Below, in pieces: positions 1-64,000 of a DNA stretch of 64,000 bases. Below the pieces are notes generated by a model, which was not told the DNA's origin, did not search any database, and worked only from the letters and a program-made list of their open reading frames with translations. A program made the translations under genes and the position numbers. The stretch is taken from NCBI RefSeq assembly GCF_013284245.2, contig NZ_CP085876.1, positions 1,791,501-1,855,500 of the forward strand, read 5' to 3'. This DNA comes from Brevibacillus sp. DP1.3A (GTDB lineage Bacteria > Bacillota > Bacilli > Brevibacillales > Brevibacillaceae). Positions within the stretch are counted from its first letter, which is position 1. Each line of letters starts with the position of its first letter.

Positions 1-666
1 CATCGCTTGATGGCAGAGTTGAAGCAGCGGGGAATCACTGTCATCGGAACAGCGACAACCGTTCGCGAAGCGATTGCATTGGAAGTGAGCGGAGTCGATA
101 TGATTGCCGCTCAAGGCAGCGAAGCAGGCGGGCACCGTGGGTCCTTTTTGCCGGATTCGCCAAGCAATATGATTGGAACAATGGCGCTCGTCCCGCAAAT
201 GGTGGATCGGGTCAAGGTTCCCGTAATCGCGGCAGGAGGGATCATGGATGGGCGGGGGATCGCAGCAGCACTCGCGCTCGGGGCACAGGCGGCACAGCTC
301 GGAACGGCTTTTCTAACGTGCAAGGAGAGCGGAGCACATGCCCTGCACAAGAAAGCCATTCTGGAGACGCGTGAAGAGTCCATCGTGATGACACGTGCTT
401 TCTCTGGAAAATGGGCAAGGGGCATTCAAAATGAGTTTATGACGACACTCGCCCCACATGATCCCGAGCTCCCGACCTATCCGGTACAAAATGCCCTGAC
501 CAAAGACATTCGAGCCGCAGCGGGCAAGCAGCAGCAAAGTGCGTACATGTCGATGTGGGCGGGACAGGCAGCTCCACTCAGCCAGGAAATTAGCGCGAGT
601 GAGCTCGTTGAAAAGCTGGCAGCGGAGACGACGAGGATTTGCAGCAATCTGGGGCAGCCCCAGTAG
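1..666 (+). CDS. Nitronate monooxygenase, 3' part only
   Basis: This is the C-terminal two thirds of a flavin (FMN) nitronate monooxygenase (2-nitropropane dioxygenase family), a TIM-barrel enzyme that oxidises alkyl nitronates. The reading frame is open to the left edge, so the true start lies outside the window; about 221 residues remain of a family length of roughly 310-360. The family motif QGSEAGGHRG, which carries the conserved His, is visible, followed by the phosphate-binding stretch PVIAAGGIMDGRG and ALGAQAAQLGTAFL. The family call is strong; the real substrate is not known because many members act on other flavin substrates. A TTG-started nagA follows after a 45-bp gap and could be cotranscribed. 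Confidence 0.9.
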   Translation, partial: HRLMAELKQRGITVIGTATTVREAIALEVSGVDMIAAQGSEAGGHRGSFLPDSPSNMIGTMALVPQMVDRVKVPVIAAGGIMDGRGIAAALALGAQAAQLGTAFLTCKESGAHALHKKAILETREESIVMTRAFSGKWARGIQNEFMTTLAPHDPELPTYPVQNALTKDIRAAAGKQQQSAYMSMWAGQAAPLSQEISASELVEKLAAETTRICSNLGQPQ

Positions 667-711
667 AATAAACGCGCAAAGAAAGCCACGCTAAAGACGG
701 AGGAAATCAAA

Positions 712-1881
712 TTGAACCAGGAATACGCTCTCAAAGGGAACCTTGTCGCAGATGGACAGGAATTGCATAATGGTCTCGTAGTCGTGGAAGATGGAACGAT
801 CACCTATGCTGGCAAGGCAGATGAATATGGAAAAGCTTTGCCAGACCAGGTGGTGATAGTAGAGGATGGCTGGATTTGCCCTGGATTCGTCGATATGCAC
901 ATGCATGGGATTGACGGATACGACACGATGGACGGGACACCGGAATCACTTCAGGCCATCTCAGCTGCACTTGCACGGCATGGGGTGACGTCTTTTTTGG
1001 CGACGACGATGACGGCTCCTTATGATCAATTGGAGCAGGTGCTGGTAAACATCGCGCAGAACTGCAGAGAAGGGCTTCCGGGGGCACAAGCGATCGGCAT
1101 CCATCTGGAAGGTCCGTGGATCAATCCTCGTTACAAGGGAGCGCAAAAAGAAGAAAACATTGCGACACCCAAGCTTGATGCCGTGCAAAAGCTTTACGGG
1201 CTTTCAGAAGGTCTGATCAAGGTCGTAACGATTGCGCCTGAACAACCGGAAGCACTCGAAGCGATTGCATGGTTAAAAGAACGCGATGTCATCGTGTCTG
1301 CTGGACATACAGGAGCTACGTTCGCCCAAGCGACGGAAGCGGTAGAGGCGGGCGTACGCCATTTTACACATTGCTTCAATGCCATGACAGGGCTGCATCA
1401 TCGAGAGCCGGGTGTAGTGGGCGCCGCGATGTATCATGAGCAGCTGAGCACCGAGCTGATCGCAGATGGCATCCATGTGCATCCAGCGGTCATGAAGATT
1501 TTGTATCGGGTCAAAACGGCAGAACGGCTCGCGCTCGTCAGCGATTCCATGCGGGCAGCCGCGATGGGCGAAGGGACGTACGACCTTGGTGGGCAAGAGG
1601 TTCACGTCCATGATAATCAGGCAAAGCTCGCGGATGGAACACTTGCTGGAAGTATCCTGACGTTGAATCGGGCGGTCGGCAATATGGTGACACTAAGCGG
1701 AGTCTCTTTGCCAGATGCAGTGGAAATGGCTTCCCTGACACCGGCAAGCATCCTTGGCTTTGGCGAGCGTAAAGGACGTCTGGCGGCAGGATATGATGCA
1801 GATATTACGGTATTGAATTCACAATTTGACGTGACCATGACGTACGTTGCGGGTAAAGAAGTCTATGACCAGTCAAAATAG
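712..1881 (+). CDS. nagA: N-acetylglucosamine-6-phosphate deacetylase
   Basis: NagA removes acetate from GlcNAc-6-phosphate to give glucosamine-6-phosphate, a cytosolic step of amino-sugar and cell-wall recycling. The 389 residues match the usual length. Visible amidohydrolase motifs are GFVDMHMHGIDG (metal-binding HxH), HLEGPWINPRYKGA, VSAGHTGAT, THCFNAMTGLHHREPG and LVSDSM, the last holding the catalytic Asp. I chose the TTG start at 712 because GGAGG (699-703) sits 8 nt upstream and no better ATG lies nearby. A strong terminator follows directly, so the transcript ends here. No nagB is adjacent, which is unusual but not rare. Confidence 0.95.
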   Translation: MNQEYALKGNLVADGQELHNGLVVVEDGTITYAGKADEYGKALPDQVVIVEDGWICPGFVDMHMHGIDGYDTMDGTPESLQAISAALARHGVTSFLATTMTAPYDQLEQVLVNIAQNCREGLPGAQAIGIHLEGPWINPRYKGAQKEENIATPKLDAVQKLYGLSEGLIKVVTIAPEQPEALEAIAWLKERDVIVSAGHTGATFAQATEAVEAGVRHFTHCFNAMTGLHHREPGVVGAAMYHEQLSTELIADGIHVHPAVMKILYRVKTAERLALVSDSMRAAAMGEGTYDLGGQEVHVHDNQAKLADGTLAGSILTLNRAVGNMVTLSGVSLPDAVEMASLTPASILGFGERKGRLAAGYDADITVLNSQFDVTMTYVAGKEVYDQSK

Positions 1882-1891
1882 CTTCTTAATA

Positions 1892-1930
1892 GAAAAAAGC
1901 AGTCCAAGGTCGCTCTTGGATTGCTTTTTT
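1892..1930 (+). terminator. Rho-independent terminator after nagA
   Basis: AGCAGTCCAAG pairs with CTTGGATTGCT (one G-U pair) around a six-base loop and is followed by a run of T. It lies 11 bp after the nagA stop codon. Confidence 0.9.
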
Positions 1931-2173
1931 AGCATGAAAGAATAAAGATGTCCCCGGACGGTTGTGGTCGGGGAGAACCCCTGCCACATGTTTTCCAGTC
2001 GCCTGTATCCTCTCTTCGTTCGGGCGGTCTCCTTCCAAACATGTGACAGGGCTTTCGTACAGCTATTGACTTCTGTCTGGTTTACACCATTCATGATCGT
2101 CAACTCAGGGAGTGCGTTCATAACGTCTTTCTTCCAAGATGACCTTTCAAAATGGTGTTAACAAAAGCTGCGT

Positions 2174-2377
2174 AGGAAGAAGTGCATTTCCAGTCCAAGC
2201 GCCTCTGGAGCCCTACTCAGCGTAGAAATGAATGGCGGGGGTTTTCAGCTTCACTTATGGAATACCTCATCGAAACGGTCTACGTTTGAAGCGCTCCCGC
2301 CATTCATTTCGGAGCGGACAGTTTTCCCCCCTTGCGGGGCGGAGGCCGAAGCGTAGACTGGAAATGCATTTCTTCCT
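2174..2377. repeat. Nested inverted-repeat element (MITE-like or structured RNA)
   Basis: The gap of about 500 bp between nagA and the convergent sgrR-like gene holds a palindromic block. Outer arms of 22 bp (2174-2195 and 2356-2377) are complementary with one mismatch. Inner arms of 15 bp (2225-2239 and 2296-2310, GAAATGAATGGCGGG and its complement) match perfectly. No credible gene lies inside. It could be a miniature mobile element, a bidirectional transcription barrier or a structured RNA. The rest of the gap (1931-2173) shows no supported feature. Confidence 0.6.
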
Positions 2378-2398
2378 CCACCACAACCGCGCCTCTCG

Positions 2399-4252
2399 TT
2401 ACAACTGCTGCTGCAAAGCCTCCGGCTGAAACCAGATCTTATGAAAGTCCAGCCACCCCGAGGAGTTGATCGACACGCCTCGCAAAGACTTGTGAAAGAA
2501 CGTAAGCGTCTTTTTCTGAACCAAATACAAGACTGCGTAGTTTTCCTTGATCATGGCTTCGATCCTGGCGAGATGGTGTTCCCGAGCAAGCCGGTCTGGC
2601 TCCTGGAACGTCAAGCAAATCTCCTTGTTGATCGCCCGAGCCAATGTTTCATCAAATGCGGGGAGAAAGTAATTTCTTTGCAAATACATCTCCAGCTCGC
2701 TAATTTGATCGCTGTTAAACACATTGCCGTAAAGCTGGCAGTCATGTTCAGGCAAACAATCGCGATTCGAAAACTCCCATGGTTCTCTCACGGCGACTTC
2801 CAGATGAATGCCATAATCGCCGCATCGTTGTTGAATCCACAGCGCATCTTCTTCATGGTAGGCTGTGGTCACGAGACGCAATGTTTCTCCCTGATAGTCG
2901 CTTTCCTGTAGCAGGGACATGATCTCAGCATGGCAGGGCTGCTGGTTCTCTCTCGCTCTTACCTCCCTTAAAACAGGGTGATACGTGCGGAAGCCTTTTG
3001 CCGGGTGGAAGCGATCTCCGCCCAAATCGGCTATCATTTGATTTCGGTCAATCAGCCTATCCAGCGCTTGGCGGAACTTGATATGATTGTGCGGACCGCT
3101 CTTCCACTGGTTAAAAACAAGCAAATTACAGCAGGAAAAAAACGCCTCCGTATCGCACCAGTCCTGACCATTCTGAATGACTGCTTCCTTCAATGCTTGT
3201 GCTTTCGTCTGGACACCGTGCGACACCATCACTGATGCCCAGTTTGGTTCTTTTAGGCGCCCCATATCCAACTCGGGGAAGATCAAAATTTCCACACGAT
3301 CCAACTGTGGTCTCCCAAGAAAATGAGCTGAAAATGCCTCTAGAATACAGATCCCCTCGTCAAGGCGGGTCAGCTGAAAGGGGCCGGTTCCAATTGGCTT
3401 TTCTCCAAAGCCTTTCTCATCCTGCCGAACGATTTCTTCTGGAACAATGCTTGCGGGAATCGTTGCCAATAGCCGCAGCAGCAAGTAATTCGGTTCTTTT
3501 AGCAGGATGCGCACGGTTCGCTGGTCCATAGCCTCAATCAGTTCTATGTCACGAAACATCCAGCTTGCTTCATACGTGTCTGGATGAAAACGTAGTCGAT
3601 TCAAGGAAAACACGACATCATGGGCAGTCAATTCCCGTCCATGGTGAAAAAGCACGTTCTTTTTCAAATAAAAGGTCCACTGCTTGGCATCTGAACTACT
3701 TTCCCATGAGTGGGCGATGGAAGGCAAAATAGATCGACTGTTCAGATCATAATGGACGAGCGTATTGAATATCTGTCCCGCCAAATGGGCATCGAAGTGA
3801 TAATAAGCGTGACCAGGGTCCAGCGTCACAATCGTGCGGTACACCGGAAAGCGGATGATATCTTGGGAACGGTTCGATACCGAGTGGCGTAAGAAGCCCA
3901 TTCCTTCCGAGAGCCAGTCCATGATCTGGTCTTTGACGGCTGTTTTGCCGTAGCGATTCATGAGCTCCATTGCTTCTTTGATGTCGCCCTTGTCTATTTG
4001 CAGCTTGACCTCAGCGAGGAGGATTTCATCGGAATCAGCATGAAGTGTCATGACCGAGACATTCCCTCGCCCGCGTCCCGCCTTCCATTCGACCCAACGC
4101 AGCTCGACTAGCTTACGGACAATCAGCTTGGCGTAGCGAGGCGTACAGTGCCAAATCCCAGCTAACTTTTCGATGGTGACAGGGAACGGTTTCCCGATTT
4201 CTTCTTGATGAAAAAACGAGCGAAGCTCTAAAAAATGCAGAACGGTAACCAT
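2399..4252 (-). CDS. SgrR-type transcriptional regulator with solute-binding domain
   Basis: This is a cytosolic regulator that joins an N-terminal winged-helix DNA-binding region (about residues 1-110: a helical run, then IWHCTPRYAKLIVRKLVELRW) to an SBP_bac_5 extracellular-solute-binding-like domain (about 160-560, with YHFDAHLAGQIFNTLV, WTFYLKKNVLFHHGRELTAHDVVFSL and FGEKPIGTGPF). Members such as E. coli SgrR sense a small ligand with the second domain. I prefer the ATG at 4252 because GGGGG lies 5 nt upstream; an in-frame ATG at 4264 would add four residues but has a weak ribosome site. The gene is divergent from an MFS transporter, as SgrR is from the sugar exporter SetA, so it probably controls that transporter. 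The ligand is unknown. Confidence 0.85.
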   Translation of the reverse strand: MVTVLHFLELRSFFHQEEIGKPFPVTIEKLAGIWHCTPRYAKLIVRKLVELRWVEWKAGRGRGNVSVMTLHADSDEILLAEVKLQIDKGDIKEAMELMNRYGKTAVKDQIMDWLSEGMGFLRHSVSNRSQDIIRFPVYRTIVTLDPGHAYYHFDAHLAGQIFNTLVHYDLNSRSILPSIAHSWESSSDAKQWTFYLKKNVLFHHGRELTAHDVVFSLNRLRFHPDTYEASWMFRDIELIEAMDQRTVRILLKEPNYLLLRLLATIPASIVPEEIVRQDEKGFGEKPIGTGPFQLTRLDEGICILEAFSAHFLGRPQLDRVEILIFPELDMGRLKEPNWASVMVSHGVQTKAQALKEAVIQNGQDWCDTEAFFSCCNLLVFNQWKSGPHNHIKFRQALDRLIDRNQMIADLGGDRFHPAKGFRTYHPVLREVRARENQQPCHAEIMSLLQESDYQGETLRLVTTAYHEEDALWIQQRCGDYGIHLEVAVREPWEFSNRDCLPEHDCQLYGNVFNSDQISELEMYLQRNYFLPAFDETLARAINKEICLTFQEPDRLAREHHLARIEAMIKENYAVLYLVQKKTLTFFHKSLRGVSINSSGWLDFHKIWFQPEALQQQL

Positions 4253-4391
4253 GCAGGCCCCCATTTCTCATATAAAAATGCATGTGCGAAAAGGTGATCA
4301 GATTCAATCAAATCGAACCCTTTTTCTCCTTTTTCTAGTTCCATATACTGAAGATAACACGAGAGATAACAAACGGGAATGGGAAAGAGAG

Positions 4392-5621
4392 ATGGGGAGA
4401 ATGAGATTTCATCCGGTGGCATGGGGTGTCATTATCGGAACCTTTTTGTCACGCACAGGCTTTTTTATGACACTTCCGTTTTTAGGCATTTATTTAGGAA
4501 AGGTAAAAGGAATTGATCCGGCGATTGTTGGCTCGATTCTCGCACTCAGTTTGCTGGTCGGAACGATTAGCAGCTTTGCTGGGGGAGCTCTGTCAGACCG
4601 ATTGGGCAGATATCCAGTGATGATCACTGCGATGGGAGCTTGGAGTATCGTCTTGATCGGGTACGTTTTTGCGACGGAGACATGGATGTTCTTTGTTTTA
4701 AGTGCTTGTAACGGCCTTTTTCGAAACGTATTTGAGCCGACAGCCCGTGCCCTGCTGGCTGATGTCACGTCGGATGATCAGCGGGCAGCTGTTTTCAACG
4801 CCAGGTATTTCGCGATCAACCTAGGTGGAGCAATCGGTCCGTTAATCGGCTTGCAGCTGGGCGCAGGAAGCACATCCTTGTTGCCATTCCTCGTTACAGC
4901 CATCATTTTTGCCGTGTACGCAGTCGTGTTGGTGGTATTTATGGTCATATTCAAGGAACAGCTGAAGAAGGACGTGGCTGCTGATCCGGTCACCTTGAAT
5001 CAGATGGCACGCATTGTTTTTACAGACAAAGTATTTCTTTACTTGTTGCTCGGGAATTTGTTCGTCGCTGGTGCCTACTCACATCTGGACACGACACTCT
5101 CGCAGTATATTGGGCATGATCGAGTAGAGGCGTATTCCTTTTTATTTGTGGTGAATACCATCTCGGTTTTAGCGCTTCAATATCCGCTTGCGAAGTTTAT
5201 GAAGCGGTACTCATCGATGACCGCATTGAAGCTGGGCTGTCTATTGTTTGGGCTGGGGCTGTTCGGTTTCGGGCTATTTACGGATTTGTTTTGGCTCTCC
5301 GTGGCGATGGTGGTGTTTACGATCGGCGAAATCTTGTGCTTTGTCGTCGGAGATATCCTGATCGGGGAGATCGCTCCCCAGCATTTACGTGGAGCGTATT
5401 ACGGAGCCAGCGGCTTTGCCTTCCTTGGACAGAGTGTTTGTGCGTGGATCGGCGGGGTGCTACTCCAGGTACTCGGCTTTGGGCAAGGGCCAATCATCTT
5501 CGCCATCCTCATGCTGTTGACTTTTATCGCGCTTCCGTTCTATCAACGCGGCCAGTACTTATGGGAGCAGCGGCAACATCAAAGAAAAAGCTGTGATAAA
5601 ACTTCACAAGTAATGATTTGA
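4392..5621 (+). CDS. MFS transporter (12 TM efflux type)
   Basis: This is a major facilitator superfamily carrier of about 409 residues with alternating hydrophobic helices from GVIIGTFLSRTGFFMTLPFLGIYL onward. The cytoplasmic loop signature GALSDRLGRYPVM between TM2 and TM3 is typical of MFS proteins, and RGAYYGASGFAFLGQ lies in the second half. The open frame extends upstream to 4251, but that part is hydrophilic and overlaps the divergent regulator. ATG 4392 (MGRMRF) or ATG 4401 are the plausible starts, with GGGAAAGAGAG or GGGGA upstream. Pairing with the divergent SgrR-like gene suggests export or import of a small molecule sensed by that regulator. The substrate cannot be read from the sequence. 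Confidence 0.88.
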   Translation: MGRMRFHPVAWGVIIGTFLSRTGFFMTLPFLGIYLGKVKGIDPAIVGSILALSLLVGTISSFAGGALSDRLGRYPVMITAMGAWSIVLIGYVFATETWMFFVLSACNGLFRNVFEPTARALLADVTSDDQRAAVFNARYFAINLGGAIGPLIGLQLGAGSTSLLPFLVTAIIFAVYAVVLVVFMVIFKEQLKKDVAADPVTLNQMARIVFTDKVFLYLLLGNLFVAGAYSHLDTTLSQYIGHDRVEAYSFLFVVNTISVLALQYPLAKFMKRYSSMTALKLGCLLFGLGLFGFGLFTDLFWLSVAMVVFTIGEILCFVVGDILIGEIAPQHLRGAYYGASGFAFLGQSVCAWIGGVLLQVLGFGQGPIIFAILMLLTFIALPFYQRGQYLWEQRQHQRKSCDKTSQVMI

Positions 5622-5635
5622 ATAGGGGTGCTAAA

Positions 5636-6406
5636 ATGAATCACATTCAAAAATTCAACGCGCTACATCATACGGACGATCTTCTGTTTTTAGGGAATGC
5701 CTGGGACGTACTCTCGGCGCGATCTCTGGAGAAGAGTGGCTTTCAAGCAATAGGTACGACGAGTTGGGGAATCGCGGCATCACTTGGTTTTGCAGATGGA
5801 GAAAAGATCGATTTTGGGCTCCATCTAGCGATTATCAAAATGATCGTAGACCACGTCCACATCCCGGTTTCAGCAGATATCGAAGCAGGCTATGGTGAAG
5901 ATGCAGACACCGTCGTGGAAAATGTGTTGCGAACGGCTGACTTGGGCGTTGCTGGCATCAACATTGAGGATTCTTTTAAAACGAAGCCGGGATTAAAAGA
6001 GTTAGGAGAGCAGGCAGCCCTCCTGCAAAAAATGAGAACCGCCTTGGACGCTCATGGTTTTCAGGGATTTTATATCAATGCGCGAATCGATACGTATTTT
6101 CGGAAGGATGATCCTTTCGAGGAAACGATTTTGCGAGGAAAAGCCTATGTGGAAAGCGGAGCAAGTGGCATATTTGTCCCCGGGCTATGTGCGGAAGAAG
6201 AGATGAGAAGTATTGTGCAACAAGTGCCAGCACCGCTGAATGTCTTGTCGCGGCCGCATTTGACGGACACAAATAAGCTGGCAGAGCTGGGCGTGAAACG
6301 ATTCAGTATTGGTAACGATTTCTATGACCAAATAGCCGCATACGCTAGTAAAAGTGCGGAACGCCTCATAGCCGAGAAAAACAGCAGGGCGCTCTACGAA
6401 GGATAA
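5636..6406 (+). CDS. Isocitrate lyase/PEP mutase family enzyme
   Basis: A 256-residue TIM-barrel protein of the PEP phosphonomutase/isocitrate lyase superfamily, whose members make or break C-C or C-P bonds next to a carboxylate using Mg2+. The visible motifs are GTTSWGIAASLG, the metal-binding VSADIEAGYG, GINIEDS and YINARIDTYF. The usual KKCGH loop of true isocitrate lyase is absent, as in the small family members such as oxaloacetate decarboxylase or 2-methylisocitrate lyase relatives. ATG 5636 has AGGGGTG 5 nt upstream; the longer frame starting at TTG 5618 would overlap the stop of the MFS gene. The 14-bp gap suggests an operon with the transporter. Confidence 0.85.
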   Translation: MNHIQKFNALHHTDDLLFLGNAWDVLSARSLEKSGFQAIGTTSWGIAASLGFADGEKIDFGLHLAIIKMIVDHVHIPVSADIEAGYGEDADTVVENVLRTADLGVAGINIEDSFKTKPGLKELGEQAALLQKMRTALDAHGFQGFYINARIDTYFRKDDPFEETILRGKAYVESGASGIFVPGLCAEEEMRSIVQQVPAPLNVLSRPHLTDTNKLAELGVKRFSIGNDFYDQIAAYASKSAERLIAEKNSRALYEG

Positions 6407-6436
6407 TCAATGGAGCCTGCATGAATTGAAATCATA

Positions 6437-6466
6437 TTGCCATAATCCCCCATCTTTCGTTATCAT
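6437..6466 (+). promoter_or_regulatory. Candidate SigA promoter for the kinase gene
   Basis: TTGCCA (-35, 5 of 6 consensus bases), an 18-bp spacer and TATCAT (-10, 5 of 6) lie 33 bp before the kinase start. The call is from consensus only. Confidence 0.4.
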
Positions 6467-6498
6467 TTTTTGAGAGGAAAGATAGGGGAGGCCATGAC

Positions 6499-7425
6499 AT
6501 GGGACAGGTAGAGCGGGAAAGAGGTCTGAAAAAAGGCACGATCCTGCAAAAAGCTTATCGGATCAAAAAGACCATTTCCACAAGTGAGCTGTCGAATGTG
6601 TATGTGGTCTACTATATGAAAAGCAAGCGGACACTCATTCTCAAAGAGTTTTTCCCTCAAGCATTGGCGATGCGAGATTTGGATCACGTGAAGGTCATTT
6701 GTCGCAGACCATCGTTACAAACCAAATTCGACATGCTGCTAGACGGCTTTTGGCAAGAGGCGTCCCTACACAAAGAACTAAATCATGAAAATATCATCGG
6801 ATACATCGACCATTTTGCCGAAAATGGTACAGGGTATCTCGTCGTGGACTATTGCAAAGGGAAGACGCTGGATGCGTATGTATTAGCCCAAGCCGAGCTT
6901 GATCTGGGAGCATTTTTGCATCAGACGGTACTTCCGGTATTTGACGGATTAGACTATTTGCACAAAAAAGGCATCATTCATCGCGATATCAAGCCCAAAA
7001 ACATCTTGGTCACCGAAGCTGGTCAGCCTGTGCTGATCGATTTTGGCTCCGCGATCTATTTCGTGAGTGATGAACCCAAGCCGATTGTGACGACAGAAGG
7101 ATATTCACCGCTTGAGTTTTACTCGGGTCAATCCAAGCAAGGAGTCATCTCGGATATTTACAGCCTGGCTGCCACGCTGTATTACTGTCTAACCAAAGAG
7201 CGTCCCGTTGATGTGGCGGCAAGAGTGATTGAGGATCGCTTACCATCGATCCGAACGATCAACCCTGATGTTCCGCTGCTGCTCGCGAATGTCATTATGT
7301 GGGGATTGGCCGTCGACTCGAAAAAAAGATGCCCCACACTCAAGCTGTTTGCGACAGCGATTCGTGCAGAGCATCTGATTTGGAAAGGAAAGGCTCGCTT
7401 CTCTCTTAGGAAGCTTCCTCACTAG
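6499..7425 (+). CDS. Soluble Ser/Thr protein kinase (Hanks type)
   Basis: A 308-residue eukaryotic-like kinase without any membrane helix, so it acts in the cytosol. Visible motifs are ILKEFFP (ATP-anchoring Lys near residue 48), HRDIKPKN (catalytic Asp near 163), DFGSA (Mg2+-binding Asp near 181), EGYSPLEF and SDIYSLAATLYY. The glycine-rich loop is degenerate: ISTSELSNVY replaces GxGxxGxVY. ATG 6499 has GGGGAGG 7 nt upstream. Its 3' end overlaps the VWA gene on the other strand by 20 bp. With two FHA proteins, a PP2C phosphatase and the sheath gene nearby, it most likely phosphorylates a trigger protein of the contractile system, like PpkA in the type VI threonine-phosphorylation pathway. 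The target is unknown. Confidence 0.9.
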   Translation: MGQVERERGLKKGTILQKAYRIKKTISTSELSNVYVVYYMKSKRTLILKEFFPQALAMRDLDHVKVICRRPSLQTKFDMLLDGFWQEASLHKELNHENIIGYIDHFAENGTGYLVVDYCKGKTLDAYVLAQAELDLGAFLHQTVLPVFDGLDYLHKKGIIHRDIKPKNILVTEAGQPVLIDFGSAIYFVSDEPKPIVTTEGYSPLEFYSGQSKQGVISDIYSLAATLYYCLTKERPVDVAARVIEDRLPSIRTINPDVPLLLANVIMWGLAVDSKKRCPTLKLFATAIRAEHLIWKGKARFSLRKLPH

Positions 7426-9445
7426 ATGATTTCTTAAAGCGAATTTCGATCTCGGTCATCCGATCCTCGAAGGTCACATACACCTTGTCGTTATATTGGA
7501 GGACGAGCTTTTTATGTCGGGGCATGGTTTCCTTGCCCCGCTCAACTGTGCAGTGACTATTATTGACCAGAAGCAGCGTCTGATTTTTTCCTGGCTGGAA
7601 GTAAATCTTTTGCGCTTCGGGCAAATGCTCATTCACATCCAAACTGGTGAACAGCTCCTGCAACGTGATCCGTTGTTTTTTGCCAAAGGAGGCGAGCGGC
7701 CAAAACTTGACAGGGATGTCGTGGCCGGTTGCCGTGTGCAGGAAATACCCCTCCAGACGACCCACAAAGGCAGGCTTGGGACGTGTAAGCAGGTAAACAC
7801 CGTAGCCGATCGCAGCTACGAGCAACACAATCATGCCGATGGTAATGTAGCGATCCCATACCGAGTGCACGGTAATGACGAGCGGGCCTGTGACGCTTGC
7901 TCCTTCCGCATCCGTGGCGGTAATGGTGATTTCTGATGTGCCACTTTTCTCTGGTGACAGCTTCAAAGCCGCGTCTTGAATCGTAGCGACAAATCGTTCG
8001 TCGGGATCAGTAGTGACGATGGTATAGGTCAGCTTGTCGTTATTGGCGTCCGTGAAGAACGAACCCAAATCAATAGCTTGCTCGCCGTTTTCCTTCTCGA
8101 TCGTCAAGGTATTGACCGAGGCAGCAACTGGCGCGATATTCGTGATATCAAAAACGCTCGAAGCCGTCTCGCGATAAAAGTCCGGGCCGTTCATAAAGAT
8201 TTTCCACTCGTACTTGCCCGTGTGAGGGAAGACGTAGTCGACCGTAAAGCTATCACCAAGATTCTTCATCGGGATCTTTTCTTCTTTTTTCCCCACAAGA
8301 TCGTTTACGATCAGTTCTGCTTGCATGGATGCGTACACATCCTTGTCTTCCAGTCGTTTGCCACCCTCCAGATGGTGGAGATAGGTAGTAAACGCAGCAG
8401 GATTCCCCTTAATAACAGGTTCAGGCTTGACCTCTACACCAGCCATCAAGCTGTAATTCCCCAGTAAATTGATTTTCACCAAATCCCCGGGTTTGCCTCT
8501 AAATTTAACGAGATAGTTTCCCTTCTTCGGCTTTTCTATTTTCATCAGCGAGTATTTTTTAGATTTCATAAAATGCACATTTTGCGATTGATAGTACACT
8601 TGCGATTCCAGCAGCGGATTGTTGGACAACAGGATGATGTTCGCTTCCTGCATGCTGGAGTTAGGAATGGTCACGGTCACTTCCTGTAAGCCTCCGGTAG
8701 CTGTCATGGCTGCCACCGACACGAGCTGCGATTGAATATGCTTGGCAAAAATCTGATTGAAGATTTCAGGCAGATCATCCGTGCTTTGTGTGACAAAGGA
8801 AGTTCCGCCTGTTGCCTCTGCGATTTTTTTCAATTGATCCTTTTGGACGGAGCCATCGCTATTGAGGCCAATCGTATAGATCGGATAGCCTTGCGCTTTT
8901 GCTTTCGAGATAGCTGTCTCTGCGTCCTTGTTGGATGCTGCCACACTCCTGCCACCCGCATTTTGCCGCAAATCTGTTCCCCCGTCTGAGAGAAGGATCA
9001 AAAATGGCTTGCGAGCCGGGTCCTTTGCTTTTTCAATCATCTCTGCCCCTCTGCGCAAACCGAGCCCCAAATCCGAATACCCAGAGTAACGCAACCCTTG
9101 AATGGTTCGCTTGAGCTGTTCCCGATTTCTTGCTTCTGCCATGCTCGCTGGAGGCTGAGCCTGTACAATCCGATCATTATAAGCGACAAAGCCAATGCGG
9201 GTACGCGTGGCTTCGCTCATATCAATGAACATACTCATGACCTCAGCGGCTGTTTTGCCAGGGTCTGTTTTGTTCATGGAATTACTCGTATCAATGACAA
9301 AGACCGCGTCTACTCCCGCATCTGCTGTTCCATTTGCCCCCGCAGTAAGAGGGGCGGACAAGAAGAGCATGGGAAGGAGCAGTCCAATGACCACCAGTCG
9401 AAAAAGTGGCGGCAGAGAGAGGGTTGACTGACGATTTTTGTACAT
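7406..9445 (-). CDS. Membrane-anchored VWA protein with FHA-like tail
   Basis: The 679 residues show a signal peptide or N-terminal anchor (about 10-38, ending SAPLTAGANG) and a von Willebrand A domain (about 42-240) with the metal site DTSNS, the second site around GYSDLG and the later LLSDGGTD. Ig/cadherin-like beta regions follow (about 250-525). One transmembrane helix lies at about 531-555, and the 122-residue cytosolic tail reads like an FHA fold (LLLVNNSHCTVER, DKVYVTFEDRMTEIEI). The start has AAAGGTGA just upstream. The topology places the VWA domain outside and a possible phosphothreonine reader inside. It is transcribed divergently from the sheath gene and convergently with the kinase. 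I infer an envelope sensor or anchor for the injection system; direct evidence is lacking. Confidence 0.85.
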   Translation of the reverse strand: MYKNRQSTLSLPPLFRLVVIGLLLPMLFLSAPLTAGANGTADAGVDAVFVIDTSNSMNKTDPGKTAAEVMSMFIDMSEATRTRIGFVAYNDRIVQAQPPASMAEARNREQLKRTIQGLRYSGYSDLGLGLRRGAEMIEKAKDPARKPFLILLSDGGTDLRQNAGGRSVAASNKDAETAISKAKAQGYPIYTIGLNSDGSVQKDQLKKIAEATGGTSFVTQSTDDLPEIFNQIFAKHIQSQLVSVAAMTATGGLQEVTVTIPNSSMQEANIILLSNNPLLESQVYYQSQNVHFMKSKKYSLMKIEKPKKGNYLVKFRGKPGDLVKINLLGNYSLMAGVEVKPEPVIKGNPAAFTTYLHHLEGGKRLEDKDVYASMQAELIVNDLVGKKEEKIPMKNLGDSFTVDYVFPHTGKYEWKIFMNGPDFYRETASSVFDITNIAPVAASVNTLTIEKENGEQAIDLGSFFTDANNDKLTYTIVTTDPDERFVATIQDAALKLSPEKSGTSEITITATDAEGASVTGPLVITVHSVWDRYITIGMIVLLVAAIGYGVYLLTRPKPAFVGRLEGYFLHTATGHDIPVKFWPLASFGKKQRITLQELFTSLDVNEHLPEAQKIYFQPGKNQTLLLVNNSHCTVERGKETMPRHKKLVLQYNDKVYVTFEDRMTEIEIRFKKSSSEEAS

Positions 9446-9840
9446 ACATTCACCTTTTTTCTGAAAAAAATTTTAAAAAGTTCATGACTTACTAAAATGG
9501 GACGATTTACCTATAAATGTTTGTTCGTATAAAAGATCGGTTTCCTATTGCCGATGTATATAAAAGTTAATAACACCCATTTTTGTAAATATGAGGTGAA
9601 TGCATAATACTCCCCAGCGGCAACTAGGGAGAAATATCTATCAGTCCTTGTGCTTCTTTCCTAGTAAGAGAGTGGACAAGACGAGGCTTATCCCTATTTT
9701 TTCGAAGACCTAGGAAAGGAGACTCTGTGTCTTCAGCATAAAACGGAAATCCAAGAAAAGGAATATTAGTGGAATAAAATGGGTCTAAATACTGAGAATG
9801 GTCGCAGAGGCATAGGGAATTTGTCACAATCCGCGGAATG

Positions 9841-9868
9841 TTGACAAATAATGCGGGCAAAGTTTAAT
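9841..9868 (+). promoter_or_regulatory. Candidate SigA promoter for the sheath operon
   Basis: TTGACA (perfect -35) and TTTAAT (5 of 6, -10) are separated by 16 bp, 127 bp before the sheath ATG. The rest of the 550-bp divergent gap (9446-9995) is AT-rich leader sequence with a direct repeat of AGTAGGACT near 9932 and 9953. I see no supported gene in it. Confidence 0.5.
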
Positions 9869-9995
9869 TTAAAGGCAAGATTTTTTGTTTGTTTTTGGTA
9901 TAAATGTCACGATTTGTATCTTTATTCGTGGAGTAGGACTCATCATCTATCAAGTAGGACTAAGTGGTTATGTAGACAACAGAAAGGGGCCATTT

Positions 9996-12164
9996 ATGGA
10001 CATTATTAACCAGACCAACCGAACCATGCTGTTCGAAGAGATCAATCCGGAAAAATTGGACCTGATCACCATTGTTGGAGATGTAAAAGGCATCGACAGT
10101 CTCAGCGACGACAAGATCAAGGAGATCAACGAGCATCTCCTCGTTCGCAGCTTCGATGAATTTTTGGACAAGTTTTCCCCAAGTGTGTATTCGTTCTACA
10201 ATGCAGCGAACCAAAAAGTGATGTACACCTTGAAAAAGCCTGACGGAATTGCAGAGGATGCGATTTCCGAGATCAAGATCGATCAGAGCAACGACTTCTT
10301 GAAAATGCTGTTTACCCTGATTGATACGAAGCGTAGCCAAGGTATCACCAACGTGGATTTCAAATTCGAGAATTTGCTCGATATGATTTCCCCGAAAAAA
10401 GTGATGGATGACATCCGTCAGGTGCGCAAAGAGATTCACTACTTGTACGGTCATTACGAAAAGCTCGATGATGGCGATCCGAAGAAGCTCGATCTCGGTG
10501 ACAAGCTGAACACGATGTTCGAGGATGCGAGCAAAAACTACAACAACGTCATGGCGATGCTGCCGCTGGCGATTGAAGATATCAAAACACGACTGCTCTT
10601 GGGCGGCGCACAAGAGGAGAATCAATCCGAAGCGATTCAGATCGGGATGCTGACGATTGGGGAAGACGGAGAACTGAAGATCATCGAGGCACCGAAGAGT
10701 GACAGCCGCGAGCTGATGGTTCTCGATGAAAACAGTGGAAACGGACTGATGAACGTTTTCGAAGAGGATTACGAGTCGATCACAGAGACGCCATCCTCCT
10801 ATGTAAAAGATCTCGTGGTGCGCACCTTCTGCCCGCTGCCGACGGTACATACCGAAGTCAACATTGAGACAGAAGTACAGAACTACAATACGTATCTGGA
10901 GTTTTACAAAAACGCCAAGGACGACTTCGTAAAAACGGTGAAGCCTTTGGTCGAGAAAATTTTGGGCGTGAAGATGTTCTTCGATCAGTACGTGACCAAG
11001 AACAAAGGCATGCAGCCAGCTATGGTGATCACGAATACGAAGCTCGACATGCTCGTGAAGTCCAGCAACATTCCACGTCTGGAGACTTATCTGAACACGG
11101 TCAACGCGAAAAACGACTTCACGGATACGATCTGGTTCGGAATCGTGCCATCGGTTGATATGGATTCCGCTGGAAAAGCACAAGTGACTCGCGAGCGTTT
11201 CCGTGGGAACGAAAAAGTCGTCAAGCAGGACGGCAATACGATGGAATCGCTCACCATGCTGCTTCAAGTCGTCAAGGACTTCAAGGTACAAGTGTTCTTC
11301 AGCTTCAGTACAGGTGAAGAGACGACCTTCAACAGCATGGCGACAGCGGGTATTGATAAATACATCGACAAGTGCGGAATCCTGGTGCGCAAAGAATTCA
11401 GCGAATTCGCTATCCCGTGTATTCCGAACTTCACGATTATTCCGAAAGATAAATCAGGAGTTGTCATCGACAGCAGAATGCTGCAAACCGAAGACGGCGT
11501 GAAGCTGTCCCAGGAAAAAGAAGACATCCTGAAGCTGTGGATCGAGGGTGTTTACGTCGGTGCCAGCTATGTAGCTGCTGGTGTCGTGGCAGCATACCAG
11601 TGTCCAGAGTACTTGCGCGAAACATTCAAAGTGGTTAGCCGCGAATATCCGGGTGTGCGCTTTGACATCGAAGCAGGTGAAAATGGACTGCGCGCTATCA
11701 CCACAATGGCCAAAGAAATCTCTGGCTTCACCAACAACATCAAAGATTCCATCAACCGCAAAAACTTTGGATTCGTCTTCTCTTCGGAAAATGCACAAAT
11801 CCAAGGCAAAGATATCAAGCGCATCACGGTGTACAAGGCACGCAGCCTCGCCATGGCAGAGGACGGCTTTGATTCCATCTACAAAACACTGGTCAGCACC
11901 TATATCGAGCGGATTCTCCGCTTCCAGACGGGTGATTTCAAACACGATAACATCGTGAAGTTCTTCAGTAACAATCCGAGCAGCCAAAAAAGCAAATGGC
12001 TGGGCACACGCGGCTTCGTGAACTCCATCATTCACGATGGTGATGACATGAGCTACATCATCGATGATAAGAGCAATCTGTGCCATATCGATCTGGTGTT
12101 CAACGGCAATGTGAAAAACCTGGAGGTCACCATCACCAAAGGAACGACTCCGGTCAAAGCATAG
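9996..12164 (+). CDS. Contractile sheath protein (TssB/TssC-like, single chain)
   Basis: This 722-residue protein reads as a contractile-tail sheath subunit. The C-terminal two thirds carry sheath-like features: LWIEGVYVGASYVAAGVVAAYQ, KNFGFVFSSENAQIQGKD (the archaeal/T6SS-type domain around the ATPase-free core) and a last segment HIDLVFNGNVKNLEVTITKG, like the C-terminal strand that sheath subunits exchange. The first 180 residues resemble the small sheath subunit TssB (SFDEFLDKFSPSVYSFYN, FENLLDMISPKKVMDDIRQVRKEI). Total length is close to TssB plus TssC. I chose ATG 9996 with AAAGGGG 4-9 nt upstream; the frame extends to 9885 without a ribosome site. The tube gene lies 150 bp downstream. 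The sheath role is inferred from pattern and context, since no profile search was possible. Confidence 0.75.
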   Translation: MDIINQTNRTMLFEEINPEKLDLITIVGDVKGIDSLSDDKIKEINEHLLVRSFDEFLDKFSPSVYSFYNAANQKVMYTLKKPDGIAEDAISEIKIDQSNDFLKMLFTLIDTKRSQGITNVDFKFENLLDMISPKKVMDDIRQVRKEIHYLYGHYEKLDDGDPKKLDLGDKLNTMFEDASKNYNNVMAMLPLAIEDIKTRLLLGGAQEENQSEAIQIGMLTIGEDGELKIIEAPKSDSRELMVLDENSGNGLMNVFEEDYESITETPSSYVKDLVVRTFCPLPTVHTEVNIETEVQNYNTYLEFYKNAKDDFVKTVKPLVEKILGVKMFFDQYVTKNKGMQPAMVITNTKLDMLVKSSNIPRLETYLNTVNAKNDFTDTIWFGIVPSVDMDSAGKAQVTRERFRGNEKVVKQDGNTMESLTMLLQVVKDFKVQVFFSFSTGEETTFNSMATAGIDKYIDKCGILVRKEFSEFAIPCIPNFTIIPKDKSGVVIDSRMLQTEDGVKLSQEKEDILKLWIEGVYVGASYVAAGVVAAYQCPEYLRETFKVVSREYPGVRFDIEAGENGLRAITTMAKEISGFTNNIKDSINRKNFGFVFSSENAQIQGKDIKRITVYKARSLAMAEDGFDSIYKTLVSTYIERILRFQTGDFKHDNIVKFFSNNPSSQKSKWLGTRGFVNSIIHDGDDMSYIIDDKSNLCHIDLVFNGNVKNLEVTITKGTTPVKA

Positions 12165-12314
12165 CACTGATCCCCTGGAGAGCTGTTTATGAAACTTTTT
12201 GACACATTACGCAGGTGGTTAGAGGTGTGTTTTCCAAAACGCACCCTTACACATAAGCCTCGAAGCCAATCAGGTAATTCGAGAGCAAGATTTCATTTCA
12301 AGGAGGTTTTATTC

Positions 12315-12740
12315 ATGGGTTTTCGACTCAAAGTAGAAGGTTCTGAAACAATTGAGCTGGGCATGGACAACATTCAGACAGTAAAGTACGACACTGACAC
12401 GCCAGACGATTCCAACGCGCGCTCCACAGATGTGGGTGCAACACTGAAACTGACTGGCAAAATCATCACTGCAACAGATGGTGACAGTGCGGATGACACC
12501 ATGAAGCTGGCTCTCTGGTCTTTGGTACCAGCAGAAAAAGCGGATTGCTACCGCAAAGTAACATTGGAAGTAATCGCTGCTGATCAAGTGATCCGCAAAA
12601 TCTACTTCCCGAACGCATTCGTAGTAGATTACAACGAGAGCTTCGGTGATACCGAGGGTGTAGGAACATTCAGCATCTTCATCAAGCAAAAGAAAGACAA
12701 AACCGAACTCACCAAAATCGAAGGCGGCTACGCTGTTTAG
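12315..12740 (+). CDS. Tail tube protein (Hcp-like)
   Basis: A 141-residue beta-rich protein (MGFRLKVEGSETIELGMDN... TLKLTGKI... VTLEVIAADQVIRKIYFPNAFVVDYNESFGDTEGVGTFSIFIKQKK) with the size and strand pattern of the Hcp/phage tail-tube fold. FPNAFVVDYNESF followed by GTFSIFI resembles the last strands of tube subunits, which stack as hexamer rings inside the sheath. I chose ATG 12315 because AGGAGG sits 8 nt upstream; an in-frame start at 12189 would add 42 basic residues absent from tube proteins, but cannot be excluded. It directly follows the sheath gene, the usual order. A strong hairpin follows it, which fits a need for many more copies than the next gene products. Confidence 0.75.
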   Translation: MGFRLKVEGSETIELGMDNIQTVKYDTDTPDDSNARSTDVGATLKLTGKIITATDGDSADDTMKLALWSLVPAEKADCYRKVTLEVIAADQVIRKIYFPNAFVVDYNESFGDTEGVGTFSIFIKQKKDKTELTKIEGGYAV

Positions 12741-12763
12741 GTTTTGAGAGAAGTAAGGTAGGA

Positions 12764-12802
12764 AGAGCCGTATCTCGAAAGCCGTGTTCGAGGTACGGCT
12801 CT
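12764..12802 (+). promoter_or_regulatory. Stable hairpin after the tube gene, no T run
   Basis: AGAGCCGTATCTCGAA and TTCGAGGTACGGCTCT form a 16-bp stem with one G-U pair. No T tract follows, so it is more likely an mRNA-stabilising or processing hairpin, or a weak attenuator, than a full terminator. Confidence 0.7.
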
Positions 12803-12842
12803 ACAAAATAACCAAAATCATTGCCAGACAGAGGGTGCGAGA

Positions 12843-13295
12843 ATGAAAAATTATTACGAGATTCTGGGGCTAACCAAACAAGCTTCCACGAATGACATCA
12901 AAAAAGCATACCGTCAACTGGCAAAGCAGCATCATCCGGATGTCAATGCCGGGAGCAGTGAGTCAGAGCGAATCTTTAAAGAAATTACCGAGGCCTATCA
13001 GACATTGCAGGACTCAGCCTTGCGCGAGGCGTACGACGCGCGCTACGAAGCTTTTCAGCAAAAGAAACAACAACAGACCAGCCATACAAGCAGCACAAAA
13101 CAAGGACAAAGCAAACAGCAAGCACAGTCTGCAGCGGGTGTGAACTTCGAAGATTTAGGGAGCACCTTTGAACGATTTTTTGGTTTTCATCCGAAGACAG
13201 GCGAGATTAATCCAAACACCATGAAATCCGAAAAGAAAAATCCACTGGATACGACGGATATGTTTGAACAGTTTTTCCGCACGAAGAAAAAATAA
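12843..13295 (+). CDS. J-domain co-chaperone
   Basis: The 150-residue protein starts with a complete J domain (residues 1-70: [22 protein letters not shown], the HPD motif in QHHPDVNAG, then [13 protein letters not shown]). It lacks the Gly/Phe-rich, zinc-finger and C-terminal substrate domains of DnaJ, so it is a small specialised type III J protein. After a Gln/Ser-rich linker it ends with a distinct motif ([18 protein letters not shown] ... TDMFEQFF). J proteins stimulate Hsp70 ATPases, and a large Hsp70/actin-fold ATPase is encoded at 19528 in the same locus. I infer that the pair works on sheath or spike proteins. GAGGGTG lies 5 nt before the ATG. Confidence 0.9.
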
Positions 13296-13425
13296 AATGG
13301 AAAAATCGGGCTTGGTTGACAGCTCTTTCATGACATAGAGGTAGTAGCAACCTGCTCCTGTCTTTGGATGGATGTCCATACATACACCATTCTCCCAAAG
13401 CTCGGAGCATTTTTCTTACAAGGAA

Positions 13426-13591
13426 GTTCAAAAATTCGTCTTTTGATCACGAAGTCATTCTCGAAGTTAATTCGGCATCGAAAGTTACGTTCACCTTTGA
13501 AGTCCGGTGCTCATGTAGGTCCCCTACACTGCGCTCCTCCTTCTTCAGGTTCACGTAACTTTCGCGGTGCTGAAAAGACAAATTTTTGAAC
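13426..13591. repeat. Intergenic inverted-repeat element (MITE-like)
   Basis: The 332-bp gap before the FHA gene contains 19-bp outer arms (13426-13444 GTTCAAAAATTCGTCTTTT and 13573-13591, one mismatch). Inner arms around CGAAAGTTACGT and ACGTAACTTTCG flank a small central hairpin GTAGGTCCCCTAC. It interrupts an otherwise tightly packed gene set and is probably a dispersed intergenic repeat. The rest of the gap shows no supported gene. Confidence 0.65.
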
Positions 13592-13627
13592 AAGAGCATT
13601 TTGAGGTAGTTGATTGGGGGGAAAGAT

Positions 13628-14182
13628 GTGGCGAAGAAAAAAGGGTACCAAAAGTCCATCAGAGTGAAGCTCATAGAGCTGCTGATTTCCATTCTTGTGA
13701 TTAGTGCACTCATTTATGTCTTTGGTTATACGGACAGCAACGCTCTGAAAATTTTTACAGGAATTGCCTTCGGACTCTTTTTGTTCGGGGTCATTATCGT
13801 CAGATTCGGAAGCCCCGACGAACCGGAGCCAAAGAAAGAGGATGGCGTCACCAAACTGGTTCTATTAGATGAAGAGGGAGAGAGCGTGAAGGAGTGGTTC
13901 ATCCAAGGGGAGACATCCCTTTTGATCGGCAAAAGCTCCGCGCAAAACGAGGTCGACATCGACTTGGCGGACGCGGAATACGCTGCCTTGATCAGCAAGC
14001 AGCATGCGGTTCTGAATCAAGCGTCTGGGGACTGGTTCATCGAGGATATTCATTCCAAAAACGGCACAGGCATCAAGCAGCCGAACAAACGCGACAAGAG
14101 CAAGCTGGAGATTGAACAGCCGCATAAAGTTAAGGCTGGCGACGTCATTTACATAGCTAATACCCGCTTATTGCTGAAATAA
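13628..14182 (+). CDS. Membrane FHA-domain protein
   Basis: The 184-residue protein has two hydrophobic helices near the N terminus (LIELLISILVISALIYVFGY and IFTGIAFGLFLFGVIIVRF), a short acidic linker, and a C-terminal FHA domain (about 80-184). The FHA motifs are plain: LLIGKSSAQNEVDIDL, ISKQHAVL (phosphothreonine-contacting Ser and His), WFIEDIHSKNGTGI and KAGDVIYIANTRLLL. FHA domains bind phosphothreonine peptides, so this protein can recruit targets of the kinase at 6499 to the membrane. GTG 13628 is preferred because GGGGGGAAA sits just upstream. A longer frame starts at TTG 13610. Confidence 0.88.
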   Translation: MAKKKGYQKSIRVKLIELLISILVISALIYVFGYTDSNALKIFTGIAFGLFLFGVIIVRFGSPDEPEPKKEDGVTKLVLLDEEGESVKEWFIQGETSLLIGKSSAQNEVDIDLADAEYAALISKQHAVLNQASGDWFIEDIHSKNGTGIKQPNKRDKSKLEIEQPHKVKAGDVIYIANTRLLLK

Positions 14183-14251
14183 CAACGGGGTAAACATCGC
14201 TTTTACACATATATATCGTCCTTGCACGGAACGAAACGGGGGAGCAGAAGA

Positions 14252-14782
14252 ATGAGTTTGACAAGATGCGCGAATGGTCACATGTTTAGCACCAGAAAAC
14301 ACGGAAGCATCTGCCCTTATTGCAGTATGGTCGTTGAGCCTGGGGCGAAACCGGACAACAAAGCACCAGCGAGAGTGGCAGACGACGATAAGACGATGCC
14401 GTACCTGGGGGAAACAGAAGGAATTGAGCCTGTTACCGGCTGGCTGGTATGTATTGAGGGGCCACAACAAGGTCAAGATTACCGCATTATGGCGGAGAAG
14501 AACTTCATCGGTCGCGCAGAGGATATGCATATCCGAATCGTCGGAGACAACACGATCTCTCGCCGCAATCATGCGGTGATTGTCTACGATCCGAAAAAAC
14601 GCAACTTTTACTTGCTCCCGGGTGATGCGTCCGGGCTTGCCTATCATAACAATGAAGCGGTGTACACACCAGTCGAGCTCACTGCGTACGATGTGCTCCA
14701 GCTCGGAAAGAGTACCTTTATTTTCATCCCGCTGTGCGGTGTTCACTTCGAGTGGGACAACTCCAACAAAGGCAAGGAATGA
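14252..14782 (+). CDS. Zinc-ribbon plus FHA-domain protein
   Basis: The 176-residue soluble protein begins with a zinc-ribbon-like segment (RCANGHMFSTRKHGSICPYC, ligands C, H, C, C) and carries an FHA domain at about 85-170 (FIGRAEDMHIRI, ISRRNHAVIVY, FYLLPGDASGLAY, ELTAYDVLQLGKSTFIFI). FHA proteins read phosphothreonine. In type VI systems the FHA protein Fha1 is the phospho-target that switches assembly on, and this gene is a candidate for that role. ATG 14252 has GGGGGAG 8 nt upstream. Its stop overlaps the start of the phosphatase gene (ATGATGA), which indicates translational coupling. Confidence 0.87.
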   Translation: MSLTRCANGHMFSTRKHGSICPYCSMVVEPGAKPDNKAPARVADDDKTMPYLGETEGIEPVTGWLVCIEGPQQGQDYRIMAEKNFIGRAEDMHIRIVGDNTISRRNHAVIVYDPKKRNFYLLPGDASGLAYHNNEAVYTPVELTAYDVLQLGKSTFIFIPLCGVHFEWDNSNKGKE

Positions 14783-15627
14783 TGAGCATGTTTCAACAGG
14801 GCGCAATCCCGTATCTGGTCGTCCTTGGCGTGATCATTGCCATTACTCTTTTGTTTCGTCTACGTGCAGCTTTGATCCGGCAAGAAAAGAATCCTGTCAT
14901 CCAGATCGGAAATGGACAGACGATCGGTAGACGAGAAGAGCAGGATGATTACTTTTCTACGGCAACATCGTCTCATGGGACGATTGCGGTCTTGGCTGAT
15001 GGAATCAGTGGACTGGCTAACGGCAGACTTGCTTCAACGCTTGCCGTGACTACTTTTATCCGTGAGTTTACAAAGCTGGACAATCCGAAGCATATGTCCC
15101 TCTTCTTTTCACGTGCAGCTTCCCTTGCGAATTCGGAGATTTTGCAGACACTGAGAGGAAGTCGGGGTGGGACAACGCTGGTAGCTGGCGTAATCGTCGA
15201 GGACAAGCTGTACTGGGGAGCGGTTGGGGACAGTATCATTACCGTTTTCCGGAACGGAGAATTCATCCCGATCAATCAAAAAGACATTTATGAGTCGGTG
15301 CTGGAGGCGCGTTTTCTGTCCGGTGAGATTACGAAGGACGAGGCGTTGGAGCATCCGCAGAAAAAACAGCTGATCAACTACTTGGGCTACGAGAGTTTTC
15401 AAAATATCGAAATTGGCCGTGAGCCGTTTCCGCTTGAGAAGGGAGACAAGGTCATTCTCTGTAGTGACGGCGTCTACGATACGTTAACCGAGATGGAGCT
15501 GGAGCAGATTTTGTTCCAAAAAATCGCTGCCCATGACGCGGCTGACCAAATCATTGAAGCGGTGGAAAGCAAGCAAAAAGCCAATCAGGACAACGCAACC
15601 ATTCTCATCCTGGAAAAAGGCTGGTAA
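14779..15627 (+). CDS. PP2C-type Ser/Thr phosphatase, membrane anchored
   Basis: The 282 residues show one N-terminal membrane helix (PYLVVLGVIIAITLLFRL) and a PP2C catalytic domain with intact metal-binding aspartates: GRREEQDDYF, VLADGISG, GGTTL, WGAVGDS, LCSDGVYD and QDNATILIL. It would remove phosphate from the kinase targets, parallel to PppA of the type VI threonine-phosphorylation pathway, and the anchor keeps it at the membrane with the FHA protein. The ATG at 14779 overlaps the stop codon of the FHA gene. The next gene encodes a catalytically dead relative. Confidence 0.92.
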   Translation: MMSMFQQGAIPYLVVLGVIIAITLLFRLRAALIRQEKNPVIQIGNGQTIGRREEQDDYFSTATSSHGTIAVLADGISGLANGRLASTLAVTTFIREFTKLDNPKHMSLFFSRAASLANSEILQTLRGSRGGTTLVAGVIVEDKLYWGAVGDSIITVFRNGEFIPINQKDIYESVLEARFLSGEITKDEALEHPQKKQLINYLGYESFQNIEIGREPFPLEKGDKVILCSDGVYDTLTEMELEQILFQKIAAHDAADQIIEAVESKQKANQDNATILILEKGW

Positions 15628-15647
15628 CGGGGGAGCGGGTAGTACGA

Positions 15648-17516
15648 ATGAGAAAGGACAACAGTGAATTCATTACCGGGTTTCTATCCGAATCAGGCAG
15701 CTTCGTTCGCAACAAGGATTACTTTGCCTTCGCCGAGCTGGATGATATCGCGTGCTGGGTAATCGCCCGCGGATTAGACAACGATCAGGAAGTAGAAAGT
15801 GCAGAGTTGGCGGCCAAAAGCGTTCTGGGCTACTTTTTGCAGAAGCCGTCCATTTCGCGTTATCGTATTCGCCGCTATTTGCAGGAGGCCCATCGTGTCC
15901 TGCAAGCCGAGAGCCATCGCGTTAGACTAAAGGCGAGCTTGACTGTAATCGTAACGGACTATGCCAGAGTGAGGTACGGGGTCGCTGGTAACACCCGGCT
16001 GTATCAGTTTCGCAATGGCCGACTGCAATGGCAGAGCAAGGATCAGAGTCTCGCCCAACAGATGGTGGATGGGGAGGAAATCGCAGAGGACACACTTGAT
16101 CAGCACGAGGAGCGCCATAATCTCTTGAGCTATTTGGGGACACCCAATGAATTTCGTCCGTTTGTCTCCAAGAAGCTCCCACTCTATGACGGTGATGTTT
16201 TTCTGCTTGCCACCCCTGGTCTGTGGGAGAAGGTAAATCCGGCCGAGATGCAGGACGGGCTTCAAGAGGCGAAAGATCCTGAAGCCTGGATCGATACGTT
16301 GGAAGACGTGCTTTTGAGCAAACAAGAGCATGTCGTTCAAAACTACACGGTAGCCGCTATTTTTGCGAACAAAATTTTCAAGACAGATCCGCAAAAAAAA
16401 TGGCGGATTATCAAACGGGTGGCACTCATCCTTCTCGTGCTTGCCTTGGCTGGAGGCGGGGCTCTGCTGTTCAAGATGAAGGAAGCGGAGCGCATCGCGG
16501 ATGCTGCGACAGGGATGTTTGAGCATGAAACCGCCGGAGACGCTTTCATTGCGGAGAGCGATTATCCGAAGGCACTCAAGGCATACAGCGATGCCAGAAA
16601 TGCTGCAAATATCGTCAAAAACAAAATTCAGGCCACTCTCTTGGCGAAAAAAATCCGTATTACACAGTTGATCGTGGATGGAGATACGGCTGTAAAAGAT
16701 GAACAGTATGCCAAAGCATTGGAGAAGTACGACAAGGCGCTCAAGGAAATGAAAGGGCGCGAAGATTTTAACGAACCGGAGATTTTGGAGAAGAAAGAAA
16801 AGACACAATCGTATGTGCTCGTCATGCAATGGAAAAAGGAAGGCGATCTCTTGTTTGAGGCGCAAGATTACGCTGGTGCAGAAGCCTATTACCAAAAGGC
16901 GCGCAAGCTGGCGCTGGAAACGTCCTTTGTAACAGGAGAAAAGGAGCTTCGCACCAAGCTGGACGAGGTAGCTTCCAAAAAGACTGGTATCGATAAGGAA
17001 AAGAAGACTCTCGATGGCGACAAGCTGGAGAAGCAAGGCGATGAGAGCTATGCGGCGCAAGACTTCGAGGGAGCGATCCAATCGTATACGCTGGCGCAGG
17101 AAATTTATCAGGAGATTGGCGTGCTGGAGAAAGTTTTGGCGGTGGAACGCAAGGTGACAAAGGCAGAGGAGAAGCTGAATCCTCCTGCTGCTCCGCCTTC
17201 GGCAGGTGCGCCAGCAGGCCAGCCACCTGTGCAAGGGACGAGTGCTGCGAGTCAACCTCAGGCAGTTCAGGTGAATCAAACGGCACCGGTTAACCAGACG
17301 GCTCCGATTAACCCAACTACCCCGGTGAACCAGACAGTCCCAGGCAATCCGGTGGCTCCAACGTACCAGCCAGTTCCGGCGCCCCAAGTAGCGCCGACCA
17401 ATCAAGCAGTTCCGCCAGCCGCGACAGCTCCGGCGACTCAGTCAGTTCAGCCACCGCAAGCTAATCCACCAGCTACAGCCAATCCGACACAGGAGGAGGC
17501 AGCGAAAACGCCATGA
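15648..17516 (+). CDS. Membrane PP2C pseudophosphatase with TPR-like and Pro-rich tail
   Basis: The 622-residue protein has three parts. Residues 1-245 have a PP2C layout (LKASLTVIVTDYARVRYGVAGNTRLYQF), but key acidic residues are lost: DG becomes GLDND, the SDG motif becomes ATPGLWE, and the final DN motif becomes QN. A transmembrane helix at about 255-275 follows. The outer or second half has repeated helical pairs of TPR type (YPKALKAYSDARNAA, YAKALEKYDKAL, YAGAEAYYQKARKLA, FEGAIQSYTLAQEIY). A tail of about 110 residues has VNQTAPVNQTAP-type repeats rich in Pro, Ala and Gln, typical of cell-wall-spanning segments. It could be a phosphoprotein scaffold and envelope anchor. The order with the true phosphatase suggests duplication. 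Confidence 0.8.
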   Translation: MRKDNSEFITGFLSESGSFVRNKDYFAFAELDDIACWVIARGLDNDQEVESAELAAKSVLGYFLQKPSISRYRIRRYLQEAHRVLQAESHRVRLKASLTVIVTDYARVRYGVAGNTRLYQFRNGRLQWQSKDQSLAQQMVDGEEIAEDTLDQHEERHNLLSYLGTPNEFRPFVSKKLPLYDGDVFLLATPGLWEKVNPAEMQDGLQEAKDPEAWIDTLEDVLLSKQEHVVQNYTVAAIFANKIFKTDPQKKWRIIKRVALILLVLALAGGGALLFKMKEAERIADAATGMFEHETAGDAFIAESDYPKALKAYSDARNAANIVKNKIQATLLAKKIRITQLIVDGDTAVKDEQYAKALEKYDKALKEMKGREDFNEPEILEKKEKTQSYVLVMQWKKEGDLLFEAQDYAGAEAYYQKARKLALETSFVTGEKELRTKLDEVASKKTGIDKEKKTLDGDKLEKQGDESYAAQDFEGAIQSYTLAQEIYQEIGVLEKVLAVERKVTKAEEKLNPPAAPPSAGAPAGQPPVQGTSAASQPQAVQVNQTAPVNQTAPINPTTPVNQTVPGNPVAPTYQPVPAPQVAPTNQAVPPAATAPATQSVQPPQANPPATANPTQEEAAKTP

Positions 17517-18790
17517 AAGAGATCGTACTGGATCGTTTGAACAAAATGGAGGAGCTGGAGCAGCGCAGATTGCTCAAGCAGATCATGAACGGTGTCTTCC
17601 TCAACCTAGTCGAGTATCAGGAGGAGATGCAGAAGAAGCTGGAGGAGCGTGTTTTTACCGAGATTGAGGACAAGGAAGATAAGCATGACATCTACGTGAC
17701 CCTCTGTCATCGCGATGACTTTGACCCGATTCACGAGTATTTGTACCCGATGATCCCTGGCGATGAGGAAAAGAAGATATGTGATCGCAAAGAGTTGGCG
17801 GTCAAGCTCAGCAACCAGGAAGAAGCGGTCATGATGACGATCTTTTTAGAGTGTGAGTACGACAAGATACAGGCGCTGATGATGAGCAAGCGAACCTTCA
17901 AGGGTCGGCTGAATACGGGAGGCAATCACTATCCAATCGAAGTGCGCCTCCAACAAAGCCGTGTGTATATGGATGAGCTGGAAAAGCTGTACAACATGTT
18001 TCAAAAGAACGGGATGCCGTGGAAAACGGTGAATCACCCTTACGCTAGCAAGTTTTTCGATGTCATTCTGGTTGCCTGTGAGGGCACGTTTACAGAAGAC
18101 GAAGAGATACTGGAAATGTCGATTACCCTCGATGAGTGGGAGCCTTACAAAAAGCTGGACGTCATTCCGCTATGGAACATCGAGCGTCTGGCTTTAAAAA
18201 ACATCGGCTTTCCCGTACCTGCCATTGACCGGGTGAACTTCGAGCATGTCCTGTCGTTACGCAAGACAGGCAGTGAGCACGGTTATTTGGTGGATGGAGA
18301 TGAGGAACTGATTCGCTACATCAAGCGGTCACCGGAAGAGCTGACAATAGTCTCACCTCAGGAGAAGTCGGGAGTTTGGAACGTATGTAAAATTACACAG
18401 CCTGTCACGACCCGTATCGGAAGACTCAATTACGAATTAGTGTCCAATCGACGCAAAAACAGCTTTGTTGGGAGCTATGCCCGGAAGCAGGCGATGACCG
18501 TACGAGCCAAAGGAGAGATTATCCGAATCGTCCATTCCTTTGAAGCCGCTGAGCAGCTGGAGCTAGTGAATGTTGAGATTCGGGACAAAAACAATCGTCC
18601 TCCCGCGACGTACGGCTTGAATCCGTTCATTAGCGATAACGTTCGTGTAGAAAACGACAAGAAGATCATGGCTCTCGGCTTTCGGAGACGCGGGGCGAAC
18701 AGCTTTATTCTCCAAGATAGGATGAGCTTCCTCGTCTCCGAGGTTCAGATGTATTTTCCGGAATACAAGTGTGAAGGAGAATGGGCTTGA
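17513..18790 (+). CDS. Unknown 425-residue protein, candidate baseplate component
   Basis: I do not recognise this family with certainty. The N-terminal 55 residues are charged helix (EQRRLLKQIMNGVFLNLVEY), and the rest is a mixed alpha/beta soluble protein without signal peptide or membrane helix. Segments such as KKLDVIPLWNIERLALKNIGFPVPA and a C-terminal beta-rich region (AIDRVNFEHVL ... MYFPEYKCEGEW) recall wedge proteins in general, but this is weak. Its start overlaps the previous stop (ATGA) and its end overlaps the next gene by 10 bp, so it is translated with the machine genes. Its place after the tube and before the spike fits a baseplate wedge (TssF-like) or an assembly factor. Confidence 0.75.
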   Translation: MKEIVLDRLNKMEELEQRRLLKQIMNGVFLNLVEYQEEMQKKLEERVFTEIEDKEDKHDIYVTLCHRDDFDPIHEYLYPMIPGDEEKKICDRKELAVKLSNQEEAVMMTIFLECEYDKIQALMMSKRTFKGRLNTGGNHYPIEVRLQQSRVYMDELEKLYNMFQKNGMPWKTVNHPYASKFFDVILVACEGTFTEDEEILEMSITLDEWEPYKKLDVIPLWNIERLALKNIGFPVPAIDRVNFEHVLSLRKTGSEHGYLVDGDEELIRYIKRSPEELTIVSPQEKSGVWNVCKITQPVTTRIGRLNYELVSNRRKNSFVGSYARKQAMTVRAKGEIIRIVHSFEAAEQLELVNVEIRDKNNRPPATYGLNPFISDNVRVENDKKIMALGFRRRGANSFILQDRMSFLVSEVQMYFPEYKCEGEWA

Positions 18791-19476
18791 ATTACATCTG
18801 GGATTTGGTTATTCGTGCAAAACGCGCCGGGATCGCCAATAAAGACATCCAATTCAAAGCGGCCAAAGTGTATTCGCCCTACATGGAGCTGAGTCATGAG
18901 GCCATCAACGCCAAAACGGTGGACAAGACAGTAGAAGTGAATCCGTACTACCGCTTCGACGATATTTTCCGTGATCTTTTTGACGCCAATTACTCGGAAG
19001 ATGCAGAGCTTCGGCATACCTTGTTTGATATCATCATCCATTTGCTAGCCGAGATCGATCTGTCGCAGGGGATGAACAAGCGTGAATACCACATCCGCTT
19101 TGTATTGCGCGACTTGGAAGCGGGTCTATTCGGCAGTCGGGTACAGGAAAATATCCGGCTTTTTACCAAAGAGGAGCGAGAGATTATCGCAGGCAATATT
19201 TTGCGCTTGTATGAGACCGGCGAAGCAGTGTACCTGCTCAAGGATACGATGCGCAAAATTTTCTCTCACTCTACCATTTACGCCAATTGCGAAGAAAAAG
19301 ATGAGCTACTGATTTACGTCGGGCAGTCGGAGAGTGAAACCGCACATGCCAAGCTCGCTTTAATCAAGGATATTTTTCTGCCGGTTCGGTTCCATACAGA
19401 GATTTATTGGCGAAATCATTTCGGCATTTTGGATGTCGAGGAAACGATGCAAATCGACAGTGTTGCACTGTACTAA
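18781..19476 (+). CDS. Unknown 231-residue protein, candidate baseplate wedge
   Basis: The family is not recognised with certainty. It is a soluble protein with an N-terminal stretch YSPYMELSHEAINAK and a C-terminal part IKDIFLPVRFHTEIYWRNHFGILDVEETMQ, loosely like the C-terminal part of phage tail protein I/TssG-type wedge subunits. ATG 18781 overlaps the upstream stop region by 10 bp, with AAGGAG very close. TTG 18787 has better spacing to that site and may be the real start. It is cotranscribed with the 425-residue protein and followed by the ATPase gene. The wedge role is inference from position and weak pattern. Confidence 0.75.
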   Translation: MGLNYIWDLVIRAKRAGIANKDIQFKAAKVYSPYMELSHEAINAKTVDKTVEVNPYYRFDDIFRDLFDANYSEDAELRHTLFDIIIHLLAEIDLSQGMNKREYHIRFVLRDLEAGLFGSRVQENIRLFTKEEREIIAGNILRLYETGEAVYLLKDTMRKIFSHSTIYANCEEKDELLIYVGQSESETAHAKLALIKDIFLPVRFHTEIYWRNHFGILDVEETMQIDSVALY

Positions 19477-19527
19477 AGGTTTTTGACCGATTGACCCCAA
19501 CGAAGGTCGGGAGAGAGGAGAGTTGGG

Positions 19528-22200
19528 ATGACTACCTATTCATATAAGCTTCATCTCCAAAAAGGCAGCGGGGATGGAAATCAACGCAATCATCCAGACG
19601 AAGCGACCTATACACGGGACGAGCTGATGGAGATGACGACCTTTCAGCTACGCAATATTTGTTACAAGGAAAAGCTAGTCGGCTCTGTCGTGAACAATCT
19701 CGATCGGGAGGGACTGCTGCATACGATTCTGCGTTTTCGCGGCGCAGAAGAAAACCTCCTGATTGAGCGTGCTGTTCCAGGGGGTGTTGAACGCCTCGAA
19801 GCCGTACTCCACAAATATTTAAACACACCGATGCCAGGTGTAGATGTGATCAAAATTCCAGCGAAGATGTGCTTGTACACGGGTCTCGCCATTGACAGGC
19901 TGGACAACTATCGCGTCGAATCCTCCCAGGGCTTGTCCGAATCCAATGTGCTTTTGGTGAATGACCATATGGAGCTATGCGGCATTCTGCATCTGAACAA
20001 AGACAAAGGCGATAGGAGAGCCGGGCATTTTACGCTGCACGCCCACCAAGATGCTCAGTTGAGAAAAACCGTCAATCAAAACTACAGCCTGCTCTTTTTC
20101 CGCAAGCAGGATTCGGAGTATTTGTACAAGGCGTATCATCAGGACCATCCGTTGCCGCCTGTCAATCTCCACTACTACAAAGTACCGGTGACTGACCTCG
20201 AGATCAGGGAATTGGAAGAAACAGATGCCGTTCTCGCGATTGATTTTGGTACCTCCTCGACGACAGCGGGTGCTTTTCTCGACCATCAGTATGTCAGCTC
20301 CCCTTCTAGCAACGACTTGTTGAATGGACGCATTCGCTTGAATGCGATCAATTACGTCTCTTTCCCAGATACCACGCAAAAAAACGAGGAATGGATCGAG
20401 GTGCTGCCGACGGCTGTCAGTGTGGCGGATTGCTCCTCTCCAACCGATGTTCGCTTTCACATCGGTTATGAAGCACTGCGGCACATGAAAAAGAACGGAT
20501 ACAGCACGAACGCAACAGTGTTTCAAGGCATCAAGCGCTGGGTGAACAGCTATCACAAGATCGAAGAGGTCATGGACAGCCAAGGGAATACCGCGACTGT
20601 GAAACGAAGTGACATCCTGCGCCAATACCTTCTTCACGTCATTCAAATGGCTGAGCATCAATTCAAATGCCGCTTTCGTCATCTGCATATCACAAGTCCG
20701 GTCAAGCTGAAAACGCAGTTTCTTGAGATGTTCACCGAGATATTACCTGAGTATCGCATCGAATCAGAGCACGCCCTCGATGAAGGAATGGCCGTCCTGT
20801 TTAACACGATTGCGGATCAAATTGACAAAAACAGCTTTCTGGACGGTGAGACATATCAAGCGCTCGTCATCGACTGCGGCGGAGGAACGACGGACCTGTC
20901 ATCCTGCCATTTTCGGATCGAGGACGGACATATCTCCTACCGGATCGATATCGATACAACCTATGAAAACGGCGACACCAATTTTGGCGGCAACAACATT
21001 ACGTATCGCATCATGCAATTTATGAAAATCGTCTTTGCGGACTATTACGGAAAAGGGCGGCAAGTGACCGACATCGACCAGATCATCGACATCCCCGGAT
21101 CGGAAATATTCCGGTACGTGGATGAATACGGTGTCGACTCCATCTATGAACGCTTCGAGGCGAGATATCGGGAAGCTGAGGCGATTTTGCCGACTCGCTA
21201 CAAGGAGTACGAAAACAAGAGCCGGGACGAGTATCAGCGTGTCCGCAACAATTTTCACTTTTTGTGGGACCTCGCTGACCACATGAAAAAAGAGTTTTTC
21301 CGCCAGACCGGAATCTTGCGTAATCGCTTCACATCCGATACGGAAAATCGTCAAGAGCCTGATCTAAAGCTGACGGCAGTCGAGCGATGGGTGTTGTCGA
21401 TACGGGAGGATGGTCACTTCCGGGATGTGTTTGATTTTCCTGATGTCGTCTTCAACGCCAAAGAGATCAATCACCTGATTAAGGCGGATATTTACGAGAT
21501 TTTGCGCGACTTCTTGGACGATTTTTACCAACAGGGAAGGCTGGCTGACTTCTCGATCATCAAGCTGACCGGGCAGTCGTGCCGGATTGATGTTTTCCGT
21601 GAAGCGCTCAAAGAGTTTGTCCCTGGACGCAGTATCGAGTTCCGGCAAAAGTCGGAGGATGCGGGCAAGGTGCCAGACTTGAAGCTGTCTTGCTTACGTG
21701 GAGCACTGCGCTATCAAAGTGCCAAAAAGGCAGGCTTCATTGAAGCGAACATTACGAATCATGCGCCGATCGTCCCGTATTCCGTGACGGCCTTCACTCA
21801 TAACAAGCAAGAGAGAGTGCTTATTCACAGTCAGGAAAAGCTGAGTCTCGTGCATGGCTCTATCTCACGTCCCTACGGCGTGAGCGAGGTTGAATTTTAT
21901 CTCAAGGAAAATGACGGTCAGCTGCGCCAACGGTACCTGTACATGGATGATCCTGCTCAATACAAAACCGTGTTGTATGAGGACATCGCGAGCAAGTACG
22001 GTACACATATCCCGCAGGATGAGACTGACTCGATTCAAAATGGCGAGTCGAAATACTTCGTTTTTGCGAGCGGTAGCGAGTGGGGATTCCATGTCGTGCC
22101 AGTAGCTCGTCTGAATGAACAGCTTGCTTTGGGGAAAAAGGTATTCTTTGCTTTTGAGAGTGACTTGTCCGAGCTGGATTTCTTTGACGGGATGAAATGA
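19528..22200 (+). CDS. Large Hsp70/actin-fold ATPase with SAP-like N terminus
   Basis: The 890-residue cytosolic protein carries the three signatures of the actin/Hsp70 ATPase fold: phosphate-1 AIDFGTSSTT (about 239), phosphate-2 VIDCGGGTTDLSS (about 449) and an adenosine motif KLTGQSCRIDVF (about 680). A long insertion between phosphate-2 and adenosine motifs contains charged helices. Residues 30-75 look like a SAP or helix-loop-helix segment (YTRDELMEMTTFQLRNICYKEKL). It is far larger than MreB or FtsA and lacks an Hsp70 substrate domain. GAGGAG lies 8 nt before the ATG. With the J protein at 12843 it forms a probable chaperone pair. No ClpV is seen, so it may recycle or assemble the sheath. 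Confidence 0.8.
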   Translation: MTTYSYKLHLQKGSGDGNQRNHPDEATYTRDELMEMTTFQLRNICYKEKLVGSVVNNLDREGLLHTILRFRGAEENLLIERAVPGGVERLEAVLHKYLNTPMPGVDVIKIPAKMCLYTGLAIDRLDNYRVESSQGLSESNVLLVNDHMELCGILHLNKDKGDRRAGHFTLHAHQDAQLRKTVNQNYSLLFFRKQDSEYLYKAYHQDHPLPPVNLHYYKVPVTDLEIRELEETDAVLAIDFGTSSTTAGAFLDHQYVSSPSSNDLLNGRIRLNAINYVSFPDTTQKNEEWIEVLPTAVSVADCSSPTDVRFHIGYEALRHMKKNGYSTNATVFQGIKRWVNSYHKIEEVMDSQGNTATVKRSDILRQYLLHVIQMAEHQFKCRFRHLHITSPVKLKTQFLEMFTEILPEYRIESEHALDEGMAVLFNTIADQIDKNSFLDGETYQALVIDCGGGTTDLSSCHFRIEDGHISYRIDIDTTYENGDTNFGGNNITYRIMQFMKIVFADYYGKGRQVTDIDQIIDIPGSEIFRYVDEYGVDSIYERFEARYREAEAILPTRYKEYENKSRDEYQRVRNNFHFLWDLADHMKKEFFRQTGILRNRFTSDTENRQEPDLKLTAVERWVLSIREDGHFRDVFDFPDVVFNAKEINHLIKADIYEILRDFLDDFYQQGRLADFSIIKLTGQSCRIDVFREALKEFVPGRSIEFRQKSEDAGKVPDLKLSCLRGALRYQSAKKAGFIEANITNHAPIVPYSVTAFTHNKQERVLIHSQEKLSLVHGSISRPYGVSEVEFYLKENDGQLRQRYLYMDDPAQYKTVLYEDIASKYGTHIPQDETDSIQNGESKYFVFASGSEWGFHVVPVARLNEQLALGKKVFFAFESDLSELDFFDGMK

Positions 22201-22244
22201 TCAAATAACCAGGCAGCTTAAATGAACAGGAAGGGGGAACAGCG

Positions 22245-23024
22245 GTGTTTTCCCATCTCTATCCCAATTTTCATAAAGGGCGAATTCTCAAGCGAGAGAT
22301 GCTTGAGAATCTGCGTGATTACCCGCGGCACTTTGTAGATTTATACTTTCAGGATTATACAGACGGCATTATTTCCGGGATGGATGTAATGATAGGCGAA
22401 GGGCACCTCACTGTCGGCAGAGGGATCGTCAAGCATCAAGGACGCATTTACTTGTTCGACCGCGAAGAGCGTGTCCCTTATGAGGCCATAGGTATGGAGA
22501 CGGTGCTCAAGATTCGCTTTCAAGAGGAGACTTCGCTGACCGACTATTACGTTTACGAGACGTCGTATGTTCTCGATCAGGAGATAGAGTCACGCCCGGA
22601 TGAAAGGGAGTTGGGGCGCTTCAAGCTCAAGCAAGGGGCAAGGCTTCGCGGGGATTATCAGGATTTAGCCGATATGGCGACCGAATTCAATACGTGGAAT
22701 ATCGTGCATGTCGAACATGCCGGGAGAAACGAGCCAACACTTGCTCCCTACATCCTGCGGTATTTTGCGAATGAAATGCTGAAAACGGTCACCAATCACC
22801 CGTATGATCTCGCCTTTGCCATGCAGTGCTTGAATGCGGACAGAGTAGAGCGGGGGCTCATTCTTCATTATGTAGGCAACAGACTGGGGACTGGTTACCG
22901 CGAGTACACGAATCTACAGATTCTCAAATACCTCGCACGCATATTGGATGACGCCAAGAGTGGCGGAAAGTCCTCAAAAACGGAGTGGAAAACAGGCGGG
23001 CGTCAGCGGGTTATTGTTGATTAA
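22245..23024 (+). CDS. Unknown 259-residue protein, TssK/fibre-adaptor candidate
   Basis: No family is assigned with certainty. The first 80 residues resemble tail-fibre or receptor-binding adaptor starts: HLYPNFHKGRILKREMLENL then DGIISGMDVMIGEGHLTVGRG and IVKHQGRIYLF, a beta pattern found in phage fibre N termini and in the shell domain of TssK. The second half is helical and ends with a disordered basic tail. GTG 22245 has GGAAGGGGG 7 nt upstream. It lies between the ATPase and the spike genes. I infer a link between baseplate and another part (membrane or fibre). Databases may carry misleading names for such proteins. Confidence 0.7.
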   Translation: MFSHLYPNFHKGRILKREMLENLRDYPRHFVDLYFQDYTDGIISGMDVMIGEGHLTVGRGIVKHQGRIYLFDREERVPYEAIGMETVLKIRFQEETSLTDYYVYETSYVLDQEIESRPDERELGRFKLKQGARLRGDYQDLADMATEFNTWNIVHVEHAGRNEPTLAPYILRYFANEMLKTVTNHPYDLAFAMQCLNADRVERGLILHYVGNRLGTGYREYTNLQILKYLARILDDAKSGGKSSKTEWKTGGRQRVIVD

Positions 23025-23038
23025 CGAGAGGATGGTGA

Positions 23039-23707
23039 ATGGAAATGGCGCGCATGGATGAAAGCATTATCGGCATGTTGAATGAGCTTTCCGGTGAGGA
23101 TGCACAGCCAGCAGCAATACGTTTTGGTCCGAAGGGCAAAAACCGACTGGATGTAGTGAACAAATCATTGATTACAGTCGGTGAAGAGAGAATTCCCATG
23201 GAGGACAAGCGCGTCCTCGACGATCTCGTACAGATTAGACTCCCGAAGACATTTTCCATCATGAGTCCAGAAGTAGCTGCTCTGAAGTATCCATCGGAAC
23301 GTAGGCCTTCACTGATTTATACGAACGAAACAGCGTCAATTAACATGGCTTTTACCTATACCGAGAGCAAGCTGACCGATACTCCTGCACAGCTGAAGGC
23401 CTTCATGGATGTCATGAAGCAGGTTTTGCGGAGGACACAGCCGCTCGCTCGTTGGCAGGAGGAAGGAATACGTGAGATCGCGGGGAACAGCGTCGGATTT
23501 TTCGAGTTTGTTGCGCCCGCATTGGATACGGACATTTACAACCTGATCAGCTTTGTATCCCTACAGGGACGCGCTCTTCTCTGCACGTTCAATTGCACGG
23601 AGCAGGAGCTGTCAGACTGGAAGCCAGTAGGCTGGGGAATCATGGATTCCTTGTCGCTGGTATCTAACAACTCGGATGAAAATGGGAAGGGAGAAGGGAA
23701 AATATGA
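23039..23707 (+). CDS. DcrB/DUF1795-like protein (EagR-type chaperone candidate)
   Basis: This 222-residue soluble protein resembles the DcrB/DUF1795 fold: LVQIRLPKTFSIMSPEVAALKYPS, NMAFTYTESKL, IAGNSVGFFEFVAPALDTDIYNLISFVSLQGRALLCTFNC and a last tryptophan-containing strand and helix. In type VI systems DUF1795 proteins (EagR) are chaperones that shield the hydrophobic segments of Rhs and PAAR effectors. A paralogue is encoded at 42500 in the second spike module, also next to VgrG genes. ATG 23039 is used; in-frame ATGs at 23045 and 23054 are possible. The end overlaps the next vgrG start by 4 bp (ATGA). Chaperone function is an inference. Confidence 0.7.
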   Translation: MEMARMDESIIGMLNELSGEDAQPAAIRFGPKGKNRLDVVNKSLITVGEERIPMEDKRVLDDLVQIRLPKTFSIMSPEVAALKYPSERRPSLIYTNETASINMAFTYTESKLTDTPAQLKAFMDVMKQVLRRTQPLARWQEEGIREIAGNSVGFFEFVAPALDTDIYNLISFVSLQGRALLCTFNCTEQELSDWKPVGWGIMDSLSLVSNNSDENGKGEGKI

Positions 23708-25128
23708 GTCTTCCTGTCATTGCCTACAACAATTTGCAAATCTCTCCTTATCAATTGACGCATCTGGTAGAACTGACGATTACGAAAAAGATCAATGAGC
23801 ATGCCCGCCTTACATTTACGGGGATCGTACCAGAAGAATTGAAGGACAGCTATGTAGAAATGACGGAAGCACAGACCCCGATCGAAATCAGTCAGGTGGA
23901 TAACGAAGGCAACGCCACGCCGCTTTTTGCGGGGATAGTTCTGGAGATAGGTATCAAGGCCGTACGAGACGTTTATTATTTGTACGTCGAAGCCGTCTCG
24001 CCTACGTACAATCTCGACGTGAAGCGCAAGAGTCGTTCGTTTCAAAACAAAGCCATGACCTACGGTGCCCTTTTGAAAACAATCGCAGGAGAATACCCAG
24101 GCATGGATATTATGGACATGGCCTCCAATGGCGGGAAGCTGGGCTCCTTTACCATGCAGTATCAGGAGACGGATTGGCAATTTCTCAAGCGGCTTGCTTC
24201 GCGTTTTCAAACTGGACTGATGCCAGCATCCGTTTTTGAAAAGCCAAAGTTCAGCTTTGGTGTGCCAGAGGGTGCATCGAAAGGCAAGCTGGACGATTTT
24301 CATTATCGGGTGCGCAAAAATTTGAATGAATACCGCCATTCCTCGGAAAACGGGGTCAAGGGTGTGGATGAAAATGACTACATCTTTTACGAGGTAGAGA
24401 CGGACCGCGTGCTCGATTTGGGCAACGGTGTGGATTTCAAAGGGAAGAGCCTGTATGTGTATGAGGCCTATACCGAGATGAAGAAGGGCTTGCTCAAGCA
24501 CAAGTATTTGCTTGCGTCCAAAAAAGGAATGAGCCAAAAGCCACTCCACAATTCGCTCATTGTAGGGGCATCGGTGCAAGGAAAAGTCATTGAAGTCTCA
24601 AAAGACAACGTCAAAATCCACCTCGATATCGATGAGAGCCAGAACAAGAGCGAGGCGCACTGGTTCCCGTACTCCTCGGTTTATACGGCCGAAGGAAACA
24701 GCGGTTGGTATTGCATGCCAGAGCTCGATGACTACGTCCGCGTCTATTTTCCGAGCAACAAGGAAAGTGACGGGATTGCGATCAGCTCTGTCCGGAAAAA
24801 TTCAGACGAGGGCGAAACGAACAAGCTCGGGAATCCCGATATCAAATACTTCCGCACGGCCAATGGAAAAGAACTGATGTTCAGCCCGTCGGAGGTATTG
24901 CTTAGCGCAAAGGACGGGGAAATCCTCATTCGCATGACCGACGCGGACGGCATCCAGATATTCAGCAAGAAAAATATCAAGGTTGTCTCTGAAAAGGACA
25001 TTTTGATGGACTCTGCCACGAAGGTGATTATCTCGGCGAAAGAGGAGATTAGTCTCACCTGCAAAGAGAGCAACATCAAGATGGACGGAAATACAAGCAT
25101 CGTCGGGCAGGAGCTCAAAACCAATTGA
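23704..25128 (+). CDS. VgrG-like spike protein 1
   Basis: The 474-residue spike subunit shows a gp27-like N-terminal region (residues 1-290, with QYQETDWQFLKRLASRF, a hallmark of VgrG and phage late-control D proteins), an OB-fold gp5 part (about 295-365: GASVQGKVIEVSKDNVKIHL, WFPYSSVYTAEGNSGWYCMP, VRVYFPSNKESDGIAISSV) and a C-terminal beta-helix (DGEILIRMTDADGIQIFSKKNI...). There is no toxin extension, so effectors would be carried non-covalently. Such proteins form the trimeric tip of contractile systems. The start is coupled to the upstream DcrB-like gene. Two paralogues, at 27317 and 39370, share the same core. Confidence 0.92.
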   Translation: MSLPVIAYNNLQISPYQLTHLVELTITKKINEHARLTFTGIVPEELKDSYVEMTEAQTPIEISQVDNEGNATPLFAGIVLEIGIKAVRDVYYLYVEAVSPTYNLDVKRKSRSFQNKAMTYGALLKTIAGEYPGMDIMDMASNGGKLGSFTMQYQETDWQFLKRLASRFQTGLMPASVFEKPKFSFGVPEGASKGKLDDFHYRVRKNLNEYRHSSENGVKGVDENDYIFYEVETDRVLDLGNGVDFKGKSLYVYEAYTEMKKGLLKHKYLLASKKGMSQKPLHNSLIVGASVQGKVIEVSKDNVKIHLDIDESQNKSEAHWFPYSSVYTAEGNSGWYCMPELDDYVRVYFPSNKESDGIAISSVRKNSDEGETNKLGNPDIKYFRTANGKELMFSPSEVLLSAKDGEILIRMTDADGIQIFSKKNIKVVSEKDILMDSATKVIISAKEEISLTCKESNIKMDGNTSIVGQELKTN

Positions 25129-25129
25129 C

Positions 25130-25160
25130 ACACATGGTTGCCACGCGGGTAACCGTGTGT
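25130..25160 (+). promoter_or_regulatory. Imperfect hairpin between vgrG1 and the pentapeptide gene
   Basis: ACACATGGTTGCC and GGGTAACCGTGTGT can pair imperfectly around ACGC. No T run follows, so it would be an mRNA structure rather than a terminator. Confidence 0.35.
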
Positions 25161-25200
25161 TTGGTGTATGCAAAAACGGTGAGAAGAAGGGGGGATTGGC

Positions 25201-26346
25201 ATGGAGAGAGAGGAAGCCTTGCAGCATTTCAAGGAGCACGAGGTGCCGAAGCGAACCATCGCCAGCCTGCATGCCTTGGATGCTTACTATCAGGCGAATA
25301 AAGAGAGGCTGGCAAAAGAATTTCTTCGTTCATTTGAAGCAATATGCCGACGCGTGGTTGATAAGCAGAAGCAAGGGACAAAGGGCAAGCTGGCGTACTT
25401 GACCTATTCCATGCTGCGTACGGAGCTCATTGAGGGCAGTAGTCATTATTTGCTGGAAGCTACGGACAGCAGTTGGTTTTTCGATCCGGTGGAGTGTCAA
25501 ACCACTTATGATGCGAGCTGGGCGTACCACTTTTTGGATCGGCTCGCAGACGAATGGAACGAGGCTGCCAGAGCGTATGCCGGACACGTAAGACTTCCCG
25601 ATATCGAACGGATCAAGCTCGTGGAGGCAGAGAAGTTTCATCAATATGTCGTTCATCTAATCCGTTATGCCATGGTGCAGGCTGTTCAGTTGGAAGTCTT
25701 TCAACAGGTGGACAAGGAGCCGGAGCTGGAGGTGCGTGTCGGAGAATATTTGGATCAAAGCGAGATCGTGTACTGTCTGGACACTCGCCACAAAGATTCT
25801 GAGATGATCCGTGCTTGGCTGGAGGAGAAGCAAGAGCTGGAATACGGCTACAAGGTTTTGGCTGGCCTCGATCTGGGACAAGGGCAATTCGATGGTCTTG
25901 ATCTTCGTTATTCGGACCTCTCTGACAGTCAGCTAACGAAAGCGAACCTTCGCGAAAGTGTTTTGGTCGGAACGAGATGGCATCGTGCCCAGCTAAAAGC
26001 GGTTGATTTCGGCGACAGTCTCATTCATGGAGCGGATTTTACCGGAGCAAATCTGCTAGGCGCGAGCTTTCGTGAAGCATCCGGGCCAAGGGGGCTTTTG
26101 GAACCAGATGCGTGGGAGATGCCCGGTTTTGATGGCGTCTTGTTCGTCGGGGCGGACTTGACCGGGACAGATTTTACTGGGGCCGACCTGCGCGGCGCAG
26201 ACTTTACAGATGCGATTTTAACTGGGGCGAATTTTAGCGGAGCGCTTCTGGAGAGAGCCGTATTCTCGAAGGAATCTAGGGAGTCCATTCTGTTGGATGA
26301 GCTTCAGGAGCGACATGTCGTTTGGCGAGAGGGGAATCAGGTATGA
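25201..26346 (+). CDS. Pentapeptide-repeat protein of the spike module
   Basis: The 381 residues divide into an alpha-helical N-terminal domain (1-215) of unknown family and a C-terminal right-handed beta-helix of pentapeptide repeats (about 220-355: LDLRYSDLSDSQLTKANLRE, then ADLTGTDFTGADLRGADFTD). A loop of about 20 residues breaks the helix near residue 300. Pentapeptide proteins next to VgrG/PAAR genes often serve as adaptors or spike-mounted cargo, for example DUF2169-pentapeptide proteins in type VI loci; this N-terminal domain differs. GGGGGGA is 6 nt before the ATG. The end overlaps the next gene by 4 bp. A paralogue sits at 40863 in the same position of module 2. Confidence 0.85.
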   Translation: MEREEALQHFKEHEVPKRTIASLHALDAYYQANKERLAKEFLRSFEAICRRVVDKQKQGTKGKLAYLTYSMLRTELIEGSSHYLLEATDSSWFFDPVECQTTYDASWAYHFLDRLADEWNEAARAYAGHVRLPDIERIKLVEAEKFHQYVVHLIRYAMVQAVQLEVFQQVDKEPELEVRVGEYLDQSEIVYCLDTRHKDSEMIRAWLEEKQELEYGYKVLAGLDLGQGQFDGLDLRYSDLSDSQLTKANLRESVLVGTRWHRAQLKAVDFGDSLIHGADFTGANLLGASFREASGPRGLLEPDAWEMPGFDGVLFVGADLTGTDFTGADLRGADFTDAILTGANFSGALLERAVFSKESRESILLDELQERHVVWREGNQV

Positions 26347-26894
26347 ATTATTTCATCTTGTCACAGGACGAGCGAATCGCGAGTGCGGTAGAGCCAACTA
26401 ACGTTTTTGACGTCATCCGGCAGGAGTGGCTGACGCCAGATTATCAGGAAGAGCTTGACGAGGCGATCATCCAGTTCGACATCAAGCAAAAGAAAGAGAA
26501 CGACTACCTGGATTTTCTCGACAGACCGATCCCGCTCTATTCCAACCGCTTAAAGACAATCATCCACAAGTTCGCGCCGAAGCTGTTCGTCAAATCCGTC
26601 GTGCTCGTAGACAGGGAGCGGATCAAACAGGATTTGTACTGGATGATGATTCTGCCGCGTGTGAACTGTTTGTCAGAGCAAAGCGAGTTTCACAGGGACG
26701 GCTCACTCAAAAGGCTGGTTCTCGATCCAGAAAAGATTGGGCGTCATACGATTTTTCAAATCGAAGGGATTCGTGAACCGTATATCATCATCGATTTGCG
26801 GCTGGCGGAAGCTTTGCTGCGCAGGGACTTTTTCGGTATCCGCTTGAAAAAAGCAGACCAAGCAGGGAGGAGAATGAGTCATGCCCATGATTGA
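26343..26894 (+). CDS. Imm11/DUF1629-like protein
   Basis: The 183-residue soluble protein has the layout of the DUF1629/Imm11 family: YFILSQDERI at the start, a central LYWMMILPRVNCLS, then KIGRHTIFQIEGIREPYIIIDLRLAEALLRRDFFGIRL. ATG 26343 overlaps the stop codon of the pentapeptide gene (ATGA), and the frame upstream (to 26322) is an overlap artefact. The same pentapeptide-DUF1629 pair recurs at 40863-42503. It may be an immunity protein for the pentapeptide protein or a loading adaptor; the fixed pairing supports direct partnership. It overlaps the PAAR-like gene by 14 bp. Confidence 0.75.
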   Translation: MNYFILSQDERIASAVEPTNVFDVIRQEWLTPDYQEELDEAIIQFDIKQKKENDYLDFLDRPIPLYSNRLKTIIHKFAPKLFVKSVVLVDRERIKQDLYWMMILPRVNCLSEQSEFHRDGSLKRLVLDPEKIGRHTIFQIEGIREPYIIIDLRLAEALLRRDFFGIRLKKADQAGRRMSHAHD

Positions 26895-27303
26895 AGATGT
26901 CGATGTTGTACCGTCGTCCGCCCCGAAGAAAAGCTACGTTGTGGCAGGAGCAATTCTCTCGTGCGACTACGGGAGCCAGCAGAACAAGCTGAAAACGCCG
27001 TTTAGTCATGGCGTGTACATTCGCAACCAGGCACAGATGAACGTGAATGATTATATGCCGCAAGTGAACATCATGCCGTTTGGCAAATGCCGTTGCGAAA
27101 TAAATCCAACTGTCGCAGCTGCTACTGCTGCCAACAACGGTGTACTCAAGCCGATGCCATGCGTTCCCATGGTCACCATGCCATGGATCGAAGGTAAGGC
27201 AGATGTACTCGTGGAAAATCATCCCGCCCTGTTAAACACCAGCACGAACATGTGCGTATATGGAGGCTGCATTCGCATCGAAGACGACGGACAGGAGCAA
27301 TAG
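26881..27303 (+). CDS. PAAR-like tip protein (DUF4280)
   Basis: The 140-residue protein matches the DUF4280 PAAR-like pattern: YVVAGAILSCDYGSQ, HGVYIRN, VNIMPFGKCRCEINPTV, GVLKPMPCVPMV, PWIEGKADVLVE and the closing MCVYGGCIRI. Conserved cysteines can bind a metal at the sharp point of the spike. PAAR-like proteins cap the VgrG trimer and bring in effectors. The gene lies between the Imm11-like gene and the VgrG-Rhs gene. ATG 26881 is used with GGGAGG about 10 nt upstream; ATG 26887 is an alternative. Only one PAAR-like gene is seen for three VgrG proteins. Confidence 0.88.
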   Translation: MPMIEDVDVVPSSAPKKSYVVAGAILSCDYGSQQNKLKTPFSHGVYIRNQAQMNVNDYMPQVNIMPFGKCRCEINPTVAAATAANNGVLKPMPCVPMVTMPWIEGKADVLVENHPALLNTSTNMCVYGGCIRIEDDGQEQ

Positions 27304-27316
27304 AGAGGGGGATTGT

Positions 27317-30300
27317 ATGAATACGACAGAGAAGCTGGCCGGATACGAGAATATCCAGTTGGTCTCACCCTTTGAAATCCAAAGCCTGCAAGATGTCAGA
27401 ATCGTGAAGAAAGTCAATGAGCACGCCAGATTGTTCGTCACCGGAATCATCCCGGAGGAGAAAAGCGACCGCTACATTGAGATGGCGACGAGCGAGGATA
27501 CAGTTGCGCTAAATTTGGTGGAAAACGGTTCGCTTACGAAGACATTGTTCAAAGGACTCGTGGATTCCGTCAGTGTGAACTTTGTTCACGGCGTGTACCA
27601 TTTGGAGCTGGAAGCGGTCTCGCATACGCAGCGAATGGATGGTCAGCGCAAGATGCGCTCTTTTCAACATAAACAAATGACGTATGCCAGTCTGCTCGAT
27701 GAAATCACGAAGGACTATCCCGGTTCGGATTATTTGGACCATGCTTCGAACGGAGCGCCGCTGGGAACCATCGCCATCCAGTATCAGGAGACAGATTGGG
27801 AGTTTTTAAAGCGACTGGCCTCCCGCTTCGGCTCTATTCTCGTCGCAGAGGCTGTCGCGGATAAGCCAAAGTTCTGGTTTGGCTTGCCCGAGGGACGTAC
27901 CGCCCAATTGACAGACGCTAGCTACACCATCAGCAAAAGGCTGTCGCCCTTTATGGAAACGACAGAAAACGGCTACGCGGCAGGTATGTCGGAAAACGAT
28001 TTTCTCACCTATGAAGTAGAAAGCGGACAGGTCCTCCAGCTCGGAGACCGCGTGAACTACCAAGGCAAAGAGTTGGTCGTCGCCGGGTCAACAACAAGGA
28101 TCGACCATGCCCTACTCATTCACACCTATCAACTCATGCCCGAAGCAGGCATCCGTCAAAACCCTATCCGCAACGACGACATATGCGGCGCTGCCCTGGA
28201 AGGTAAGATCATCGACATCCAGAAGGACACCGTCAAAATCCACCTCGACATCGATCCGAAGCAGCCCAAGGCAGAGGCGAGCTGGTTCCCGTATGCCACG
28301 GTTTACTCGGCAGAGGGCAACAGCGGCTTTCACTGCATGCCGCAAATGGGCGACTCCGTCAAGCTGTACTTCTCCACACCAGATGAAGAAGGCGCCATGG
28401 CAGTCAGCTCCGTGCGAAAGGGTGGAGGTAGCACGGCGAAAACGGGCAATCCCGGCATTAAGTACTGGGGAACCAACTTCGGCAAAGAGCTGATGATGGG
28501 TGGCAAGGAGCTCGTTCTTACTGCGAAGGAGAGCGAAGAAGGCAATATTTTTATCAAACTGCACGAAGAGGACGGCATCGAGATTCACAGCATGCATCCG
28601 ATCGTATTTTCCTCGGAAAAAGATATGGAGATTACGTCAGATACGAAGGTCGAGATCAAGGCTAAGGAAGCGATCTACCTCATGTGCAGCACCAGCAGCA
28701 TGATTTTGGACGGGGAAGTGGATATTCAAGCGCCGAAGATTGAGATGGTAGGGCTGACGAAGGCGCCTGTGGTTGTGGAGGATTTGCCGCAGGAAGAGGA
28801 AGAGGAAGAAGTCGTCGAAGAGGAGCAGGAGGAAGAGGATTCTGGATGGGGTTTTCTCGATAGTCTACAGCTTGGACTCGATATCGTCGGAATGATCCCT
28901 GTCATCGGAGAAGTCGCAGACGTCGTCAATGCGGGGATATCTGTCGCACGTGGCGATTATGCTGGAGCCGCTATGTCCCTTGCAGCCGCGATTCCAGGTG
29001 CGGGTACGGCAGTGACTGCGGCAAAGCTGACGACGAAAGCAGTGAAGGCAACAAAAGCGATGTCCAAGGCAACGAAAGCGGTCAAAGCAGCGGACAAAGC
29101 ACTGGGTGTATCGAAAGCGGTCAAGGCGACTGCCAATGCAGCAAGTGCGGTGAAAGGCAAGGTCGTCACTGCTGCGCGGAACATTCAGGAGAGCTTGAGC
29201 AAGCTTGAGGCTGTGCAGAAGCTGAAGAAGAGCATGCTCGGCAAGTTCATGCAGAAGCCTGTTGTGAAAGAAGTACTAAAGGAAGCCGGATCTGAGGCAT
29301 TAGATTATGCGACGGATGGTGTCTTCTCAACCGTTGCGGGAATGGCCGGACGCCGTAAAAAAGTTCGAGTGACAGACAAGAACACCAATAGGCTGAAAAA
29401 ACGGAACGTCAAAAAAGCGAAGCTGAAAAGTTGCCTTCGAGACCCTATCCACGGAGGGACCGGAGCACAGTTTATCGTTCATCCTGCCCTCAAGCTGTAT
29501 GGAGCCGAGACGTGGACGTTTGAGCTGCATTACAACTCCCTGCTTTTGCAAGAGGGAGCACTGGGCAAAGCATGGACACACAATTACGAAATGAGCCTGG
29601 AATTCCTGGATGAGACACGCGAAGAAGTTACGGTTTGGTGGAATACTGGCCGCGCCAATACCTTTACTCGTGTTCAGGACGGATTATACCGGTCCAACGA
29701 TGCGGATGTCTTTTTTGACGAACTGAGGGAAAGACAAGACGGCTATACGTTGTGGGTCAAGGAAACGAGAGAGACGTACGATTTTGCCAGAAATGGACAA
29801 GCACTTCGCCATACGGTGGCTGCCGGAATGTCTCTGCTCTTTAGCTATGACCAGCATGGCAGGCTGAATCGCTTGACAGAAGAGCGGAGTCGCCGAGCGT
29901 TTTCTTTGGAGTATGGGACGGATGGCTTGGTATCAGCATTGTCAGATGGGACTCGTTCCCTTCGCTTTTCGTACGATGCCGACCGCAGGATGACTCGCTA
30001 CACCAATCCCAATGGTGTTGTCACTGACTTGTCCTATACAGGAAATGACCAATTGGAATCTCTAGCATCCGATGGTGTCATCGTCTACACGAATACGTTT
30101 GACGAAGAAGGGCGCATCATCTGCCAGACAGATGCGGCAGGCATCCCTGGTTATATTCACTACGATACCGAGAGCCGTCCGGGCATGATGGTCACGACCT
30201 TCACAGATGGCAATGGGAATGTCGAGGTTATGCTCCATGACGACAATGGCCAGTTGCTGGAGAAGACCGAGAAGGATGGGACGGTCACCAAATACTCCTA

Positions 30301-33262
30301 TAATGAGTGGGGCCAAACAACTTCTGAAACAAACGGAGCGGGCGAAACAACCACTTACACGTATGACAATCGCGGGAATCTGGTAAAAGAGACAGATCCT
30401 CTTGGCAATACAACGACGTATACGTACAACGAAAATGACCTCATGACAGCAGAAGAAGACGCGGAAGGCGGAGTCACGACTTACGCCTATGATGAATACG
30501 AGCGGCTGGTCAGCATGACAAGACCAGATGGCTGCACCTCTTCTATCGGGTATAACGAGCACGGGCAAAGAAGCACTTATATCGATTTTACAGGAGCAAA
30601 AACTACTTATCATTACGATGGACAGGGAATGCTAGTTTCCGCTCAGGACCCAGAAGGGCGTATCTTCCGTGTTGGCTTCGACCCTACAGGCAGGATGACA
30701 ACCTTTACGGATGCTTTTGGGGGTTCGCTACGTCAGGTATTCGATGCCAATGATAATCTTGTTGGTGTCACAGATCCTCTCGGAAGGATGCATTCCTTTA
30801 CGTACGATACACAGGATTGTCGCGAAGAGGAGACAACGCCTACCGGAGCATCGACGAAGATCGGCTACACGATTACGGAAAAAGTAGAATCTATAACGAA
30901 CGCCTATGGTGAAGCCACTCGTTATGAGTACGACAAGGAATGGCAGATCGTTGGGGTGGTAGATCCAACCGGGGCGAAGACCAGCCTCGAACGCGATGCC
31001 ATGGGCAGAGTGACGTCTATCACCGATCCGTTGGGGAACACCCAGCGCTATGAATACGATGCGGCGGGACGTTTACTGGCCGTCTATGATGCAACCGGAC
31101 AGAAGGTGAGCGGGCTCACCTATGATGGCGCGGGCAATGTTCTTGCCCATATAGACGGACTCGGAAGAACAACCCAATACCAATTCAACAAGCTTCATCA
31201 AGTCATTGCCACAACGAATGCGGCTGGACAAAAAAACAAGTTTTCCTATGACGCAGCCGCAAGACTAACGGAGGTATTGGAAAATGAAGCAGCCGTATAC
31301 AAGCAGCAATACGACGGAGAAGGACGTCTAACGAGCTATACGGATGCTAATGGCAATGCCACCTCTCTATCCTACGATGCCAGTGGTTTGCTTTTAGCTG
31401 AACGCAATGCTACCGGAGAAGGAACGACCTACCGCTATGATAAGCGCGGGTGGCTGACCGACAAGACCAATGCGCGTGGTCAGGAAACGCACTACCGCTA
31501 CGATGCAGCCGGACAGCTCATTGAGCAGCAGGACGAAGCGGGGACTGTTCGCAGGTCTTTCGACGCCGAGGGTCGCGTGGTAAGTGTCAAAGAAGATGGA
31601 AAAGACACCAAGCGCCGTACCTACGATCTTTTGGGACGAATCGTCTCCAGTACAGATCAGTATGGGAATACGCTACAGTACACCTATGATGCGGGGGGCA
31701 GACTGGCAACGCTCGTCTATCCAGATGGCAAGACGGTTCGCTATACCTATGGTCTCGCAGGTCAATTGACCACGGTCACAGACTGGGTAGGTCGTGTTAC
31801 AAGGTACACGTACGATGAAAATTACCGCCTCATCCGTACAGAGCGACCGAACGGTACAGTAGAGCAGCGTCACTATGACGCAGCCGGACAGCTACTGCGT
31901 CTTTGGGATCAAAATGCGCAAGGCGTCATGCTCCAGCAATATCGGTTTGTGTACAACGAGCTCGGGCAGATCATCCAAGAGGAAGAAAAGCAGTACACCT
32001 ATGATGCCCTGCGGCGCCTGACGAGCGGAGCCATGGCAGGGCGAAAGATTCTCTATACCTATGACCAGGGCGGGAATATTACTGCTATTGGGGATTCAGG
32101 TTCGAGTCTTGCTGTGGCGATGACGTACGCCAAGGACAATCGGTTGGACACGGTAGATGATCAACAGGTTCAGTATGACGAGGACGGCAACCTTCTGCTG
32201 CTCCCGGGCAAGCAACAGCCAGAAACGTATGCGTACGATGCCCGCAATCGTCTCGTCCGTGCCGGACAAGCTCGCTACACCTATGATGCTGAATACGTGC
32301 GCACCTCGATGACATGGAACGGTAAGACGACACGGTATGTGGTCGATCAAAACGCTGACCTGACTCAGGTTCTTATGGAACTGGAGGAAAATGGAGCAGG
32401 CAAAGCGTATTATGTATATGGACTGGGGCTCATTGGTCGTGAGGATGCCCATGGCGATTATTTGTCCTATCACGCGGATACACGCGGAAGCACGACCCTG
32501 TTGACGAACGAGAATGGTCGGGTCACTGACCGTTATACCTACGGATTGTACGGGGAACTGGAAGAGCACGAGGGTAGGACGAAACAGCCGTTTTGTTATA
32601 ACGGCCACGATGGAGTCATGACCGATCCGAATGGGTTGTATTACATGCGGGCGCGGTATTACCATCCGGGGTTGAAGCGGTTCCTGAATCGTGATGTGCT
32701 CCAAGGGGACATGACGGACGGACAGACGTTTAACCGTTTTGCTTATGTGAATGGGGATCCGATTGGGTTCATTGATCCGTTGGGATTGATGAAGTGTTCC
32801 AATCTCCCGAATATTTCACAAAGGCATGACGAAATTGCGCATGGCGGATACTACGGAAGAAAGCAACAAAGAATCAATGATTATAAGAATAAGACTGGAA
32901 AATGGGCAACTCGTAAATCTGATGATGACGTAATTGAGGTTAACCCTAAAGATGTAAATTTTGCACAAATTTCAATAAACAGATCTTTTGATACTCCGAA
33001 TGGTAAGATTTCAATTAAGAAAGCTATACAGCAAGGACCAGAACAGGTGAAGAATTTCCCACCAATCAGTGTAGTAAATGTAAAAGGTCAACTTGTAGCT
33101 AGAGATGGGAATAGCCGTTTGTATGTTGCATTAGAAACTAAAGCGGAAAAGATTAAGGTGAGAATTGAAAAAGATATTGATAGTTTTAGAGACCTTACAA
33201 AAAGACTAAGAAATAACGGTCTTCCTAATGAAGGAACTATGAAACCACCAACACCAAGGTAG
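27317..33262 (+). CDS. VgrG-Rhs polymorphic toxin with ParB-like tip
   Basis: The 1981-residue protein is a one-piece spike and effector. Residues 1-480 are a VgrG core (QYQETDWEFLKRLASRF). A very acidic linker lies at about 490-510, and a hydrophobic segment (about 512-565: LDIVGMIPVIGEVADVV, AAMSLAAAIPGAGTAVTAA) probably inserts in the target membrane. A Lys/Ala-rich region (565-700) precedes a DUF6531-like start of the Rhs shell (708-795), YD repeats to about 1712, and the Rhs core end (ARYYHPGLKRFLNRD) closing at DPLGLMK (1820-1826), the autocleavage site. The 155-residue tip has a ParB/Srx-like stretch (NFPPISVVNVKGQLVARDGN, then SRLYVALE), so it may be a nuclease. ATG 27317 has GAGGGGG 6 nt upstream. 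Base use turns AT-rich exactly after the core. Confidence 0.9.
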   Translation: MNTTEKLAGYENIQLVSPFEIQSLQDVRIVKKVNEHARLFVTGIIPEEKSDRYIEMATSEDTVALNLVENGSLTKTLFKGLVDSVSVNFVHGVYHLELEAVSHTQRMDGQRKMRSFQHKQMTYASLLDEITKDYPGSDYLDHASNGAPLGTIAIQYQETDWEFLKRLASRFGSILVAEAVADKPKFWFGLPEGRTAQLTDASYTISKRLSPFMETTENGYAAGMSENDFLTYEVESGQVLQLGDRVNYQGKELVVAGSTTRIDHALLIHTYQLMPEAGIRQNPIRNDDICGAALEGKIIDIQKDTVKIHLDIDPKQPKAEASWFPYATVYSAEGNSGFHCMPQMGDSVKLYFSTPDEEGAMAVSSVRKGGGSTAKTGNPGIKYWGTNFGKELMMGGKELVLTAKESEEGNIFIKLHEEDGIEIHSMHPIVFSSEKDMEITSDTKVEIKAKEAIYLMCSTSSMILDGEVDIQAPKIEMVGLTKAPVVVEDLPQEEEEEEVVEEEQEEEDSGWGFLDSLQLGLDIVGMIPVIGEVADVVNAGISVARGDYAGAAMSLAAAIPGAGTAVTAAKLTTKAVKATKAMSKATKAVKAADKALGVSKAVKATANAASAVKGKVVTAARNIQESLSKLEAVQKLKKSMLGKFMQKPVVKEVLKEAGSEALDYATDGVFSTVAGMAGRRKKVRVTDKNTNRLKKRNVKKAKLKSCLRDPIHGGTGAQFIVHPALKLYGAETWTFELHYNSLLLQEGALGKAWTHNYEMSLEFLDETREEVTVWWNTGRANTFTRVQDGLYRSNDADVFFDELRERQDGYTLWVKETRETYDFARNGQALRHTVAAGMSLLFSYDQHGRLNRLTEERSRRAFSLEYGTDGLVSALSDGTRSLRFSYDADRRMTRYTNPNGVVTDLSYTGNDQLESLASDGVIVYTNTFDEEGRIICQTDAAGIPGYIHYDTESRPGMMVTTFTDGNGNVEVMLHDDNGQLLEKTEKDGTVTKYSYNEWGQTTSETNGAGETTTYTYDNRGNLVKETDPLGNTTTYTYNENDLMTAEEDAEGGVTTYAYDEYERLVSMTRPDGCTSSIGYNEHGQRSTYIDFTGAKTTYHYDGQGMLVSAQDPEGRIFRVGFDPTGRMTTFTDAFGGSLRQVFDANDNLVGVTDPLGRMHSFTYDTQDCREEETTPTGASTKIGYTITEKVESITNAYGEATRYEYDKEWQIVGVVDPTGAKTSLERDAMGRVTSITDPLGNTQRYEYDAAGRLLAVYDATGQKVSGLTYDGAGNVLAHIDGLGRTTQYQFNKLHQVIATTNAAGQKNKFSYDAAARLTEVLENEAAVYKQQYDGEGRLTSYTDANGNATSLSYDASGLLLAERNATGEGTTYRYDKRGWLTDKTNARGQETHYRYDAAGQLIEQQDEAGTVRRSFDAEGRVVSVKEDGKDTKRRTYDLLGRIVSSTDQYGNTLQYTYDAGGRLATLVYPDGKTVRYTYGLAGQLTTVTDWVGRVTRYTYDENYRLIRTERPNGTVEQRHYDAAGQLLRLWDQNAQGVMLQQYRFVYNELGQIIQEEEKQYTYDALRRLTSGAMAGRKILYTYDQGGNITAIGDSGSSLAVAMTYAKDNRLDTVDDQQVQYDEDGNLLLLPGKQQPETYAYDARNRLVRAGQARYTYDAEYVRTSMTWNGKTTRYVVDQNADLTQVLMELEENGAGKAYYVYGLGLIGREDAHGDYLSYHADTRGSTTLLTNENGRVTDRYTYGLYGELEEHEGRTKQPFCYNGHDGVMTDPNGLYYMRARYYHPGLKRFLNRDVLQGDMTDGQTFNRFAYVNGDPIGFIDPLGLMKCSNLPNISQRHDEIAHGGYYGRKQQRINDYKNKTGKWATRKSDDDVIEVNPKDVNFAQISINRSFDTPNGKISIKKAIQQGPEQVKNFPPISVVNVKGQLVARDGNSRLYVALETKAEKIKVRIEKDIDSFRDLTKRLRNNGLPNEGTMKPPTPR
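32457..32797 (+). repeat. Rhs core end, copy 1 of 341-bp direct repeat
   Basis: This 341-bp segment encoding the Rhs core end, up to the DPLGLMK codons, recurs at 33835-34175 with the same length and only scattered substitutions. It is the recombination platform for swapping toxin tips. Confidence 0.95.
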
Positions 33263-33271
33263 GTGAATATA

Positions 33272-33691
33272 ATGTTCAATATTAATATTGATACAAGCAA
33301 ATTAAATAGTGATTTAGAAAAAATATCCAGTTGGGAAGATTGGTACAAAATTGAGAAAGAAATTTTTCATACTGATGAATGGCCTAGAACATCCTTTGAT
33401 AGATTAGAAGAAGATTTGGATAGACCAGTACAAATAATAGAGGGGCGTGAATGGGAACCGACTACTGATTCGTATGATATTTCTCCTGAAGTTAGTCATT
33501 TATATGAAAAAACCAGACAAAAAGTATTTGCTATACTCGAACCAGAAGCGGATGAGGAAAATAAACAACACCCGGAATTATATGGCAAAAGGTGTATCTA
33601 TTGTAGGATTTGGACAAGGGATTTTTCGAAACAAGAATGCCCGAAATGCAGTAATGAGTTACTAAAATTTCCACTTAACGAATGGGATTAG
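33272..33691 (+). CDS. Putative immunity protein for the Rhs tip
   Basis: A 139-residue acidic protein placed directly after the ParB-like Rhs tip, the standard place of an immunity gene. The C terminus has a CxxC/CxxC zinc-ribbon motif (RCIYCRIWTRDFSKQECPKC). The family is not recognised. ATG 33272 has AGGTGA 6 nt upstream; a GTG at 33263 touches the rhs stop and is less likely. It is AT-rich like the tip, and a terminator ends the unit. Confidence 0.75.
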   Translation: MFNINIDTSKLNSDLEKISSWEDWYKIEKEIFHTDEWPRTSFDRLEEDLDRPVQIIEGREWEPTTDSYDISPEVSHLYEKTRQKVFAILEPEADEENKQHPELYGKRCIYCRIWTRDFSKQECPKCSNELLKFPLNEWD

Positions 33692-33749
33692 GATTAGAAA
33701 TTCTTGCCTAAAGTGAAGGGGTATTCTACAGTTTTTTGGTGGAAATATC

Positions 33750-33793
33750 TGAAACCTTGATTGGCTGTTTGCCTTTCAAGGTTTCATTTTTTG
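33750..33793 (+). terminator. Terminator ending the Rhs-immunity unit
   Basis: GAAACCTTGA pairs with TCAAGGTTTC around TTGGCTGTTTGCCTT and is followed by a T run. The loop and stem resemble the hairpins at 34916 and 35164. Confidence 0.9.
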
Positions 33794-33834
33794 AACGGCT
33801 GTTGACGAAAAATTAACCATCTAACCAATAAAGA

Positions 33835-34592
33835 ATTATTTGTCCTATCACGCGGATACGCGCGGAAGCACGACCCTGTTGACGGACGAGCATGGTCGAG
33901 TCACAGACCGTTATACCTACGGATTGTACGGGGAACTGGAAGTACACGAGGGCAGGACGAAACAGCCGTTTTGCTATAACGGCCGCGATGGAGTCATGAC
34001 CGATCCGAATGGGTTGTATTACATGCGGGCGCGGTATTACCATCCGGGGTTGAAGCGGTTCCTGAATCGAGATGTGCTCCAAGGGGATATGACGGATGGG
34101 CAGACGTTTAACCGTTTTGCTTATGTGAATGGGGATCCGATTGGGTTCATTGATCCGTTGGGGTTGATGAAGTGTGAACCAAGAAAACCTATTTTCGCAG
34201 ATAACAATTTCTTGATTGCCGCTGCTGAAAAAGGTGACATTAAAGCTTTAGAAATTATTCGTGAAGGAAAAACTTATATTACACCAAACCAATTACATGA
34301 ATTTCTTAATGTTCGTACGAAAAGTCAAAAAAAATTGCGTAAGTCATTTTTAAAACAAGAAGGTGTGGAAGTTTTTGGAGGCGCTAAGGCAAAAGCAATA
34401 TCATAAACACCTGAATTCCGACAAGTCTTCCAAGCCGTTAAGTCCTCTCATGGTCGTGGAGATGCCGCAATTGGTGCATTTGCAAAGGCGACTGGTTACG
34501 AGGCATTTACTTATGAGAGAAGGCTATACAACCATTACAAACACACTGTACCCAAATTAGGAGTTCCTATACGTAACCCACAGAGAGAATAG
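33835..34592 (+). pseudogene. Orphan Rhs tip with PIN-like toxin, split by a stop codon
   Basis: The segment has no start of its own. It opens with the 341-bp copy of the Rhs core end (33835-34175), then runs after DPLGLMK into a different toxin. The toxin shows a PIN-like pattern: IFADNNFLIAAAEKGDIKAL, ITPNQLHEFLNV and, after an in-frame TAA at 34404-34406, GDAAIGAFAKATGYEAFTYE and a normal end at 34592. Both sides of the TAA are in the same frame, so one nonsense mutation separates the conserved Asp pairs of the PIN fold. It is a displaced, now broken, toxin cassette that could be restored onto the full Rhs by recombination only if the stop is repaired. Confidence 0.85.
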
Positions 34593-34601
34593 GAGTTCGA
34601 T

Positions 34602-34904
34602 ATGTATAATCTGTTAATCATGAAAGAAAAATGCCCAAGATGCGGTGTAATCGTTGATACAGAAGCTGAATTTAAAATGGGCTATATGAATGTGGATATC
34701 TACCACATTGGTGATGAATTAAGATGGGCGACAGGGCTGAGTAAAGCACCACACCAAAAAAGGCCTCCAGACGGAAACTCGATAGGCGAGGGTTATGTAT
34801 GTTGTCCTAACTGCTCAAAAGATTTTTGGGTAAAGATCCAAGTTGAACATGATGTTATTGTACATGTGGATGTTGATCATAACAAAAAAGGTTATATAGA
34901 ATAG
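34602..34904 (+). CDS. Putative immunity protein with zinc ribbon
   Basis: A 100-residue protein starting 10 bp after the PIN-like tip, with AGGAG 6 nt before the ATG. It has two CxxC pairs (KCPRCG near the N terminus, CCPNCSKDF near residue 67). The family is unknown; by position it is the immunity partner of the broken PIN-like toxin. The gene itself is intact. Confidence 0.7.
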   Translation: MYNLLIMKEKCPRCGVIVDTEAEFKMGYMNVDIYHIGDELRWATGLSKAPHQKRPPDGNSIGEGYVCCPNCSKDFWVKIQVEHDVIVHVDVDHNKKGYIE

Positions 34905-34915
34905 TTATCCCATTT

Positions 34916-34951
34916 AGAACCCTTGTTTGGCTTGCGCTTATCTAGGGTTCT
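34916..34951 (+). terminator. Terminator-like hairpin after the zinc-ribbon gene
   Basis: AGAACCCT pairs with AGGGTTCT. The loop TTGGCTTGCGCTTATC is related to the hairpins at 33750 and 35164. The T run is poor. Confidence 0.6.
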
Positions 34952-34989
34952 TCTGCTTGAACAATTTAAGAAAGACATTGTGTCTTGGA

Positions 34990-35137
34990 AGGAAATCTGG
35001 AAAATAATAAGCTAAGACGACTAATTGAAATGTATAGTATGAAAATTACTGCTGAAGGGGAACAGTCTACTTATAATGAAGTGCAAAACAATCTTGAAGA
35101 AGGCATTGAGCGTAAACAGGTAGTGGCATGTGAGTGA
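34990..35137 (+). pseudogene. Remnant coding fragment in the toxin-immunity array
   Basis: A frame starting with TTG (LEGNLENNKLRRLIEMYSMK..., 49 residues, ending TGA at about 35137) has no clear ribosome site but is followed by a terminator of the cassette family. It looks like the end of a lost immunity gene. The rest of 35201-35426 holds short unassignable fragments and a triple repeat of AGATTTAAT near 35390. Confidence 0.35.
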
Positions 35138-35163
35138 ATATGCTTCGAAAAGAAGATTATATC

Positions 35164-35200
35164 AACCTTGATTGGCTTACGCCTATCAAGGTTTTCTTTT
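35164..35200 (+). terminator. Terminator of the cassette family
   Basis: AACCTTGAT pairs with ATCAAGGTT around TGGCTTACGCCT and is followed by TTTCTTTT. It is nearly the same hairpin as the one at 33750. Confidence 0.88.
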
Positions 35201-35426
35201 GTGCACTCCGAGGGCTTTTAGGCACTAAAGTCAAATTGTATTGCCTGGAAAGCTCAATATAATACTAATTATGTAAATGATTTTGCTATTTATCACAAAA
35301 CTAATAAAACAAGAATGCGAAAGGGGAATGCACTTTTTTGCAGATATTATACAGTAGTAAAGCAATCTGTTCTCGATGTGGTATACCATAGATTTAATAG
35401 ATTTAATAGATTTAATAAGAAATAAT

Positions 35427-35471
35427 TAAAAAAGGCTAATTTGTTTTATTCTTACTCATCAGCCTTTTTCT
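35427..35471 (+). terminator. Terminator before the CbrC-like gene
   Basis: AAAAAGGCT and AGCCTTTTT form the stem around a 20-base AT-rich loop. It ends any transcript arriving from the array remnants. Confidence 0.7.
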
Positions 35472-35491
35472 AAATCGGAGGAATATTTTAT

Positions 35492-36082
35492 ATGAATAAC
35501 CTACCAATATTTAAGTATCAACCAAATGCGTACGATATTGGAGTATTCAAAAAGGTCCCTGCACAAAATTGCAGTATTTGTAATAAAGAAACGGATTATA
35601 TCTACGTGGGACCATTTTATTCAATAGACGAAGTTAAAAATGTTTGCCCATGGTGCATTTATGAAGGAACCGCTACTAAGCAACATAATGGTGTCTTACA
35701 GGCAGCAGTAGAATATAAGGATCAGTTGTTGTCCGTGACTTATGATGACGAAAATAATGAGTATATGTATTTTATGGGATACGATGAAGTCGAACAGTTT
35801 AAAGATGATAACCTAGAGGAGTTACTCTTTCGTACCCCTGGTTACATTTCATGGCAAGAGCCACAATGGTTAAGCCACTGCGATGAATTTTGTGCTTTTA
35901 TCGGATACGTGAATAAAAGTGAGATATCAGCGACGAAGATAGATTTACGAGATGAAGAATTGTTTGCAATAAAGGAAAACTATGGTATTGATACTTTGGA
36001 CCAAGTAAGTGAGGATTCAGGAATATATTTGTTTCAGTGTCTTAAATGCGGACAACATAGAGTTCATATTGATCACACATAA
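35492..36082 (+). CDS. CbrC family protein (UPF0167), putative immunity
   Basis: The 196 residues match the CbrC/UPF0167 layout: an FKYQPNAYDIGVF start, CSICNKET, VCPWCIYEGTA, RTPGYISWQEPQWLSHCDEFCAFIGYV and a closing FQCLKCGQHRVHID. Cys pairs probably bind zinc. E. coli CbrC raises tolerance to the nuclease colicin E2, and relatives occur as immunity genes in polymorphic toxin loci. GGAGG lies 10 nt before the ATG. No partner toxin is left beside it, so it looks like an orphan immunity gene protecting against sister strains. Confidence 0.85.
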   Translation: MNNLPIFKYQPNAYDIGVFKKVPAQNCSICNKETDYIYVGPFYSIDEVKNVCPWCIYEGTATKQHNGVLQAAVEYKDQLLSVTYDDENNEYMYFMGYDEVEQFKDDNLEELLFRTPGYISWQEPQWLSHCDEFCAFIGYVNKSEISATKIDLRDEELFAIKENYGIDTLDQVSEDSGIYLFQCLKCGQHRVHIDHT

Positions 36083-36153
36083 TTTGTGAAAAGAATGATG
36101 TTACTAGCTACTTAGAGTTGTTTCAAGTACGTTATCGAAAATTTATTATGAAT

Positions 36154-36197
36154 GGCTTATTCCAACCTTTCAACTAAGTTGGAATGAGCCTTTTTTG
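36154..36197 (+). terminator. Terminator after the CbrC-like gene
   Basis: GGCTTATTCCAAC pairs with GTTGGAATGAGCC (one G-U pair) and TTTTTT follows. The stem shares GGCTTATTCC with the terminator at 37975. Confidence 0.92.
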
Positions 36198-36254
36198 CAT
36201 CTTCCAGCCATAGGTTTGTGTACAACTGATAGGGACAGTTGATAGGGAAGTGAG

Positions 36255-36435
36255 ACACCTATGATGCAGAATACGTGCGCACCTCTATGACTTGGGGCGG
36301 AAGAAGATACGGTATGTGATTAACCAAACGCTGACCTACACAGGTTCTTATGGAACTGGAGGAAATTGGAGTAACCAAAACGTATTATGTATTTGAAGAA
36401 ACTAAGAAATCAGCAACAGGAAAAGGAACTGCATA
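36255..36435 (+). pseudogene. Eroded Rhs core fragment
   Basis: The stretch 36255-36392 aligns by eye with Rhs core DNA at 32277-32418 (shared runs such as GAATACGTGCGCACCTC and GGTTCTTATGGAACTGGAGG) but has small insertions and deletions that break the frame. It continues as KKSATGKGTA and stops near 36435. It is the remains of an older orphan tip whose partner may be the next gene. Confidence 0.8.
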
Positions 36436-36474
36436 GGATATTTTTAATATTACTAGTTTTGAAAGGATATAAAA

Positions 36475-36978
36475 ATGAATCAAGAACTAAGAATACTAAT
36501 AAATAAACTTATTGGCGGTGAAATAACAGATCTAGAATTTTTGGATTTGTTCAAGGGAAATATAGAAATAACTAGCTACATTGACAACCTGTTAGAAGTT
36601 ATTTGTAGAGAAAAAAATAAAGATGACCTAGGATTACTATTTTATATAGGATTTACATTTGATTTGTTTGATGAAAGACATTTGGAAATGTTAAACCAGT
36701 TAATTACTGAAGCTTGGCATAAGGCACATGAGGATATTGCTGGCTTGCTTCAATATTTTCAATCAAATTCATCGGTAGAAAGTCTTTATAAAGCAGCATT
36801 AACAAAATTTGAGTATCTTCATTACACAAATGCCCTTGCCGTAAAATGTATTTGGGCTCTAGGTGATATAAATACGCCAGAGTCTAAAGAGAAATTAGAA
36901 CTCTTAAGTAAATCAAAGGAAAAAGAAATGAAAAAGAATGCTTTACACCAATTAAAAAGAATCTCAATAACAAAGTAG
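36475..36978 (+). CDS. Putative HEAT-like immunity protein
   Basis: A 167-residue, all-helical acidic protein (KLIGGEITDLEFLDLFKG ... LALKCIWALGD-type repeat ... KKNALHQLKR) that reads like a short HEAT/ARM repeat, a common immunity fold. AAAGGA precedes the ATG by 7 nt. It follows the eroded Rhs fragment and is therefore taken as an orphan immunity gene. The family is not identified. Confidence 0.65.
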   Translation: MNQELRILINKLIGGEITDLEFLDLFKGNIEITSYIDNLLEVICREKNKDDLGLLFYIGFTFDLFDERHLEMLNQLITEAWHKAHEDIAGLLQYFQSNSSVESLYKAALTKFEYLHYTNALAVKCIWALGDINTPESKEKLELLSKSKEKEMKKNALHQLKRISITK

Positions 36979-37018
36979 TGTAAAATTTACCAAAGTGAAC
37001 ACATTTATGAAATATTCG

Positions 37019-37058
37019 AAAAAGCGACAGGTGGTTTAGTTACTTGACGCTTTTTGAA
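37019..37058 (+). terminator. Terminator after the HEAT-like gene
   Basis: AAAAAGCG pairs with CGCTTTTT across a 21-base loop; further T residues follow. Confidence 0.65.
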
Positions 37059-37169
37059 ATTTTTTATAATCCAATTTAAGGAGAGAGACTTCAAAAGTAG
37101 ATATAACCGCAAATAATACCGGTTACAATAAAAATTGCATCCCCCACTAATCGATCAGGAAATTACAGA

Positions 37170-37409
37170 GTGGCAAATACAGAAGCTAAATTGAATAAGG
37201 ATACGGATTCACCAGTACCGGCACCTGATAAAGCACCTGAAGGTTATATAAAGCATCATCATGAAGATGGAACAATAATGATTCTTGTTGAAAAAGTTAT
37301 TCATAGGGAGTTTCCTCTTAGAAGATTAGGTGGAGTATTGGGAGTACAGTTAAAAGATGTTTCGAAAGGTGAGGAATATGATCGAATTATTAATCGGAAA
37401 AATAGATAA
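37170..37409 (+). pseudogene. C-terminal remnant of an HNH-type toxin tip
   Basis: The 79-residue frame starts with GTG but has no ribosome site. Its core EGYIKHHHEDGTIMILVEKVIH followed by RLGGV matches the end of HNH-type nuclease toxin tips (consensus like GYxxHHxxDGxxMxLV, H, GG). Everything upstream of the HNH core is gone, so it is a fragment. It overlaps the next gene by 32 bp, as toxin and immunity genes often do. Confidence 0.65.
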
Positions 37410-37908
37410 AATTAGTGGAATATTAAGTGACGACCCATTTAGTCTGACTTTTACGGACATTACTAAAAATACGAATGAAGCACAATTCAAAAATTCCGAG
37501 AATAGTCTTTTAAAAGATTATTACTTGATTACAGATCGATATGAAAGATTAATTGGAGGGGTTATCAATATTTTTGGTCAACGGCAAGTTGCCGATATTC
37601 AGTTTTATGTAGAGGAAATGCAAAGGTTTGATGGTGACTGGATTTGTATAGGAAAAATTGAAAGGTATCCTTTGTTCATTAATAAGGAAAATGGTCAAGT
37701 AACGTGTTTATTTGGAGATCCCTTAGATCAAAATTTTGTTTTGGAATCGTATGGAGACTTCTATAACTTCTTACTTAACTATTTTCTAGGGGAACAATAT
37801 GGAGAAATTGGATTGAAGCTAGTTGAATCTGGAGGAAGTATAAATAGCGTTGGTTCAAAAGAGGATGAATGGTATAAAATGTTAGAAGAGAATGGTTTGT
37901 TAACATAG
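37378..37908 (+). CDS. SUKH-like immunity protein
   Basis: The 176-residue acidic protein follows and overlaps the HNH remnant. The order of strands and helices (DYYLITDRYERLIGGVINIFG, WICIGKIERYPLFINKENGQV, ESYGDFYNFLLNYFLG, ending EWYKMLEENGLL) suits the SUKH/SMI1-KNR4 immunity superfamily. GTGAGG lies just before the ATG. SUKH proteins commonly neutralise HNH and other nuclease toxins, which fits the neighbour. The family call is moderate. Confidence 0.65.
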   Translation: MIELLIGKIDKISGILSDDPFSLTFTDITKNTNEAQFKNSENSLLKDYYLITDRYERLIGGVINIFGQRQVADIQFYVEEMQRFDGDWICIGKIERYPLFINKENGQVTCLFGDPLDQNFVLESYGDFYNFLLNYFLGEQYGEIGLKLVESGGSINSVGSKEDEWYKMLEENGLLT

Positions 37909-37974
37909 TAATAGTCTTTCAATACAACCAATAAACCAAACAATAAGTAACACTTTCATTTGATAAACTGCCAG

Positions 37975-38018
37975 AGGCTTATTCCATCTTAAAAGATGAA
38001 GAGGAATAAGCCTGTTTT
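37975..38018 (+). terminator. Terminator after the SUKH-like gene
   Basis: AGGCTTATTCC pairs perfectly with GGAATAAGCCT, with an inner ATCTT/AAGAT pair and a T run. Confidence 0.93.
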
Positions 38019-38022
38019 CATG

Positions 38023-38214
38023 TCAAAGCAAGGAGACTCCGGTACCCTCTACTTTCCCCCTATACGAAGAATGAGCCATGGTGGTCAACTTCGTGAGAAA
38101 GTTGGTGGCAGCATAACCAAGGCGGGAAATCCCAGTCGAGTAGCTTTCCAATGAGTGACAATCCAAATCGACCCAGGCCTTTCCTAGTCTTTTTGTGTTT
38201 TTCCCAAATCCCAC
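38023..38214 (-). pseudogene. Possible gene fragment on the minus strand
   Basis: A 63-residue frame (GKAWVDLDCHSLESYSTGISRLGYAATNF...) with natural-looking composition, without a recognised family or good ribosome site. It may be a remnant of an inserted element in the gap 38019-38318. The rest of that gap is the leader of the secreted protein gene. Confidence 0.25.
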
Positions 38215-38318
38215 ACTTTCCCCTTACTTTTCACGAGGTTATCCCGAACATTCCCGACGCTCATACGGTACGATTTGTTTGTAAGAAAGAAACCATATGA
38301 GACAGGGAGTGTTCACAC

Positions 38319-39014
38319 ATGAAAAAAATGCTTTCCGTATCTGTAATCGCAGCAAGCTTGTTGGCAACGAGTGCGGTAGGAGCTTTTGCGGCGGAGAAAG
38401 AAGGAAAAGGAGCAGGGTGGAGCAGCCTGCCTGAAGTTCAAGCGCTAAAAGCATTGCAAGTGGAGCAAAAAGCTTTGCAAGATAAACTAAAAGGACAATC
38501 GGAAATCAACAGACAAGCATGGGACGTTCTTTGGGGCGATGTGACGAGAGAAGTACGCGAACAGGTAAAAAGTGCATTGGAAGAAACGAAACCACTGCGC
38601 GAAGCAAACAAATCGTTGTCTGCTGAATTGAAAGAAGCGAAGAAAGCAAAGGATAAAGAAAAGGTAGCGAGCATCAAGGCTGAAATCGCCGCAAACCATA
38701 CCGCCATCGAAGAAAAACTGGCGCATATCCAAACAGAATTGACCCAAGTAAAAGAGAAAAAAGCGTCCTTCAAAGAGATGAACCAAGAATTGAAGCCAAT
38801 CCGCACAGAAAAGAAAGAGAACAAAGAGCAAGCAAAAGAACTGAAAGCAAATGAGAAAAACACAGTGAAAGAAGCAAAAGAAGTATTCAAGGCTGGTGAC
38901 AAGGAGCAAGCAGCTGCATCCTTGCAAGAGGCTGCTGATCTGTTGAAAGAACTGATACAGGTACAAAGCGAGATTTTGGAGCAAAAGCAAGCGATTTCCG
39001 AGATTATTCAATAA
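38319..39014 (+). CDS. Secreted coiled-coil protein
   Basis: The 231-residue protein has a clear signal peptide (KKMLSVSVIAASLLATSAVGAFAAE, cleavage after AFA) and then almost only charged helix rich in Lys, Glu, Ala and Gln with heptad character (KSLSAELKEAKKAKDKEKV, HIQTELTQVKEKKASF). No known domain is seen. It may be a cell-wall or extracellular coiled-coil protein. GGGAGTG lies 7 nt before the ATG and its own terminator follows, so it is a single-gene unit lying between the two spike modules. A link to the injection system is possible but unsupported. Confidence 0.85.
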   Translation: MKKMLSVSVIAASLLATSAVGAFAAEKEGKGAGWSSLPEVQALKALQVEQKALQDKLKGQSEINRQAWDVLWGDVTREVREQVKSALEETKPLREANKSLSAELKEAKKAKDKEKVASIKAEIAANHTAIEEKLAHIQTELTQVKEKKASFKEMNQELKPIRTEKKENKEQAKELKANEKNTVKEAKEVFKAGDKEQAAASLQEAADLLKELIQVQSEILEQKQAISEIIQ

Positions 39015-39092
39015 GGAACGTCTACGAGAAGAGTGACAGCCCGAATCCTGTTATTGACTAGACAGATGTTCCCCCTCACATAAGAGACAGAA

Positions 39093-39125
39093 AGCCCGTT
39101 GCACGCCAGCGGGCTATTTTCTTTA
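39093..39125 (+). terminator. Terminator after the coiled-coil gene
   Basis: AGCCCGTTG pairs with CAGCGGGCT (one G-U), followed by ATTTTCTTT. The gap 39126-39369 has no supported gene; a 60-residue minus frame in it lacks support. Confidence 0.9.
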
Positions 39126-39369
39126 TGTTCACCCGGCTAAGTGTGACCGGCTGCAAGAATCACATCGGTTGAACCAGGCGCATGGGAAACGTCTGTCCCA
39201 TTGATGATTCGATTCGTATCAAGCCATTCAGGACTAACGACCCATTCAAAAAATCCCAAATAATACCGATTGTAAGATTGTGTGTAAAATAATGGTCTTA
39301 TTTGGAAGGGTGAATCCATTTCCCTAGGAGCATCGGAGGAGGGGGTTCATCTGGCAGGGAGGGGATACC

Positions 39370-40845
39370 ATGAGCAATCGAACACTCACTTATGGAGATA
39401 TACAAGTTTCGCCCTATGAATTTACTCATCTGCAAACGATGAAAGTCGTGAAAAAGATGAACGAGCATGCGCGACTGACGCTCACGGGAATCATTTCTGA
39501 AGAGCGAAAAGATAGCTACGTAAACCAGACAAATGCGCAAACACTGATCAGTGTGGCACTGGCGGATGAATCGGGCAAGCCGAAAACATGGTTCCAGGGA
39601 ATCGTCTTGCGCGTCCATGTCAAAGCGGTACGCGGTATTTATTACTTGTCGCTGGAGGCAATTTCTCATACCTATTTGTTGGATGTCAAAACGAGAAAGC
39701 GTTCGTTTCAAAACCCGGCGATGACCTATGCAGGGCTCGTGAAAACGGTGTTGTCCGGGTACGGAAAAGCTGATTTTATTGACTCTGTTACGAACGGCAA
39801 GGCTTTGAATACGTTTGTCATGCAGTATGAAGAAACCGATTGGCAGTTCCTGAAGAGGATGGCGTCGCGCTTTTATACAGGTTTGATCCCGACAACGGCT
39901 TTTGACATTCCAAAGTTTTATTTCGGTTTGCCAAAAGGTCAAGATAAAGGAAAGCTTGCGGTTAGTCATTATACGGTGCATAAGCGTGTCGGGGATTATC
40001 AGAGTGATGCAGAGAACAAGGTTCCAGGAATCGATGACCAAGACTATACAGTGTATGAAGTGCAGAGCGAACGAGTACTGGAGGTCGGCAATGAGGTGAA
40101 CTTCAAGTCCAGACCACTTGTCGTCGGAGAAGCGGTCACGGAGATGAAGGAAGGTATTGTCACGCATACATACAAGCTTTATCCACGCCTAGGTCTGGCG
40201 CGTAAGAAGCAGTATAACCATGCCATCATCGGGGCGTCCATCCAGGGCCGGGTGCTGCAAGTCCAGAAGGACAATGTGCGAGCCAAGCTGGATATGGATG
40301 ATCAGCAGGATCAGAGCACGGCATATTGGTTCCCTTACTCCACCATTTATGCTTCCGAGGATCAAACCGGATGGTATGTCATGCCAGAGCTGAACGACCA
40401 GATTCGGATTTATTTCCCGAGCAAAAAAGAAGAGGACGGTATCGCGATCAGCTCTGTTCTCAAGGAAATCCCAGACGACGACAAACCAGCGCCCAAGCAG
40501 AAATCCTCACGGAAAAGCAGTTCAGGAGGAGGTGGAGGTGGCGGTGGAGACCGGATGAAGGACCCTGCTGTAAAAACGTTTCGTACCAAGTATGGCAAGG
40601 AAATCGTACTGGCTCCAGACAAAATTGTGATCACGACAGGAGATATGTCGATTACGATCAGTGATACGAGCGGGATCGATATCCAGAGTAGCCAGAATGT
40701 GAACATTACAGCCGGTAAGGACATGAAACTGTCAGCTGCTTCTCTTCATATTAGTGCGGATAAAGTAGAACTGAGTGGAAAAGGAAATACAATCAAACTG
40801 GAAGAGAAGATCGAGATGAAAGGTTCGGAAATCAAGATGAACTAG
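39370..40845 (+). CDS. VgrG-like spike protein 2
   Basis: The 491-residue paralogue of the protein at 23704: gp27-like region with QYEETDWQFLKRMASRF, OB-fold part (GASIQGRVLQVQKDNVRAKL, WFPYSTIYASEDQTGWYVMP, IRIYFPSKKEEDGIAISSV) and a C-terminal beta-helix (DMSITISDTSGIDIQSSQNV). Between the last two lies an inserted Ser/Lys run and a poly-Gly linker (SSGGGGGGGD, about residues 384-394) absent in paralogue 1. There is no toxin extension. It opens the second spike module, with a GAGGGG site before the ATG. It may load different effectors on the same machine. Confidence 0.92.
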   Translation: MSNRTLTYGDIQVSPYEFTHLQTMKVVKKMNEHARLTLTGIISEERKDSYVNQTNAQTLISVALADESGKPKTWFQGIVLRVHVKAVRGIYYLSLEAISHTYLLDVKTRKRSFQNPAMTYAGLVKTVLSGYGKADFIDSVTNGKALNTFVMQYEETDWQFLKRMASRFYTGLIPTTAFDIPKFYFGLPKGQDKGKLAVSHYTVHKRVGDYQSDAENKVPGIDDQDYTVYEVQSERVLEVGNEVNFKSRPLVVGEAVTEMKEGIVTHTYKLYPRLGLARKKQYNHAIIGASIQGRVLQVQKDNVRAKLDMDDQQDQSTAYWFPYSTIYASEDQTGWYVMPELNDQIRIYFPSKKEEDGIAISSVLKEIPDDDKPAPKQKSSRKSSSGGGGGGGGDRMKDPAVKTFRTKYGKEIVLAPDKIVITTGDMSITISDTSGIDIQSSQNVNITAGKDMKLSAASLHISADKVELSGKGNTIKLEEKIEMKGSEIKMN

Positions 40846-40862
40846 AGGGGGCACTGACATCG

Positions 40863-41966
40863 ATGAAGAAAGAGGAAGCGCTCCAGCATCTGCACGATAA
40901 CATCTTCCTGCCAGCGTTGGCTGAAAGCGTAGCGGCACTCGAGCGCTATTTCCAGCAAAACAAGGATCAGCTCGTCCGGGAGTTCGTGGAGTCTTTTCGG
41001 CAAATACTCCAGCATATTGCCTTCATGCAGAACAATCAGGAGCTTCCCCCTGTCGGTTTTATTCACTACTCGTTACTTCGGACAACGGTATTGGATGGCA
41101 CACACACATTTTTGATAGAGGCTTATACGGATCAATGGTACTGGGAGCCAGTGGATTGCTATGCACGGTACGATGCAGCATGGGCTTTGCAAGAGGTGTC
41201 CACGCTCATTTCGCTACTGGACGAACGCCGAAAAATGTACATGGGGATCATACACGCTGCTGATGTGGAGTATATGGTGCTAAAGGAAATCGAGCTTTTC
41301 TGTCAGTTTGTCACAGCGCTTTCACGAGTAGCGATTCCGGAGGTTATTAAGCTGCCTGAGTACCAACAGATTAGGAAAGCGGATCGTCTGTACATACGAG
41401 TGGGCGAATTCAAAGACATCAGCGAAGTGGTGTACGTAGAAGAGCGAATCAAGCGGGAGGAGAAGGAGTGCAGAAGCCTGCTTGGGCAACCGAAAGGAAC
41501 GTTTTGCACCCATGAAACATTCGCCCACATGGATTTGCCGCGAAGCAATGTGGAGGCACTGGATTTGCGCTATTGCGATTTTAGCGGCAGTGATTTTACA
41601 GACAGTCAGTTCCGTGAGTGTGTCTTATTTGGAACAAGCTGGGTAAAGAGCAAGCTTCAACGCACTGATTTCAGCCATTCGCTTCTTTGTGATGCCAATT
41701 TTCGTCATGCTGACTTGAGCGGAGCCATCTTCTCTTATGCCGAGGGACAAGGAGTTAGTGCGGACGAGCTGCATCGTGTACCGGGCTTACTCGGTGTCCA
41801 ATTTGCATATGCTGATTTGGAAGGAGCGGATTTTCGCCATTCTCGTCTGTATCATGCGAATTTTCATGGAGCGAATTTGCGGAATGCCGTTTTTTTCGAG
41901 AAGGACCGGGAGCGCTTTGCATTGAGTGAAGCACAGATGCAGCAGATTGAGTGGAAAACGGAATAA
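40863..41966 (+). CDS. Pentapeptide-repeat protein of spike module 2
   Basis: The 367-residue paralogue of the protein at 25201. Residues 1-210 form the helical N-terminal domain (KEEALQHLHDNIFLPALAES; compare REEALQHFKEHEVPKRTIAS in copy 1), and 215-345 form the pentapeptide beta-helix (LDLRYCDFSGSDFTDSQFRE, ADLEGADFRHSRLYHANFHG, ANLRNAVF). The same mid-helix loop with a PGLLGVQFAYADL re-entry is kept. AGAGGGGG lies before the ATG. The N-terminal conservation suggests docking to a shared machine part such as VgrG. Confidence 0.85.
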   Translation: MKKEEALQHLHDNIFLPALAESVAALERYFQQNKDQLVREFVESFRQILQHIAFMQNNQELPPVGFIHYSLLRTTVLDGTHTFLIEAYTDQWYWEPVDCYARYDAAWALQEVSTLISLLDERRKMYMGIIHAADVEYMVLKEIELFCQFVTALSRVAIPEVIKLPEYQQIRKADRLYIRVGEFKDISEVVYVEERIKREEKECRSLLGQPKGTFCTHETFAHMDLPRSNVEALDLRYCDFSGSDFTDSQFRECVLFGTSWVKSKLQRTDFSHSLLCDANFRHADLSGAIFSYAEGQGVSADELHRVPGLLGVQFAYADLEGADFRHSRLYHANFHGANLRNAVFFEKDRERFALSEAQMQQIEWKTE

Positions 41967-41981
41967 AGGAGGCGGGATGAT

Positions 41982-42503
41982 ATGCGCGATTATTATTTGC
42001 TAGCAGATGATGGACGAATAGCTCAAAAGGTCGTACCATCGGGTCTGGGGCTGCAAAAGGAAAACACCTTCGAGCAACTCCCTCCGATATCCGTTCTCGA
42101 GGTGAACACGGATGGGGCCCATACCTACACAGATTGGTTGGAAAAGCCGATGCCGATGATTTCGGAGCGGATGAAAACCATTACTGCCAAATACAATCCC
42201 AGCGTGCAATGGAAGCGCGTCGATTTGATCGACAGCGAAACCAATCTGCGAAACGTCTACTGGGCCATGCAAGTACCTGCTGTAGATTGCCTTTCAATGG
42301 AGACGGCATTTCATTTGAACGGAACTGTAAAGAGGCTTGTATTAGATACCGATAAGATAAAGGCACATCATTTCTTTAAAGTTCAAGGGATTTTGGAGCC
42401 GTATATCGTGGTGAGTCTGGATGCTGCGGAAAGCTTCCTTCGCAGAAGCTTGAACGGATTTGTTTTGCAAAAAGTAGAGCAGGCACTGCGGAGGGAGCTA
42501 TGA
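41982..42503 (+). CDS. Imm11/DUF1629-like protein of spike module 2
   Basis: The 173-residue paralogue of the protein at 26343, with the shared pattern YLLADDGRIAQKV, VYWAMQVPAVDCLS, LNGTVKRLVLDTDKIKAHHF and FKVQGILEPYIVVSLDAAESFLRRSLNGFVL. AAAGGAGG lies upstream of the ATG. It again directly follows the pentapeptide gene and overlaps the next gene by 4 bp. It is an adaptor or immunity candidate for the pentapeptide protein. Confidence 0.75.
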   Translation: MRDYYLLADDGRIAQKVVPSGLGLQKENTFEQLPPISVLEVNTDGAHTYTDWLEKPMPMISERMKTITAKYNPSVQWKRVDLIDSETNLRNVYWAMQVPAVDCLSMETAFHLNGTVKRLVLDTDKIKAHHFFKVQGILEPYIVVSLDAAESFLRRSLNGFVLQKVEQALRREL

Positions 42504-43129
42504 CGATCTACTGGGATGAAAAGATTTTGGATGTATGGAACAGCATCCAGACACGGCGTCAACTCGCTGAAATGGAAGAACAACAGGTGCAATTGACGCT
42601 TGCGGAGTGTCTGGATGGCGTGCGAAATGGCTACTTGGAGTACGAAGGACGCAGATTCGAATTCGCGGAGAATCTCCTCTTTGACGGGCAGCTCGGCATT
42701 CAGTTGCCCCATTCGATGCAGCTTATACCGAGGGGGCGCGGGTCAAATAGCGGAGGGAATTCTCAGCACGAGCAGATTTCCTATAAAGAGGAAGAGAGCG
42801 CGGTCATGCTCGGGATGAATCATATGGCACATCTGTTGCCGATGAGCGGAGTGGAACCGTTTGTGCAGGCGATGACAGCACAAGTCAAAAAGGCGCAGGC
42901 AGGCTTGCAGGTCGTACATCATGAGCTTATCGAGCTGGATGGATGCAGGATTGCCAGCAGCGAATTCATCATTCCGATTGAGGACAAAACCTACTATCAA
43001 ATCTTGTTCGCGACATCGGTAAATGGGCGGGCACTACTCGGAAGCTTTCATTTTGAGTCTGAGGAAGTGCTCGTTTGGCAGCCTCTGGCTCATGCGTTGA
43101 TTCGCACACTACGGGTAGAGAAAATTTGA
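42500..43129 (+). CDS. DcrB/DUF1795-like protein of spike module 2
   Basis: The 209-residue protein is coupled to the previous gene (ATGA). The second half has the DcrB-like pattern (EESAVMLGMNHMAHLLPMSG, IASSEFIIPIEDKTYYQILF, NGRALLGSFHFESEEVLVWQ), parallel to the protein at 23039 (GRALLCTFNC). The first 70 residues differ (ETRRQLAEMEEQQVQL-like helix). It may be an effector chaperone of the EagR kind. In module 1 this gene is first; here it is last. Confidence 0.68.
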   Translation: MTIYWDEKILDVWNSIQTRRQLAEMEEQQVQLTLAECLDGVRNGYLEYEGRRFEFAENLLFDGQLGIQLPHSMQLIPRGRGSNSGGNSQHEQISYKEEESAVMLGMNHMAHLLPMSGVEPFVQAMTAQVKKAQAGLQVVHHELIELDGCRIASSEFIIPIEDKTYYQILFATSVNGRALLGSFHFESEEVLVWQPLAHALIRTLRVEKI

Positions 43130-43155
43130 TCATGACATAACAGGGAGGTTTCGAA

Positions 43156-43437
43156 TTGGAACAGCAGCAACATCCACAGCAATTGCAAGTGAGCGTGCCT
43201 GAAAATGAGCAGGTCATGTCAGTCAAGGATTGGTTGATTACTTTTTTAATTATGATGGTGCCCGTGGTCAATCTCGTGATGTATTTCGTGTGGGCATTTG
43301 GCAGTGAAGGCAATCTAAACAGAAAGAACTGGGCCAAAGCGAACTTGCTGATCTTAGGTGTTTGCATCGGGTTGTACTTGAGCGTTTTCTTTTTAATTTT
43401 GATCTTGGCATTCATTGGAGCTTCGGTTGAACAATAG
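43156..43437 (+). CDS. Small two-helix membrane protein A
   Basis: A 93-residue protein with a Gln-rich start, then two membrane helices (WLITFLIMMVPVVNLVMYFVWAF and LLILGVCIGLYLSVFFLILILAFIG) joined by the conserved loop GSEGNLNRKNWAKA. TTG 43156 has GGGAGG 6 nt upstream. The family resembles small uncharacterised Gram-positive membrane proteins. Its close paralogue follows 40 bp later. Position at the end of the injection locus raises a membrane-anchor or release role, but nothing proves it. Confidence 0.8.
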   Translation: MEQQQHPQQLQVSVPENEQVMSVKDWLITFLIMMVPVVNLVMYFVWAFGSEGNLNRKNWAKANLLILGVCIGLYLSVFFLILILAFIGASVEQ

Positions 43438-43476
43438 CGAGAACGGTGGATTGGCAAAAAACGTGGAGGGTGTAAA

Positions 43477-43752
43477 ATGGATCACCAAACGTATGTGGAA
43501 GGAAGCGTAGCGGAAAACGAAAAGGTCATGACAATGAAAGATTGGATTCTCGTCTCGTTGTTCATGATGATTCCGATCGCGAATATTGTTTTGTTATTTG
43601 TCTGGGCTTTTGGCTCAGATGGGAATCTGAATCGTAAAAATTGGGCAAAAGCCGGCTTGTTGTTAATGGCCATTCTTTTAGGTTTATACTTCGTCTTTGG
43701 TACGATAATCGCAATTATCACGTTTATTTTACTCGCCATGGAAGGGCAATAA
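43477..43752 (+). CDS. Small two-helix membrane protein B
   Basis: The 91-residue tandem paralogue of the preceding protein: DWILVSLFMMIPIANIVLLF, loop GSDGNLNRKNWAKA, LLLMAILLGLYFVFGTIIAI. GGAGGG precedes the ATG. A terminator follows and closes the injection-system locus. Confidence 0.8.
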   Translation: MDHQTYVEGSVAENEKVMTMKDWILVSLFMMIPIANIVLLFVWAFGSDGNLNRKNWAKAGLLLMAILLGLYFVFGTIIAIITFILLAMEGQ

Positions 43753-43775
43753 GGGACGATACTAAGACGTCGATC

Positions 43776-43823
43776 AGGCATATTCCAACTCGAATCACCG
43801 AGGAGGAATATGCCTTGTTTTTT
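43776..43823. terminator. Bidirectional terminator between the two loci
   Basis: AGGCATATTCC pairs perfectly with GGAATATGCCT, followed by a run of eight bases that is almost all T. The next gene converges from the right, so it may serve both strands. The stem resembles those at 36154 and 37975. Confidence 0.9.
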
Positions 43824-43834
43824 TACACGGAGCA

Positions 43835-44443
43835 TTACACCAGTTTTGCTTTTTTGACGTGCTTTTTCATCAACAGATTGCCGAAATAGCAGCCGAGCAA
43901 TCCGCCGACAAACGAAATCGAGCACATGATGAGAATCATACTGGGGGTTTCAAAGTAATAGAGCATCGCAGAAAGCTGCTCGGGTGTATAGCTTTTTTCC
44001 AAGGTCGCGAGATACGATTCGCGGAAGAAAATAAGCGGGACTACCCCGCAAAGCGAATAGCCGACATAAAAAACAGAATAGCTGATCGCATTGCGCACAG
44101 GATTCAGATAAGAGCCTTTTCCCCATAGGATCAGTTCGCAGATGAGTCCGATAACAGCTAAGGTAAGTAAGTAATTCGCGTAGCCAAAACCGACAAAATA
44201 CAATCCAGTCAAGACAGCTGTAAAAAATAGAGCCCCAGGCTTGGCGATTTTATTAGACATGACCATATAAATCGGACCGTTGAGTAGGGCAGTAAAGCCG
44301 CCAACCAGTAAATGAGAAACAACGGTAATAATCGGGGCGATCGTCATCAGTATCAGCATGACGACGTTAAAGATCGCGAGCGTAATAATATCCCGCATGG
44401 TCCATCTGCCGCTTTGGGCAGCTAATGATGTTTGGGCTTGCAT
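43835..44443 (-). CDS. ECF-type transporter S component (MptD/Trep_Strep family)
   Basis: The 202-residue membrane protein with about six helices resembles the MptD/Trep_Strep family of putative energy-coupling-factor S components (ITLAIFNVVMLILMTIAPII, ALLNGPIYMVMSNKIAKPGA, LLTLAVIGLICELILWGKGSY). Such S components bind the substrate for an ECF ABC module encoded elsewhere. ATG at 44443 has GGGAGG 7 nt upstream on its strand; a longer frame to 44614 is not needed. It is divergent from the siderophore genes, with Fur boxes in between, so it may move the siderophore, its metal complex or a precursor. The substrate is inferred. Confidence 0.8.
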   Translation of the reverse strand: MQAQTSLAAQSGRWTMRDIITLAIFNVVMLILMTIAPIITVVSHLLVGGFTALLNGPIYMVMSNKIAKPGALFFTAVLTGLYFVGFGYANYLLTLAVIGLICELILWGKGSYLNPVRNAISYSVFYVGYSLCGVVPLIFFRESYLATLEKSYTPEQLSAMLYYFETPSMILIMCSISFVGGLLGCYFGNLLMKKHVKKAKLV

Positions 44444-44577
44444 GTAACATCCTCCCTCAGACATAGGTAGCCGATCTGCTTGACTAACTCTCTCTACTAG
44501 CGATCCCCCTTTTGTAGGAATGCTGGAAAACAGTTTGCTAGCTGTACGCACGGTTGTCAGCATAAGAACACAATATT

Positions 44578-44596
44578 GATAATGAGAATCGTTGTC
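44578..44596 (-). promoter_or_regulatory. Fur box upstream of the S component gene
   Basis: GATAATGAGAATCGTTGTC matches 16 of 19 bases of the Fur consensus GATAATGATAATCATTATC. It lies about 135 bp upstream of the minus-strand ATG and indicates iron repression. Confidence 0.8.
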
Positions 44597-44818
44597 AAAA
44601 TAAAAAAAGCTCAAATTTCAATATTTTGGGATATTTTTCGAGCTTTTTCGCCTATTATCTCCGTATTTTTCCGTTTTTCTTGAACAATCGCCAAAATATT
44701 ACAAGTTGGAGGATCCGCAAAATAATCATTCTGGTGAACGTAGGACGAGTAAATCAGGGATAATCGCGGAAATGTACCAGAAAACGGAAAAAGAGGGGCT
44801 TGTATCTATTTGGCAAGG

Positions 44819-44837
44819 TTGCATGAGAATCATTATC
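44819..44837 (+). promoter_or_regulatory. Fur box upstream of the thioesterase gene
   Basis: The half GAGAATCATTATC is nearly perfect; the 19-mer matches about 14 of 19 consensus bases. It lies 50 bp before the thioesterase ATG. Confidence 0.75.
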
Positions 44838-44887
44838 ATGTTCGTTGTATTAAGCGTTTAAGCAAGAGACGAAATGGAGGAGTACAT

Positions 44888-45667
44888 ATGAGCATGAATA
44901 CGATAGCGAAATCATGGCTGCTAGCTCAGCCGCAAGCAAAAGACAGCGTTCGCCTGTTTTGTTTTCCTTACGCAGGGGGAGGGGCCTCGATTTACAGGGG
45001 ATGGGCACAGGCTTTTCCCAGTGATGTTGGAGTTTACCCACTTCAGCTACCAGGGAGGGAAAACAGAATTGCCGAGCGAGCTTACTCAGATATGGGAGCA
45101 CTGGTGGAAGAGCTGGCCCAAGTGATTCATCCGTATTTGGATCGCCCGTTTATTTTTTTCGGTCACAGTATGGGAACGCGAATTGCCTTTGAGCTGGTAC
45201 GTATCTTACGGAGCAAATGGGGGCGTCTTCCGCTTGGCCTCATCGTTTCAGGAGGACGAGCTCCACACTTCCCGGAGCCGAAGCCTATTTACCATTTGCC
45301 TGATGATGAATTTGTCGCAGCGCTGCGACGCTTTTCCGGGACACCAGAGGCGATCCTGCAAAGCAAGGAGCTCATGCAGTTGTTCATGCCGCTATTGCGT
45401 GCGGACTTTACCCTCGACGAAACCTATGTGTATGCCGAGGAGCCCCCGCTTGATTGTCCGATTGCTGCGTATTGCGGGACAGAGGATGAGGAAGCCACGC
45501 AGGAAGAAATGGAGGCTTGGGCTAGCCATACAAGTGCCGGATTTACGTTGGAAATGGTAAACGGGGGACATTTTTTCCTGACGACAAACAAAGAGGTGCT
45601 TCTGCAATCGGTAACTAAAATGATCGGACAATACCGGAGTGCGGTAGCAGGAAAAGGGGAGCACTAA
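44888..45667 (+). CDS. Type II thioesterase of the siderophore NRPS
   Basis: A 259-residue alpha/beta hydrolase that frees mis-loaded carrier proteins, like PchC or YbtT. Motifs are LFCFPYAGGGASIYRGW, IFFGHSMGTRIAFEL (nucleophile Ser in GHSMG), the acidic residue region CGTEDEEA and VNGGHFFL (catalytic His). ATG 44888 has GGAGGAG upstream; the frame continues up to 44810 across the Fur box and is not used. It is followed within 5 bp by the phosphopantetheinyl transferase gene, so the two form an operon under Fur. Confidence 0.92.
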   Translation: MSMNTIAKSWLLAQPQAKDSVRLFCFPYAGGGASIYRGWAQAFPSDVGVYPLQLPGRENRIAERAYSDMGALVEELAQVIHPYLDRPFIFFGHSMGTRIAFELVRILRSKWGRLPLGLIVSGGRAPHFPEPKPIYHLPDDEFVAALRRFSGTPEAILQSKELMQLFMPLLRADFTLDETYVYAEEPPLDCPIAAYCGTEDEEATQEEMEAWASHTSAGFTLEMVNGGHFFLTTNKEVLLQSVTKMIGQYRSAVAGKGEH

Positions 45668-45671
45668 CGGG

Positions 45672-46415
45672 ATGCAGCATATGCAGCAGGTGCGAATAAC
45701 CCACTTGTCTGAGAGGACAAAATCAGCTCTGGAGGAATCGTCTTCGTTGTTACTGGCTAAAGGGGAAGTACATATTTGGTTGACGTCTATGCAAGCATGG
45801 GAACACAGTATGCAGGAGCTGGAAAGTATGCTGTCTGTCGAAGAACTCGATAAACGGGAACGATTTCATTTCCACGCAGACAGGGAACGCTATGTTGTCG
45901 CACATGGACTGCTGAGAAAAATGATTGGGCGGTACCAAGGGATTTCTCCCCGCGCGGTTCAATGGGAGTACAATTCGAACGGGAAACCGTTTTTATGTGG
46001 ACCAAACAGTGATTCCGAAGCACTTTTTTTCAATCTGTCGCATTCGCATGAGCTTGTGGCGGTCGCTTTATCACGCGATCGCCTTCTCGGCCTTGACGTG
46101 GAGCAATTGCGACACATCCCGGAAATGGAACAGCTCATGAGCTACTTTCACCCTGTGGAGCGAGAGGGAATCTTGCGTTTACCTTCTGATGAGCGGCAGC
46201 AGGCTTTTTTTGATTGCTGGACACGCAAGGAGGCTTTTGTCAAAGCGACAGGGGAGGGCCTGAGCCGTCCTCTCGATTCTTTTTTCATGGAAAAACAGGA
46301 TGGCAGCTTCACGGTAAATGGAGATGGAGTCAGGAGCGGGGATTGGAAAGTTTACGGGTTTACGCCTGCCAGAGGCTATGCGGGAGCAGTTGCAATCGGG
46401 ATAGGTAGACCGTAA
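45672..46415 (+). CDS. 4'-phosphopantetheinyl transferase (Sfp type)
   Basis: The 247-residue enzyme moves phosphopantetheine from CoA to carrier-protein serines. Signature motifs are LLGLDVEQLRHI and FFDCWTRKEAFVKATGEGL (the KEA motif), along with LFFNLSHSHELVAVAL. It would activate the ArCP and PCP domains of the NRPS genes downstream. ATG 45672 is used; ATG 45681 is a close alternative. Confidence 0.94.
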   Translation: MQHMQQVRITHLSERTKSALEESSSLLLAKGEVHIWLTSMQAWEHSMQELESMLSVEELDKRERFHFHADRERYVVAHGLLRKMIGRYQGISPRAVQWEYNSNGKPFLCGPNSDSEALFFNLSHSHELVAVALSRDRLLGLDVEQLRHIPEMEQLMSYFHPVEREGILRLPSDERQQAFFDCWTRKEAFVKATGEGLSRPLDSFFMEKQDGSFTVNGDGVRSGDWKVYGFTPARGYAGAVAIGIGRP

Positions 46416-46597
46416 ATCGGAGTCCTTGAAACGAGAATCATCTATTATACTGATAAACTTTATCGGGTTTAATGAGATTATATAAGTGTGTAAGAATATG
46501 GAAAACTTACAGTGAGAAACGAAGAAATCGTGAGAAAACGGAAGATAATCTAGCCTATTTTTCCCAAATGTAGAAAAAACAGCTTGAAGATGAAATT

Positions 46598-46616
46598 GAC
46601 AATGAGAATCACTATC
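46598..46616 (+). promoter_or_regulatory. Fur box upstream of the salicylate ligase-synthase gene
   Basis: GACAATGAGAATCACTATC matches 16 of 19 Fur consensus bases. It lies 113 bp before the ATG in a 313-bp gap (46416-46728) with no gene; the gap probably holds the main siderophore promoter. Confidence 0.82.
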
Positions 46617-46728
46617 AATATCTTGTTGTTAGACAAACCAACACGATGTGTACAACGACAAGGCAGTCTCTGCATGATCCGGCTTCGGGCGCAAAGAGTG
46701 ACCCGCAGTTACACAGGAGGAGGACGGA

Positions 46729-49689
46729 ATGAAAGTAAGTACGGAGTGGTATGAGCAAGCTGCAATAGCTTATGAACAGCGTGGTTTTTGGGAGCCACTA
46801 ACACTTGGGCAGCAATTGCGCAAATGGGCGGAACAGTACCAGAACAAAGAAGCGCTGGTGGGGGACGAGGAGAGGCTCACTTATCGCGAGCTCGACAGCA
46901 AGGTGGATGCGCTTGCTTCCGGTTTTTATCACATGGGAATTCAAAAAGGCGACAATGTAGCCGTCCAGCTTCCAAATCGAATTTCTTTCGTACTGACTTG
47001 CTTTGCCCTGTTTCGCATCGGCGCTGTGCCGATTCTCGTATTGCCTGCCCACAGAGAGGCTGAATTGGACGGGATTTTTGCACTCGCGAAGCCAGTTGCC
47101 TACATCATTCCAGCGACGTTTCTCGGTTTTGATTATACGAAGATGGCAGAAGATTTAGTCAAAAAACATGCATCGGTCAAATTCGTCATGACGGATGGGG
47201 ACAGCCCGATCGGGAGGAACTTGGCTGAAATAAGCGGACCGCCAATCGAGCTGGAAGCCCCTTCGTACAAAGACACTGCGTTATTGCTGTTGTCTGGCGG
47301 TACGACAGGGATACCGAAGCTGATTCCTAGAACCCACGCAGATTACGTCTACAATGCGAAAGCAACCGCAGCCCGTTGCCAACTGACAGAGAGAAGCGTC
47401 TATCTCGCAGTTTTGCCGATTGCCCATAATTTCCCTCTGTGCTGCCCAGGTATCTTAGGCACACTGTCCGTTGGCGGTAAGATCGTGCTATGTAAAACTA
47501 CTAGCTGCGACGAAGCCTTTCCGCTGATTGAGAAAGAGCGTGTGACCATTACCGGTCTCGTGCCTTCGATCGTACAAGTATGGCAGGAAGTGCTGGAATG
47601 GGATACAGAAAGCGACCTGTCGAGTCTGGAGGTTCTTCAGGTTGGCGGCTCCATGCTGGATGATAATCTCGCCAGTCGCATCACGCAAGAATGGAAATGC
47701 AAGCTCCAGCAAGTATTTGGGATGGCCGAGGGGCTCATCTGCTGCACATCACTGGATGATCCAGAGTCGATCATTACCAGCTGCCAGGGCCGTCCGATTT
47801 CTGAAGGGGATGAAGTGCGAATCGTGGATGAGCATGGAAACGATGTCGCGCCAGGTGAATACGGAGAATTGATTGTGCGGGGACCGTATACGATTCGCGG
47901 CTACTACAGAGCGGAGGAACAAAACCGCGAGAGCTTTACGCCTGATGGCTTTTATCGCTCTGGGGACAAGGCTAGAATCACGCCAGAAGGAAATATTCAG
48001 ATCGGTGGACGGATCAAAGAGCAAATCAACCGAGCGGGAGAAAAAATCATGCCGGCTGAAGTAGAAACGTACCTGCGCATGCACCCAGCAATTAAAGACG
48101 CGGCACTGATCACACTTCCCGATCCAGTACTGGGCGAGAAAAGCTGCGCATTTTTGATCACCGACGACGAAACGATCAGCCTGGCGGACGTCCATGCCTT
48201 CTTCCAGGAAAAAGGGGTGGCACGCTACAAAATGCCGGATCAAATCGAACTCATTGATTTCTGGCCGCTGACCAGCGTCGGAAAAGTCAATAAAGCCAAG
48301 CTAAAAGAACTGGCGTTAGCGCCAAAGTCAAAGGCGAAGCCAGCGGACATCGCCTATCTGGAAGAGACGTTTGCTTTTGCAGGTGATGCGCATATGGCAG
48401 CGGCGCTGATTGCAGAGCGCAGCGGGTATGAAAACTACCTGCTCTATGAAAACGGAGATGAGCTATCGCTAGGAATGGGGATTCATGCGCTTCTCTACGT
48501 GGATGGGGAGCAGACGACTTTGACTTATCGCAACGAGACTCTCCGTTTCGACAACAACGAGCTTAGTGAGACGCTCGAAAAAGCAATGGCACAGGTGCCG
48601 ATTCAAAACTGGCGCGCTTATGGAACCGTCAATTTTGGCATGGCGCGTTATTATCAAGGTTTGCCGCTCATGCCAGAAGAGGATGGCTTGCTCAAGCTAT
48701 TTATTCCTGAGGTTGAGCTGCGTTTCAACAAAGGCACGGTCCTATTGAGAGCCTTGCGTGAAGAGAAGCGGAGCGAATTCAGCCAACTGCTACGCGAGCT
48801 GTCTATGAACACGCAAGCTGAGCAACAGCTGACCCAAAGAGTGGACAAGCCAAAGCTGTCCGTCCCACAAGCCGATACATACGACGCTGAAGCCTACATG
48901 CAAAACGTGGCCGAAGCTGTACGCGAAATACAGGAACGCAAATACCACAAGGTCATCTTGTCGCGAAAAATTCCGCTTGATCACGAGCTGGATCTGGTTG
49001 CGAGCTATATTGCTGGCAGACGAGTGAATACGCCGGCACGCTCTTTCCTCGTTAGCTTGGATGGTCTCGGTGCGGCTGGTTTTAGTCCGGAGACGGTAGT
49101 AGAAGTCGATAGCGACGGATGGGTGAGCACCTTCCCGCTCGCGGGAACACGGGCAAAAGGCAACAGTGAAGACGAGGCGAACAGGCTCAAGGAAGAGCTG
49201 CTGAATGACCCGAAGGAAATTGCCGAGCACGCTGTTTCCGTCAAGCTGGCATTCGAAGAGCTGAAAATCGTTTGCGACTCAACAAGTATCGTCTTGAGCG
49301 ATTTTATGTCAGTAGCTAGCCGAGGAACGGTTCAGCATATCGCTTCTCGCTTGAAAGGGAAGCTGAAACAAGAATGCAATTCGTGGGATGCCTTCCGCGC
49401 ATTGTTCCCAGCTGTTACCGCTTCGGGAATCCCGAAAAAAGAATCGATTGAAGCGATTGGCAGATTAGAGACGGTGCCACGAGGTCTGTACAGCGGATGC
49501 GTCATGACTTTTGACAGCGACGGTGCCATGGATGCCGCTCTTGTGCTGCGAACGATTTATCAAAAGGACAAGCAAGCTTGGCTTCATGCCGGAGCAGGTG
49601 TCGTCGAAATGTCTTTGCCGTCCAGAGAACTGGAAGAAACGCGTGAAAAACTGAGCAGCTTCTCCAGGCAGCTGATTGGAAAAGAATAG
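46729..49689 (+). CDS. Salicyl-AMP ligase fused to salicylate synthase
   Basis: The 986 residues hold two enzymes. Residues 1-540 are an aryl acid adenylating domain (LLSGGTTGIPKLIPRTH, YRSGDKARI, QINRAGEKI, SVGKVNKAKL). The pocket motif HNFPLCC reads N-F-x-x-C, as in salicylate ligases PchD/YbtE, not the N-Y-x-x-S of dihydroxybenzoate DhbE. A short linker follows. Residues about 700-986 are a chorismate-utilising salicylate synthase (Irp9/MbtI type): KVILSRKI with the general-base Lys, PLAGTRAKG, EHAVSVKLAFEEL, ALFPAVTASGIPK and PRGLYSGCV. So one chain would make salicylate from chorismate and load it on the ArCP of the next gene. A Fur box lies upstream. Confidence 0.93.
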   Translation: MKVSTEWYEQAAIAYEQRGFWEPLTLGQQLRKWAEQYQNKEALVGDEERLTYRELDSKVDALASGFYHMGIQKGDNVAVQLPNRISFVLTCFALFRIGAVPILVLPAHREAELDGIFALAKPVAYIIPATFLGFDYTKMAEDLVKKHASVKFVMTDGDSPIGRNLAEISGPPIELEAPSYKDTALLLLSGGTTGIPKLIPRTHADYVYNAKATAARCQLTERSVYLAVLPIAHNFPLCCPGILGTLSVGGKIVLCKTTSCDEAFPLIEKERVTITGLVPSIVQVWQEVLEWDTESDLSSLEVLQVGGSMLDDNLASRITQEWKCKLQQVFGMAEGLICCTSLDDPESIITSCQGRPISEGDEVRIVDEHGNDVAPGEYGELIVRGPYTIRGYYRAEEQNRESFTPDGFYRSGDKARITPEGNIQIGGRIKEQINRAGEKIMPAEVETYLRMHPAIKDAALITLPDPVLGEKSCAFLITDDETISLADVHAFFQEKGVARYKMPDQIELIDFWPLTSVGKVNKAKLKELALAPKSKAKPADIAYLEETFAFAGDAHMAAALIAERSGYENYLLYENGDELSLGMGIHALLYVDGEQTTLTYRNETLRFDNNELSETLEKAMAQVPIQNWRAYGTVNFGMARYYQGLPLMPEEDGLLKLFIPEVELRFNKGTVLLRALREEKRSEFSQLLRELSMNTQAEQQLTQRVDKPKLSVPQADTYDAEAYMQNVAEAVREIQERKYHKVILSRKIPLDHELDLVASYIAGRRVNTPARSFLVSLDGLGAAGFSPETVVEVDSDGWVSTFPLAGTRAKGNSEDEANRLKEELLNDPKEIAEHAVSVKLAFEELKIVCDSTSIVLSDFMSVASRGTVQHIASRLKGKLKQECNSWDAFRALFPAVTASGIPKKESIEAIGRLETVPRGLYSGCVMTFDSDGAMDAALVLRTIYQKDKQAWLHAGAGVVEMSLPSRELEETREKLSSFSRQLIGKE

Positions 49690-49718
49690 GGGCTTGCACG
49701 AGAGAGGAGGGAACGAGG

Positions 49719-52700
49719 ATGTCCAAAATGCTCAATGACAGTCAGACCGCAAGTCCCGCCGCTTCCTTGAGCTATGAGGAGATGAAGAGGCAAATTCAGG
49801 CGTTGCTGCCCGCGCCTATCGCGTTTTCCGATGATCAAAACCTGATCGAGCTGGGGCTGGATTCCTTGCAAATGATGAGGATGGTCAACAAATGGCGTAA
49901 GGAAGGCGCAAAGGTTACGTTTGCCGAGCTGATCGGTGCTCCTACCTTGCGTGATTGGCAGGCGTTGCTGCAAAAAAGTAGCCCGGCGCTTCCCCGTGTG
50001 GACGAAAGGAAAGCAGATGTGGAAGTACAGGTGAATGTGCCCTTTCCACTCACGGATGTGCAATATGCTTATTGGATTGGACGCCAGGATGATCAGCCTC
50101 TCGGAGGAGTCGGGTGCCATGCGTACTTGGAAATAGACGGTGCGGGCGTGGAGCCGGATCGATTGGAAACAGCGTGGGGCAAGCTGCTGATGCACCATCC
50201 AATGCTTCGGACTAGATTTTTGGCAGATGGACAGCAAGAGGTGATGAGTGCCCCGACGGCCACTGGTGTAGTGGTTCATGATCTGCGGTCTTTTTCTGAG
50301 GGCGAATTGGCACGGGAGCTAGACCGTATACGAGATCGGTTGTCTCATCGTCGTCTGGCGGTGGAAGCGGGAGAAGTAGCCGGTTTGGAGCTGAGCTTGT
50401 TGCCAGAAGGCCACACCCGCATCCATTTTGATCTGGATTTGTTGGTCGCTGACGTACAGAGTCTGCACATCGTATTACGCGATTTGGCGGCAGCTTATGC
50501 ACGAGGCAGCAAGCCTCTTGCCCCGACCAACTGGAGCTTTGCCAATTATCTCGGGCAAGAGGCAGAGCGTCGGGCACAGGACAGACAGGAAGCAGCCCGC
50601 TATTGGCAGGAGCGCCTTTCCACAATGCCGGGAGCGCCAGGGTTGCCGTTGAAGGAAAAGCCGGAAATGATCAAGTCGCCTGTTTTTACGCGACGGACAC
50701 ATTTCATGAGCGCAGCCGATTGGGCACTTTTGCAAAAACGATCCGCAGCACAGCGGGTCACACCAGCGATGGTACTGTTAACGGCTTATGCAGAAGTACT
50801 GGATCGCTGGAGCACCCATTCGCAGTTTCTCATCAACATTCCGCTATTCGATCGCCAAACCGGAGACGTTGGCATTGAAGACGTCGTTGCCGATTTTACC
50901 AATCTGCTACTGCTTGCGGTTGACATGCGGGAGCCATCCTCTTTTCTGGCGCGGGTGGGATCTGTCCAATCGCAGTTTCATCAGGATGTAGCACATGCGG
51001 CTTACTCCGGGGTTCAGCTACAGCGCGACTTGGCGCGTGTCCGTCAGGGAGAGCGGGATTTTGCCCCTGTGGTGTTCGCGTGCAATTTGGGTACGCCGCT
51101 GATCAATGACGAATGCCGCGACACGTTGGGCAAGCTCTCTTACATGATTTCGCAAACGCCGCAAGTATGGCTTGATTTCCAGTCGTATGAAATGGACGGC
51201 GGGCTCCTGCTGGCGTGGGATGCAGTTGATGAGCTGTTTCCTGACGGGATGCTTGACCAAATGTTCGGCGCTTTTTACCAGCTGATAGACTCCTTGGTGA
51301 TGGAGGACAATGACTGGCAAGGCGCATCCGTGCTGCTTCCCGATTTGGAACAGAAGAGGAACGATCCATCTGTAGACGATTCACAACCGCAGTCGAGTCA
51401 ATGCTTGCACAGTGCCTTTTTTGCCTATGCAAAAGAGAATCCACACGAGCTGGCATTAATCGATAGTCATGCTTCCACTACTTTTTCGTATGGAGAGTTA
51501 GCGACGTACGCATTGCAGATTGCAGCGTATCTCCAAAAGCAAGGAGTTGAAGCAGGAGACCCTGTGGCAGTCAGCCTGCCGCGCGGAATCGATCAAGTCG
51601 CTGCGGTTCTTGGTATCGTGGCACGAGGAGCATGCTACGTCCCGGTTGGGATTGGACAGCCGTCTACAAGGCGTGAGCGCATTCATCAAAAAGCGGGGAT
51701 TCGCTATGTGCTTACGGATACGGAGCAGGCGAAAACGCTGGAGTGGACGGAAGACGCTGTTGTTCTGTCTGTTGCGGATGCTTTGAATGTTGTACCGCTT
51801 GCTGAACCCGTGCCGATTTCTTTTGACAGCCTTGCCTATATCATCTTTACTTCTGGCTCTACGGGTGAACCAAAAGGAGTAGAAATCAGTCATACCGGGG
51901 CATGGAACACCATTTCAGAAATAAACAGACGCTACGGAGTCGGGCATACGGATAGGGTTTTGGCGGTTTCCTCACTTGATTTTGACCTGTCTGTCTATGA
52001 CCTGTTCGGATTGCTCAGTGTAGGCGGCTCGATTGTGCTCATAGGGGAAGAACTGCGACGGGATGCGGCTCATTGGGCGAGACTGGTGGACCAGCATCAG
52101 GTGACGCTGTGGAACTCTGTGCCTGTGCTGCTCGATATGCTCTTAATTGCTGCGGAGAGCGGAGAGTACGAGAGCTTGCCGCTTCGCCTGACCATGCTTT
52201 CCGGGGACTGGATTGGCCTCGAGTTACCGCAACGATTGAATCAGCTCGCACCCAACAGCCAGCTTGTGGCGATGGGGGGAGCGACAGAAGCGTCGATTTG
52301 GTCCAACTTTTTTGATGTTACGTTGCCGTTGCCAGTTCATTGGACATCGATTCCGTACGGTCGACCGCTCGCGAATCAGGCTTATCGGGTTGTCGATGCG
52401 GGTGGACGTGATTGCCCTGACTGGGTAGAGGGAGAATTGTGGATCGGCGGAGCAGGTGTGGCAGTAGGCTATCGGGGTGATCCTGTACTAACCGCAGAAC
52501 GCTTTGTCAGCTGGAACGGTTCACGCTGGTATCGGACTGGTGATCTCGGACGTTATTGGCCGGATGGGACCATTGAATTTCTCGGGCGTAAGGACTTCCA
52601 GGTGAAAATCAGGGGACATCGCATCGAGCTGGGTGAAATCGAATCGGCCATGAAGCAGCATCCGGGGATTCGCGATGTAGTTGTAACCGCAGTAGGTGAT

Positions 52701-55700
52701 CCGCGCGAGAACAGGCAGCTGGTTGGGTATGTGGTGCCAGAACGGGAAAGCGAATCAGCGCTGTTTGATCGTATAGAGGCTGATCCGAAAAAGAGCGAAG
52801 AACTGTGGGCAGATGTCGTGGATACGGGTCGTGTGCAGACCTTGTCGGAGCATTTTGCAAGCATTAGACCGGAAGATTTCACCTCGTTTTGGGCGTACAT
52901 GGAGCAACTTGCCGTTCGATTCATTTACCGCGCATTGGAGATGGCGGGAGTGAGATTTGAGCAACACGCCACCTATTCCCTCGATGATTTAATGCAGAGC
53001 TGCGGGATTCAAGAGCGTTATCGCGGGCTGGTCAGACAGTGGCTTCAAACATTGGAGGACGAGGGTTTTGTCCGTAAAGACAAATCGGATGTCTACAGCA
53101 TCACACAGGAGAGCCTGACTGAATGGTTGCAAAGGTCGCAGGTCTCTCAGGTATCGCCCGCATGGGAACCGCATGCACAAGCCCTTTTACGTTACTTGGA
53201 AAAAGTCAATGACGAGAGTGCTCCGCTTTTGCGTGGTGAGCTTGACCCGTTGGCCCATTTCTTCTCGGAGGAATTAAGTTTGACTCCGAATGATCTGATG
53301 CAGACACTCCCTGGTGTAAAGCAGCGTGACAGCGCGGCACTGGCGTTGATCGAAAGGCTGATCCACCGTCTTGGGGAAAGGTCTGAATCGGGACCGATAC
53401 GTGTGCTGGAAATCGGGGCGAGGAGCCTAGCGTTGACGGAATCATTGCTGGCTGTGCTCCCGGCAGATGCGACACATTTTACATGCACAGACACCTCGAC
53501 TTTCTTTACGAATGCAGCAAAAACGAGGTTCCAAGAGTACCCATTTGTGCACGATCAATTGCTGGATATTAATAAAAGTCCACTATCTCAAGGTTTTGAA
53601 GCACATCAATTCGACGTTGTTATTGCCTCCGATTCCCTGCATCGTGCGAAAAACATCGGTCTGGCCCTCTCGCATGTACAAAGCCTTTTGGCTCCGGGAG
53701 GCATGCTAGTTTTGCTGGAGATGACCCGCAACAGTCGATTGCAGCAAATCAGCACGGCATTTCTCGAAGATGGCTTTACGCATTTCGAAGATGAGCGACG
53801 TAATGAACAGCTCCCCTTGTTATCGGTGGAAGCATGGCAACAAGTGTTGCAGCAGCAATCCTTCGCAAAAGTGGCAGCTTTCCCGGAACAGAACGATTTT
53901 GGTCAGCATGTACTGGTTGCGCAGTCGCCACTTCAAGCCAAGCGCTTCAACGCTGCACCGCTATCTGGCTTCTTGAGTCAAAAGCTGCCTGATTACATGG
54001 TTCCGACTGCTTTTCTTTTGTTGAACGAACTGCCGCTTTCAGCAAACGGCAAGGTAGATCGGCAAGCCCTGCCGACTCCTAACAGCCTGATGAAGGCAAA
54101 AGCAGAAAAAGCGTATACAGCTCCAACGACACCAATCGAAACAGCACTTGCGGCTATTTGGTGCCAGCTATTTGAAGTGGATCGGGTAGGCGTCACAGAC
54201 AACTACTTCGAGCTCGGCGGGGATTCACTATTGGCAACCAGACTCAGTGCAATGGTTCGCAGCAAGCTTACGGTAGAGCTGTCGTTAGGGCGCATTTTTG
54301 AAAAGCCGACGATTGCCGGACTTGCCGAGCATGTGCAGATGCTTCTGGAGGAAAAAGGAACAGGGTCAGGCTTGCCAGCAATGGTGCTGGCTCCACAAGA
54401 CAGGCATCAGCCTTTCCCGCTTACAGATATCCAGCAAGCCTACTGGGTCGGGCGCAGTGGTGTTTACGCCTTGGGTCATGTCTCCACGCATTGCTATTTC
54501 GAAATCGAAGGGCAGCACTTGGACCTCGAGCGGATCAATCGAGCTTGGCAACGATTAATTGACCACCATGAAATGATGCGTGCCGTGATTTTGCCGGATG
54601 GCTGGCGTCAGCAGATTTTGGAGCAGGTTCCTGCTTACCGGATCGAGGTCGCTGATTTGCGGAACCAATCGGCTGAAGAAGCTGAGTCTGAGCTGCAAGC
54701 GATTCGGGAGGAAATGTCCCATCAGGTATTGTCTACGGATGTATGGCCGTTGTTTGAGGTGCGCGCATCCCGCTTTGGCGACGAACGGGTTCGCTTGCAT
54801 ATCAGCTTTGACAACCTGATTTTTGATGGATGGAGCATGTTTCATCTCTTGAGCGAGTGGACGAGGCTGTATCATGAGCCGGATGCGCCATTGATACCAC
54901 TAGATCTAAGCTTCCGCGATTATGTACTGGCGCAAGAAGCGCTCAAATCTACAGAGCTGTACCAACGCGATCTGGACTATTGGATGGATCGACTGCCGGA
55001 TTTGCCGCCAGCACCACAACTGCCTTTGGCGAAAAATCCTGACACGATTACCGAGCAGCGCTTCCATCGTTTGGAAGCCAGACTCAATCGCCAAGCTTGG
55101 CAGCGGCTCAAAAAGCGGACAGCAGAGGTCAGTCTGACGCCTTCCGGGATACTGTTGACAGCGTATGCCGAAACCCTCGGTGCATGGAGCAAGAGTTCGC
55201 GTTTTACGATCAACCTGACGCAATTCAATCGACTGCCGTTGCACGCGCAGGTAGGCGAAATCGTGGGCGACTTCACTACGCTGACCTTGTTGGCAGTCGA
55301 GTTGTCCGCTGGCGAGACGATTTTGGAACGAGGCAGGAATTTGCAGCAGCAGCTATGGCGCGATTTGGACCATCCTTATGTGGGCGGAGTTCAAGTCCAG
55401 CGTGAATTGGCGAAGCAAACAGGAGAGCACAACGGTGTTGCCATGCCGGTTGTCTTTACGAGCGCATTGGGTGTAGAGCAGTGGAGTGGGTCTGACTCCG
55501 ATGGAAAATGGCTGGGCAAGCTCGTCTACAACATCACGCAGACACCGCAGGTATGGCTGGACCATCAAGTGGTTGAGCAAGACGGCGAACTGCTGTTGAT
55601 TTGGGATTCCGTAGAAGGACTGTTTCCAGAAGGACTCCTTGCCGACATGTTTACGGCCTATTGCGAACTGCTGCATCGACTGACAGAAGAGGATGCGGTA

Positions 55701-58700
55701 TGGCAAGAGTCGGCACCGAGCCTGATTGCTGTCCCTCGACTGGAAGAAAGAATCGCCGCAAACGATACGGCTGCGCCTATATCCACAGAAACACTCGTCG
55801 GACTCTTTGACAAACAAGCTGCATGCCAAACGGATCAACCTGCCGTGATCTCCACTCAACGGATGTTGACCTATGGGGAGCTTGCCGATGCTGCTGACCA
55901 AATCGGGAAGTGGCTGCGTTCACAAGGAGTTCAACCAAATACGTTGGTCGCTGTCGTGATGGAAAAAGGCTGGGAGCAGGTCGTTGCCACGCTCGGGATT
56001 ATGAAGTCCGGGGCCGCTTATTTGCCGATTGACCCGCTGCATCCAGAGGAACGACGCTCTCAGCTTTTGCATGATGGACAAGTACAGTTCGTGCTGACGC
56101 AGTCTTGGCTGGATGAGCGATTGGGCTGGCCTGCGGATGTGGAGCGGCTGATTGTGGACCAGATGACGGCATGGGATGAGGCAAGCACGGAGAACGCAGT
56201 GACTCCAGTTACCGGGCAGCCGGAGGATTTGGCCTATGTCATCTATACATCCGGGTCAACGGGCCTGCCAAAAGGAGTCATGATCGACCATCGAGGCGCG
56301 GTCAACACGATTGAAGATATCAATCAACGATTTGCAGTGGGGGCACAAGATCGGGTGCTCGCTTTGTCCAATCTGAATTTCGATTTGTCGGTCTATGACA
56401 TTTTCGGCATGCTTGCCGCGGGTGGAACGATCGTCATGCCGGATGCTGATAAAGCCAAAGACCCTGCACACTGGCTGGAATGGCTGGAAACTGAGCAGGT
56501 GACGGTGTGGAACACAGTTCCGGCACTGATGCAGATGCTGATCGAATACGCCGTGGGGAGAAACCTTCACTTGCCGCAATCGTTGCGTCTCGTCTTGTTG
56601 AGCGGTGATTGGATTCCACTGGATTTGCCAGACAAGATCAAGTCGTTATTCCCTCACGTTCAGGTGATCGGTTTGGGCGGCGCAACAGAGGCCTCAATCT
56701 GGTCAAACCTTTTCAAAATCGAAGACATTGATCCTAGCTGGAAAAGCATTCCGTACGGTCGCCCGATGGTCAATCAGCGTTACCATGTACTGAACGAATC
56801 GATGGGGGATTGCCCCGTTTGGGTGCCGGGACAGCTGTTTATCAGTGGCATTGGGCTTGCCAAAGGCTACTGGAGAGATGAAAACAAGACGAATGAAAAA
56901 TTCATCACGCATCCACAGACAGGAGAAAGATTGTACCGCACGGGGGATTTGGGCCGTTACTTGCCAGATGGCACGTTGGAGTTCCTCGGTCGAGAAGATT
57001 TCCAAGTGAAAATCAGAGGGCATCGGATTGAGCTGGGAGAGATCGAGACGGCATTGAAACGCCATGACGGGCTCAAAGACGTTGTCGTGGCCGTGCCAGA
57101 TGACGGTGCGGATGAAAAGCGCTTAGTCGGGTATGTGGTGCTGGATCGCGAAAAGGATTCCGCGTTATTCGAAACAGAGCTGGCCGATCCCGCTGCAAGT
57201 GCTGCTCGATGGCAAGCGATCAACAGCATGAGTCACGCGCAGGCCGATACCATTCCTGCGAGTGTCGATGTGGAAGTCATTAAGCAATTCCTGCTGGAGG
57301 CTGACCGTGTAAGCACCGCCTATATGTGCCGCACGCTGGAGCATATGGGGATGTTCTCGCAAGTAGGAGAAAGCACTTCAATTGCGGAGCTCATGCATCG
57401 TTTTCAGATTCACCCCCGTTATCAGACCTTGCTTGCGCATTGGCTGGAAGTGCTGGTAGAAGAGGGCTTGCTGGAAAAACAAGCTGCGGGTACATACGTG
57501 AGTCTGCGTTCATTGCGTGAAGGTGTGCCGGATGTTGTTCTGTCCGCTTCCTCGCTTCGTACGGAAGCAGCACGTGAGCTCGAAGCCGTTTTCCGCCGCG
57601 ACTATCCGTTTTTTATTGGTCTGTTAACGGGTGAGCTCGATCCGTTAGAGCTCTTTCTCGCCGACGATGCCTTCTTAACACCTGCTGGCTTGAGCCGCTT
57701 TGACCTGACAAGGGAGTTTTATAGCAGTCTTGCCGGGGCGGTGTTCGGCGGTATCGTAAACCACCATCCGTCTGACAAAACATTGCGGGTGTTAGAGCTT
57801 GGCACGAGAGCCGGTAGCTTGACGCAAACGCTGGTGTCCACCTTGCCTGCAGAACGCAGTCGTTATTTATACGTCGACGAATCCTCCTTTTTTACCGACA
57901 GGGCAAAGAAGGAGTGGGGAGAGCAGGCTCCGCTTGAATACGGTCAGCTTGACATGAACGTAGCACCGCTTGCGCAAGGCTATGATCCGCATTCGTTTGA
58001 CGTCATTGTTGCGGACAATACGCTGCATCGCTCTCGTGATATAGGGAAAACGCTGGCGTACTTGAAAGGATTGCTCGCACCTGGGGGGCTTCTGTTCCTG
58101 GTCGAGTCGACGCGCAACAGTCGTCTGCTGCTGACCACTGTCGGCTTCTTCGAGGATGGGTTTAGCCATCTGGAGGATGAGCGCAAAGCCAATCATCTTC
58201 CTCTGCTTACGGCAGAGCAATGGCGAGCGGGCTTGGAAAAACAAGGCTTCACTAATGTCCTTGCCATTCCGGATAAAGCTCAGGTCGCAGAGGCGTTCGA
58301 GCGCCATCTGATTGTGGCGCAAGCACCGGAGGCGGTTCGTTTGTTCCAGCCGGAAAAATTGTCCGAAGCCTTGCGGAATAGCTTGCCTGACTACATGGTG
58401 CCAAGCGAGTATGTGCTGCTGGATGAACTGCCGCTATCCGCCAATGGAAAAGTAGATCGGAAGGCAATCACAAAGCTTGGCAAAAGAAAGGCAAGCATGC
58501 CGAAAAAGACGCATGTAGCGCCTTCCAACGAGCTCGAGGTCAAGCTCGCAGGCGTCTGGGAAGAGGTGCTTGGTGTAGCGGAAATCGGCATCCACGACAG
58601 CTTTTTTGCGCGGGGTGGAGACTCATTGCGCGCGATCCAATGCCTCAATCTTTTGAGAGAGAGATACCAAATAGATTTGTCTCTGCAAAGCTTGTTTGAA

Positions 58701-58793
58701 GCTTCTACGATCTGCACCCTTGCCGAGCTGATCAAGACGAGCACACAGGCAACGGAAGATCTCGCAGCGGATTTTGACGAGGGGACCATTTAA
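49719..58793 (+). CDS. Salicyl-cysteine NRPS: ArCP-Cy-A-PCP-Cy-A-PCP
   Basis: The 3024-residue synthetase comprises an aryl carrier (Ser about 49 in GLDSLQM); Cy1 (about 108-530; DLLVADVQS); A1 (about 560-1450; FTSGSTGEPKG, DFDLSVYDLFG, ASIWS); PCP1 (GGDSLLATR, Ser about 1502); Cy2 (about 1564-1994; DNLIFDGWS); A2 (about 2010-2915; YTSGSTGLPKG, NFDLSVYDIFG); and PCP2 (GGDSLRAIQ, about 2966). Both A domains read D-L-Y-N and I-W in the pocket, the cysteine code. Each A carries an insertion (about 1013-1404 and 2484-2864) of methyltransferase type with a broken GxGxG motif (LEIGARSLAL, LELGTRAGSL), like the epimerase of PchE. It would make salicyl-bis-thiazoline on PCP2. It lacks a TE, so the chain passes to the downstream NRPS. 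Confidence 0.95.
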   Translation: MSKMLNDSQTASPAASLSYEEMKRQIQALLPAPIAFSDDQNLIELGLDSLQMMRMVNKWRKEGAKVTFAELIGAPTLRDWQALLQKSSPALPRVDERKADVEVQVNVPFPLTDVQYAYWIGRQDDQPLGGVGCHAYLEIDGAGVEPDRLETAWGKLLMHHPMLRTRFLADGQQEVMSAPTATGVVVHDLRSFSEGELARELDRIRDRLSHRRLAVEAGEVAGLELSLLPEGHTRIHFDLDLLVADVQSLHIVLRDLAAAYARGSKPLAPTNWSFANYLGQEAERRAQDRQEAARYWQERLSTMPGAPGLPLKEKPEMIKSPVFTRRTHFMSAADWALLQKRSAAQRVTPAMVLLTAYAEVLDRWSTHSQFLINIPLFDRQTGDVGIEDVVADFTNLLLLAVDMREPSSFLARVGSVQSQFHQDVAHAAYSGVQLQRDLARVRQGERDFAPVVFACNLGTPLINDECRDTLGKLSYMISQTPQVWLDFQSYEMDGGLLLAWDAVDELFPDGMLDQMFGAFYQLIDSLVMEDNDWQGASVLLPDLEQKRNDPSVDDSQPQSSQCLHSAFFAYAKENPHELALIDSHASTTFSYGELATYALQIAAYLQKQGVEAGDPVAVSLPRGIDQVAAVLGIVARGACYVPVGIGQPSTRRERIHQKAGIRYVLTDTEQAKTLEWTEDAVVLSVADALNVVPLAEPVPISFDSLAYIIFTSGSTGEPKGVEISHTGAWNTISEINRRYGVGHTDRVLAVSSLDFDLSVYDLFGLLSVGGSIVLIGEELRRDAAHWARLVDQHQVTLWNSVPVLLDMLLIAAESGEYESLPLRLTMLSGDWIGLELPQRLNQLAPNSQLVAMGGATEASIWSNFFDVTLPLPVHWTSIPYGRPLANQAYRVVDAGGRDCPDWVEGELWIGGAGVAVGYRGDPVLTAERFVSWNGSRWYRTGDLGRYWPDGTIEFLGRKDFQVKIRGHRIELGEIESAMKQHPGIRDVVVTAVGDPRENRQLVGYVVPERESESALFDRIEADPKKSEELWADVVDTGRVQTLSEHFASIRPEDFTSFWAYMEQLAVRFIYRALEMAGVRFEQHATYSLDDLMQSCGIQERYRGLVRQWLQTLEDEGFVRKDKSDVYSITQESLTEWLQRSQVSQVSPAWEPHAQALLRYLEKVNDESAPLLRGELDPLAHFFSEELSLTPNDLMQTLPGVKQRDSAALALIERLIHRLGERSESGPIRVLEIGARSLALTESLLAVLPADATHFTCTDTSTFFTNAAKTRFQEYPFVHDQLLDINKSPLSQGFEAHQFDVVIASDSLHRAKNIGLALSHVQSLLAPGGMLVLLEMTRNSRLQQISTAFLEDGFTHFEDERRNEQLPLLSVEAWQQVLQQQSFAKVAAFPEQNDFGQHVLVAQSPLQAKRFNAAPLSGFLSQKLPDYMVPTAFLLLNELPLSANGKVDRQALPTPNSLMKAKAEKAYTAPTTPIETALAAIWCQLFEVDRVGVTDNYFELGGDSLLATRLSAMVRSKLTVELSLGRIFEKPTIAGLAEHVQMLLEEKGTGSGLPAMVLAPQDRHQPFPLTDIQQAYWVGRSGVYALGHVSTHCYFEIEGQHLDLERINRAWQRLIDHHEMMRAVILPDGWRQQILEQVPAYRIEVADLRNQSAEEAESELQAIREEMSHQVLSTDVWPLFEVRASRFGDERVRLHISFDNLIFDGWSMFHLLSEWTRLYHEPDAPLIPLDLSFRDYVLAQEALKSTELYQRDLDYWMDRLPDLPPAPQLPLAKNPDTITEQRFHRLEARLNRQAWQRLKKRTAEVSLTPSGILLTAYAETLGAWSKSSRFTINLTQFNRLPLHAQVGEIVGDFTTLTLLAVELSAGETILERGRNLQQQLWRDLDHPYVGGVQVQRELAKQTGEHNGVAMPVVFTSALGVEQWSGSDSDGKWLGKLVYNITQTPQVWLDHQVVEQDGELLLIWDSVEGLFPEGLLADMFTAYCELLHRLTEEDAVWQESAPSLIAVPRLEERIAANDTAAPISTETLVGLFDKQAACQTDQPAVISTQRMLTYGELADAADQIGKWLRSQGVQPNTLVAVVMEKGWEQVVATLGIMKSGAAYLPIDPLHPEERRSQLLHDGQVQFVLTQSWLDERLGWPADVERLIVDQMTAWDEASTENAVTPVTGQPEDLAYVIYTSGSTGLPKGVMIDHRGAVNTIEDINQRFAVGAQDRVLALSNLNFDLSVYDIFGMLAAGGTIVMPDADKAKDPAHWLEWLETEQVTVWNTVPALMQMLIEYAVGRNLHLPQSLRLVLLSGDWIPLDLPDKIKSLFPHVQVIGLGGATEASIWSNLFKIEDIDPSWKSIPYGRPMVNQRYHVLNESMGDCPVWVPGQLFISGIGLAKGYWRDENKTNEKFITHPQTGERLYRTGDLGRYLPDGTLEFLGREDFQVKIRGHRIELGEIETALKRHDGLKDVVVAVPDDGADEKRLVGYVVLDREKDSALFETELADPAASAARWQAINSMSHAQADTIPASVDVEVIKQFLLEADRVSTAYMCRTLEHMGMFSQVGESTSIAELMHRFQIHPRYQTLLAHWLEVLVEEGLLEKQAAGTYVSLRSLREGVPDVVLSASSLRTEAARELEAVFRRDYPFFIGLLTGELDPLELFLADDAFLTPAGLSRFDLTREFYSSLAGAVFGGIVNHHPSDKTLRVLELGTRAGSLTQTLVSTLPAERSRYLYVDESSFFTDRAKKEWGEQAPLEYGQLDMNVAPLAQGYDPHSFDVIVADNTLHRSRDIGKTLAYLKGLLAPGGLLFLVESTRNSRLLLTTVGFFEDGFSHLEDERKANHLPLLTAEQWRAGLEKQGFTNVLAIPDKAQVAEAFERHLIVAQAPEAVRLFQPEKLSEALRNSLPDYMVPSEYVLLDELPLSANGKVDRKAITKLGKRKASMPKKTHVAPSNELEVKLAGVWEEVLGVAEIGIHDSFFARGGDSLRAIQCLNLLRERYQIDLSLQSLFEASTICTLAELIKTSTQATEDLAADFDEGTI

Positions 58794-58817
58794 ATAAAGA
58801 AAAACCGCAGATGAGAG

Positions 58818-58863
58818 AGGTGGGCTGCGACTCAGTGGCAGGCGCAGCCCCGCCTTTTCTTGA
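58818..58863 (+). promoter_or_regulatory. Hairpin with T-rich tail between NRPS and reductase genes
   Basis: GAGGTGGGCTGCG and CGCAGCCCCGCCT pair with one bulge, followed by TTTTCTT. It resembles a partial terminator that would lower expression of downstream genes. Confidence 0.55.
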
Positions 58864-58899
58864 AAAAAATGCGGGGAGAAGGCTAGGTGGGAGAGAACG

Positions 58900-60015
58900 T
58901 TGGGTATCAAAAAGATTGGTATTTTGGGAGCGACTGGGGTTGTAGGCCATACAGCCTTTCAAACGATTTTGTCTACGACGAACTATCCGATTTTGCTGGG
59001 CGGCAGAAATTTCGAGAAGCTAAGTGAGCTTTTCACTGAAACGGGCGGTAGGCTGGAATGCCAGCAGGTGGATGTATTCAACGAGGAGGAACTGCATGAC
59101 TTTTGCGGCCGAGTCGATCTCGTCATCAATTGTGCAGGGCCATCCAAGCAAATCGTTGATAAAGTTGCTGTCGCATGCCTCAAACATGAGGTTCATTACG
59201 TAGATGTGTCTGGAGATGAGCATCTGTATCAACAATTGCTCACGCGAAAGCAGGAAATCGAGGAAAAGGGACTGCTCTTTATCATCTCTGCTGGCGTTTA
59301 CCCGGGGCTGTCGGAAGTCTTCCCAGCTTACGTCGCTGAAAATGATTTCGACGAAGTCGATTTGCTCGAAGTCTTTTTTGCAGGACAGGGCGGGTTCTCA
59401 CTCAATGCGGCCTATGACATCGTTTGCAGCATTGAAGAAGATACCGGATGGGGAATGTCTTACTTCAAGCAAGGCGAAGTCAAAAAAATAGACGGGCCGT
59501 TCCACCGCAACTACACACTTCCGCATCCCGCTGGCAAGCGCGACACGTATCCGGTAGTGACCAAGGAATTCGGCCTCATGACCAAGCAGCATAAAATCGA
59601 ATCCGCTTATTTTTACAACAGCTATCAAAGCAATGCCATCCTGAATCAATTTGTGATGATCAAGGCTTTGCAGCAATACAAGACCGAGGAACAAAAAAGA
59701 GCGTCAGCCAAGCTTCTGTTGGAACAGTTTGAGGCGAAGAAGTCAGGTGTGAAAGATTTTACGATGTTCCACCTGCATACGACAGGAAAGCGTGACGGTA
59801 AAAAAGTACGGGTCTTCTCCACTCTTCTGTACCCGGGCGACTGGAATCGGATATCTGGCATCATCGCGGCCTCAGTGGCCCACTTGATCGCGGAAGATCA
59901 GAACAGAAAAACAGGCTGCTTTTTCGTGGCAGAAGGAATATCGGCGACACGCCTGATTGATGCGCTTCGCGAGCAGCAGGTCGAACTCATGCATTCCATC
60001 ATGGAAATGAAGTAG
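58900..60015 (+). CDS. Saccharopine-dehydrogenase-like reductase
   Basis: The 371-residue NAD(P)-dependent enzyme has an N-terminal Rossmann motif (KIGILGATGVVG), then LGGRNFEKLSEL, LVINCAGPS and VHYVDVSGDEHLY, as in saccharopine dehydrogenase-like proteins. TTG 58900 has GGGAG 6 nt upstream and fits the Rossmann start. In enantio-pyochelin loci a second, PchK-type thiazolinyl imine reductase differs from the PchG type and could be the relative of this one, but I cannot confirm it without alignment. It may reduce a thiazoline ring to thiazolidine or act on a tail group. It is cotranscribed with the PchG-like gene 9 bp downstream. Confidence 0.8.
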   Translation: MGIKKIGILGATGVVGHTAFQTILSTTNYPILLGGRNFEKLSELFTETGGRLECQQVDVFNEEELHDFCGRVDLVINCAGPSKQIVDKVAVACLKHEVHYVDVSGDEHLYQQLLTRKQEIEEKGLLFIISAGVYPGLSEVFPAYVAENDFDEVDLLEVFFAGQGGFSLNAAYDIVCSIEEDTGWGMSYFKQGEVKKIDGPFHRNYTLPHPAGKRDTYPVVTKEFGLMTKQHKIESAYFYNSYQSNAILNQFVMIKALQQYKTEEQKRASAKLLLEQFEAKKSGVKDFTMFHLHTTGKRDGKKVRVFSTLLYPGDWNRISGIIAASVAHLIAEDQNRKTGCFFVAEGISATRLIDALREQQVELMHSIMEMK

Positions 60016-60024
60016 GGGTGACGT

Positions 60025-62352
60025 ATGACAAAGAATCGTAAGTTGCGTACCGTGGTATGCGGTTCCCGCTTTGGACAGTTCTACTTGGAAGCGGTAAAGG
60101 CATTGCCTGAGCAGTTTGAATTGGTAGGCCTGCTGGCAAAAGGAAGTGAACGCTCACGTAAATGCGCCGAGCGAAATGGCATCCCGCTGTACACCGATGT
60201 CAATCAATTACCTGCTGACATTGATCTGGCTTGCGTCGTATTGCGTTCCACCGTGATGGGCGGCAATGGAACAGAGCTGTCGATCCAACTGCTTGCCAAG
60301 GGCATTCACGTCATTTCGGAAGAGCCGATCCACCACAAAGATTTGGCGCTGTGCCTAAAGCATGCCAAACAGAACGGTGTTCATTTTATGACGGGCGACC
60401 TCTACGTACATTTGCCTGCTGTTCGCCGCTTTATTGCTTGCGCTCGTACGATGTTGGCTGTGCAGCCTGCCTTGTACATCGAGGCTGCTTGCGCTACACA
60501 GGTGTCCTTCCCGCTCATGCACATTTTGCAGGAAGCCCTCCCTTCTATTCGTCCGTGGAAAATCAGTCATGTCATCAAGGATGAGGGGCCGTTTCAAGTG
60601 TTGATCGGACAGCTAGGCAAAATTCCGATTACGCTACGCGCCCACAATGAAGTCGATCCGGATGATCCAGACAACCATCTGCATTTGCTCCATCGCTTGA
60701 CGATTGGTGTAGCTGGCGGGAGCTTGTCGCTTACAGACACGCATGGTCCCGTCATGTGGCAGCCGCGTCTGCACGTACCGGATCTTCCTGACATTCATGG
60801 TGAGCTGACAGTGTCTCCACCCGCACACATGCTGGAAAACAGTACACACATACTGGGACCACAGAAGACGCCGACCTATCGGGACATTCTTACGAAGCAG
60901 TGGCCGCAAGCTATCGGACGCGATTTACTCATCATGCGAGATAGGATCATGGGGCAGGTCGATAAGGCTGCGATGGAAACGCGCGCGCAGCAGGAGCTAT
61001 TGTGCTCACGACAGTGGCAAGAATGGACGCAGGCATTGGGATATCCCGTGTTGCGCTCGCATGGCAGTCATGAGCCGTTGACGTTAGCGTCTCTCGAACA
61101 AGCAGCCTGGAGCATTCCGGACGACGAATTCCATGGCACTGCATCACCTAATGATGCGACGTTGGCGGAAAACAACGATGTTTTTGCATGCACGGCGTCT
61201 GCCGAGAGCGAGCTAAAAGGGATCGATGCTGTGCAGGTAAATACGTGCATTGAGCGACTGGATGTAGCAGCGGTGGCCTCCATGCTTCTTGCGCTGCAAT
61301 ATCGAGGAGCACTGACAGCGGGACAACATTCCTATACGGCGTCAGACATTTTCACTGCTGCAAACGTAGCAGAACGTCATCATCCAGTCATCAAGCGCTG
61401 GCTGCACATCTTGACGGATCGTGGCTACCTGAAATGTACCGCTGACGAGTATCAATGCGGCATTCAGATGACGCGAGAGGAAGTAGAACGACGGTGGGAT
61501 TTAGCCAAAAACGCTTGGAATGGCAAGCTGGGCTCACCACTCGTCATGGACTATCTCAAGGACAATGCGGATCGGCTGCCACAGCTGATGGAGGATACCC
61601 AGCAAGCTGCTTTGCTGCTATTTCCTGAGGGGCGCATGCATGTTGCCAATGCGCTTTATCGGGACACCCTTGTGGCGCGTTATTTGAACAAGTCGGTCGC
61701 AGAAGCAGTAGCGCGGATCGCGTCTACGACCAACTCGCTTCGTATCCTGGAGGTAGGCGCTGGGACTGGAGCAACGAGTGATGTGGTCGTGGACCGCCTG
61801 AGGGCGTCTGTTTCCAAAGGACTGAATGTGGAGTATGTGTACACGGATGTGTCCCACTTTTTCTTATCCTCTGCACGGGAACGCTACAAAGCTTGCCCGT
61901 GGATGAAATATCAGGTAGTTGATATCGACAAAGATTTGTTTGCACAAGGTCTCACAGAAGGCAGCTTCGATATCGTAATTGCGGCAGGGATGTTGAACAA
62001 CGCGCGGGACACGGATGAAGTCATCCAAGGGCTGTTGAAGACCCTTGCTCCGGGAGGCTGGATGATTATTACGGAGCCAACTCGAGAATTCGTAGAAATG
62101 CTCATCTCCCAAGCTTTCATGATGACTCCACCAGTAGATGATAGGAAAAATACGCAATCGACCTTCATGACTGTCCAGCAGTGGCTCGATGTGTTTCAGC
62201 GGGCAGGCGTCAAGGAGCTAGCGGTTTTGCCTGAGGAGTCTCACCCATTGGCACCACTTGGACAAAAGCTGTTTCTCATCAAGAACAACATCGATGTTGG
62301 CGTACGTCAGCAGCTTTCCCCAACCGAAAACGAAATGGCCAAGCTCATTTAA
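60025..62352 (+). CDS. Thiazolinyl imide reductase fused to methyltransferase
   Basis: The 775-residue protein joins a PchG/Irp3-type reductase to a methyltransferase. Residues 1-350 carry TVVCGSRFGQFYLEAVKAL (dinucleotide binding), GIHVISEEPIHHKD and TGDLYVHLPAVRRF, as in enzymes that reduce the C=N bond of a carrier-bound thiazoline with NADPH. After a linker, residues about 400-760 contain a helical region and a SAM-binding core with intact motif I (LEVGAGTGATSD, about 573), YTDVSHFFLSSARERY and LLKTLAPGGWMIITEPT. The helical region and core resemble the MT-like inserts in the NRPS at 49719, whose motif I is broken. So the only active-looking methyltransferase sits on the reductase. It would methylate the thiazolidine N or a C-alpha. 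Confidence 0.9.
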   Translation: MTKNRKLRTVVCGSRFGQFYLEAVKALPEQFELVGLLAKGSERSRKCAERNGIPLYTDVNQLPADIDLACVVLRSTVMGGNGTELSIQLLAKGIHVISEEPIHHKDLALCLKHAKQNGVHFMTGDLYVHLPAVRRFIACARTMLAVQPALYIEAACATQVSFPLMHILQEALPSIRPWKISHVIKDEGPFQVLIGQLGKIPITLRAHNEVDPDDPDNHLHLLHRLTIGVAGGSLSLTDTHGPVMWQPRLHVPDLPDIHGELTVSPPAHMLENSTHILGPQKTPTYRDILTKQWPQAIGRDLLIMRDRIMGQVDKAAMETRAQQELLCSRQWQEWTQALGYPVLRSHGSHEPLTLASLEQAAWSIPDDEFHGTASPNDATLAENNDVFACTASAESELKGIDAVQVNTCIERLDVAAVASMLLALQYRGALTAGQHSYTASDIFTAANVAERHHPVIKRWLHILTDRGYLKCTADEYQCGIQMTREEVERRWDLAKNAWNGKLGSPLVMDYLKDNADRLPQLMEDTQQAALLLFPEGRMHVANALYRDTLVARYLNKSVAEAVARIASTTNSLRILEVGAGTGATSDVVVDRLRASVSKGLNVEYVYTDVSHFFLSSARERYKACPWMKYQVVDIDKDLFAQGLTEGSFDIVIAAGMLNNARDTDEVIQGLLKTLAPGGWMIITEPTREFVEMLISQAFMMTPPVDDRKNTQSTFMTVQQWLDVFQRAGVKELAVLPEESHPLAPLGQKLFLIKNNIDVGVRQQLSPTENEMAKLI

Positions 62353-62368
62353 ATAGGAGAGTGTGCAT

Positions 62369-64000
62369 ATGCCCCAAAACCTCAAGACGAGTAGCGTCGA
62401 GCTCTTGATGCGCCTACGCAGAGATGGAATTTTTTTATGGGAGGAAAATGGGAGCCTGCGTTATAGAGCCCCAAGAGGAACGCTTGCAGCGGATGACTTA
62501 CAGGCGTTAAAAGAACAGAAAGCAGACATTCTCGCTCTTTTGCGAGCCGAATCCCAACCGGTGAAGGTGGTACCAGATCCAGCAGCGCGATTTGTGCCTT
62601 TTCCCCTGACAGATGTGCAGTCTGCTTATTTGCTGGGCCGGTATGAGCTGTTTGGCTATGGTGGCGTGGCGTGCCATATCTACATGGAGCTGGACTATCC
62701 CGAGCTTGATCCGAAACGGGCGGAGGATGCGTGGAACCTGCTCATTGCAAGACATGACATGCTGCGCGCAACCATTGATCAGAACGGTCAGCAGCGCATT
62801 CTGGAGAAGGTTCCGCGTTTGACGATTACCTATACAGATACAAGTGACATGGATGAGCAAGAGGCAGGAACAAGGCTCGATGACATACGCGAAGCGATGG
62901 GACATCGCGTGTATGATACAGCCAAATGGCCGCTGTTTGATATCGGCTTGACGAAAACGAGCGACAGGGCTGTACTCCATGTATCGATGGAATTTCTCAT
63001 TGCGGATTGGGCGAGTATTTGGCTCTTGCTGGGTGAGTTTGAGGCCCTTTACAAAGAACCGGGAAAAACATTGCCCGCGTTGCCGATTACGTTTCGTGAT
63101 TACGTATTTGCCGAACGCAGCCTAAGAGAGACTACGGCGTATGGCAGAGACAAAGCGTACTGGCAGCAACGGATCGATGCATTGCCACAGGCTCCAGACC
63201 TGCCAATGGCGAGACAGCAGACCCAGAATGGAGACGCACGCTTTCGTCGTCGCTTCATTCGGTTAGATAATGCTTCGTGGGATGCCTTCAAGCGGCGTGC
63301 CCAGCAGCGAGGATTGACGCCAACCTCCGCAGTGATGACAGCCTTTGCCTCTGTGATCGAGCGCTGGAGTCGAAACCGTGCGTTTTGCCTGAATTTGACG
63401 TTGCTGAACAGACAGCCGCTGCATGAGCGAGTCCATGAGATTGTCGGGGATTTCACATCCGTCAATTTGCTTGCGGTTGATTGGGGATTGGAGCGTTCTT
63501 TTCAGGGGCGGGCGAAAACCATTCAAAAGCAGTTGTTTGAAGATTTGGATCACCGTTTGTTTTCCGGCGTGGAGGTCATGCGCGAGCTAGCGCGCAGGCG
63601 CGGGCGTGAAGCCGCTCTGATGCCAATCGTATTTACGAGCGCGATTGGGTTAGTGGAACCAGCGGAAGGCGGTCAGCTACAGGGCCAAATTGCTGGTCAT
63701 GGCATCAGTCAAACACCGCAGGTTTTCATCGATTGCCAAGCCATGGACAGCTCGGCAGGTTTGCAGGTGAACTGGGATGTGCGGGAGGGTGTTTTCCCTC
63801 TGCATGTCGTTGACGACATGTTTGATACTTTTGCAAAATTACTGCAATCTTTGGCGGGCAGTGAGCAAGTGTGGGAGGGAGCTGACGAAATTGCGTTGCC
63901 AGACTGGCAGCGAGAAGAGCGTCAGCAGGTGAATACGACCACCGCAGCTTTACCAGAGTACGCCTTGCATCAGCCAATCGTCACGCAAGCAATGACGACG
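62369..64000 (+). CDS. NRPS with docking domain and third Cy domain, 5' part only
   Basis: The first 544 residues of a synthetase that runs off the right edge. Residues 1-60 look like a TubC-type N-terminal docking domain (SSVELLMRLRRDGIFLWEEN, LKEQKADILALL), which would bind the end of the 3024-residue NRPS. Residues 70-510 are a Cy domain (FVPFPLTDVQSAYLLGRYEL, IGLVEPAEGGQLQ, HGISQTPQVFIDCQ). The active-site motif reads EFLIADWAS instead of DxxxxDxxS, so the first Asp is Glu. The start of the next domain, probably A, follows. ATG 62369 has AGGAGAG about 8 nt upstream. It would add a third cysteine or other Ser/Thr/Cys-type unit. Confidence 0.92.
   Translation, partial: MPQNLKTSSVELLMRLRRDGIFLWEENGSLRYRAPRGTLAADDLQALKEQKADILALLRAESQPVKVVPDPAARFVPFPLTDVQSAYLLGRYELFGYGGVACHIYMELDYPELDPKRAEDAWNLLIARHDMLRATIDQNGQQRILEKVPRLTITYTDTSDMDEQEAGTRLDDIREAMGHRVYDTAKWPLFDIGLTKTSDRAVLHVSMEFLIADWASIWLLLGEFEALYKEPGKTLPALPITFRDYVFAERSLRETTAYGRDKAYWQQRIDALPQAPDLPMARQQTQNGDARFRRRFIRLDNASWDAFKRRAQQRGLTPTSAVMTAFASVIERWSRNRAFCLNLTLLNRQPLHERVHEIVGDFTSVNLLAVDWGLERSFQGRAKTIQKQLFEDLDHRLFSGVEVMRELARRRGREAALMPIVFTSAIGLVEPAEGGQLQGQIAGHGISQTPQVFIDCQAMDSSAGLQVNWDVREGVFPLHVVDDMFDTFAKLLQSLAGSEQVWEGADEIALPDWQREERQQVNTTTAALPEYALHQPIVTQAMTT

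Follow-up and report, generated by a model that had tools for sequence, protein, structure and literature searches.

The T6SS is held to be a property of diderm bacteria. A 722-aa protein (here S) encoded in the genome of the monoderm Brevibacillus sp. DP1.3A raises the question of whether a Gram-positive bacterium possesses a contractile sheath of this type, and whether that sheath combines in one chain what TssB and TssC (VipA/VipB) do as two proteins, as the initial annotation proposed. The S gene was analyzed together with its surroundings in a stretch of 64,000 nucleotides (the window; NCBI contig NZ_CP085876.1, positions 1,791,501–1,855,500), to which all coordinates below refer.

S Is an Intact and Conserved Single-Chain Protein

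The S gene (9996–12164, plus strand) starts with an ATG at 9996 that is preceded by a Shine-Dalgarno-like AAAGGGG, has an intact frame and stops at 12164. The genome containing the window is 6.66 Mb long; among the relatives listed, Brevibacillus fortis and B. formosus are nearest, with a protein that is 99% identical. A protein search retrieved homologues of full or nearly full length, with 78–99% identity, from 80 loci in Brevibacillus, Paenibacillus, Aneurinibacillus, Lysinibacillus, Sporosarcina, Solibacillus, Cohnella and Clostridium. A distant subfamily (22–28% identity) is found in other Bacillota, and in an even sample across the phylum 13 genomes out of 398 carry S. At all 80 loci, as well as in the distant subfamily, S is one chain of ca. 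710–760 aa. The description of S as a 722-residue protein with no small separate sheath gene beside it was therefore correct: the next gene encodes a 141-aa tube, and this order is fixed over the loci. In genome G442, two S genes lie in tandem on contig 113 (locus L122, G442:C113), and several genomes from the same order have more than one sheath gene.

When S and its family were scanned with HMMs against Pfam, NCBIfam, PHROGs and PDB sequences, no meaningful match emerged. A match to NS1 (E 0.002–0.009) was dismissed, as it covers a stretch of 36–46 residues only. The phage sheath model PF04984 did not match S, though it did recognize three phage sheaths of the ordinary kind that are encoded at other places in this genome. 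No relatives of S were found by scans of viral contigs or by tblastn against phages and plasmids, and PADLOC detected nothing relevant. An AlphaFold model of S, built from an alignment of 66 close homologues, had a pLDDT of 36.6 and was unusable.

The N-Terminal Part of S Resembles TssB in Profile Comparisons

S was compared with reference profiles of 14 TssB and 16 TssC proteins, mostly originating from annotated T6SS plasmids. In the profile alignment, residues 26–177 of S (10071–10526, plus strand) correspond to TssB columns 39–150 and span nearly all of TssB. As can be seen from the aligned segments, ILGDVKG of S is matched by VLGDFSG of TssB and SFDEFLEKFSPKV by NFNDVMKSMAPRL, while in the close subfamily NVDFKFENLLDMISPKKVMDDIRQVRK is matched by NVDLSFESMDDFEPEAVARQVPPLRE. 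When columns were shuffled 150 times, the S-TssB score was reached once for the whole family, never for the close subfamily and 32 times for the distant one. The top two of 143 profile pairs were those of TssB with the N-terminus of S1 (z 7.2) and with the whole-family S N-terminus (z 3.1); the distant subfamily alone gave an insignificant z of 0.7. With hhalign, P values against TssB were 0.0024 for S1 and 0.039 for S_all, while the true tube-Hcp pair had 0.04 and the other pairs at least 0.13; earlier hhalign runs of S with small T6SS profiles had produced nothing significant. The loci supplied 30 real families for a further test, in which the S family scored highest against TssB (23.2), followed by a family with 16.8. 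These tests were devised after inspection of the sequence and share profiles, and hence are not independent of each other; taken jointly, they make a chance resemblance unlikely and fall short of proof. The proposed TssB likeness of the first ca. 180 residues is thus supported by profile statistics and by the cluster context, and by no library model.

A separate TssB co-occurring with S, chosen beforehand as evidence that would speak against a merged chain, was looked for in 24 S-carrying genomes and not found: PF05591 (TssB) had no match in any of the 24, nor in the genome of the window, which also lacks a match to PF05943 (TssC). A two-protein sheath of TssB plus TssC was thus not found with these models.

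The C-Terminal Part of S Is Weakly Similar to Phage Sheaths

The remainder of S had been thought to recall TssC. Scores of S against TssC did not rise above the background. The relationship between TssC and phage sheaths is accepted, and this pair, used as a positive control, was also undetected (z 0.05); since the method is blind to the control, the failed match is no evidence against TssC likeness. Higher scores were obtained with a profile of 19 Bacillota phage sheaths, whose C-terminal domain (columns 240–438) aligned with residues 516–712 of S (11541–12131, plus strand). For most versions of the S C-terminus, z lay between 1.3 and 2.3, and the distant subfamily reached 3.3 over its last 250 residues; in the test with 30 real families S was highest against the phage sheath (18.5–20.6, next best 18.5). 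The close subfamily alone aligned with phage sheaths in a different register, and so this likeness is suggestive only.

These scores bear on the possibility that S is a sheath of the phage/eCIS type, in which nothing has been merged and the TssB likeness of the N-terminus arose by convergence or chance. Sheaths of phages and eCIS are likewise single chains (PMC9230969), and the last 200 residues of S are nearer to phage sheaths than to TssC. We consider such an origin unlikely nevertheless, given that PF04984 misses S and finds the three phage sheaths of the same genome, that the N-terminus of S scores z 0.7 against phage sheaths and 3–7 against TssB, that the tube encoded next to S is nearest to Bacteroidota Hcp, and that neither gp25 nor Baseplate_J was found by Pfam, which remote homologues might escape, among the scanned cluster genes. 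What stands of the proposed TssB-TssC merger is a probable single-chain sheath with a TssB-like start. The act of merging is unsupported, the TssC half being insignificant and the model of S unusable. As sheaths of phages and eCIS consist of one chain too, S may equally well descend from an ancestor that was never split as from a fusion.

An Hcp-Type Tail Tube Is Encoded Directly Downstream of S

The gene that follows S encodes the 141-aa protein T (12315–12740, plus strand), whose ATG at 12315 is preceded by the Shine-Dalgarno sequence AAGGAGG. PF17642 (TssD, Hcp) matches six of seven T family members, with a best E of 3.2e-5, T itself being under the Pfam cut-off; the best PDB sequence for T is Hcp1 (6bdc, E 0.006). 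The AlphaFold model of T is of modest confidence (pLDDT 56, pTM 0.53). In a Foldseek search with this model, 6bdc ranked first (E 4e-5), and others among the matches listed were tail-tube-type proteins of Hcp, eCIS, phage and gene-transfer-agent origin; VIA-align reached Z values up to 9.3, almost all matches again being proteins of the tail-tube type. T is found directly downstream of S in 80 of 80 loci. T is thus supported as an Hcp-type tube; by implication S, which always precedes it, is the natural candidate for the sheath.

One may argue that S is some other large cytosolic part of the machine, e.g., a baseplate protein or the client of a chaperone, as could be suggested by the lack of library matches and the low pLDDT of its model. 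This appears very improbable to us, since S has the right size and directly precedes the tube in every locus, gives the top TssB and phage sheath scores among the families tested, and no plausible sheath is present among the other core proteins of the cluster.

The Cluster Encodes Putative Control, Chaperone-Like and Tip Proteins

The order of genes at the 80 loci is essentially invariant: kinase, VWA protein (on the opposite strand), S, T, DnaJ, two FHA proteins, PP2C, PP2C-TM-TPR, F425, G231, Hsp70-like ATPase and B259. The exceptions listed are loci with a shorter end or with a missing match to the VWA protein or the kinase. In the window, all of these genes except that of the VWA protein are on the plus strand. 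The Ser/Thr protein kinase (6499–7425; PF00069, E 5e-33) is present at 72 of the 80 loci, and the minus-strand gene (7406–9445; 56 loci of 80) codes for a membrane protein with VWA (PF00092) and Ig-like domains and two TM helices predicted from hydropathy. The presumed cytoplasmic tail of this protein is perhaps FHA-like by eye; the protein is a candidate surface sensor.

Downstream of T, a J-domain protein (DnaJ; 12843–13295; PF00226, E 6e-25; 79/80 loci) is followed by an FHA protein with two TM helices predicted from hydropathy (13610–14182; PF00498), a second FHA protein (14222–14782; PF00498), a PP2C phosphatase with an N-terminal TM segment seen in hydropathy (14734–15627; PF13672) and a protein in which a PP2C-like part (NF033484, E 2e-16, under its cut-off), a TM segment (258–276) and TPR are joined (15648–17516). 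Two conserved core proteins, each found at 78 of 80 loci, come next. F425 (17513–18790), whose distant members adjoin distant S, is a candidate baseplate or assembly part, and G231 (18781–19476) is possibly TssG-like (z 3.85 against TssG columns 41–142; hhalign P 0.36). H890 (19528–22200) is a divergent Hsp70/actin-like ATPase with invariant DFGTS and DCGGGTTD motifs, and one ATPase of this type is present in each of 24 S-carrying genomes out of 24. Its matches to DnaK are weak and PDB gave no match at E 0.1, and for this reason we treat a chaperone role of H890 as a hypothesis. The conserved protein B259 (22245–23024) was seen at 45 of 80 loci, many of which end nearby, and also in distant clusters.

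Further downstream, on the plus strand, are genes for the tip of the putative machine. V474 (23704–25128) is a VgrG-like spike with GPD hub, OB fold and DUF2345 (PF05954, PF04717 and PF10106; hhalign to VgrG 95.7%), and a DUF4280 protein (26881–27303; PF14107, E 7e-36) is a PAAR-like tip; a spike and a tip are thus both encoded. A 2000-aa hub-Rhs fusion (27260–33262) with N-terminal Phage_GPD (PF05954), DUF6531 (PF20148) and 16 RHS repeats is a likely cargo or effector. Small ORFs 3′ of the hub-Rhs gene could be immunity genes. An Imm11-like protein is encoded at 26322–26894; a relative of it is located directly upstream of S in distant clusters, so that it may be a part of the system rather than an immunity protein. 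Clusters of the distant subfamily contain S, tube, VgrG-like protein, F425, G231, ATPase and B259, interrupted in one case by extra genes, and have upstream a cysteine-rich protein that is DUF4280-like by eye. The window also holds NRPS and chorismate-binding/AMP-binding genes (46729–58793), probably a siderophore-type cluster.

The tail-like parts (tube, hub) raise the idea of a degenerate, functionless prophage tail remnant. Such a remnant would be under relaxed selection and show frequent frameshifts, whereas S is 78–99% identical over 722 aa between genera and its gene order is fixed; moreover, searches of phages, viral contigs and plasmids turned up no relative, and the cluster has kinase and phosphatase control genes. 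We therefore reject this explanation.

Several T6SS components were looked for as well. All matches of the genome to the ClpV (TssH) model TIGR03345 are under its cut-off, and none is in the cluster. Pfam revealed no DotU, IcmF or TssJ (membrane complex TssJ/L/M) among the scanned cluster genes. It gave no hit to the baseplate proteins TssE, F, G or K either, of which TssG may have a counterpart in G231, a likeness seen in the z value and unconfirmed by hhalign. Although the way of working would be T6SS-like, the two-chain sheath, ClpV and an in-cluster membrane complex are not found, and we do not classify the system as a T6SS.

Discussion

With a tube next door, VgrG-like and PAAR-like genes nearby and no other sheath candidate in the cluster, S probably forms the contractile sheath in a contractile injection system that resembles the T6SS and occurs in monoderm Bacillota. 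We infer a sheath fold, contraction, control of firing and the involvement of a chaperone. Each sheath subunit would be one chain, with the N-terminal ca. 180 residues in the role of TssB and the C-terminal part in that of TssC, and subunits would polymerize around the adjacent Hcp/TssD-like tube T. The tube would bear V474 as its VgrG-like hub and the DUF4280 protein as its PAAR-like tip. On contraction, these would be pushed outward along with the tube and a toxin, for example the hub-Rhs protein. The time of firing is probably set by the kinase/FHA/PP2C set and the surface VWA protein. The kinase, FHA and PP2C proteins have a parallel in some T6SS, which are under threonine-phosphorylation control and whose kinase PpkA bears a VWA domain; there, kinase and VWA are parts of one protein, whereas here they are neighbours. 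Since the cluster has no ClpV and the ATPase occurs in every carrier checked, H890 together with DnaJ may be the likeliest assembly/disassembly factors.

As in T6SS, the sheath gene has its place beside Hcp, the N-terminal part aligns with TssB, and the 722 aa of S are close to the sum of TssB and TssC (ca. 168 and 486 profile columns). In contrast to T6SS, S is one chain with no match to TssB or TssC models and an insignificant TssC half, its cluster has no TssJ/L/M found by Pfam and no recognizable ClpV, and its hosts are monoderm. With phage and eCIS sheaths (PF04984) and haloarchaeal Cis2 (PMC11566945), S shares the single chain and, weakly, the C-terminal part, but it differs in the lack of a PF04984 match, the TssB-like N-terminus and the absence of relatives found in phages. 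The closest relatives of T are Hcp/TssD proteins of the Bacteroidota T6SS(iii) (PF17642; PDB 6bdc), a system that differs in the number of sheath chains and in the chaperone. The cluster may represent a separate T6SS-like lineage of monoderm Bacillota, with an unsplit TssB-TssC chain and the Hsp70-like ATPase and its DnaJ partner acting as ClpV, a proposal that we put forward tentatively and with some doubt.

An "unknown phage-like translocation system" of Gram-positives was predicted in 2016 and again in 2021 from DUF4280 and VgrG (Phage_GPD) genes of Firmicutes that have no known T6SS or eCIS genes nearby; the passages concerned leave sheath, tube and apparatus unnamed, whereas the S cluster has both a tube and a candidate sheath (PMC5349215, PMC8651086). 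As far as these passages describe it, the S system is probably the apparatus behind this prediction, with the DUF4280 and Phage_GPD genes as its tip end. No prior description of the apparatus was found in the open-access literature, which omits most subscription papers and preprints. The S cluster looks like an undescribed injection machine, of a kind previously only suspected in Gram-positives.

Tip proteins of Firmicutes have been without an apparatus since 2016, and the S cluster, by supplying a candidate sheath, a tube and control genes, makes the question testable. Since every carrier checked has the ATPase, sheaths may be handled by a route other than ClpV. Finally, a single-chain TssB-like sheath would bear on how the two-protein sheath of T6SS originated from the single-chain sheaths of phages.
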